A stretch of DNA of 36,959 nucleotides from a virus: positions 1 to 36,959 of the IMG/VR virus record IMGVR_UViG_3300025131_000172; one strand, given 5' to 3'. Positions within the stretch are counted from its first letter, which is position 1; each line of letters begins with the position of its first letter. Below are positions 1 to 36,959 of this stretch, one piece after another. Position numbers and translations under genes: made by a program. Below the pieces are notes generated by a model, which worked only from the letters and a program-made list of their open reading frames with translations, made no database searches and had not been told where the DNA came from.

Positions 1-201
1 TTAAATTCCTTTTAGTTTAACAATCGCGTCAATTATAGATTGACCACCGATGTACAGTGCGCTTAAAATAAGCCAATCGCCACTTTCAAGATTCGATGTT
101 AGCATCAAGCCAGTAGCGGTCGCCCAAACAAGCAATTTGCGGGAAACCATTTTTTCAAGTGCGATATCAATTACACCTTTTGCTGTTTCTACCATGGTCA
201 T
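1..201 (-). CDS. Small two-helix membrane protein, holin candidate
   Basis: A 66-residue protein with two hydrophobic segments, roughly residues 23-37 (LLVWATATGLML) and 42-62 (GDWLILSALYIGGQSIIDAI), separated by a short polar turn. The N-terminal 20 residues look amphipathic with lysines, and the C-terminus is basic. Size and hairpin topology fit small phage holins or other phage inner-membrane proteins, but no holin family signature is certain. The ATG at 199-201 is preferred over the in-frame ATG at 193-195 because a strong AAGGAGGG Shine-Dalgarno lies about five bases before it. It is last in the block, 30 bases after the recombination fusion gene, and so probably shares its transcript. 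The stop codon is the first three bases of the window. Function is inferred from size and topology only. Confidence 0.7.
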   Translation of the reverse strand: MTMVETAKGVIDIALEKMVSRKLLVWATATGLMLTSNLESGDWLILSALYIGGQSIIDAIVKLKGI

Positions 202-231
202 AAACCCTCCTTTTATACTCTATAATTAGTC

Positions 232-3200
232 TCACTGTTCAATAAAGGCATAACCATTTTTCTTGTCAATTACAATTTGCATATCAACACAATCTTTAAG
301 ACTGTCCAGATGGGAGATAAGAAGGACTGTTTTGAAATAAGATCTAATCAAATCCAGGATATCAACAAATCCTTGCATATTTTCTTCATCTAGGGCAGTT
401 CCTGGTTCATCGAGGATGAAGAAATCCGACTTTGGAAGAGAAGAAACACTCAACAGAGCCAAGCGAATTGCCATGGCGGCAATTGTTTTCTCGGCTCCAG
501 ACCCCATTTCTAGCGGACGAGGTTCGTGGCGTGGATGTTTGATGAAAATATCAAGTCTTTTACCGTCATCCTCGAAGAAAACCTCAAAATCAACGATATT
601 TGCCAGGATTTTGGCAACCTCATCATTGATTACGGGTAATTTGCGCTTAATAACATCATAGGCTATCCCATTTGGGTGCATGCAGCGCAGGTAAAGATCA
701 TAAGAAGAGAATTCTTCCTGTAAATCAAGGTATTCGTTCCTCTGAGTTGTCAAATTATTAACTTTTTGCTCTAAAGATCCGACAGACTTATATATATCCA
801 GAATAGATGATGTACACTTTTCATGATTGCTTTGAAAATTTTGTGATTTGATTTTTAAGCCTCTTAACTTTTGTGACAAATTCCCCAGATTTTCAATAAT
901 TTCCTTATTTAGTTCATATTCTGAGACCTTTTCTTCTGATATTTCTATTTCAGACATCAAGTTTTTAATGATACTAACATTTTTCTCTATTTTAAGGTCA
1001 TAATTTGTTATTTTATTGGACAGTGCATTCTTTTTATTAACAATTTCATTGTATTTTCCTATATGATCTTCAACTTCATCGGGGTTAATCTCCTCAATAT
1101 CGTCGTTCAGGTCATCAATTTGCCCCGAGAGGTTCTCGGCCTCTTTTTCGTTGAGCGGGATGGTTGCTTTAGAAACATATGCATCCTTAATAAATTTACA
1201 TTTGGGATGTGCGGTACCACAGGGAATTCCCTGAAGCAACTGGAGCTTGTTTTTATTTCTTTTAAGCTCTTCCTCTTCTACACTCAATGAATTTTCTAAG
1301 ATTACTAGTTGATTTAATAATTCATGAACCCTTTCCTGTTTCTCAAAGAGGGCTTCCTTATCAAATTCTCCCAAAAAAAGAAGAATCTTTCGATATTTCT
1401 CCTTATCTGCATCTCTTTCTATATAAAACTCACTATTTTGGTCTGAAACGGAGATTAATTGGTTCTTTTTGTCATTTAATTCTTGTTGAACTTTCATAAC
1501 ATCTATAATTTCGGCAGGAATTGACTTTATCTTTTCATTTATTTCTCCTATTTCTTTATTACATTGAGAAATGTTGAACTTGATAGTCTCGCAGTGGTGT
1601 TTTTTCCTTTCAAGATCGTTGTTGGCATTCTCAAGCTCTTCTTGTGCAAATAAAATATCGTTATTAAAGTCTCTTCCCTCTGATTTTTTTAGGGCGCCCT
1701 TCGTATCGGATGCATCTTCTTTGGCTAATCGAAATTTATGTTCAAAAAATTCCAAATCAAGAAACTTGGCAAGAATCTCCTTTCTCTTTGTTGAACCCTC
1801 TTTAATAAAGGTAAGAGAATCGAGTTGAGAGGCCATTGATGAATAAAGAAAGTCCTCCAATGTTCCAAAAACCTTTCTAATGTTCTTGTCAGTTTGATTT
1901 CTCGTCAAACCATTGAGGCTCTCCATATCTCCAAGTGCAGGATCATAAACTGTGAATTCTACATTTGTTTTTGCTTCCTGAGTTACAGATCCTTTTAATT
2001 TTCTAGTATATTTTTCTGAATTTCTCTCAATATAATAATCCTTATCTCCGATAGAGATCTTAACCTTACCGGATCCGACTTTTTTATTTTGATTTATAAT
2101 ATTTAGGTTTTTTCTGTCGTTTTTTGATGTTGAATTGAACACTGTATACAAGATTGAATCAATAATACTCGACTTTCCAGAAAAGTTCTTTCCGAAAATG
2201 CCGACGATGCCCTCTAGGCTATCAAAATTAATGCTATTCCCGTCTGCATAATTAAATAAATTGTTCCATTCAATAGATCGAAGCCTCCAATTGATGTTTC
2301 GAGAGACCTCTTCGTTCTCCTCGGCAATCTTATTGTATTTTAAATTTAAATTAATGACCCTTTGCATCAATTCATCGTCAACCTCAAAATCTTTCAAGTA
2401 TTCTTTGATGAGTTCCTCTTGAATTTGAATATTTCTAAGGTCTTCAGTCTCTAAACCATCTGTAATATTCTGGATATCTCCTTTTTCTCCGGTTGCTCGG
2501 TTCAAAAAGGTAATGCTCTCTGGTTTAAACCTTCGTTTTGCCACCTCTGTTGCCTTCCTCATTACATCGAGGGGTAAATTGTTGTTTGAGACCAATCGAA
2601 GTCTGGCAGATTGCGGAATATTTTTGGCTGCACTTCTCGGCATCTTACCTTTTGGTGTCAATTCGATGGTCATGAAGGGTCTTGGGTTCTTAATATTAAA
2701 ATGTTGGCAAGTAAAGTCTTCCTTACTTTGAATATCCCATAGTAAAAATCCCTTGTCGTTTGTTTCGCCGTGATTTTGTTGGATTGTGGATCCAGGATAG
2801 CGAATTTTACCTTCGGCATCAAGTCTTTGGTCAGTTTTGTGAATATCTCCCAATAAGCCGTAATCATGTCCTTCAAAAATCTCAATAGGGTGCTCTCCAT
2901 GAGTCATAACCCAGCCTGTATCAGTGACAACACCGGAAACGGATCCGTGATAAAGAGCAATATTAATTTTGCTCGGATCCGAAGGTTTAACCCACCCCTC
3001 CTCATCAAAAACAGACAAAATATTTAGTGTTACATTCGCCGATAGAGGTGTTTCGCCCGATTTCTTAAGCAAGTATAGGTTTGGGTGAGCTAAAGCCTCC
3101 ACGATAGGTGTGAGGGCATCCTGACGGCTACTATTGCGCAGATTTCCGTCGTGATTTCCCAGAATGATGTAAGTTGGTGCGATATGAGCGAGATTACTCA

Positions 3201-3390
3201 AAAAATCAGAGCACATTTCGACAAATTCTGGACTAATTTGTGTTTTTGTGTGAGCAATATCACCACAATGAACGATATAATCTGGCTTTTCCCTTCTTAA
3301 AATATCATATAGCTCGTTGAAAATAATTCTGTATTCATAATGATACTTTAAATTCTTAATATGTGTGTCTGCAATGTGGGCAATTCTCAA
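232..3390 (-). CDS. 47-46: Fused Mre11-type nuclease and Rad50-type ATPase (gp47-gp46 fusion)
   Basis: A 1052-residue single chain. Residues 1-340 form a calcineurin-like phosphoesterase of the SbcD/Mre11/gp47 family: D8-x-H10, GD at 43-44, GNHD at 78-81, H148, and GDIH at 181-184. Residues 365-1052 form an SbcC/Rad50/gp46 ATPase: Walker A from G400 to S407 (GKNFSGKS), a coiled-coil arm with a C724-x6-C731 hook, signature SGAEK at 964-968, Walker B FFILDE at 990-995 and H-switch H1027. In T4 these are two proteins that resect DNA ends for recombination-dependent replication and host DNA breakdown; here both activities appear complete in one polypeptide. The start is TTG at 3388-3390, with an AGGAG Shine-Dalgarno overlapping the end of the primase gene. 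It should be co-transcribed with primase from the promoter at 4324-4358. The identification is firm; the activity is inferred from motifs. Confidence 0.95.
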   Translation of the reverse strand: MRIAHIADTHIKNLKYHYEYRIIFNELYDILRREKPDYIVHCGDIAHTKTQISPEFVEMCSDFLSNLAHIAPTYIILGNHDGNLRNSSRQDALTPIVEALAHPNLYLLKKSGETPLSANVTLNILSVFDEEGWVKPSDPSKINIALYHGSVSGVVTDTGWVMTHGEHPIEIFEGHDYGLLGDIHKTDQRLDAEGKIRYPGSTIQQNHGETNDKGFLLWDIQSKEDFTCQHFNIKNPRPFMTIELTPKGKMPRSAAKNIPQSARLRLVSNNNLPLDVMRKATEVAKRRFKPESITFLNRATGEKGDIQNITDGLETEDLRNIQIQEELIKEYLKDFEVDDELMQRVINLNLKYNKIAEENEEVSRNINWRLRSIEWNNLFNYADGNSINFDSLEGIVGIFGKNFSGKSSIIDSILYTVFNSTSKNDRKNLNIINQNKKVGSGKVKISIGDKDYYIERNSEKYTRKLKGSVTQEAKTNVEFTVYDPALGDMESLNGLTRNQTDKNIRKVFGTLEDFLYSSMASQLDSLTFIKEGSTKRKEILAKFLDLEFFEHKFRLAKEDASDTKGALKKSEGRDFNNDILFAQEELENANNDLERKKHHCETIKFNISQCNKEIGEINEKIKSIPAEIIDVMKVQQELNDKKNQLISVSDQNSEFYIERDADKEKYRKILLFLGEFDKEALFEKQERVHELLNQLVILENSLSVEEEELKRNKNKLQLLQGIPCGTAHPKCKFIKDAYVSKATIPLNEKEAENLSGQIDDLNDDIEEINPDEVEDHIGKYNEIVNKKNALSNKITNYDLKIEKNVSIIKNLMSEIEISEEKVSEYELNKEIIENLGNLSQKLRGLKIKSQNFQSNHEKCTSSILDIYKSVGSLEQKVNNLTTQRNEYLDLQEEFSSYDLYLRCMHPNGIAYDVIKRKLPVINDEVAKILANIVDFEVFFEDDGKRLDIFIKHPRHEPRPLEMGSGAEKTIAAMAIRLALLSVSSLPKSDFFILDEPGTALDEENMQGFVDILDLIRSYFKTVLLISHLDSLKDCVDMQIVIDKKNGYAFIEQ

Positions 3391-3399
3391 ACTTCTCTC

Positions 3400-4323
3400 C
3401 TATAAATTAGAAATTGCCGAAACCAAGGAATCCTCTTCCTTAATAAGCGGTGCATTCTGACTTAAATTCTTAACTTCTTCTTTGGACATATCACCTATGT
3501 CCCTCTCGTCATCATATTGTATTTCACGGATCTCAATTCCGTATTTCAAAAACAATCTTTTGATGTTTTCAGCCTTGTATTTTGCATCTGGGTCTAATGC
3601 CAACAAAATTGGTGTGTCGTTTTGAACTATTCTTCTGAATATTCTCGATGTTTCTCTAATCGTTGATCCCAAAATAGGAATCGCGTTTTCGGCTTTAACG
3701 GCATCGAATGCACCTTCAACAATTGTTACCTCCTTATCAAAATCAACGTATAATTCATTGAATATGATGTCTCGACTAACTGGGGGATTTAAATATCTTT
3801 TGTAGTTGTCGATAAATGTTCTCGCAATAAAATAGTTAAGGTCACCGCTTTCGTTAAAAGACGGGATAATAATCCTTCCCTTATACGGACCATCGGAACA
3901 AAAGCCCATCTTCCACTTTAAGATGTCTTTTTTATCAATTCCGCGATCTTTAAGATATTTTAGGGGTGTCTGGAACCTCTTATTGCCGCACAAACTCTTA
4001 AAACTTGGTGGCATTTGTAATATCTGTTCAAAATTTTCTTTCTCGTCTTCTTCGAAGAGGTTATCAAACCCATTTAAATCTGTTTTTTCTCCCGAAAGAG
4101 CTTTCCAAGTTTCTTGTTGCTTAAAAGATCCAAATCGACGTATTAATCGATAGAGACTTCGACCTTTTGCATCACAAATCCAACATTTATAAACTCCGCG
4201 CTTAATGTTGACAGAAAATTTTCTTTTATGATGTTTACAGTAGGGGCATTGAAAAAGATGTTCATCATTTGACTCATAATAAGATCCAAGAATGTCTGAT
4301 AACAGAGAGATTTTTTCTTTCAT
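3400..4323 (-). CDS. 61: DNA primase, T4 gp61/DnaG-like (zinc finger plus Toprim)
   Basis: A 307-residue protein when started at the ATG at 4321-4323. It carries a CHC2-type zinc-binding module with cysteines 26, 29, 47 and 50 (CPYC...CWIC), then the DnaG-like core, and a Toprim domain with the catalytic glutamate E203 in IVEGAFDAVK and the acidic pair D244-x-D246 in LALDPDA. Such enzymes synthesise the RNA primers for lagging-strand replication together with the phage helicase; no helicase gene is in this window. The open frame reaches upstream to 4413, but those starts would overlap the preceding gene and put non-conserved sequence before the zinc finger, so the shorter start is chosen. A sigma70-type promoter ends right at this ATG. 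The stop TAG at 3400-3402 overlaps the ribosome-binding region of the nuclease-ATPase fusion. Confidence 0.92.
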   Translation of the reverse strand: MKEKISLLSDILGSYYESNDEHLFQCPYCKHHKRKFSVNIKRGVYKCWICDAKGRSLYRLIRRFGSFKQQETWKALSGEKTDLNGFDNLFEEDEKENFEQILQMPPSFKSLCGNKRFQTPLKYLKDRGIDKKDILKWKMGFCSDGPYKGRIIIPSFNESGDLNYFIARTFIDNYKRYLNPPVSRDIIFNELYVDFDKEVTIVEGAFDAVKAENAIPILGSTIRETSRIFRRIVQNDTPILLALDPDAKYKAENIKRLFLKYGIEIREIQYDDERDIGDMSKEEVKNLSQNAPLIKEEDSLVSAISNL

Positions 4324-4358
4324 ACTCTTAGTATAGCATCTGATATCTTCTTTGTCAA
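4324..4358 (-). promoter_or_regulatory. Sigma70-type promoter for primase and recombination genes
   Basis: On the minus strand TTGACA (4353-4358) is followed by a 17-base spacer and TATACT (4330-4335), an 11 of 12 match to the bacterial housekeeping consensus with ideal spacing. The spacer ends in TGC, so no clear extended -10. The predicted first transcribed base, seven positions after the -10 element, falls on 4323, the A of the primase ATG. The promoter lies after the stop codon of the upstream 198-residue gene and before the replication/recombination genes, where an early promoter read by host polymerase would be expected. Promoter activity is an inference from sequence. Confidence 0.7.
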
Positions 4359-4366
4359 GAACTATT

Positions 4367-4963
4367 TTAGTTTTTTTGCTCTGGCTCTTCGACAGCATAT
4401 CCGGTTTTTCCAAATAAGTTTTTATTATTGATAAACTTCTTTATCATAATATCAATATCTGGTATTGGGGCATCAGGATTGGTTTTTATTTGTGTTTCGA
4501 CATCTTTGAACATTTTTTCCATAAATTCTGTTTCTAAACCATCATCAACTAATTTTTGAAGACCATCATCGAGATTGAATGCGTCTAAAACTGGATTTGC
4601 TTTTGTAACCTCGTCTTCCTCCTGCCCATAAGTTTTATAAATCCCCCTTATTCTATTTACGACATTTTTTGCGGCGACGAGGCCGCCGATGACTGGCACA
4701 AATAAGGCCACCATGTCCATTACATCGCTGCCCAAATCTTTTGCCATCTGCTTTTGTTTTTCTCGACTAAGTTCGCCAGCTTTTACTGCTTGTGCGATTT
4801 TCAGCGTCTGATCCAACTGTCTCCAAGTTAATTTTCCGGCCTTCATTTGCTCTCTTGACTGGGCGCGCTCTTCTTCCTGATCCTGTCTTTGTGCCTCTTC
4901 TTTCCATCCTTCATTTATTTCAAAATTTCTCCAATTTTCCATAATAAGCTTCATTTTAGACAT
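4367..4963 (-). CDS. Conserved phage protein of unknown function, possible internal head protein
   Basis: A 198-residue protein. The N-terminus contains MENWRNFEINEG followed by a highly charged, Gln/Glu/Arg-rich helix (residues 20-75), then a hydrophobic stretch around residues 83-105 (MVALFVPVIGGLVAAKNVV) and an acidic C-terminal part with LVDDGLETEFMEKM and PIPDIDIMIKKF. I remember this combination of a short MxxWRxF start and a VDD...PIPDID tail from unannotated proteins of marine T4-like phages, which is recollection rather than a search. The short aromatic N-terminus resembles the capsid-targeting leader of T4 internal proteins (MKTYQEFIAE), so packaging in the head is one possibility; a membrane protein is another. 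Starts at 4963, 4954 or 4942 are all possible; the first follows the resolvase stop by six bases. It ends just upstream of the primase promoter. Confidence 0.8.
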   Translation of the reverse strand: MSKMKLIMENWRNFEINEGWKEEAQRQDQEEERAQSREQMKAGKLTWRQLDQTLKIAQAVKAGELSREKQKQMAKDLGSDVMDMVALFVPVIGGLVAAKNVVNRIRGIYKTYGQEEDEVTKANPVLDAFNLDDGLQKLVDDGLETEFMEKMFKDVETQIKTNPDAPIPDIDIMIKKFINNKNLFGKTGYAVEEPEQKN

Positions 4964-4969
4964 TTTAGA

Positions 4970-5482
4970 CTATTTCCCTTGTAATAAATAGTGTCCAGCG
5001 CGGGCAACAACAATTGCATCTGCAATATCATAGCAATATTTTTGAACATTTCCAAATCTGGTATAAATAATCTCAAATTCTTTACTTTCAATGAAGTGCT
5101 CCATAACAACTTCTTTTGCCTTCTTGCCTCGGGCTATTTTTATGCCACATTTAGAGCGAGCACTGATCGGACTTACATAGTTCGGTTCCATATCATATAT
5201 ATTATAGCACATCCAAGATATAATGCCATTAAATCGTTGAAGAATTGACATAGTTTTGGCAGTCGAGCCGCCTCTTCGGAAAAACATGAGAGCTTGTTCT
5301 ATAAAAATGTGTTTTACATCGTATTTTTCTTTAACCTCTTTTAAAGTTGTTTCTACTTTTCTGGCTTTTTCAAAGAATGAACCAGTCTTGCGTAAATCAA
5401 TATAGTCTGTATAAATTATTTTGTCATTTTCGAGGATACAGACGCCTATAATACTTGTACTTATATCAAGTCCTAAAATCAT
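4970..5482 (-). CDS. ruvC: RuvC-fold Holliday junction resolvase
   Basis: A 170-residue protein with the RNase H-fold acidic tetrad of RuvC: D6 in MILGLDIS, E62 in FIEQAL, and D152 and D155 in CYDIADAIVVA, with spacing close to that of bacterial RuvC (D7, E66, D138, D141). Such enzymes cut four-way DNA junctions; in a T4-type phage a resolvase (there the unrelated endonuclease VII, gp49) removes branches so that DNA can enter the prohead. Here a RuvC-type enzyme could fill that role. Its ATG overlaps the stop of the preceding virion gene (TAATG at 5480-5484), so translation is probably coupled and the gene probably belongs to the late transcript. The catalytic residues are visible; the role in packaging is inferred. 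Confidence 0.9.
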   Translation of the reverse strand: MILGLDISTSIIGVCILENDKIIYTDYIDLRKTGSFFEKARKVETTLKEVKEKYDVKHIFIEQALMFFRRGGSTAKTMSILQRFNGIISWMCYNIYDMEPNYVSPISARSKCGIKIARGKKAKEVVMEHFIESKEFEIIYTRFGNVQKYCYDIADAIVVARAGHYLLQGK

Positions 5483-6636
5483 TAGATATCCACTTTTAGT
5501 TTAAAGGTTAAGTTTCTTTCCGTGGTCTTTTTAACCGGTTTTGCGACCGATGCGATGGCTATCAAATTTTTGTCTTTATCATAGATGCCAATTTTTGAAA
5601 TATAGGTAGTTTTCTGAAATGAACCGGTGGGATCTGGATATGGAGTTTGTACAACGTTTGTTATAGCTAACTTTGCGGGCTCTTCGAAAACATAGGCACC
5701 AGAAACATAAGACTTGGCTTGTCCGAACTCAACGCAAGTGGGATTATTTGAATGATTCATCTCGCCTTTTTCTGCGTGTGCAAACATTGTCAAATTTGGA
5801 ACATAATTTCTACCCTGGAAAAGAAGGGAATAGCTAGAACTTGGAATTAGGCCGGCCGGATGGCCGTCGTTTGCACCCACCCCATAATAAATCCATGAAG
5901 GGGGCACCGGGATTCCATCATTATTGTAGTCGGCGGTGAAGGGCGTCGCGAGCGCCCAGGAGCCGGTTAAAAGAATAAAACCTTCATTGTATAAGATAAC
6001 ACCCCCGACAGAACCGGAGATGGTTTCAGCACTTCCTGATGGTCCGACTTGGACCAACTCTCCATTTTGTTTTGTGTCTTGGAGTTCCCCCACGAGAGTT
6101 CCTGATACATAAAATTTTAAATCCACTGTTCCTTTTTTTATTGAAGATCCATAAAAAATTGAAGGAATAGAAATGAGACTTCCCGTGCCATTATAATTTG
6201 AAACCGATGTAAACGTTTTGCTCCAATATGAATAATAATCTAGCGTATTTCGTAAAGCACCAAATCTAGAATCTAACGACGACGTAAATACATGCCGACT
6301 AATACTCGCAGAAAGAGGATAGGAACCCGTCAAGGTGGCTCCGTACTCCATGCCGTCAAAGGTTGCAGCCGAAATGCTTGTAAATCTGTCAAGATCGCTA
6401 GTCTTGGTAAATAAGGGCAAAATGAGACCCGTAGCCGCTGCATTGCGATCAATATTCATCTCATATAGTGAAACAAAACCAGAAGGAACATTACGCTCGT
6501 CGGCAGAAAACGCCCCACTAGTGACGGTACGATCATTGTAGTGGAGCTTTGAATCGTAAACATCAATCTTTACTCTTGGATTTGTCTCCAAAATATTGTA
6601 AAGTAGATCTTTTTTCTCAAACTTTTTAAACGTCAT
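5482..6636 (-). CDS. Putative virion structural protein, paralogue of the preceding gene
   Basis: A 384-residue protein rich in Ser, Thr, Gly and Tyr, typical of beta-rich phage tail proteins, with no recognised enzyme motif. It is clearly related to the 342-residue product of the gene before it (6669-7697). The last 39 residues align without gaps (ISKIGIYDKDKNLIAIA against ITTVGLYSADNELLAVA, ending LTFKLKVDI against LTLRIRLDY). Further matches are the segments ILYNEGFILLTGSW/LLYYQAGIAVLTASV and NHSNNPT/NYSSNPT. The ATG at 6634-6636 has no obvious Shine-Dalgarno, only AT-rich sequence in the 32-base gap. The stop overlaps the resolvase start. A role as an outer tail, fibre or baseplate component is inferred from neighbours and composition. 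Confidence 0.85.
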   Translation of the reverse strand: MTFKKFEKKDLLYNILETNPRVKIDVYDSKLHYNDRTVTSGAFSADERNVPSGFVSLYEMNIDRNAAATGLILPLFTKTSDLDRFTSISAATFDGMEYGATLTGSYPLSASISRHVFTSSLDSRFGALRNTLDYYSYWSKTFTSVSNYNGTGSLISIPSIFYGSSIKKGTVDLKFYVSGTLVGELQDTKQNGELVQVGPSGSAETISGSVGGVILYNEGFILLTGSWALATPFTADYNNDGIPVPPSWIYYGVGANDGHPAGLIPSSSYSLLFQGRNYVPNLTMFAHAEKGEMNHSNNPTCVEFGQAKSYVSGAYVFEEPAKLAITNVVQTPYPDPTGSFQKTTYISKIGIYDKDKNLIAIASVAKPVKKTTERNLTFKLKVDI

Positions 6637-6668
6637 AGTATTATTAATTAGTCATTTTTTATAATAAT

Positions 6669-7697
6669 CTAATAATCTAATCTAATTCTCAGCGTTAATT
6701 CATTTGTCGGGTCTTTCTTAAGGGGTTCTGAGACCTTGGCAACCGCCAGGAGTTCATTGTCCGCAGAATAAAGCCCAACTGTTGTGATATAAGAAAGTGG
6801 CATGTCAGTTTCGACAACCTTAACCCGTATTTGACTTTGACTAAGATAAGTTGGATTTGAACTATAATTAAATTCACTAGTCATAGCTCGACAGAAATAG
6901 ATTGTTGAATTCAGTTCGGTTGTATTATTAAAATCAGAGTTATTCCACCTATTTCTCAAGCCATCAGCGGAAGAAGATATCTCCGAGCCAGTTAAGACCG
7001 CATCTATTGATGAAGTATCATAGGTTGCATCGGGTGCTCCAAATTCTCCATCGAAAACAGAAGCAGTTAAAACGGCAATTCCTGCTTGATAATAAAGAAG
7101 ACCAACACCGGTACCCTCTACCGCTAAAGAAGAGGTATAAAGAACCGCGTATTCTCCTACAGGAGAATTTACCAAATAGCTGGTGTTTGCTCCGTGATCT
7201 TCCAATACAAGAGGGTGTGAGACGGCCGAGGGGGCGCCCCCCGTCATAAGAGTCAAGGCAAAGGTGCCTTTTTGAATCTCATCTTTGGTCAATAAACGGG
7301 CGAAATCAATGAAAATGCACTCTTTTAGTTTGGTGCCCGAAGATAAATCTCCATCGCGATCAAATTGTCGAATGTTCCCAGTATCATCGTAACCGACCAG
7401 AACCTGGGCCATTTGATTATACATATTAATCTTTTTGGCATTTTGAACGGATGCCGATGATGACAGAGAAGAATCCGAAGAATATCCAACGCTAATATCA
7501 AAAATGTGATTTGCGGAAGAACTTAAAAACGGATAATCATATACCGATTGAAACATGCCATGAGCATAGTTCTTAATATTCTCGTCATTGTAGGTTCCCG
7601 ATACTATTGTCCCAGTAATGGGGATTGCTTCGTTCAAGAGAGTTCTTGTATTAGCTATATCCTGATCTGGAATGATATTTTTAAATGTTACGGCCAT
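6669..7697 (-). CDS. Putative virion structural protein, first of a tandem paralogue pair
   Basis: A 342-residue protein of beta-rich composition with Ser-rich patches (SSDSSLSSSASV around residues 74-85). It shares a conserved C-terminal module and several internal segments with the next gene product (5482-6636), indicating a tandem duplication followed by divergence. The C-terminus (residues 304-342, ITTVGLYSADNELLAVA to LTLRIRLDY) is the best conserved part and probably a folded attachment or oligomerisation domain. The ATG at 7695-7697 is preceded by an AGGAAATAAGAA ribosome-binding region. The gene follows the 300-residue virion protein by 13 bases. No family name is certain, and a tail or baseplate role comes from its position in the structural run. 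Confidence 0.85.
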   Translation of the reverse strand: MAVTFKNIIPDQDIANTRTLLNEAIPITGTIVSGTYNDENIKNYAHGMFQSVYDYPFLSSSANHIFDISVGYSSDSSLSSSASVQNAKKINMYNQMAQVLVGYDDTGNIRQFDRDGDLSSGTKLKECIFIDFARLLTKDEIQKGTFALTLMTGGAPSAVSHPLVLEDHGANTSYLVNSPVGEYAVLYTSSLAVEGTGVGLLYYQAGIAVLTASVFDGEFGAPDATYDTSSIDAVLTGSEISSSADGLRNRWNNSDFNNTTELNSTIYFCRAMTSEFNYSSNPTYLSQSQIRVKVVETDMPLSYITTVGLYSADNELLAVAKVSEPLKKDPTNELTLRIRLDY

Positions 7698-7710
7698 TTC
7701 TTATTTCCTA

Positions 7711-8613
7711 TTATTGCTGCTTTATAAATCTTAAGGGGACATCTATTCTATAGCCCGTAGTGGCACCGGTAATTCTTACACTAGTATCAATATAATAATA
7801 GGTATTTCCTAAAAAGCTAAATTCATTACCCAATAATGTAAATAAATAGGTACTTGAATTTAAATTTTGAGATGCCTTAATTTTAAATTGAAGATATGTT
7901 CCTCGTGGGCCAGCTATCACCTGATCGGGACCGTCACCGGTAACGGTATTTTCAAAAACATATCCATTTGCGGGCGTAGGTGTGACGCCATTACGGCTCG
8001 TGCCCATAGAAAAATAATATGAAGCTATGCTATCATCGTCGACAAAGGAAACAGGAGACGGTGTGCCGTCCGATGTTGCCAATTGTCCCAATCGATTATC
8101 TATTTCAACCATATATTGTGTTTCTACCAAATCAGTATCAAGATCAATTGTAGCTGCGACCGTGTTGGTGTTCAAGCCCTGATCCACTCTCAATATTTGG
8201 CCACTCGTCGTTTCATACCCATTTAAATATTGGCCCGTGGTAATATTATCAGTCGTTGTCTCATCCACAGTTACCAAAATAGAATCAGTTGTTGTATCCT
8301 TTGCCACTCCCAAACTTTGGTTTAAAAGAATCACAGGCAAATAGAGTAAATTTGTCCTTGGAATTGAAATTAATTTTGATTTCATCAGTGATGTATTATT
8401 AGTAAATGCCTCTAGAATCGGAGTTTGCATAATTTGGAGATCTTTTTGTCCGGTAGCTGCCGACGTGTTGTAAAGAGTATAATTAATTTCATCATCTCCC
8501 AGCGAAAATTTAGTAATTTTAAAACTTCCGTCACCCCGTGCCAACCTTTCTCTTCCAGCATCAGTTAAAACAGCATCTAATATTATATCACCGCTATTGT
8601 CTAAAAAAGCCAT
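7711..8613 (-). CDS. Putative tail/fibre structural protein with conserved N-terminal module
   Basis: A 300-residue protein. The N-terminal 45 residues (GDIILDAVLTDAGRERLARG, then SFKITKFSLGDDEINY) form a compact conserved module that I recognise from many marine T4-like phage virion proteins of unknown role. The same module, diverged, begins the 313-residue protein at 14191-15132. The rest is Thr/Asn/Ser-rich beta-type sequence with DTTTDSILVTVDETTTDN around residues 105-123 and a C-terminus in RIDVPLRFIKQQ. A plausible reading is an N-terminal virion-docking domain with a variable distal part. The start ATG at 8611-8613 has an AAGGGA ribosome-binding site eight bases upstream. It follows the largest gap in the window, 83 bases. 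Confidence 0.85.
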   Translation of the reverse strand: MAFLDNSGDIILDAVLTDAGRERLARGDGSFKITKFSLGDDEINYTLYNTSAATGQKDLQIMQTPILEAFTNNTSLMKSKLISIPRTNLLYLPVILLNQSLGVAKDTTTDSILVTVDETTTDNITTGQYLNGYETTSGQILRVDQGLNTNTVAATIDLDTDLVETQYMVEIDNRLGQLATSDGTPSPVSFVDDDSIASYYFSMGTSRNGVTPTPANGYVFENTVTGDGPDQVIAGPRGTYLQFKIKASQNLNSSTYLFTLLGNEFSFLGNTYYYIDTSVRITGATTGYRIDVPLRFIKQQ

Positions 8614-8696
8614 CTTTTTATCCCTTTTAAGTTAAATTTCATAAATAAATAGTTACCAATTGGGTTATTCCTCATAACATTTTCATTTTATTAGTC
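8614..8696. other. Largest intergenic gap, 83 bases
   Basis: The only spacer longer than about 35 bases. It is AT-rich and holds the perfect 8-base palindrome CCAATTGG (8656-8663) and an ATAAATAAATA run (8641-8651). I see no convincing sigma70 promoter, no TATAAATA late box on the minus strand and no hairpin followed by a T-run. It could hold a diverged late promoter for the genes from 8613 leftwards, but the sequence does not show this. Confidence 0.4.
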
Positions 8697-9617
8697 TCAC
8701 TCATCAGGTAACTCCACCTGAAAAGTTAAGTTAAGATCAATAACTCTTCCAGTATCTTTGGATGTCATTCGCAATTTGAAGCTTTTCCCATATAGGGCTT
8801 CATCTTGAACTCCGATATCTGTCTTTTCTGTAAACCCATTATAAGTAAGTCTCGTCAAATCTAATTTTGGAGTTATTTGAGAATAAGAGGGAATAAGATT
8901 CAATAATTTTTTAAAACACATCTGCGTCGACTTCTCGGATATGCCAAATTCAAAAGGCTTAATAATTGGAAAAATTAGACCGTCTGAATTTATCATTTCC
9001 AATTCAAAAACTGGAGAAGGATTTGATTTTATCCCCCTCCTATCGATCATTCTAAAAGTATAGTAGTATCTCTTATTGGGCTGTATAGTATCCATAAAAG
9101 CCGCAGAGGGTAATTTTTTCTCATCATCGAACAATGTAAAAACTGTGGTCCTAAGGCTATTAAAAAAGTCTTCATATGAGTTTGGCTTTGTGTCGGTTCT
9201 ATAAATCTCGAAAGAGGCGCCCAAATTTTCGAACTCATCTGTTTTATATAAAACTGGATCAAAATTATTGTATTTTTTGGTCTCTCTGTATAAAGTATAA
9301 AATTGCTGCTCCGTTTCGTCAAAAATGATAGGGACTTCGGTTTCTGTTCCGAAATTTGAATTAAGAAAGAGGGATACGGAGCTGTCAATCCCTTTATAGG
9401 GAACGAAATTGACATCGGGAAATAAAGGAGGATTATCTAAAATTGTTCCTCTTTTTTCGAAAAGTGGTATTTCAACCAACTTTAAAAGAGGGATAGAATA
9501 TACTTTGATTCTAGTAGTGGGAGAATTTTCACCGTGCATAGAAGCAGCGGTTTCTATTGATTCGTTCTTTACTACTTCTTTTTCTTTCTCTTTTTCTTCT
9601 TCGGTTGCTGCTGCCAT
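8697..9617 (-). CDS. Putative virion protein with FN3-like segment
   Basis: A 306-residue protein. The first 20 residues are Glu/Lys-rich (EEEKEKEKEVVK), probably disordered. The middle part contains TILDNPPLFPDVNFVPYKG, and residues around 180-215 (NKRYYYTFRMIDRRGIKSN and PSPVFELEM) resemble the last strands of a fibronectin type III fold. The ATG at 9615-9617 has a clear AAGGA ribosome-binding site, and the gene starts nine bases after the stop of the 602-residue gene. Both products carry FN3-like endings, and together they read like successive parts of one extended virion fibre or baseplate component; whether relatives encode them as one protein needs a search. No enzymatic motif is visible. 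Confidence 0.82.
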   Translation of the reverse strand: MAAATEEEKEKEKEVVKNESIETAASMHGENSPTTRIKVYSIPLLKLVEIPLFEKRGTILDNPPLFPDVNFVPYKGIDSSVSLFLNSNFGTETEVPIIFDETEQQFYTLYRETKKYNNFDPVLYKTDEFENLGASFEIYRTDTKPNSYEDFFNSLRTTVFTLFDDEKKLPSAAFMDTIQPNKRYYYTFRMIDRRGIKSNPSPVFELEMINSDGLIFPIIKPFEFGISEKSTQMCFKKLLNLIPSYSQITPKLDLTRLTYNGFTEKTDIGVQDEALYGKSFKLRMTSKDTGRVIDLNLTFQVELPDE

Positions 9618-9626
9618 TTTATTTCC

Positions 9627-11435
9627 TTATTTATCGCCGTGAGAGCCGTCGCCCCTTCCGGAATTACTGGGTAATTCTTCTTCTCTATCTACAATCTTTT
9701 TTGGATGATCCATTCCTTCATCAAAGGGCGACAAATCATCGGGTACTTTCGGCGCCGTAGTATCATCGCCTTCCTCTTCGACAGCCTCTACTATATCTTC
9801 TATTTGATATATATATTTTGTACCAATAACAAATTTATATGCATACACTTTATAAGTATATCTTTTGCCATATTTCACCTGAAAATCAATATAATTTACT
9901 ATCTTATCGGAAGTTCCGCTGTTTCCGGGGATCCATATATTTTGAAGAGGAATTGCGCCATCGCCGTCTGCACTAGCGTCGAATTTGGATATTTTATAAA
10001 AAACTATATCTGACTCATAACTGGGGGTGCCATTTAATATATCAGTGTATGTTCTTACATTTTCGTATGATTTTTCTTCTACTTCTCCTAAGAATATTTC
10101 AAGGGCGCCGGCAACGAGATTTTTAAAATCCTCGTCTCCTTTGGCCATGTATGTTTCATCGCTTCCATCGCGATAATACCCTTTTGTGGGAGGCGTGGCG
10201 TTGACACTCTCTTGATTATATAGATTATTTACCATAAGAAATATGTCGACCAAGCTAAGGGTATTTGATTCTATAGTATAAACCTCATCAAACAGGGTTT
10301 GTAGTGCATCTGCATATTCTGGTATTAGGGTATTATTGTTAAAAGCCTTTTTATCAAAATAGTCAGAAACTCCGCCGGGGGCGAGTAGATCAGAACAATA
10401 AGAAGCTATGGATGTAAATAATGATTGGTCAGGATGTAAAATTGCGACGGGGACATTCACATATCTTGCCTTTAGATCCACATCCACCGCATCATCTGTA
10501 GCATAGCTAGTTGACCCTCCCGAAGTGTCTACTGTTGTTGCGGCTGTCGTACTATCAGTTCCCTCTTCTGTGGTTGTCGAGGAGGATTTGTTTCTGGAAT
10601 TGATAGAAGAAAAGCTAATTTTGGCGCAAAAAGGAAAAATAGAATTTCCATCGGCGTCTATTTCACTATCTCTTAGGTTCATTGCACTCTCGTAATCTTC
10701 TGATGTTATAAAATAATTCTGCTGAGAGGGCTGCTCTTCTAAATAGAGGGGATCCTCCAATTTCGTTGTTACATTTAACTTTGAAACGGCGGGATTAGAA
10801 TCATTGAGGGGATCCTTGTGATCGGCTCTCCAGACTTTTGGAAGGCCGCCGTATGTCACGACCTTGATGCCCTGCTTTCTCTCAAAATAATCATAATAAT
10901 TTAAAATAGTGCTCTCATCAAAATCGGTGGGAGCAATAGTGCTCTCATAATTCTCAAGACCATAATTATAAATAAAATCCACATCCCCCTCTAGCTTGGA
11001 CTGATTGTCGTGAGAAGAGGGATAAACAATTGGGGTGTCTAAGCTAAAAGCATAATCTTCAAAGATTACAGGGTCTTGGTCCTTAATCTTATCGATTTCA
11101 TCCAAAAAAGTTTGATAGGCGACCGTCATACCTGTTGGACCACCGTAAGGCGATCGATCTCTGATAATAATTTCTTGATAAATGATTGGATATCGATATA
11201 TAAATCCAGAGTCCACTTCAATTTCTCCATCTATCAATTCTTGTTTCTCTATAATAAATTTGGCGGAATTACCACGGTTTATAAACCCCTCATCATCTAA
11301 GGCGAGTTCTCCGGCAAAAGAGATATCTTCATCTTTCTGGATCCAATATGCACTTAAAATTTGCCTAAGAGGATCGTCCGAACCTTCAAAGTTGGAGCCT
11401 AAAACAAAAAATTTATTATTTATTATCGACATCAT
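9627..11435 (-). CDS. Putative virion structural protein, 602 residues, acidic
   Basis: A strongly acidic 602-residue protein with no recognised enzyme domain. It contains a Ser/Thr low-complexity linker at about residues 284-311 (SSSTTTEEGTDSTTAATT), which probably joins two folded parts. Near the C-terminus VKYGKRYTYKVYAYKFVIG resembles FN3-type strands, followed by an acidic, proline-containing tail from about residue 553. Two adjacent ATG codons (11433-11435 and 11430-11432) can start it, with AGGA a few bases upstream overlapping the stop region of the 912-residue gene. It lies inside the structural run and precedes a 306-residue gene with a similar FN3-like element. A baseplate or fibre role is inferred. 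Confidence 0.83.
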   Translation of the reverse strand: MMSIINNKFFVLGSNFEGSDDPLRQILSAYWIQKDEDISFAGELALDDEGFINRGNSAKFIIEKQELIDGEIEVDSGFIYRYPIIYQEIIIRDRSPYGGPTGMTVAYQTFLDEIDKIKDQDPVIFEDYAFSLDTPIVYPSSHDNQSKLEGDVDFIYNYGLENYESTIAPTDFDESTILNYYDYFERKQGIKVVTYGGLPKVWRADHKDPLNDSNPAVSKLNVTTKLEDPLYLEEQPSQQNYFITSEDYESAMNLRDSEIDADGNSIFPFCAKISFSSINSRNKSSSTTTEEGTDSTTAATTVDTSGGSTSYATDDAVDVDLKARYVNVPVAILHPDQSLFTSIASYCSDLLAPGGVSDYFDKKAFNNNTLIPEYADALQTLFDEVYTIESNTLSLVDIFLMVNNLYNQESVNATPPTKGYYRDGSDETYMAKGDEDFKNLVAGALEIFLGEVEEKSYENVRTYTDILNGTPSYESDIVFYKISKFDASADGDGAIPLQNIWIPGNSGTSDKIVNYIDFQVKYGKRYTYKVYAYKFVIGTKYIYQIEDIVEAVEEEGDDTTAPKVPDDLSPFDEGMDHPKKIVDREEELPSNSGRGDGSHGDK

Positions 11436-11440
11436 TCATC

Positions 11441-14179
11441 CTATACAAAAACCAGACTAAGGGATTCGGGGGTGCCACCGGTGATTATAAAATATTTATT
11501 ATAATAATTATTTTTGCTCATATTCTTTGTGTTCTCTAGGCCGATTCCCAATGATAAATCCTCATATTTATAGGTCCTACAAAATAAAAACTCGTTAGGG
11601 CGTAAACCTTCAATATCAGCAATCTCAAAATTTTTGAATATCGGCAATTGTGTTAGCTTTTTCCCATCAGCATCTTTTTCAAAATCTGTCAAAACCTCTA
11701 TCCTAATTAGATTACTGAAATTTTCTTTCATCATGTTAATGGTGTTGCAGTCCGAAAGGAAGTCATTTTCCATGCTTGCCCACTGGTTTCTTGTCAGATC
11801 GCTCCTTGAGGCAAAGAGGGCCCGAGTATGATTCGGGATTTGCCTCAATTGAATGTCGAAATCTGGAAGGGATCTCTTTTTGTCTAACAGGTTTGCAGGG
11901 CTTTCCAAATCAAAATTACTTCTTACTAAATTTGTATTATTATAGAATTTATAAATGGCATTCGCTAGTGGTTTTGAATCAACAATTGTTTGTTTATATT
12001 CCTTTAATAGCTCTGCTGAATTATCTTTTTGTTGGGCTGCTATGCAAAACTCTTCAATCTTATTATCCTCCCCCACCGAGGACACTGCCGGTGTTAGGAC
12101 AATATCATCGGAATCTATTTTTTTCAAATTGACCGGAGAGGTTCGTATCGGCTCCTCAATCGCTACTCCCAATTTTTGTAATTGATATCCTGCGGCGATA
12201 TCTGCGTCACTATAGGGCTGATTTTTCATGAATTCCATATCATTATATGGTTCATTTTCCCAAATATCTCGCGACTCTGAGGAGATGTCCAAATCTCCAG
12301 CTTTAATGGGCGATAAAAAAGAATAATAATTCCTTTGCATATCAAACATGTTTGCCTTTAAGTCTTGTTGTTTGCTAGAAATCGAATTTTCACTATATAA
12401 CTGATCACTCATGACGCCAAAATCAATATCTTGCCTATCGCCATCATAAACCATCAATTTTTTAAACTCTCCAAAAAATCTATTTTCAATATCGTCAAGA
12501 GTATAACCCCCGGCACCAAATGACAATTGATCATCTAAATTAAAATAATCATAATCAATATTTTTGAGGGCTGAAAAGTCGCAGTAATTATTAAACCATT
12601 GGCGCGCTTCCAAAAAGAACAAATCATTATTAAGTTTTGAATAAACTTTAGATTTTTTAGAGCTATTCCTGGACGGAATTCCCGTTGTGCCAATGGCTGA
12701 AAAGATTTTTGTAAATAATTGGCGGCAGAAAGATATTAGGCGCATGGTGCCTGATGGTGAATTTAAAAAAGTGGTGAATTCATCAATCATTCTTTGTTGC
12801 GCCGAGGTAGAATAATTACGCAATGAAAATAAGACAGTTAAAATATCATTCATTGCGCCCAAAGCCCTTTGAAGGTCGGAAGAAATTTTGGGTTTATGAA
12901 AATTCTTGGGTTGAGAGAGTTTATTATAATAAGTGTCTAAGGTTTTCTCGCTATTTTCCAGCGTAGACAAAGATTGTATTAAATATTTTAAGATTCCGTC
13001 TTCTATCCTTATATACACGCCATATTGATACCATCCGTAATTTATTTTTTTAGAATAATAATCATTTACTGCAAATATCCTATAGGTCCCGGTGCCTTTG
13101 ATTGCTTTTAATTCTGCAATGGCACTCGTAGGCTTTGCATTGGCATTTGTTGTTGTGTTTTTCAAAAGATCTCCATCAACGTCGTCGCTAGAAGTCACAA
13201 TAACTTCCTCGACCTCATTGGGGGAAAATTTAGAAAAAGATGTAGCAAAATTAAGAGTTTTTTTAACTCGTTTTCTAAAAACTTTAATTTGTGAAATTTG
13301 AGAATCTTTAATTATTTGATCCTTGACACTTTCTACAGAACCGTTCACCAGGATGTTTCCAAACACACTCTTTTCAATTAAAAATTGAATTTTATCCCAG
13401 AAAAAAATAAATTTGGCAAAGTCTTCCTTGTCGTAACTCGTAAAAGCATCCGAAAAATAGCTTTCGTTTAAATTGCGCGTTTGGTTGATAATATTAAAGT
13501 CCAAATAATCATCGAAATTCTTTTGTCTATAATCTATTATGTTGGCTGCGGGAACCAAGGTATTGTCGGACAGAACCTTTTGATAAAGAATGTCCCCCAT
13601 TGAATTGGCGTTTAAACCCCTTTGTGAATCGAAGACACAGAAGGCTATTAATGATAGAGTTTGTGGCCCTTTTGGATTTCCAGTAAATGTTTTGTCAAAA
13701 TTTTTGGAAAAAGGATAAAGAAATTTAACTTTGTTATTACCATCTTCACCTTTTTTAATATCAGGGTTTAACTTTCCATCCTGCACAATCGTCTTATACT
13801 GGGGACTCATGACAGACATCTCCACTTGTTTTCTGTTGCTATTTAGAAACGATATAAAGGCGCTCTTGTCGGATATCAGGGATGAAAGTTGCTTATCTAT
13901 CTCTTTGTCGTTTATCTTTAAAAGATAAATCTTGAAATTTGTTTTTGCCGACAGATTAATAGAAGACATCGAATTGGTAGAGTTGGCCGCGCAGACGAGA
14001 AAAAAATCTAAATTTGTTTTAAACCAATCTGGAGAATTGGAGACAGTAATTTTATCAAACATCACCATCGGCAACGGTGTTTTGACAGCTATGCGCCGAG
14101 AGCCCCCTTTAGTGAGGGCTCTTTTGACTGTTCTTCCTGTTCTAAAAGTTTTTTTAGTGTAACGTGGCGATCGTGCCAT
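11441..14179 (-). CDS. Putative virion structural protein, 912 residues, basic N-terminus
   Basis: A 912-residue protein beginning with a strongly basic segment (MARSPRYTKKTFRTGRTVKR, continuing with Lys and Arg to residue 33). The rest is Asn/Asp/Lys/Phe-rich, largely helical-looking sequence without recognised motifs. The basic tail could contact nucleic acid or an acidic partner such as the neighbouring 602-residue protein. The ATG at 14177-14179 has an AGGAG ribosome-binding site nine bases upstream, and the gene follows the 313-residue virion gene by 11 bases. Its size and place between virion genes argue for a structural component, but I do not recognise the family. Confidence 0.82.
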   Translation of the reverse strand: MARSPRYTKKTFRTGRTVKRALTKGGSRRIAVKTPLPMVMFDKITVSNSPDWFKTNLDFFLVCAANSTNSMSSINLSAKTNFKIYLLKINDKEIDKQLSSLISDKSAFISFLNSNRKQVEMSVMSPQYKTIVQDGKLNPDIKKGEDGNNKVKFLYPFSKNFDKTFTGNPKGPQTLSLIAFCVFDSQRGLNANSMGDILYQKVLSDNTLVPAANIIDYRQKNFDDYLDFNIINQTRNLNESYFSDAFTSYDKEDFAKFIFFWDKIQFLIEKSVFGNILVNGSVESVKDQIIKDSQISQIKVFRKRVKKTLNFATSFSKFSPNEVEEVIVTSSDDVDGDLLKNTTTNANAKPTSAIAELKAIKGTGTYRIFAVNDYYSKKINYGWYQYGVYIRIEDGILKYLIQSLSTLENSEKTLDTYYNKLSQPKNFHKPKISSDLQRALGAMNDILTVLFSLRNYSTSAQQRMIDEFTTFLNSPSGTMRLISFCRQLFTKIFSAIGTTGIPSRNSSKKSKVYSKLNNDLFFLEARQWFNNYCDFSALKNIDYDYFNLDDQLSFGAGGYTLDDIENRFFGEFKKLMVYDGDRQDIDFGVMSDQLYSENSISSKQQDLKANMFDMQRNYYSFLSPIKAGDLDISSESRDIWENEPYNDMEFMKNQPYSDADIAAGYQLQKLGVAIEEPIRTSPVNLKKIDSDDIVLTPAVSSVGEDNKIEEFCIAAQQKDNSAELLKEYKQTIVDSKPLANAIYKFYNNTNLVRSNFDLESPANLLDKKRSLPDFDIQLRQIPNHTRALFASRSDLTRNQWASMENDFLSDCNTINMMKENFSNLIRIEVLTDFEKDADGKKLTQLPIFKNFEIADIEGLRPNEFLFCRTYKYEDLSLGIGLENTKNMSKNNYYNKYFIITGGTPESLSLVFV

Positions 14180-14190
14180 TAAAGTGTCTC

Positions 14191-15132
14191 CTAACTACAA
14201 AGGTCATCTGAATCAATATTAGTCCCATAAATATCGGCTGCCACCAATTGAATTTGTTGTGTTCCTTTAATAAGTATTCCTCCATCAATATTCGAATCAC
14301 CATAAATATTAAAATAGTATTCTACATTCGAAGGTCCTGGCGCCGACTCAAGCACATATTCATCATCTACAGGATCCAGCAAAATATTATTAACAATATT
14401 TAAATTTGGACCCTGAGAATTGAAGGTCAAAGGAATGAGTTCTTCATTGGGGGCACCCTTATTATTTATTTGGAAAACCTCTAGATCAAAATTTTCCATT
14501 TTAAAATCTACATTTTCCTCTGTGAGTTCCAACAAAATATAATCTGCCTCAACCGACAAATATGTCTTATCGGCCGCTGGCTGTGATATAACCGTGGCAG
14601 CATTAGGGGGCTCAGTTGTGGTGGTAGTATCAGAAAATGATCTAACCCTCACTTTACACTTGACTGTAGACTCTATTTGTGTTATCCTTTTGCCGAAAGA
14701 GGAAGTATAATTTGTATTAACACTTCCTGTGATTTCTCCAGCATACATTTTTAAATTATAGGCTGGATAATAATCATTTTTTAGGGAGGATTTTCCCAGA
14801 ATTTTATTTAATGCTTCACTCGCCAAAACTTCCGTGAGAACAACTTTGCTATATCCGGTTGCAGCGCTAGGATCCGGAACTGTTACTGTGACGGTCTCTG
14901 TATTTTTGGACGTGAATTTATTTTGTGTCTGCAATTGGGGAGAATCTTCTCGAATTCGTGCATCAATATCATTTTGAGCTTCGATAACCCCCCCATATTC
15001 CCCGTCATATAAGATATTATCATCAAAAAATGCATAATAAGCAGGCTTAAACTTGCCATTTGATAAGAGGAACTTACCATATTGAGTTAGTTTAATGTCC
15101 AAGACTTCTTCTTTTTTATCCATAAAAAGCAT
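14191..15132 (-). CDS. Putative tail/baseplate protein with conserved N-terminal module
   Basis: A 313-residue protein. Residues 8-45 (EVLDIKLTQYGKFLLSNGKF, then KPAYYAFFDDNILYDGEYG) match position by position the N-terminal module of the 300-residue protein at 7711-8613 (LDAVLTDAGRERLARGDGSF, then KITKFSLGDDEINY). The rest is beta-rich and Thr/Asn-rich. The MDKKEEVLD start is a pattern I recall from marine T4-like phage virion proteins without known function. The ATG at 15130-15132 overlaps the stop of the giant 2950-residue gene (TAATG) and has AAGGA nine bases upstream, so it is preferred over the later ATG at 15121-15123. A structural role is inferred from homology to its neighbour and from position. 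Confidence 0.85.
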   Translation of the reverse strand: MLFMDKKEEVLDIKLTQYGKFLLSNGKFKPAYYAFFDDNILYDGEYGGVIEAQNDIDARIREDSPQLQTQNKFTSKNTETVTVTVPDPSAATGYSKVVLTEVLASEALNKILGKSSLKNDYYPAYNLKMYAGEITGSVNTNYTSSFGKRITQIESTVKCKVRVRSFSDTTTTTEPPNAATVISQPAADKTYLSVEADYILLELTEENVDFKMENFDLEVFQINNKGAPNEELIPLTFNSQGPNLNIVNNILLDPVDDEYVLESAPGPSNVEYYFNIYGDSNIDGGILIKGTQQIQLVAADIYGTNIDSDDLCS

Positions 15133-18100
15133 TATTTAAGATCCTTCTTTTTTATGATTCTTTCCGATTTTACGCGAGTTTCTATTGTTGTCTCCGCGTC
15201 TAGGTGATCTTCCATGGTTCGTCGCCCCGTATAATTTATATCCTCACCATAAGTAGCAGGTAAGGGAACTTGTGAGGCACTTGGTAGTGTTTTTATAGTG
15301 GCGTCTGTAGGCATAATTGAACCAAAATTAACACTTGCGTCTATTTTTGCAAATTCGACCATTGAAAAATAATCATATGGCCAATTATATCCAAAAAGCT
15401 CTGTATTAGAATTATTTACCGCTTTAGATGCCACAGATGTTCCTCCAATATTGGGAGATCCTACAATATTGCTATAATAATTAGTTTCGGCCCTCTGTTT
15501 TACTTTGAATACCACCCATTTGACATTCCCCTTTAGACTATCCATCATTTCGCCCCTCAACAAAGGATGAGAGACAGTCGCAGTAGCTTGTTTAAACGAA
15601 GTTCCAAATTTAGGAGAAAGATTTTGCCACATATAAGATAGATCGTTTTTATCAAACGTATGATCGAACTCGAAGACATACATGGCTAATTTATCGGCCT
15701 TAGAATTTCTCACAAAATCAAATTGTGGAGGGAAAACGTACTTATTTAGGCTAACTTCTAGTTTTGCTATTTCTTTTGAGCTTGCAGGGATCCTAAAAAA
15801 TGCTTTTTGACAATTATCAACCTCTCTAAATGGAATTGCCACGATTGCTTCGTAGACAGTCTTAGAATCCCTTAATTGACCAAGTTTTCGAGCGTCCTTT
15901 TCAAAGCCCACAACATCGGCTAGAGAATCCAAAGAAGAAGGATAAAAAGTACCAGGAAATTCATTATGTTGAAGAAAATCTGCATCTATATTGCCGACAC
16001 TTAAATAGATTCCCCCTTTCTCTTCCGGGATTAAACCAAATTGGTGCCACATGCCAATAGGAGTTGTGGTTTTGCCTCCAAATCCAAGGCCCTGTGCGGT
16101 GAAAGCTGTGACTGGGTGGTTGTCGGAATATTCAGCACAAGGAAGAGCAATATTTTCATATGATAGTGGCCTTTTTGTCTTGTCACCGAAATTAAGAATT
16201 GGAGTTTCAAATTTCGTCTGAATGGTCCATCGATTATCCGGATCCTTTCGGAATAAATTAACAGAGGCTGATATCTGCATTGCAAATTTATTCGCATGGG
16301 CCGGCATCATGGGAAAATCATCCAATGACCATGGATCACTTGCAGGCCATACTTGCGAACTAGGATATATTCTTAAATAATTTACCGAAGCAGAAGCAAG
16401 TACTTCTGTTAACGTGACAGAGCCAGTATTGGGGCCGCTATTATATATAATATCAGCCCACGATTCTCCATTGTAATATGGAGGAGTGAACGACGGATTT
16501 AATCCCCATGTACTATCTGCCTGGAATGTTCCACTTACAACCTGATCACTTCCTGCGACGGGTGGACCAAATGCAGTTGGGCGGCTATACATAGTTATGG
16601 TCTCATAAAGAGATGATCCGGTCATGGGATAATCTTGAGGAACAGAGAATAGCAAAGGAGATTCTCTTTCCTTATTCATACTTCTATACATTTTTATCCT
16701 CATTCCATAAGATGTTTCGGGTGCAAATATAAACTCTTCCTCCTTGTTGGATTTTATTGTTACTAACTCGTTTAAAAAGAAGTTTGGCACCTCTCCTAAA
16801 AAGTTGTTTATCATCATCTTATATTGATTTGGAGAATTTGGTGCATTTAAAATAGAATAACTCGATGAAATTGATGGCGAAAGAGCGTTTGTAAGTTTGG
16901 AAAATAAATTAATTTCCATATCCATCATTGATATATTATTCACCTCTTCCGGATTTAATAATTTTTCAAAATTAAATCTGTAATCCCATCCGGCTGTGCT
17001 GAGGGATCCGGTGCCCAATGCGCGATACCCTGTGACATCGGATAGGATCGGCGGCCCAGGAGAGGCAACCCCCGTCGTATAGAAGACGGTATTATAAGAG
17101 CCAGTATAAATTGGATAATCTACTGCCACTCCCGATTTAATTGTATTAAATAAAATCCCTGGTGAAAAAAGAGGAGAATAAATGGGTCTCAGCTTGAGAG
17201 GATCCGACACAGAACCATTAACTAGGGCGCCCGACGCCGAACATGTTATATAGGATGCATATGATTGAGAAAATGCATTTGCAATCTCTAGAGTCCTCTC
17301 TGCTGGATAAAACCCGTCGTAAGGAATGAATTTCATCAAAGCTTTGCAAGAAAGGGTCAAAGTTTGTGGCAAATCAAACTCTTTATGATCTTCATCAAAA
17401 ACTTCAAAATATTCCATAAAATCAGAGAAAGAATAAATGCGATAAAAATTATCCTCTGAGCTATTTTGGGGCGCTGATGAAGAATCCACACCAAAAATTG
17501 AAAATGATGCTGTATTTTCGGAAACAAAACCATTTGAATCCGTTAAATATTTTTGAATATGATCTCCAATTCTAAATTCAGGGATCAAAGACATGTCTTG
17601 ATTTTTTAATCTCATATTAAGATTATATTGTTCGTACTTATCGTAAAACGGAGTGGCAGAAGCACTCACGAAAACACCGCCTTCAACATATCCCGCAAAT
17701 TTATCAGCCTCAAATTTGGCATTTCCTCCGCGATTTAATAAAGTGCCATATGGCCTTGGGAATAGAACGGGCAGCGCTGTGGGAAAGTTTTCATATGAAG
17801 TTAAATAAACAGTGCTAGTTGAATTTGTAACTATAGACTCCATTCCGGTAGGAGTTACAACCGAATATTTACTTAGTACATCTTGCTTTCGCGAAAGAAT
17901 TGGAGCGGGACGCAAATATGATGACGACGCTAGCGGGATAAAAGCTGCCGAGCCATAATAAAATGTGTAATCATTTTGAAGTTCACCGGATGCCCCAGTC
18001 ACATAATTTGGCGCTATATATGAAGATAACCCCTCGGTGTCCCCGGCGGATGGGCCTGTAGCGGGACATGGCTCCCCGAACTGTTGTGCTGCATCGAGAG

Positions 18101-21100
18101 CCCAGGCGCTTTGAGTCCTCGCAAATCCTTGCGAATTATCTCCTCCAAATTTAGATTCTCCAAGAGTTGTTCTTTCCAGCCGAGAATCTTTCCAGAATGT
18201 GTTCTGATATCCCAATCTTTCTCGATTTTCTTTGGAATAGCAATTAAATGGTGCAGGATAAATCTGCTCTGAATATGAAAGATAGCCGAATTCTCTTACA
18301 GGACTTTCTGATTGATCCAATGCGTTGTTGGTATACAAATCTAAAATCGCTCTATATGCAGTCTCTGAATCATCTTGCATCAAGTTTAGATCTTTTGTTA
18401 TTTCTCTATTAGCAAATTTTGAAAGATAATTGCCGTATGTGCTCATAAGTTTGGTTAATTCTAAAGAATAGTAAGAAGGATAATTTTCATTTTCAACCTC
18501 TTTCGCAATTTGGAGACCATGACGCAGTGGCTTATATTTGCTGATAATGACCGGATCATTGACGACTTTTAAAATGGGATTTGATCTTATTTGTGAGGTG
18601 CTATTTAAATTTGGAGAATAATCTCCCGCTGTAATGCCCAGGCTGCTTTTCATATCCTTCATATATGCAGTTTTGCCATGGTTATTCCAATATCTCACCA
18701 ACGGATTTTCGTTTCCTCGAATTTGTTTCCACGAAGGATGTTGATAGGGGCCATTGCGCTTTAATAATATAGCATTTAATAGTGCAGCAGGGCCGGCATC
18801 ATAATCAAATGCATCTTGATTAGTAAACCCATCTGGAATTAGAGCGGAATTCACATAATCTGAAATATTTGCAACCGAGGGCCTATATCCTATGAAAGAA
18901 TTTGAATATTCCAAAGGCTCGTAAACATTATAATTAAGCCAATTATAAACCGTTGGAATATAGTAGCTCGAAGTAAAAGAATAAGATCCACCTGTGCCCG
19001 ATACGGGCAGAGAATTTTTATTAAATCCAAAGACATAAAAATTCTGTGCTGGTGGACCTGCAAAGGGGTTTTTTTGATAATGTATTGATACATAATCACT
19101 CGCAGAAGAAAAGGTTACAAGAGAAATGGGTCCACTAGACGAAGAAACTTCTCCAGAGTAAGGAAGATAACCAAAGGTATCACATGAAAGAGCCGAAGCT
19201 GTTATCCATGCATACTGCATATCAGTTCTCGGAATCGGATGTTGAATCCAATAGTTGTCATGTACCGAAGCTGTTATGGTCGTTGAGCCAGAATCCTTAA
19301 TCTGCTTGATGGTATTCCTATTTACCTGATAAATGCTTCCTGTTCCAATATAATTTAGCGAATTAACCACCGAGGGTCCGTTTCCTATTCCAAATTCATC
19401 AGAATAAAAACCAAATTGATTAATGTGGGAAGATAAAAGGAGTCTATAGGGATCTCGGACGGAAGTATTTCTATAGTTTAGGCTATTATAAGGAGAATAC
19501 TCTGCCGATGTAGGATCTAGTGCGGGGCCGCCATTCGAATCGCCCGCCGTCTCTGGAGATCCGGGAGAAGAGAAGCGATTAACGAAAACATGCTCTGTTC
19601 TTCCGCGTTGGGGCTTTACATAATCGTCCATTCCAGCAACATATGGAGAAGGAATGTCAACAATACCAAATCCTCCTGACTTTACAAATGCCGTATTATT
19701 AATACTACGCCCGCAAGTTTGAACTATTTCATAATCTCGACTATAATTTCCTGCTTCGTTTGTAGCTGAATTATTTTTTATATTTCTGATGTTTATCGGT
19801 CTTTTTGCGATCAAATCACGATAAAAAGTTGCACGAGGCAAAGTAACAGGCTGGTAAATCACCTTTAGTGCTGTCGGGCTCGTTTGGAATTGAAGACTCC
19901 AACCTTCTGGGCGATTTGTATCGTTATCAGCGCCTTGATTAAGCGGAACATGCCTATATTGATGTCCTCCCACATATTTTTCCGTGAATGGTCCTTGAAG
20001 TGGGGCATCTCCCTGTCCATAACCGTCCAAATGAAGATTTTCTATTCCAAAGCCCGGCTTAAATCCTGTTTCGAGCACGGTATTGTAGCCAGTTGTAACC
20101 GAAGAGCTAATTGCCACGAAAGGAGCAGTTAAATCTCCCTCTGTTGTTTGATAATCTCCGCTTTTTACTTGATTTTGTCCCTCAAAGGACCATTTTTGCT
20201 TTTCAATCGGATAAATTATGTCTTGGCAATCCAAAAAGTCCTTGACTTTAGACTCTTCAATCAAATATCCGTCCGAAGAACCAAATTCAATCGATGATTT
20301 TATATAATTTGTTATTTTGTTGTTAGATTTGACGTTAGAACCATAAATTTCTTCTCTTTTCACAGAAAAGGCGACTGGTGTACTATAACTTCTATTTAAA
20401 ACTGATAAACTGGCGGCCAAAATAGCATTTCTATCGGCATCAACTCCCGCATCACCCGAACTTATTACAGGATTTGTTCTATCTGCTCTATTTTTCCACC
20501 AAAAACAGTGCTCATTGGCAGGGGGAGGAGAAGAAGGGAGCGATGTGTGATTAAGGCGCCATGTATTAAGTGCAACATTAACACCAAGAGTCGCCGCAGT
20601 ATAATCAAACATTTGTATTCCGAAGAGGGGGAGCTTATTTCGGTATTTGTTTCTTTCCAAGACGTGACTTTCAATCATCGTTCTGATGCCATCGGATACC
20701 TCGGAGCTTGCAGGGATTAACTCCATCAACATTGCAGACAAAGAGGTATCAATCCACTTATAATAGTTAATATATTTTTCAATATCGGGCGAATTTTCAA
20801 CATTTTCAAAGAAAATTTGCCTTAGATATTCCATATCTTTATAGCGACCACGATAACGATTGGTGGGTTCTCCTATAAGATTGCTAAAGGCGACAATAGA
20901 AGCAAAATAATTTAACATTTCTTGTGTTATTGTATTATACATGCTTTTTTCAATCATATAATAATAATTTACCGGTCGTTTGGTGCGTGTGAAGACCTCT
21001 TCTTCCGCAGTGGGAGGTATAATTCTGATGGTTGCATAGGTTGGGTTTAAAATTTCTGGATTTTGTGCCAAAGCAGTCGGAATATATTCCGCGTTTACTA

Positions 21101-23984
21101 TGGTCGTACTAGCGGGATAAAAATCTCCCCTTCCTGTATGTTGCCTGTTGACTACATTACCCATCCAAGAGTACCTGTCTATGGTTTGTAGGGAGCCCGA
21201 TGACAAATCTTGCAGCGTATATCCGCCCACGGTGTCTGAGGTCTTTATTTCATCAAAATTCCAATAAAGTGCCAGTGTTTCAATCTTTGGTATTTCTGTA
21301 CCGGTCAGGGAGGTTGCAAAATTATAAGCATTTTCATGAGGGTATTTCACTCCAAAATTATTTGGATCCTGCGCGTGACTCTTGATGGTTCCATTATCTA
21401 AATAATCAAGCCAATATCTTAAGGAACCAACTCTAATGTCGGTCTTGTATAAGATAGAGCCTGTAAAATTTTGTCTATGGGATCCCGCATAAATTCTTTT
21501 TGATTTATTCAAATAATTTTGCAAACCAACTGATGAAACCGAAGAAGTAGTAAGAGTAAACTCCTCGCGTACCACATCGACCATAGAATTAATACCATAA
21601 AATTCTAATTTATAATTTGTATTGGCAGTTCCAGAAACCAAGTTTGCATGAACTTTTTCTGGCGCCAACCTAACTGCAAAATTCCACTTATTATTTTGAT
21701 ATACATCTTTGAAAGTATCAGTTGTCAGTTTTATGCCAAAATAGGAACTGGTTAACATAAAATAAGCATCAGTTAGGTTATCATTATTCTCGGGTCGAAT
21801 GGCATATATACTTAAATCGTAATCTATCGAAGGCCAAGTGAAGCTGTCTGGTGAACCCGAATTTACTGTGTGGAATCCAAAAATAGAGGCGGTGTTAAAG
21901 GGGGTTGTAAAATAATCTTCTTGATAATATTTTTTCTTCGTCGGAAAAATAACATCGATTTCTGCTGTAAATGCTGTGTAATCTTCTAAGGCCGAGTTGG
22001 ACGCTGTTATAAAAGAAGTGCTATCGGGATTTCCACTTGCCGTTTGTTGATAAATTGTAGAACCGAAGTGTTGAGGCAGGTAAAAATCAGTATACCTTTT
22101 TTTAGTGGAAGTGAAAGTATAATTATCTTGAAGTTCATAAGTGGTATTATTCGCATATAAATTAAGATTTATTAAATTGTCGCCCACCCCATAGCATCTT
22201 ATTAAATTTCTAAAGGACTTTTCTGTGCCCTTGGATTTATAAATGTATAAAAGGTTATTATAAATGTTGCTGTAAATTAAATTCTTGATCTGAGCCAAAT
22301 CTTCTTCAAAGACTTCTGTATCCGATTTATTAAAAATCTGATTAATGAGAGGTGCATCTATGAAAACTTCTGGTGCAACAAATCCCGCACCCTCTATGAC
22401 GCTATCTATGAAAGGATTTTCTTTAAGATGGCTTCCACTAAAGTAACTTATATCTTTTAATTTTGGAAGCTGTTCAATTTGTAAATGGAGAGTATCAAAA
22501 TAGCTTGACATTGCTTGTGTTAATTTTTTCAGATCTCCGTTACTGTCATTGTCCCCGTCAATAACCCAGTTCGGAAAACTATTATAAAATGAAGAGTTAT
22601 TTGTATAATCATAAACTGAACCAGAGTTTTTCATCTCTGTCAAGACAGCTTGGACCAGGGGGTTTACCGAATAAATAATTGGATCCTTAAATTCGGATGT
22701 TTCAACACCCGACTCTACAATGGCGGATCCGGCCTCTCTTGCGGGAGATGTATAGCCGATCCACGAACCATTTGAAACACGACCGGAATAATCCAAAGTT
22801 GTTGAGTCGATTGAATTAATTCCGGAGATTCCTTCATTAAACTTGTAATAAATACCAAGCGTCGTATTCGATATATCTGTGTTGGTGCCTCCGTAAACTT
22901 GTGTGAACCAATTTCTACCAATTTCTTCCGAAGTTCTCTGCGTTTTCCAATAGCGGAATTCGTCAAGGGATCCGGTTAATTTACCAGAGCCCAGAACCGT
23001 TCCGGACTCGCCAGGGTAGTGAGCTATCAGAGCCCCGATATTCGCGTGAAGGGAACCAGTTATCTCTACTGGCTGATTGGTTGTTGTTGAGCCGCTCGCA
23101 AGAGTTCCATTTAAATATAATTTCCACTCTGCAACAGACCCGGAATTCACATATGAAACAGCAACATGATTCCAGGAGCCAGTTGAGATTAGGGCGGTAA
23201 CAGTAGGAATATAAGAATTAGAAACACTTTCTGCCCGGTAAAGGCAATTAAATCTCACGTTCGTATCATCGGCAGTTATGGAGACATTAAACCGACCATC
23301 GTTTGTTCCACTTAAATCAAAAATGGACTCACCAAGGGGAGGGGCGCCGGCGGTGGGCAGCGCTTCGGCCCACGTTGGCTTCTTAAGCCAAAATTCGACT
23401 GTTATTCCACTATCTGGATCACATTTAAGATTGCTCTCTCGCGTCCCTTTTCCTGTATATCCAACATCGTCGTATATATCTGTATCATAGACATTTGATT
23501 CTTCGAAGGTTTCTTCAAACCTTTTGCCAATCATTCCCTCGGATGCAGTATGGGGACCGCCGACCATATGTATGTATTCATTAGTGTTAGTTGAGGCCCA
23601 AGCAACCGTAGTCCCCGTTGTCCCAATATATCCCTCTGTTAGTCCGTGGTTTATATAGCCGTTTGTTCTGGGATATTTCTTTTCCATCAACCAAAGATCG
23701 ATATATGTCGATTCATTTAAGAATGTCTGCTTTTCAGCCGAAGATCCATCATAAGGATAATTTTCATAAATTCTTGTTATGCCGTCTTCGTAGTATTTTT
23801 CAGCGGATCCATAGCGGGCGAAATTCTCTGGCTTGCTAAAATCTACTTCTGGAATAAATCTATTGCGGTTTTTGAAAGTTTCGCTTATATTATCTAAAGA
23901 TTCACCGTCCTTCCTTAGTTCAGATGGATCCGAAGAAAATAATTTATAATTTTCGCCTTTTGTAAAAAGGTCCTTGATGCTCAT
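15132..23984 (-). CDS. Giant virion protein (2950 residues) with LamG-like lectin domains
   Basis: A 2950-residue protein of about 325 kDa. Residues 190-410 form a laminin-G/concanavalin-A-like domain (GITVEFWLKKP, SWNHVAVSYVNSGSVAEWKL, GSLDEFRYWKTQRTSEEI). A second, weaker LamG-like region lies at about 660-920 (FTAEIDVIFP, NKWNFAVRL, IRVGSLRYWLDY). Between them, around residues 575-600, LLYIYKSKGTEKSFRNLIRC recalls the helical KGT-containing motif of P2 gpI-type tail proteins. The remainder is Ser/Tyr/Pro/Gly-rich beta-type sequence. LamG folds usually bind glycans or proteins, so a host-surface contact role is plausible. In position it follows gp6 and the 491-residue gene, roughly where T4 has gp7, but at almost three times the length. 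The ATG directly follows the previous stop (TAAATG), suggesting coupled translation. No frameshift is seen along its length. Confidence 0.88.
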   Translation of the reverse strand: MSIKDLFTKGENYKLFSSDPSELRKDGESLDNISETFKNRNRFIPEVDFSKPENFARYGSAEKYYEDGITRIYENYPYDGSSAEKQTFLNESTYIDLWLMEKKYPRTNGYINHGLTEGYIGTTGTTVAWASTNTNEYIHMVGGPHTASEGMIGKRFEETFEESNVYDTDIYDDVGYTGKGTRESNLKCDPDSGITVEFWLKKPTWAEALPTAGAPPLGESIFDLSGTNDGRFNVSITADDTNVRFNCLYRAESVSNSYIPTVTALISTGSWNHVAVSYVNSGSVAEWKLYLNGTLASGSTTTNQPVEITGSLHANIGALIAHYPGESGTVLGSGKLTGSLDEFRYWKTQRTSEEIGRNWFTQVYGGTNTDISNTTLGIYYKFNEGISGINSIDSTTLDYSGRVSNGSWIGYTSPAREAGSAIVESGVETSEFKDPIIYSVNPLVQAVLTEMKNSGSVYDYTNNSSFYNSFPNWVIDGDNDSNGDLKKLTQAMSSYFDTLHLQIEQLPKLKDISYFSGSHLKENPFIDSVIEGAGFVAPEVFIDAPLINQIFNKSDTEVFEEDLAQIKNLIYSNIYNNLLYIYKSKGTEKSFRNLIRCYGVGDNLINLNLYANNTTYELQDNYTFTSTKKRYTDFYLPQHFGSTIYQQTASGNPDSTSFITASNSALEDYTAFTAEIDVIFPTKKKYYQEDYFTTPFNTASIFGFHTVNSGSPDSFTWPSIDYDLSIYAIRPENNDNLTDAYFMLTSSYFGIKLTTDTFKDVYQNNKWNFAVRLAPEKVHANLVSGTANTNYKLEFYGINSMVDVVREEFTLTTSSVSSVGLQNYLNKSKRIYAGSHRQNFTGSILYKTDIRVGSLRYWLDYLDNGTIKSHAQDPNNFGVKYPHENAYNFATSLTGTEIPKIETLALYWNFDEIKTSDTVGGYTLQDLSSGSLQTIDRYSWMGNVVNRQHTGRGDFYPASTTIVNAEYIPTALAQNPEILNPTYATIRIIPPTAEEEVFTRTKRPVNYYYMIEKSMYNTITQEMLNYFASIVAFSNLIGEPTNRYRGRYKDMEYLRQIFFENVENSPDIEKYINYYKWIDTSLSAMLMELIPASSEVSDGIRTMIESHVLERNKYRNKLPLFGIQMFDYTAATLGVNVALNTWRLNHTSLPSSPPPANEHCFWWKNRADRTNPVISSGDAGVDADRNAILAASLSVLNRSYSTPVAFSVKREEIYGSNVKSNNKITNYIKSSIEFGSSDGYLIEESKVKDFLDCQDIIYPIEKQKWSFEGQNQVKSGDYQTTEGDLTAPFVAISSSVTTGYNTVLETGFKPGFGIENLHLDGYGQGDAPLQGPFTEKYVGGHQYRHVPLNQGADNDTNRPEGWSLQFQTSPTALKVIYQPVTLPRATFYRDLIAKRPINIRNIKNNSATNEAGNYSRDYEIVQTCGRSINNTAFVKSGGFGIVDIPSPYVAGMDDYVKPQRGRTEHVFVNRFSSPGSPETAGDSNGGPALDPTSAEYSPYNSLNYRNTSVRDPYRLLLSSHINQFGFYSDEFGIGNGPSVVNSLNYIGTGSIYQVNRNTIKQIKDSGSTTITASVHDNYWIQHPIPRTDMQYAWITASALSCDTFGYLPYSGEVSSSSGPISLVTFSSASDYVSIHYQKNPFAGPPAQNFYVFGFNKNSLPVSGTGGSYSFTSSYYIPTVYNWLNYNVYEPLEYSNSFIGYRPSVANISDYVNSALIPDGFTNQDAFDYDAGPAALLNAILLKRNGPYQHPSWKQIRGNENPLVRYWNNHGKTAYMKDMKSSLGITAGDYSPNLNSTSQIRSNPILKVVNDPVIISKYKPLRHGLQIAKEVENENYPSYYSLELTKLMSTYGNYLSKFANREITKDLNLMQDDSETAYRAILDLYTNNALDQSESPVREFGYLSYSEQIYPAPFNCYSKENRERLGYQNTFWKDSRLERTTLGESKFGGDNSQGFARTQSAWALDAAQQFGEPCPATGPSAGDTEGLSSYIAPNYVTGASGELQNDYTFYYGSAAFIPLASSSYLRPAPILSRKQDVLSKYSVVTPTGMESIVTNSTSTVYLTSYENFPTALPVLFPRPYGTLLNRGGNAKFEADKFAGYVEGGVFVSASATPFYDKYEQYNLNMRLKNQDMSLIPEFRIGDHIQKYLTDSNGFVSENTASFSIFGVDSSSAPQNSSEDNFYRIYSFSDFMEYFEVFDEDHKEFDLPQTLTLSCKALMKFIPYDGFYPAERTLEIANAFSQSYASYITCSASGALVNGSVSDPLKLRPIYSPLFSPGILFNTIKSGVAVDYPIYTGSYNTVFYTTGVASPGPPILSDVTGYRALGTGSLSTAGWDYRFNFEKLLNPEEVNNISMMDMEINLFSKLTNALSPSISSSYSILNAPNSPNQYKMMINNFLGEVPNFFLNELVTIKSNKEEEFIFAPETSYGMRIKMYRSMNKERESPLLFSVPQDYPMTGSSLYETITMYSRPTAFGPPVAGSDQVVSGTFQADSTWGLNPSFTPPYYNGESWADIIYNSGPNTGSVTLTEVLASASVNYLRIYPSSQVWPASDPWSLDDFPMMPAHANKFAMQISASVNLFRKDPDNRWTIQTKFETPILNFGDKTKRPLSYENIALPCAEYSDNHPVTAFTAQGLGFGGKTTTPIGMWHQFGLIPEEKGGIYLSVGNIDADFLQHNEFPGTFYPSSLDSLADVVGFEKDARKLGQLRDSKTVYEAIVAIPFREVDNCQKAFFRIPASSKEIAKLEVSLNKYVFPPQFDFVRNSKADKLAMYVFEFDHTFDKNDLSYMWQNLSPKFGTSFKQATATVSHPLLRGEMMDSLKGNVKWVVFKVKQRAETNYYSNIVGSPNIGGTSVASKAVNNSNTELFGYNWPYDYFSMVEFAKIDASVNFGSIMPTDATIKTLPSASQVPLPATYGEDINYTGRRTMEDHLDAETTIETRVKSERIIKKKDLK

Positions 23985-25460
23985 TTATTTTTCTACCCTG
24001 AATTTCCATAGATATGGTTGTTCGACATAACTATCTACTAGATCATCATAGTAAGCCAGTTTAATACCATAAGAATATCCCGGCTCCAAGAGATCGAATT
24101 TCAAATCAAAATAATTTCCACTTACATCATATGATGTTTGAGTGCTTTTATCACTTCCAGTGCCAAATGGAATAACAACCAAGTCATCTACCACCCTATG
24201 AACTTGATAAGAAGAGCTTGGTATGATTAAGGTATCAGTTTCTGTTGTCGCCACCGTGTAAAGGGTGGGACTCCAATCTTTTTGCCTAACATAAAACTCA
24301 AGTCGTGCTCTTTCGTGTGTGTAGTAAACGGACCGAAGATTCATAATACTTGTCACATAGTTGGGATAAGGACTATAGCCACTTGCAGCGTGGATTTTAA
24401 TTTTGAAGCTTCCAGTGTGATAAACGTCTGTCAACCCCGTATTATACCATCTATCATAAACAATACTAGCTGTCGTATCTAGGGCGAAAGATGCGGAATA
24501 AATTCCCGTAGAAACATATCCTCCCGTTATTGCGGTCGGGGTCAGGTCGGTACCCGCCGATGATGATGTAAACACTTTAACATAAAGCTCGCCAGTTCCC
24601 ACGGCAGGAATATCTCGCAGGCGGCCGCCAATAACATTATAAAGATAGAGCGTTCTTAAGTTCTCTGGGCCCGAAAGAAGAGAACTGCTGGCATAGAAAT
24701 TTCCTCTGTCATCTTTTATCGAGTTGTCCCATCGTCCTTCAATCGTTGGGCGTTTGAAGAAGAATTCAGACCCTCTACCGAAAAACTTTTTGGTATAATA
24801 GGTCTGGACGGAGCCACTAGGATTAAAGAGCTGGCTTCCCACATCAGTTCCGGCCGAATTAGAAAAAAAGGCTTCCTGACTTGAGGTAAAATGTACTCCC
24901 ACTCCATAATTTAATTTTGTTCCATCAATCCACTCCTCAACAAGATCTGTTATGTTGATTTGTAAATCTTCGTCTCCTATGGAAAAAGTTTGAGAATAAA
25001 CCGGAGAAGTCAAATAATCGCCGCCTTCCCTGGTCCATGGCGAGCCTTCTCCGGCGTTTACCCAATTAGATCCGACGCGGCCCTTCGTAACATCGGTGTA
25101 TTGGTCCATGTCCAGGCCGCTACCCTCCTGCCAAGATTGCGAAATTGGCAGAACAACCAGAATTCCCTCACGAGGAGTGGTTTGACCATGGGGGGCATTA
25201 TACATATTGAGATAAAAGCCCATACTTCCAGATGCAGGGATGACGCCCGATGTTCTATCTTGGATTATTTCACTAACCGGAAATTTAATTAATATTCTTT
25301 CAAGTTCTGTCGAGCCCGATGAAGCTTGGGCATAAATTGAAAATGTTTCCAATATATCTGACAGGCCCATATTTGCTCCAGTTCCCCTAGTTTGCAAATT
25401 TGATTTAAAAGCATTAGTTATGGTGTTATCTGCATCAGAATAATATTTCTTTATGGCCAT
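23985..25460 (-). CDS. Virion protein with DNRLRE-like N-terminal domain
   Basis: A 491-residue protein. Residues 30-230 resemble the DNRLRE (disaggregatase-related repeat) beta-sandwich fold. The matching elements are an opening strand ERILIKFPVSEI, a WQEGSG turn, SNWVNAGEGSPWTREGGDY, and the characteristic INITDLVEEWIDGTKLNYGV segment. Such domains occur in secreted and surface proteins and are thought to bind carbohydrate or support adhesion. The C-terminal half is beta-rich, ending in YGIKLAYYDDLVDSY and LWKFRVEK. The ATG overlaps the stop of the gp6-like gene (TAATG at 25458-25462), so the two are probably translated together. Position next to gp6 suggests a baseplate-wedge or fibre attachment component. 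The domain call is by eye and moderate; the gene call is firm. Confidence 0.85.
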   Translation of the reverse strand: MAIKKYYSDADNTITNAFKSNLQTRGTGANMGLSDILETFSIYAQASSGSTELERILIKFPVSEIIQDRTSGVIPASGSMGFYLNMYNAPHGQTTPREGILVVLPISQSWQEGSGLDMDQYTDVTKGRVGSNWVNAGEGSPWTREGGDYLTSPVYSQTFSIGDEDLQINITDLVEEWIDGTKLNYGVGVHFTSSQEAFFSNSAGTDVGSQLFNPSGSVQTYYTKKFFGRGSEFFFKRPTIEGRWDNSIKDDRGNFYASSSLLSGPENLRTLYLYNVIGGRLRDIPAVGTGELYVKVFTSSSAGTDLTPTAITGGYVSTGIYSASFALDTTASIVYDRWYNTGLTDVYHTGSFKIKIHAASGYSPYPNYVTSIMNLRSVYYTHERARLEFYVRQKDWSPTLYTVATTETDTLIIPSSSYQVHRVVDDLVVIPFGTGSDKSTQTSYDVSGNYFDLKFDLLEPGYSYGIKLAYYDDLVDSYVEQPYLWKFRVEK

Positions 25461-27247
25461 TATCTAACAGTTCCCCTAATATCCACATTCGGAAATTTAA
25501 TTTCGAAAACAACATTGTCCGGACAACTCAAATATCTGCCATCTGCCGAAAGATTGGATAAAATATCAAAACCCGTACTTGAGTAGGCGCCGGCTATTAA
25601 GTTGGTGATTACTACATCGCGGGTGTCGATGACTCCTCTAACTTTATTTAATTCTGAATAAACATTCGTCAAATAAAATGGTTCTCCCATTTGAAGTGGA
25701 TTAATTAATTTATCTTTTAGCCTTTGTATGCAGGCGGCATAAACATCGGCACTATTGGAACTTTTTTCGGCTATTACATCAAAGTATATACCCAAATTAA
25801 CTATTTTTCCATCCAGTATGTCAACTGTATCATTTATCATCTTATAATTGGCCAACCAAGTGCGCAAATTTTCTTTGATAGAGGTGGAAGTTTCGATTAA
25901 TTTTCCACCCGATGCCTCCGAAAGAACGTATAAATTTAGATTTCTTTTAAAAGAGTCGTTGTCGACAATAATTTTGCATCTTTTTATAGATCCAAATTTG
26001 GCCGCCATTCCATACGAAATCGTTTCGTAGTCTTTTGCTGTAACAGCCCTATTTTGAGTGGCTAAATTAGCAACTGCTCTTATTTTTATTTCTTGTGCTG
26101 TTCTGGTTTCCGCATCTCCCGAAATTGGCTCTTCATTGTTGACCTCAAGGGATCCCATAACAAATCTTAATTCTGCGGCGTCCAGAGACGTTGTATCTGC
26201 AAAACTAACCAACAAATTATTTATACTTGTGACCGTTCGCGCTGGTGTATTGACATCCTCTGCTGTATTTTTTCTGTATGTTATAGTAATAGAAGTATTA
26301 GAAGGAGAGACCCCTAACTGGTCGGTGTCCAGCAACCTAGAGGGATCAAAAGAACTGTCTGTAATATAAGTTCTTCCCACCTGTTGCAATACAACTGCCG
26401 AAGGATCTGCCACTGGATTTTCTAAAATTTCGTCTTCGGAGCCATACCCGAATTGAAGAAAATAACTTACTCCGTCAAATTCTAAAGTAAATCTCCGGGG
26501 TGCTACTATTGGTCTCAGAGTTTCTTTGTAGTCTGTAGAAGTAGTTTTATTGGTTATGGATTGATATATAATATTTTGTGACAAATTGTCAACCTCATAA
26601 TATTCATTTCCATCTGAATCAAAAACGGATATTACCTCTACTACATCTGTGTCGGGTATTTGAATTTTTCTAAATCTTTCAAAGCTGCCAAGAGTTATTA
26701 CTGTTTGGAATAATTCTCCCGAAATTATCTTTCCCCGAGCCCTTACGGCATAATAAGTAGGTTCTCCAGTTGTCGGATCAACTCTTCCGACTACAATTTC
26801 GTTGGAGGGGTCATCAAATCTGACATCTGCGGCAAGCATAAAATTTGATCCTCCCTTGGAAGAAAAAGTTGTCCCTTGTTGAATAATTGGATAATAACCT
26901 GAATTGACGCCGTGTATTCCACCCGCAGGAATTAGTGCGTATAGACTAATTTCACCAGTAGAGGCAAAAACCGTCTTATGTTTATATCCTAATTGTCTAG
27001 CCAACCTGAGAACATTTGAGTATTCCGTTGCACTATCAAGAAATGATTCGTTTGTTTGATAATCTAAATAGAAAGATAAAATATCACCAACATAGGATAC
27101 GGTATCCAGCATTAGTGACCCAAAAGAAGCCTCATTAAAATCTTTAAAAGTATCCGGATAATATCTTTTGACATAATTAACCAAATCTTGCTTTATGGAA
27201 TTAAAATCGCGGCTAGTATAATTTATTGGTTTTTTCTTTTCGGCCAT
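25460..27247 (-). CDS. 6: Baseplate wedge protein, gp6/baseplate J family
   Basis: A 595-residue protein with the N-terminal signature of T4-type gp6: INYTSRDFNSIKQDLVNYV (residues 8-26) followed by DFNEASFGSLMLDTVSYVGD and LSFYLDYQTNESFLDSA. The middle contains RAVANLATQNRAVTAKDYET, the conserved element of the baseplate J family. Gp6 forms the dimeric ring of the inner baseplate that joins the wedges and changes shape on contraction. T4 gp6 is about 660 residues, so the length is fitting. It lies 19 bases after the gp25 gene, its partner in the wedge, with an AAGGA ribosome-binding site 11 bases before the ATG. Its stop overlaps the start of the next gene. Confidence 0.95.
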   Translation of the reverse strand: MAEKKKPINYTSRDFNSIKQDLVNYVKRYYPDTFKDFNEASFGSLMLDTVSYVGDILSFYLDYQTNESFLDSATEYSNVLRLARQLGYKHKTVFASTGEISLYALIPAGGIHGVNSGYYPIIQQGTTFSSKGGSNFMLAADVRFDDPSNEIVVGRVDPTTGEPTYYAVRARGKIISGELFQTVITLGSFERFRKIQIPDTDVVEVISVFDSDGNEYYEVDNLSQNIIYQSITNKTTSTDYKETLRPIVAPRRFTLEFDGVSYFLQFGYGSEDEILENPVADPSAVVLQQVGRTYITDSSFDPSRLLDTDQLGVSPSNTSITITYRKNTAEDVNTPARTVTSINNLLVSFADTTSLDAAELRFVMGSLEVNNEEPISGDAETRTAQEIKIRAVANLATQNRAVTAKDYETISYGMAAKFGSIKRCKIIVDNDSFKRNLNLYVLSEASGGKLIETSTSIKENLRTWLANYKMINDTVDILDGKIVNLGIYFDVIAEKSSNSADVYAACIQRLKDKLINPLQMGEPFYLTNVYSELNKVRGVIDTRDVVITNLIAGAYSSTGFDILSNLSADGRYLSCPDNVVFEIKFPNVDIRGTVR

Positions 27248-27266
27248 TATGTGTTTTTCCTTACCC

Positions 27267-27647
27267 CTATGAGGTGATGCCCACTTCTAATGTTTCTCTA
27301 AAAGCGACAGATTCTATAGAATAGTCTATTCTTACAGAGACTCCGTTTTCAAAATCTTCCATTCTTGAGATTTTTATTGAGTTAAGGAGGATATATGGCA
27401 AATATTCTTGAACTTGATTTATTATTCTCTGACGAATGTTTAAAAGCATAATATCTGTTTCTGGTTCGAAAATGAATTGACTAATTCCCACACCAAAATC
27501 AGGATTCATGATTCTTTCTCCAGGATTTGTCAAAACAAGCATTTTTAAATTTTGGCGCCCCACCTCTTTTAAGGTCTTATTCAATTTATAGGGTCCATCG
27601 ACCTGATCGAATGTCAGAGGAAGGGATGCTGAATATCCAGTTGCCAT
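27267..27647 (-). CDS. 25: Baseplate wedge/sheath initiator, gp25 family
   Basis: A 126-residue protein with the GPW/gp25 lysozyme-like fold signature: LVLTNPGERIMNPDFGVGIS followed by QFIFEP (residues 37-62), and a C-terminal strand pattern ending in VRIDYSIESVAFRETLEV. Gp25 sits in the inner baseplate, binds gp6 and starts sheath polymerisation; it is one of the most conserved parts of contractile injection systems. Length matches T4 gp25 (132). The ATG at 27645-27647 has AAGGA about nine bases upstream. The gp25-gp6 order is the same as in many contractile systems and fixes the identity of this region as baseplate. Confidence 0.96.
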   Translation of the reverse strand: MATGYSASLPLTFDQVDGPYKLNKTLKEVGRQNLKMLVLTNPGERIMNPDFGVGISQFIFEPETDIMLLNIRQRIINQVQEYLPYILLNSIKISRMEDFENGVSVRIDYSIESVAFRETLEVGITS

Positions 27648-27659
27648 TTTTTATATTCC

Positions 27660-30600
27660 TTATCGTTCAAAAGTTTCTATGAGAGTTTTCTTTATATTTT
27701 CAAACATTTTTCCGCCAGATTCTGCCCAAAGGGCTATATCTTTAAAATCTGCGCTGTCTTTTAATAGGTCAGTAAAATTCTCCACATTATAAATAGTCAA
27801 TAAAGAGATAAATGTCTCTGTGTCTAGAGCACCTCTGAAAAATTTTGTAAAATCTGGATTTTCTATTAATTCAAAAATTAAACACGCTTTATCATACTGA
27901 TCAACTATCGATGAATCAATCTCCTGATCTTCTATGGGCAACTCCGATATTACTATCGGAAGCAATGAAAAGGATGGGGCCACATCTCCCGCGACAGTTA
28001 TTGCGTAAGCTTTATTGTCCAAGATAACTGTTTCGTCTATATCCCCGAGGCCGGTGACCAATTCCGGTATGACGTATGAGACCCTTATTCCAAATTTCCA
28101 ACTTTTCCAAACATCTGAGATTTTACGGCCGGCAAAATTGTATGAATCTAAATAATCTTTCCATTTTGATAACTCTACAACTCCAAAAAGATCAGAATCT
28201 CGACTCGAAACGGACGCTGGCACTTCTCCCCCTTCTGACTCTGTTGATGTGTCGCGCGACAGATATTTTTCTGTTCCCTCCCAGTTCGCACCCGAGGTAT
28301 TTAAGGAGGATCCCCCCTTGTCTTCTATAAATATATATTTTTCAAGATGAATCGTGGGGCGTAACTTGGGATTAGTATCACTAATGGGTACCGTTATTAA
28401 TTGGGGCGCCCATGAATATGCCCGCTGGGGATCGGCCAATACATCCACTGGCTCGCCGTCCATAAGGAGAGAACCAAGGGCGAATTGTTCTAGCTTTTGA
28501 TATCTAGAGCCATAATAAATAAAGAAGTCTTCCAGAACATCTTGGATGACGTTTTCAGCAAAATCCGAAACAATATCTTCAATGGATTCTTGAAGGTCGG
28601 CCGACTGTAAAAACGATTTCCTATTTTCATCTTTATTTTCCACATATGCGCCTAATTTGGTATTAATAATATCCACGGCGCCTTGGGTTTCAGAATTGTT
28701 GTAATCTTGGATTCCTAATTCGTTTTTCTTGGTGTACAATTGCACAATTTGTTCTTTAAACGAAAGGAGAAATCCCGGGAACTCTTTGTCAAATTCTGCA
28801 AGGTCTTCCAACATCTGTCTAATAATATATTTGGAAATAATATCTTTTCTTTCAAAGAAATCGGATGAAAATGTCGCAAATGTACAAAGCGACTTGTAAA
28901 TAAATTCTATTACATAAATTTTAACCATTATTTCAGAAAATATATATGTTTGAATGGCTTCTGGCTTGCTATATATTTTTCCAAATGGTAATTGATAAAT
29001 TTCTTTTGGATCTACATTAAGGCGGCCGTCGTCGTCTAATTTTTTATAAAAATTTGAAGTTCCATCAATTGTGCCGTCCACATTTAAAAGATCTTTTAGA
29101 GTGTCTTGATTTATGGAGTTATAAATTTCAAGCCAATCTGAATAATTAAATGCAGATAGGATGCCGCCGTCTCTTATGGAAAATTTAATTTTTTCATAAG
29201 ATTGTTCGGCAACAAAATTAGGAAAATTATCTCCGTTAATTAATATATCATTAACAGCCGTATCGCGAAGCTCTGTATCCATAAAACCCAAACTCTTCAT
29301 TAATAGTTCATACATATTATTGGCACTATTGTTATAGCCATTTCCAGTTTTTAAAGTATCATCATCAAAATTTACAACCTCTTTTGATCCAATCTTAACT
29401 ATGACTTCATTATTCGAATTTTGCCTATAATATAAATCAGGATAGCCGCCTGTATAGTGGAATTTATAAGTAGAAGGTGAAAAATCCGATATGTTAAAAT
29501 TACATTTGAAACTAGTACTGGAACCAAGCTTCGTCGCGATTGAGTTCAGAGCCTCGCCGGGCTGTATGGAAGAAAATGTTGCTAAAAAATCACCCCTTGA
29601 TTTAGTGTTGCCCGCCTCATCATGCAGAACCAAATCTAAAAATCCAGTTCCGGGCTGCATAAAGTCGGTTAAATATGTAGTGGTTAAAATATCATAAATT
29701 CGTCCCAAACTTGACTTAAAAATTTCAAAAGTTTGCTGGTGTGCGACTCCATAAATGGGCCCGTCTTTGCTGGCGAATAATTTAAATAAATTTCCAAAAA
29801 TAGGGCCGTCAGGATGAGCCATTTTATTTGTCAAATTACATAATTTTTCTTTTTGTAAATCTTTTTTTAAATTTTGTTGTTCTTCAATTTCTGTAGGAGT
29901 GGCGTCCTTGTTTGTTGCTAGGGCATCTTCGTAGCTTCCCCCTTCATCGAGAAAGCAAAAAACTGGATTATTTGAGGCATTTTCTACCGTTTCGGCTAAA
30001 TCGCTTTCTAGTTCGTCAGTATCCAACATGCTGCCAATTTGAGAGAAAAATTCATCAATTTTTGTGGGATCTCTCGAAAAAAGGCCCCCCACTACTGTAT
30101 CTTCGGAAATTTCTAAAATTTCATTTTTTGTAATCTCACTAGACTGTCCCTTTAATAAGTTAATTTTTTCTTTTTCCCCAACAACCATTGAAGCGTTCTC
30201 AACAAAATTATTCATTTGATCTGTTGAAATATTTTCAGTTGACACACCAGACTGGGCATACATGCTTGTTAGTGTTTCTACAAATGCTTGATTTATACGC
30301 GCAGTTGATAAATATGATTTTTGGGAAGCATTTCTCATGGCGTGGTGAAAATATTCTTTTCCCTGAAAAAAGTCAGGAATGTATTCCCCTTGCTTAAAAT
30401 AGTCAACATCCGCAGCGAATCCTGCCGCGACATTCTTTAAAAGCTCTTTTATGGTCACGGTAATAATCTTAACAGTCAAATTTATTATTAAATTTTTCAT
30501 ATTCTTGACAACAAAATCAAATGGGTTTCGCCCACCGCTAAAATCAATCGCTGCCAATTCGGGCATTGTTATTTTCTTGCCCTTGCATACATTTCCTCCC

Positions 30601-33296
30601 GTGATCACATCGGCTCGTGTGGGTATTTTACATTGTTTTAATATAGAGTCTGTAACACCTAGAAAAAATCCCATCCACTCATTATCTGGCATAAATCTTA
30701 AAGTTTGCAGGAGCGTTGTGGCGTCCACTGTCAGTGCTATGGAGTCTCCTATCGCAGCCAGCCTAACATCAAGATTCGCACCTGTCTCTTTTTCCGTCAA
30801 TAAAGCTGCATCGCCGCCTAATCTAAATCTATTTTCTGAGGTGTCGACATTGAAATCCCAAGGCAAAATGGTGTCGCCAACAGCGTCACGATAACGGTCT
30901 AATATCCCTGTTGCGTTTGTTGTGGCAACTATTTGAGCGTAAAGTAGACTCATGGGGCCCATTTTCATATTTTTGAGGGCGCACTTGGTTATTTCATCTA
31001 AATATTCATCTGGATTCAAAAAAGATAAAATAGAATTTGCTATCAGTGAGACCAGCTCTCCGAGGCCGCAAACGCCCAGACGGTCCAAAAATTCGGTCCC
31101 CAAAGAATTTAGGGCATCTTTCCCCTGTTTTTGAGAAATTTTCTCAAAAATATCCGGAAGCTTTTGGAAAAATGGATCCTTAATTGGAATCTTGTAGTTT
31201 TGACTGAATGATAGCTTCTCTTCTTGATCGCTTGCTTCTTGCTTTTCGAGCTTCTCTTTTTGTTCCTTAGTCAGACATGCCGTAGTGGCAAAACCCTTTA
31301 AGATCTCGTCTTTTAAAAATTCAACTGATCTTTCGCCTATAACTTTAGTAGAGGCCCATTGTTTTTGAGTTTGTCTCAGATCTTCACAAATTCCCGCACC
31401 ACTATTGTTGGCGCGCGAAATCATATTAAGAGAAGACTGCTGCTCTTTGCGTGGTTGGGGCTTCATAAAATCATTGATAAACATATCATATTTTAAATCT
31501 TGTGAAATTTGAAAAGCATTTATAATGGTATCAAGATTTCTTATAAATTCCAAAGTTTCTTTTCTCTTCTGAGAACCTTCCATTGAAAAGGACTTAAAGC
31601 CATTAGTTAATTTTTTATCTTTTAGGCCAGGCCCCTCAAGGGTAGCGAAAATTATATTATTCTCACTCATATCAAAGCCTAATATTAAAGTATTATAAAT
31701 TTGTAAATTATCAGTATTATTTTGAATTAAAATATTCAAGCTTTTTTTAAACGAATATAGGGTATCCGACTCCAACAAGAAATCTAAATTATTATATTTC
31801 ATCCCTGTTTTTTTATAAATATCTGCCACATATTGGCGCTGATAGGAGTTTAGTTTTTTGGCTAAAAATTCAATGTTTTCTAAAAATTTATCAATGCTGT
31901 ATCCAACCGATGCTTCTACTAAAACATCGGATTCGTCTTCATCGAGGGGATCCACCTCCAGTTTGGATAATTTGTACAAAAATCTCATTTTCAAAAGAGG
32001 TTTTGGATTAATATAATATGAAGAATAAACAATCTTTTTTGATAACTCACTTAATTCATCTTCGGTATAAGCTCGACTTAAAAGATCTAATATTTCTCTT
32101 GTTGCTGGTTGTGAATATTCTTCTGTTTTGGGAATCAAGTCCCCACTCGGACTTTGATATGTAGTCTTTATAGAAATAGCATATGAACATTCCTTCTCAT
32201 CATAATATATTTTGTTCAAATCCATTGTAGTCCAATCTGGAGGTATGGGTTCGTAATTTGTTACAATACACTGTTCTGTAGTGTCGGACTCTTCTTCAAC
32301 TTCGATTCCTACTACACAGGCGCTAAAATCTAATTCTGGAAATATAAATGCGGTTAGAAGTTTTCGGATGTCGGGTTTACTGAAACCCAGATTCTCTAAA
32401 AATTGTTCGAATATCCATACTACTTCGTCATCGCTATCTTTTATATACTCTTTGGCTAGTGTTGTGGCTAATTGCCCGATTATATCATCAGTAAAATATT
32501 CTCTTAATTTGGATTTAGAATCTTCTCCAATAAAAGGATATCTAAAATAGCTATCATCTTCAAACAACTTCTGTAAGCGAGAGTAGATATAATCATAGTA
32601 CGCGGGCCCTTCGTCCTCTTCTGGCAAATCTTCATACCATCTTTCCAGGATAGTTATATGGTTTTTCTCGTGTTTAGATGGGCTTGTATAATCTATTCCT
32701 CGAAACATCCCTTTACGAGATGTAGCGAGTTCTGTTGTTCGAAAAGTGGAAAGATAGTCCTCGAAAACCTCATTTAATTTTATAAGAGGAACAAAGGAAT
32801 AAAACCCTTCTGACAGCTTTCTAGTTTCAATGGTGTTAATCTTTCCCACCTCCAGAGAATTTTTATTACTCATGATAATGTTCATAAAATTTAAAAATTC
32901 TTTAAAAGTGGAACTTTCTGTTGTTTTTTCATATAAATATTGGTGAAATATTTTTGGAGTTGCTGTTGCAACCTCTGTTAAAGACAACCACGCATCAGTA
33001 TTTCTAAATAACCCAGGTTCAAGAGCTAAAATTTGTCCTATTTGTTCCCCAAACGAATTGTTACCCTTTTTGCCGGTCCAGTACTTTCTTCGATCTTGCT
33101 CTGTTGCATTATCCGAGCCGCCGTAGCCGGTGGCTCCATTTTTATCGTCATCATATTCATTAAAATCTCTAAAATTAGATAAATAATAATCATTAATGAG
33201 ATCTTTCACATCCGAAGAATCTAAGAAAGAGTCCTTTAGTCCTTCTTCGCTATAAATTGTTCTTACAATTCCTCTTAAATCATCAAGAAGTGCCAT
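27660..33296 (-). CDS. Giant putative baseplate/virion protein, 1878 residues
   Basis: A 1878-residue acidic, mostly helical-looking protein without recognised domains. It begins MALLDDLRGIVRTIYSEEGL and contains several Lys/Glu-rich probable coiled-coil stretches (for example LTKEQKEKLEKQEASDQEEK near residue 675). A segment around residue 860 onward, SIALTVDATTLLQTLRFMPD, is hydrophobic but no clear transmembrane helix stands out. It lies between the spike-like gene and gp25, so it is almost certainly a baseplate or tail component; a hub or wedge scaffold is possible, and a tape-measure role cannot be excluded although the composition is not typical. The ATG directly follows the previous stop (TAAATG), indicating coupled translation. 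I do not recognise a family. Confidence 0.85.
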   Translation of the reverse strand: MALLDDLRGIVRTIYSEEGLKDSFLDSSDVKDLINDYYLSNFRDFNEYDDDKNGATGYGGSDNATEQDRRKYWTGKKGNNSFGEQIGQILALEPGLFRNTDAWLSLTEVATATPKIFHQYLYEKTTESSTFKEFLNFMNIIMSNKNSLEVGKINTIETRKLSEGFYSFVPLIKLNEVFEDYLSTFRTTELATSRKGMFRGIDYTSPSKHEKNHITILERWYEDLPEEDEGPAYYDYIYSRLQKLFEDDSYFRYPFIGEDSKSKLREYFTDDIIGQLATTLAKEYIKDSDDEVVWIFEQFLENLGFSKPDIRKLLTAFIFPELDFSACVVGIEVEEESDTTEQCIVTNYEPIPPDWTTMDLNKIYYDEKECSYAISIKTTYQSPSGDLIPKTEEYSQPATREILDLLSRAYTEDELSELSKKIVYSSYYINPKPLLKMRFLYKLSKLEVDPLDEDESDVLVEASVGYSIDKFLENIEFLAKKLNSYQRQYVADIYKKTGMKYNNLDFLLESDTLYSFKKSLNILIQNNTDNLQIYNTLILGFDMSENNIIFATLEGPGLKDKKLTNGFKSFSMEGSQKRKETLEFIRNLDTIINAFQISQDLKYDMFINDFMKPQPRKEQQSSLNMISRANNSGAGICEDLRQTQKQWASTKVIGERSVEFLKDEILKGFATTACLTKEQKEKLEKQEASDQEEKLSFSQNYKIPIKDPFFQKLPDIFEKISQKQGKDALNSLGTEFLDRLGVCGLGELVSLIANSILSFLNPDEYLDEITKCALKNMKMGPMSLLYAQIVATTNATGILDRYRDAVGDTILPWDFNVDTSENRFRLGGDAALLTEKETGANLDVRLAAIGDSIALTVDATTLLQTLRFMPDNEWMGFFLGVTDSILKQCKIPTRADVITGGNVCKGKKITMPELAAIDFSGGRNPFDFVVKNMKNLIINLTVKIITVTIKELLKNVAAGFAADVDYFKQGEYIPDFFQGKEYFHHAMRNASQKSYLSTARINQAFVETLTSMYAQSGVSTENISTDQMNNFVENASMVVGEKEKINLLKGQSSEITKNEILEISEDTVVGGLFSRDPTKIDEFFSQIGSMLDTDELESDLAETVENASNNPVFCFLDEGGSYEDALATNKDATPTEIEEQQNLKKDLQKEKLCNLTNKMAHPDGPIFGNLFKLFASKDGPIYGVAHQQTFEIFKSSLGRIYDILTTTYLTDFMQPGTGFLDLVLHDEAGNTKSRGDFLATFSSIQPGEALNSIATKLGSSTSFKCNFNISDFSPSTYKFHYTGGYPDLYYRQNSNNEVIVKIGSKEVVNFDDDTLKTGNGYNNSANNMYELLMKSLGFMDTELRDTAVNDILINGDNFPNFVAEQSYEKIKFSIRDGGILSAFNYSDWLEIYNSINQDTLKDLLNVDGTIDGTSNFYKKLDDDGRLNVDPKEIYQLPFGKIYSKPEAIQTYIFSEIMVKIYVIEFIYKSLCTFATFSSDFFERKDIISKYIIRQMLEDLAEFDKEFPGFLLSFKEQIVQLYTKKNELGIQDYNNSETQGAVDIINTKLGAYVENKDENRKSFLQSADLQESIEDIVSDFAENVIQDVLEDFFIYYGSRYQKLEQFALGSLLMDGEPVDVLADPQRAYSWAPQLITVPISDTNPKLRPTIHLEKYIFIEDKGGSSLNTSGANWEGTEKYLSRDTSTESEGGEVPASVSSRDSDLFGVVELSKWKDYLDSYNFAGRKISDVWKSWKFGIRVSYVIPELVTGLGDIDETVILDNKAYAITVAGDVAPSFSLLPIVISELPIEDQEIDSSIVDQYDKACLIFELIENPDFTKFFRGALDTETFISLLTIYNVENFTDLLKDSADFKDIALWAESGGKMFENIKKTLIETFER

Positions 33297-34205
33297 TTAA
33301 TTTGTCCTATTTTGACCCTGAATCGAATTTGAACCAATCGGGGTAAGAGAATTAAACTCTTCTATGATTGCATTTATTCTTCCCGTCAAGGCACCTGCCA
33401 ATCCTGCCTCAGCAAAGGCTTTTATGGCTTTTATGGCAACCGGGGCGAGTTCAACCGATGGTGCCACTGGGCCTGTTGCGCCAACATGGATATGGGCCGC
33501 GAGAGAAGTGGTAAATTGAGCTTGGGCTTCGGAAAGAGTCTGAATTATAGAAAATAATTTATCGATTCTTTCATTCATATTGTCTAATGCTTTAACTAAA
33601 TTATTTCCCTTTACAATTGGCTGCATATCAGAAGAATCATTTCCCGCGATCAATTCAATGGGGCTTGGGCAAATCACCTTTCCACTTTTAGAATTATAAT
33701 TCCCGTATGAAGAAGTTATTAATTTTATGCCCTCTTTGCTCTTTACTCTAATAGCATCTGCCACCAATAAGATGGCGGATCTTGCATCGGCATCTCCGGG
33801 ACCCTTGAGGGCACCTACTACCTCATCTGGATTTGTTGTTTCGCTAATTCTAATTCTCGCAGCATCAAAATCTGGTGATTTCAATGTGTATCTTTCGGGA
33901 TCCGTTGCGGCTTGAGTAATTGAGGAAACGGGCCCGACCATCATATCAATTTCGGTGCATCGTCCTCCGAGTTTAGAATATTCGTCGTCTGCGCCGATAG
34001 TGATAATTGCGCCATAATGATCTGTTAATACCTTTTCTCTCTCTTTGCGGACCGGAGACGGACATATGCGTGGGTAATTTTTGCCATTTTGTCCTAAATT
34101 CTTTAATCCCAGATTATAACGCTTATTTTTAGGAACTAATTTTCCTACATATAAGGTTCTGGCCTTTTCTCCGCCGATTTTAGGTTCTAGTGTTTTATTA
34201 TTCAT
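33297..34205 (-). CDS. Putative baseplate spike or hub protein
   Basis: A 302-residue protein. The middle has short beta-strand repeats of the kind found in phage spikes (ILLVADAIRVKSKEGIKLIT at about residues 144-163), and the C-terminal part has a helical stretch followed by FTTSLAAHIHVGATGPVAPS, an HxH element common near the end of baseplate spike and hub proteins. Near the N-terminus are LTDHYGAIITIGADDEYS and RCTEIDMMVGPV. It follows the amidase-domain protein with a TGATG stop/start overlap and may form with it the counterpart of T4 gp5, whose lysozyme and beta-helix sit in one chain. The spike assignment is an inference from pattern and position. Confidence 0.8.
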   Translation of the reverse strand: MNNKTLEPKIGGEKARTLYVGKLVPKNKRYNLGLKNLGQNGKNYPRICPSPVRKEREKVLTDHYGAIITIGADDEYSKLGGRCTEIDMMVGPVSSITQAATDPERYTLKSPDFDAARIRISETTNPDEVVGALKGPGDADARSAILLVADAIRVKSKEGIKLITSSYGNYNSKSGKVICPSPIELIAGNDSSDMQPIVKGNNLVKALDNMNERIDKLFSIIQTLSEAQAQFTTSLAAHIHVGATGPVAPSVELAPVAIKAIKAFAEAGLAGALTGRINAIIEEFNSLTPIGSNSIQGQNRTN

Positions 34206-36025
34206 CAGATGGGTGAGGGTCCAAGTAAAGTGCCCATCGCGCCCTCATAATTGGTGGGATAGTCGCCGCGAGATCGCATTATTGCCAATTCTCGATCCCT
34301 AACTCGTGCCCAAAGATCGCTTAGATCGACAATTCCGCGACCTAGTTTCTCGGCCGCATCACTACGGCGTTGGGGGCCGGGTTCAAAAAGTGGTTCGAAT
34401 TTCGGAATTTCAATTGGGGGCCCTAAATTTAAATTGTGAAAACGCTTCTGTTCTTTGAGTGTGCCTCCATAAGAAAAATTATCAGGATCGCTGCCTCTAT
34501 CCTTCAATCGCTTGAGGGTATCGGAACCAGGGGCGCCGCACCACCTGGGAGGATCGATTCTCCCGACCAAGAGGGCTGAACGGTCTCTGGCAGTCCTATG
34601 AGCCTCTTCCGGATCGAGACCTATTACTATTCTAAGAAAAACATAAAGACATAGCCACGATCCATCTTTATGGCCTCCGACATGCTGATGGGACATAATA
34701 CCCGGCTCGTAGGCAGACATTACTGGCAGCGTATCCGGGACAGCTTTACTTCGCCGCTGTGTCGGCAATGAAGTTGTATCTTTTATTATCCCGGATTTGA
34801 GGACACCCGTACCTATCATCCTCATGGTAAATTCTCCGGTCTTATAATTAAATCCTCGAAAAATTCTAGGAATATTTAATTCTGGGTCCTCAATTAATTT
34901 CAATGTCAATTTATATGTTTCCTCAGCTATTTGCGGCGACGGCACAACATATTGTCCGTAGGCCCGGTTCTCATCTTGGCCCCCAGGAGAAATTACCCAA
35001 CCAGGAGAAAAAATAACCTCTTTCCAAATTCTGCGATATTGGGCTGTTGGATCGTTTGCTTTTATCGACTTTGGGAGGCGTTGAAAGCGTGCGCCCCACT
35101 GTGCAGTGCCCGTCTTACCTTTTATGGGATATTTAGAACCCAAAACTCCGGGAGTATCCTTTGGAATATAGGGACTTACCACCTCTACACCTATAGAAGA
35201 GGCGTTGATACCGCCTGCATGCACAAGGGCTTTATCATGGTCGGCGTATTGATTGCAGACCCCTTCCTGGTTAATGAAATAGTGGACACCGGCGCCCTTG
35301 GATCCCGCTGATATAATTCCAGTTTCTTCGGTAGCACCTGCGGTTTCGTGGATGACAAATTTGTTAATTTTATCCAATTTTCGTTTTCCACCGGTGGAAA
35401 ATTTCCCCGTTCTTGTATCAAATGATTTTGGTTTCATTGTGCCATCGGAGTTGAATTTATCTTTTAGAATTATGTCTTTAGCACGCAGTTTGGTGGATTC
35501 AAATGCGATTAGTGTATCGCTTTCCAAGTCAAAATCTTGCAACCATGCTTGATATGGGCCAACCCATGTCATTGTAATTTTAGATTGCTCTGGAATTTCT
35601 CTACCTCCACTTTGTTTTATGTTGTAAAACATTTGAGGATGTAAATTAATCCACATTTGTTGAATTTGCTTGTCTGTTTCTTGGAAAGGGTTGGGTATAA
35701 CGAGTGCTGGAGACTCGGGATTTCGAACGTAAGCGACGCGGAGGTTCTCCTTGTCCTTATAAAATCCAAGATTTTCCAATTCCTCTTTTTCAAGCCGATT
35801 TAGTTTTCTACTTTGCAAAACCATGGCTTTTTGAACTTGATTAGCTTTTCTTTTTGTTTGCCTATTGGCCAGATTGACCGCGACATCGCGGACTTCCATG
35901 CCGGCTTCCCCTTGAAGCAAAATACTATCTCCAGCCACTTGCCACGAATTCCAGGCGCCTAAAGTATCAAGAGAATCTTTTATCTTCCGGTATGTTTCCG
36001 CTTGGTCGGCATAGATATTGGCCAT
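34205..36025 (-). CDS. Baseplate-associated peptidoglycan amidase (N-acetylmuramoyl-L-alanine amidase domain)
   Basis: A 606-residue protein. An amidase_2/T7 lysozyme-like domain spans about residues 218-470. It has a first zinc-ligand motif VIHETAG (H226), GVHYFINQEG (residues 246-255), HAGGINASSIGVEVV (269-283) and a C-terminal SHQHVGGHKDGSW with H446, H448, H452 and D454. The N-terminal 210 residues include WINLHPQMFYNIKQSGG and may be a virion-docking part, and about 130 residues follow the domain. The enzyme would cut the amide bond between N-acetylmuramic acid and L-alanine to let the tail tube cross the cell wall, the task of the gp5 lysozyme in T4. Spacing of the last zinc ligands differs from classical AmpD and T7 lysozyme, so activity is not assured. 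Stop/start overlaps link it to both neighbours. Confidence 0.87.
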   Translation of the reverse strand: MANIYADQAETYRKIKDSLDTLGAWNSWQVAGDSILLQGEAGMEVRDVAVNLANRQTKRKANQVQKAMVLQSRKLNRLEKEELENLGFYKDKENLRVAYVRNPESPALVIPNPFQETDKQIQQMWINLHPQMFYNIKQSGGREIPEQSKITMTWVGPYQAWLQDFDLESDTLIAFESTKLRAKDIILKDKFNSDGTMKPKSFDTRTGKFSTGGKRKLDKINKFVIHETAGATEETGIISAGSKGAGVHYFINQEGVCNQYADHDKALVHAGGINASSIGVEVVSPYIPKDTPGVLGSKYPIKGKTGTAQWGARFQRLPKSIKANDPTAQYRRIWKEVIFSPGWVISPGGQDENRAYGQYVVPSPQIAEETYKLTLKLIEDPELNIPRIFRGFNYKTGEFTMRMIGTGVLKSGIIKDTTSLPTQRRSKAVPDTLPVMSAYEPGIMSHQHVGGHKDGSWLCLYVFLRIVIGLDPEEAHRTARDRSALLVGRIDPPRWCGAPGSDTLKRLKDRGSDPDNFSYGGTLKEQKRFHNLNLGPPIEIPKFEPLFEPGPQRRSDAAEKLGRGIVDLSDLWARVRDRELAIMRSRGDYPTNYEGAMGTLLGPSPI

Positions 36026-36315
36026 TATTCACCTTCTCCTCCTTGCAATAAATCAAAAATATCTCTTTTATCATCGGGGGTTAGCCCGACTTGCTTAGAT
36101 TCTTTTTTCTGGAGAAGGGCTGAAATTTTAACCAACTGTTCATTGGATCTTTGAAGTGTTTCAACATATTTGGCAGCCGTTACACCGACTTCGCGATGGC
36201 GCTGCTCATCTTTACTTAAATAAACCATTACATCGTCCAATAAGCGACGAGTAACATCGCGATCTTTTCGAATGTTATCAATTGCTTCATCGATATATTT
36301 TACAAATTTTTTCAT
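36025..36315 (-). CDS. Small helical protein of unknown function
   Basis: A 96-residue, highly charged and predicted all-helical protein (KYIDEAIDNIRKDRDVTRRL, later VETLQRSNEQLVKISALLQK) with heptad-like hydrophobic spacing, so a short coiled coil is likely. No signal peptide or membrane segment. It overlaps the sigma-factor gene by an ATGA (36312-36315) and the amidase gene by a TAATG, so all three are probably co-translated. Position between a gp55-like factor and a baseplate lysozyme leaves open whether it is a transcription accessory factor, a baseplate chaperone or a virion protein. It does not resemble T4 gp33 by eye. Confidence 0.8.
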   Translation of the reverse strand: MKKFVKYIDEAIDNIRKDRDVTRRLLDDVMVYLSKDEQRHREVGVTAAKYVETLQRSNEQLVKISALLQKKESKQVGLTPDDKRDIFDLLQGGEGE

Positions 36316-36959
36316 AAATCACCACGGTCCCATTTAGTTTTGAAGAGTCTATATTTATGCCTCATTTTATTTAAACAGTTTACAATCTGTTTAGTATTTA
36401 AACCCGTTATCTCTCTCATGTACAAATAAATAGCTTTCTTATTAAAAATTTCGATATCATCTGGTGATCTTAGCAAGATTTTTATGGCCTCCAAGACTAA
36501 TTTTTCATTTTCTCGAAGCTTCATGTTATCCCAGGTATCTATTTCGGTCCACAAGTGTTTCCAAAACTCTTCTTTTTCTCTATTTTCGTCGTAATCCATT
36601 TCGACCGCAACATATTTCATTTCCATTTCTCTGGACAGATCTTGAAATTCTATTTCTCTTGCACGGCTTCTTTTGTTTTTCTTAATTTTTTGAATAAACC
36701 AGTTTTTAGTTATAACAGAAAAATAAGAAAAAGCCTTAGATCCCTTATCTGGATTAAATTTGTCAAGAACAGTTGTCAACCATATCTTGCAATCTTGCCT
36801 GAGAACATCAATATTTGGAAGAGTAGTAAATTTATATGTGAAAACAATCTTATCGACTAATTGACTAAATACTGGCTGCAATAATTTGACATATAATTCT
36901 TCCCTTCTTTTGAAGGTGGTCTCTGGAAGATTATATTCATTAATTGCGTCTTCGTGAAT
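36312..36959 (-). CDS. 55: Late-transcription sigma factor, T4 gp55-like (5' end outside window)
   Basis: Partial gene: the frame stays open to the right edge (215 residues visible), continuing past the TTG at 36879-36881 with plausible coding sequence ending YVKLLQ, so the true start lies outside. The region KAFSYFSVITKNWFIQKIKK is the sigma region 2-type core shared with T4 gp55 ([20 protein letters not shown]), the part that melts promoter DNA. The C-terminal part, ITGLNTKQIVNCLNKMRHKY, resembles a helix-turn-helix. Such factors redirect host RNA polymerase to phage late promoters, and the virion genes that follow would be natural targets. T4 gp55 is 185 residues, so this is longer. The stop overlaps the start of the next gene (ATGA). 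Confidence 0.9.
   Translation of the reverse strand: MHEDAINEYNLPETTFKRREELYVKLLQPVFSQLVDKIVFTYKFTTLPNIDVLRQDCKIWLTTVLDKFNPDKGSKAFSYFSVITKNWFIQKIKKNKRSRAREIEFQDLSREMEMKYVAVEMDYDENREKEEFWKHLWTEIDTWDNMKLRENEKLVLEAIKILLRSPDDIEIFNKKAIYLYMREITGLNTKQIVNCLNKMRHKYRLFKTKWDRGDL

Follow-up and report, generated by a model that had tools for sequence, protein, structure and literature searches.

Proteins in which Mre11 and Rad50 are joined in a single chain have been known since 2011, when Yoshida, Claverie and Ogata described the domain order considered here in Mimivirus R555, Bacillus phage 0305phi8-36, bacterial plasmids, and several eukaryotes (PMC3175470). The same study found many relatives on viral scaffolds in aquatic metagenomes, with phage primases among the neighboring genes, and reported two departures in the nuclease motifs: a histidine for the third aspartate of the motif I–III signature, and an aspartate for His-206 in motif V, which is likewise found in R555 (PMC3175470). 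The C terminus of Mre11 was placed about 28 Å from the N terminus of Rad50, a distance for which a linker of 9–12 residues suffices (PMC3175470). Here we compare with these systems a fusion gene found in a viral DNA stretch of 36,959 bases, referred to below as the window.

Both Halves Are Encoded in One Frame

The gene occupies one end of the window.

232..3390, minus strand: Mre11-Rad50 (SbcD-SbcC, gp47-gp46) fusion gene, 1052 amino acids, TTG start, stop codon at 232–234 (frame translation, Pfam, PHROG, and full-length homologues 99–41% identical)

Translation of the minus strand across this interval gave 1052 codons and a stop codon, with no internal stop, and the plus-strand reading was full of stops. 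An AGGAG ribosome-binding sequence is present just before the TTG codon, where it overlaps the stop codon of the upstream primase gene. The sequence-only reading had placed counterparts of Mre11 (gp47) and Rad50 (gp46) in one uninterrupted 1052-residue chain; it had given the right coordinates and no strand, and the proposal was borne out on the minus strand. Pfam matched Metallophos at residues 1–156 (E = 1.1e-14, above cutoff), AAA_23 at 373–614 (4.2e-9) and SMC_N with its best stretch at 811–1029 (4.7e-14), all far beyond chance. PHROG matches also covered both halves, the best family being the SbcC-like phrog_77 (5e-47). Because both halves lie in one chain, the ratio of Mre11 to Rad50 is 1:1, as had been proposed.

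Domain Organization and Predicted Structure

The domains of the fusion are listed from the N terminus, all on the minus strand.

2686..3390, minus strand: calcineurin-like nuclease core, residues 1–235, with DxH 8–10, GDIAH 43–47, GNHD 78–81, H148 and GDIH 181–184 (Pfam, AF2 model, motif alignment)
2491..2685, minus strand: capping-type region, residues 236–300, inferred boundary (AF2 strand and helix pattern, Foldseek match to the nuclease and capping domains of Staphylococcus aureus SbcD, 7dog)
2317..2430, minus strand: helix-loop-helix, residues 321–358 (helices 321–331 and 339–358), matching the Rad50-binding end of Mre11, function inferred (AF2 model; position as described for Thermotoga maritima and the fusions, PMC3175470)
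2293..2316, minus strand: eight-residue linker between the halves, residues 359–366 (AF2 model, helix end at 358 and first Rad50 strand from 367)
1756..2292, minus strand: Rad50 ATPase lobe I, residues 367–545, with Walker A 400–407 (Pfam, AF2 model, motif alignment)
679..1755, minus strand: antiparallel coiled coil, residues 546–904 (AF2 model)
232..678, minus strand: Rad50 ATPase lobe II, residues 905–1052 and stop codon, with signature 964–968, Walker B 990–995 and H1027 (Pfam, motif alignment)

The AF2 model, built from 38 sequences, had a mean pLDDT of 79 and a pTM of only 0.47, which makes its arrangement of the domains relative to one another unreliable. In order along the chain, the model contains a nuclease fold, a capping-type region (about residues 214–297 by secondary structure), a helix-loop-helix, the linker, lobe I, the coiled coil (∼360 residues in total, apex at 722–731), and lobe II. 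Foldseek matched the model to SbcD nuclease and capping domains (7dog, 6s6v_A), to SbcC (7yzp_C), and to the Mre11-Rad50-Nbs1 complex of Chaetomium thermophilum (7zr1). The fusion thus has the capping region of the Mre11/SbcD proteins together with a C-terminal helix-loop-helix of the Rad50-binding type, whose contact with Rad50 is predicted. The nuclease had been thought to stand directly before the first ATPase lobe; in fact about 130 residues of capping region and helix-loop-helix intervene. With one frame, the nuclease first and a short linker, the protein has the properties of the Mre11/Rad50 fusion proteins.

Catalytic Motifs and Their Conservation

Motif alignment showed that every residue named in the sequence-only reading was correctly placed (D8, H10, GD 43–44, GNHD 78–81, H148, H1027, both Walker motifs and the signature). 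The ABC ATPase set is complete, as had been claimed, with Walker A GKNFSGKS at 400–407, signature SGAEK at 964–968, Walker B FFILDE at 990–995, and H1027. Conservation extends to all of the 105 dereplicated homologues (described below) for K406, S964, G965, E967, D994, E995 and H1027 on the ATPase side, and for D8, H10, G43, D44, N79, H80 and H148 on the nuclease side. The claim of a full phosphoesterase set stood in part: the DxH, GD, GNHD and H148 elements are present, as is a fifth motif, GDIH, and all five are invariant in the 105 homologues. However, this motif V (residues 181–184) has an aspartate at the place of His-206 of Pyrococcus furiosus Mre11, and the nuclease motif set is not fully canonical because of this replacement. 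The aspartate is invariant within the clade. Judged from the motif, the enzyme may depart from the archetype in its activity or in the metal it prefers.

The motif V aspartate in place of His-206 would be in keeping with a fused protein that has no nuclease activity and serves as a purely structural DNA tether. Aspartate can bind metal as well, however, and the other metal-binding residues and the tested ATPase residues vary little or not at all among the 105 homologues. Moreover, the same substitution occurs in unfused phage nucleases, the Demerecviridae proteins of PG07 and PSTCR5, which have GDLH. We therefore regard the tether as improbable.

The Fusion Is the Ordinary Form in Its Phage Group

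Since one metagenomic contig makes up the whole window, the question arises whether two neighboring genes were joined by an assembly or sequencing artefact. A first scan of IMG/VR with the window protein gave 55 best-matching loci; seven were fragments, one (L039) was interrupted by an insertion, and 47 had one uninterrupted full-length frame, with identities from 99 down to ∼41%. A profile scan of IMG/VR gave at least 478 relatives, and the best 80 of these were examined together with three from genome contigs. Single complete frames were found at 81 of the 83 loci, the exceptions being a fragment at a contig end and a gene broken by a run of N. Some contigs are common to both scans; with the window and Microcystis phage Mel-JY01 the proteins numbered 130, and 105 after dereplication. 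The same frame thus recurs across many IMG data sets at 41–99% identity, and fusions are deposited for isolated, cultured phages too (Mel-JY01, LMTA-57, XacN1 and pT24, compared below). Because 47 complete IMG/VR homologues share the same continuous frame, an assembly join is excluded, and we give an artefact of any such kind practically no credence.

Both scans keep best matches and so describe the phage group of the window, not all phages. Within this group the single frame is the only form found, in 47 of 47 complete, uninterrupted loci and in 81 of the 83 further ones, and the novelty implied by the sequence-only reading is not supported. The sequence-only reading had itself named beforehand what would count against it, namely databases in which this phage group ordinarily has the fused form; this is what they show, since homologues across the IMG/VR scans carry the same single frame. 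The fusion is ordinary within its phage group, and its kind has been known since 2011. Settling this point avoids announcing as new a fusion that is already known. With fusion as the rule across a large phage group, structural studies have in these proteins a convenient single-chain form of Mre11-Rad50.

A host or cellular copy was also considered and rejected, and the one scan of genome contigs gave only three relatives. One is on a 24,260-base contig equal in size to an IMG/VR virus record, and another is on a 7.8-kb contig of a metagenome-assembled genome (MAG). The third (L146, CP070664.1, 898217–916091) lies in a candidate division WOR-3 MAG chromosome, in a phage-like stretch with RuvC-like and primase-like frames and the fusion, the gene being broken by the N run in which the stretch ends. 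It probably represents either an inserted phage or phage DNA that scaffolding brought into the MAG.

A search with phrog_77 of eight contigs of 78–193 kb carrying relatives found no second Rad50, barring one marginal piece (E = 0.002) with three stops. As candidates for a second, unfused nuclease, PF00149 gave one extra small phosphoesterase each in three contigs (frames of 220–238 amino acids), lying at a great distance and too short for gp47.

Two distant homologues, L039 (about 6570–7370) and L058 (LR756508.1, about 2570–3600), each carry an interruption immediately behind one and the same nuclease motif, GDIHK, and in each case the initial part runs on into a tail of the EExxLxxYxxxGW type and then a stop. 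By eye, the insert of L039 has a frame resembling a LAGLIDADG endonuclease, and that of L058 a cysteine-rich frame of homing-endonuclease appearance. Rfam detected no introns in these two homologues or the window at E ≤ 0.01.

Gene Neighborhood

Two genes of DNA metabolism lie upstream of the fusion as conserved neighbors.

3400..4413, minus strand: DnaG-type primase, directly upstream of the fusion (phrog_47, 1.1e-43)
4970..5482, minus strand: RuvC-like Holliday junction resolvase (phrog_159, 5.7e-16)

Among the 113 loci with enough upstream DNA, a primase relative was near the fusion in 109, mostly directly ahead of it, and a RuvC relative in 105. This neighborhood bears on whether the protein might be a defense-type SMC/ABC nuclease, Lamassu or Wadjet-like, instead of a replication and recombination enzyme, since Foldseek also returned JetABC and Lamassu SMC subunits. 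However, the core replication surroundings, the best family match to SbcC-like phrog_77, and the failure of Pfam and PHROG to recognize, in the nine proteins of the window that were scanned, any partner gene of such systems all argue against a defense function, which we consider very unlikely.

Elsewhere in the window, two very large minus-strand frames of 2950 and 1878 amino acids (15132–23984 and 27660–33296) stand in a baseplate/tail block near gp25- and gp6-like genes. The protein of 606 amino acids at 34205–36025 (minus strand) has an Amidase_2 domain at residues 219–287 and is possibly a baseplate-borne lysin. The frame at 36312–36881 (minus strand) weakly matches the late sigma factor of the T4 gp55 type (phrog_234, 2.6e-6).

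Proposed Function

The domain content and order, the catalytic conservation, the recurring fusion, the conserved neighborhood, and the finding of no other Rad50 in eight long contigs from relatives make it highly probable that the phage has a single Mre11-Rad50 (gp47-gp46) nuclease for end processing, encoded by this gene and united in one chain by a fusion that was fixed before the phage group radiated. By analogy with the family, two fused chains would pair via their nuclease domains and, with ATP, via their ATPase lobes. Such a homodimer would constitute the usual M2R2 machine and take the place of the heterotetramer. The helix-loop-helix of the nuclease side would sit on the root of the coiled coil, with the eight-residue linker running to the first Rad50 strand. 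Broken or replicating ends of DNA would be the substrates that the enzyme processes, in the service of recombination-dependent replication and beside the primase and the Holliday junction resolvase. Enzyme activity, homodimer assembly and the role in replication are ascribed from the family, and a search of the literature found no biochemistry for any member of the window clade.

The Hook at the Coiled-coil Apex

The apex of the coiled coil carries a pair of cysteines in an unusual spacing.

1198..1221, minus strand: C-X6-C hook CGTAHPKC, residues 724–731 (apex loop 722–731 in the AF2 model; homologue conservation)

The CXXC zinc hook has been described as conserved throughout all life forms and in viruses as well (PMC5093744), and all nine unfused phages sampled have hooks of the CXXC type. 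Among the 105 homologues, however, 91 have C-X6/7-C (conserved cassette PCGxxxPxCKFIKDA), 11 have CXXC in a different conserved cassette, YDPDCxxCCENxFVKDA, and three have other forms. Zinc binding by C-X6-C is putative. The zinc hook family PF04423 gave no match to the window at E values as high as 10, and the match of T4 gp46 was weak and below cutoff; the missing match alone says little, because the CXXC relatives tested also lack it.

In a head-domain tree the CXXC form needs seven changes, six of them forced by supported branches, and three to four hook changes are forced by supported branches in trees of the nuclease alone, the ATPase alone, or the flanking coiled coil; all of these are quick trees without bootstrap. 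The two cassettes alternate among close relatives, and sister proteins such as L093 and L114 differ in hook type. Even in a tree of the apex-proximal coiled coil from which the hook had been removed, the hook types do not form one clade, which points either to a short exchanged segment or to local switching. It is possible, although we put it forward tentatively, that the two cassettes have been swapped several times among close relatives and that the hook is an exchangeable dimerization module with its own pairing specificity, perhaps separating the Rad50 arms of co-infecting phages. The alternating cassettes would make it testable whether hook chemistry decides the pairing partners. Phage hooks other than CXXC were not evident from titles and abstracts in the literature, subscription journals being mostly outside that scope. 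With similar reserve, the novel part of this locus might be the hook rather than the fusion.

Origin of the Fusion and Comparison with Known Systems

An origin tree was made from 18 fused and nine unfused phage proteins, the unfused halves being concatenated. It needs three changes between the fused and split states, all forced by supported branches. The group of the window falls in one large fused clade with Mel-JY01, uncultured phages of 484 and 735 kb, and Tenacibaculum phage pT24, for which a fusion has also been deposited. The protein of Listeria phage LMTA-57 adjoins that of the unfused Staphylococcus phage 812, and that of Xanthomonas phage XacN1 stands among the T4-like proteins; because they branch among unfused phages, these two represent independent fusions or reversals. 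Owing to long branches, the placing of pT24, XacN1 and the 735-kb phage is unsure. A recurrent origin of the fusion, as suggested by this tree, agrees with the 2011 proposal (PMC3175470). PHROG families 77 and 100 seem to include fusions as well: of the 967 positions of phrog_77, T4 gp46 begins at 293, and T4 gp47 covers only 29–377 of the 989 in phrog_100, the extra columns presumably coming from fused members.

T4 gp47 and gp46 are homologous to the two halves and have the same catalytic layout, but they are encoded by two genes separated by 46.1 and 46.2, with GHFH as motif V and a CPTC hook. LMTA-57 gp101 (1009 amino acids) and XacN1 ORF305 (1099 amino acids) are likewise single-chain fusions, yet they differ in having a GHxH motif V and a CXXC hook. 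The Mel-JY01 protein (WWT39521.1, 1066 amino acids) is a single-chain fusion with 30% identity over 99%, a GDIH motif V, and a primase-like gene just upstream; it differs in its canonical CXXC hook and in one small ORF between primase and fusion. From their published description, R555 and the aquatic viral fusions of 2011 have in common with the window protein the domain order, the capping region and helix-loop-helix between the halves, the short linker, the histidine for the third aspartate (GDxxH), the motif V aspartate, and phage primases on the scaffolds. By the same description, R555 has 1351 amino acids and a coiled coil of cellular length, whereas the window protein, with 1052 amino acids, has a shorter one.
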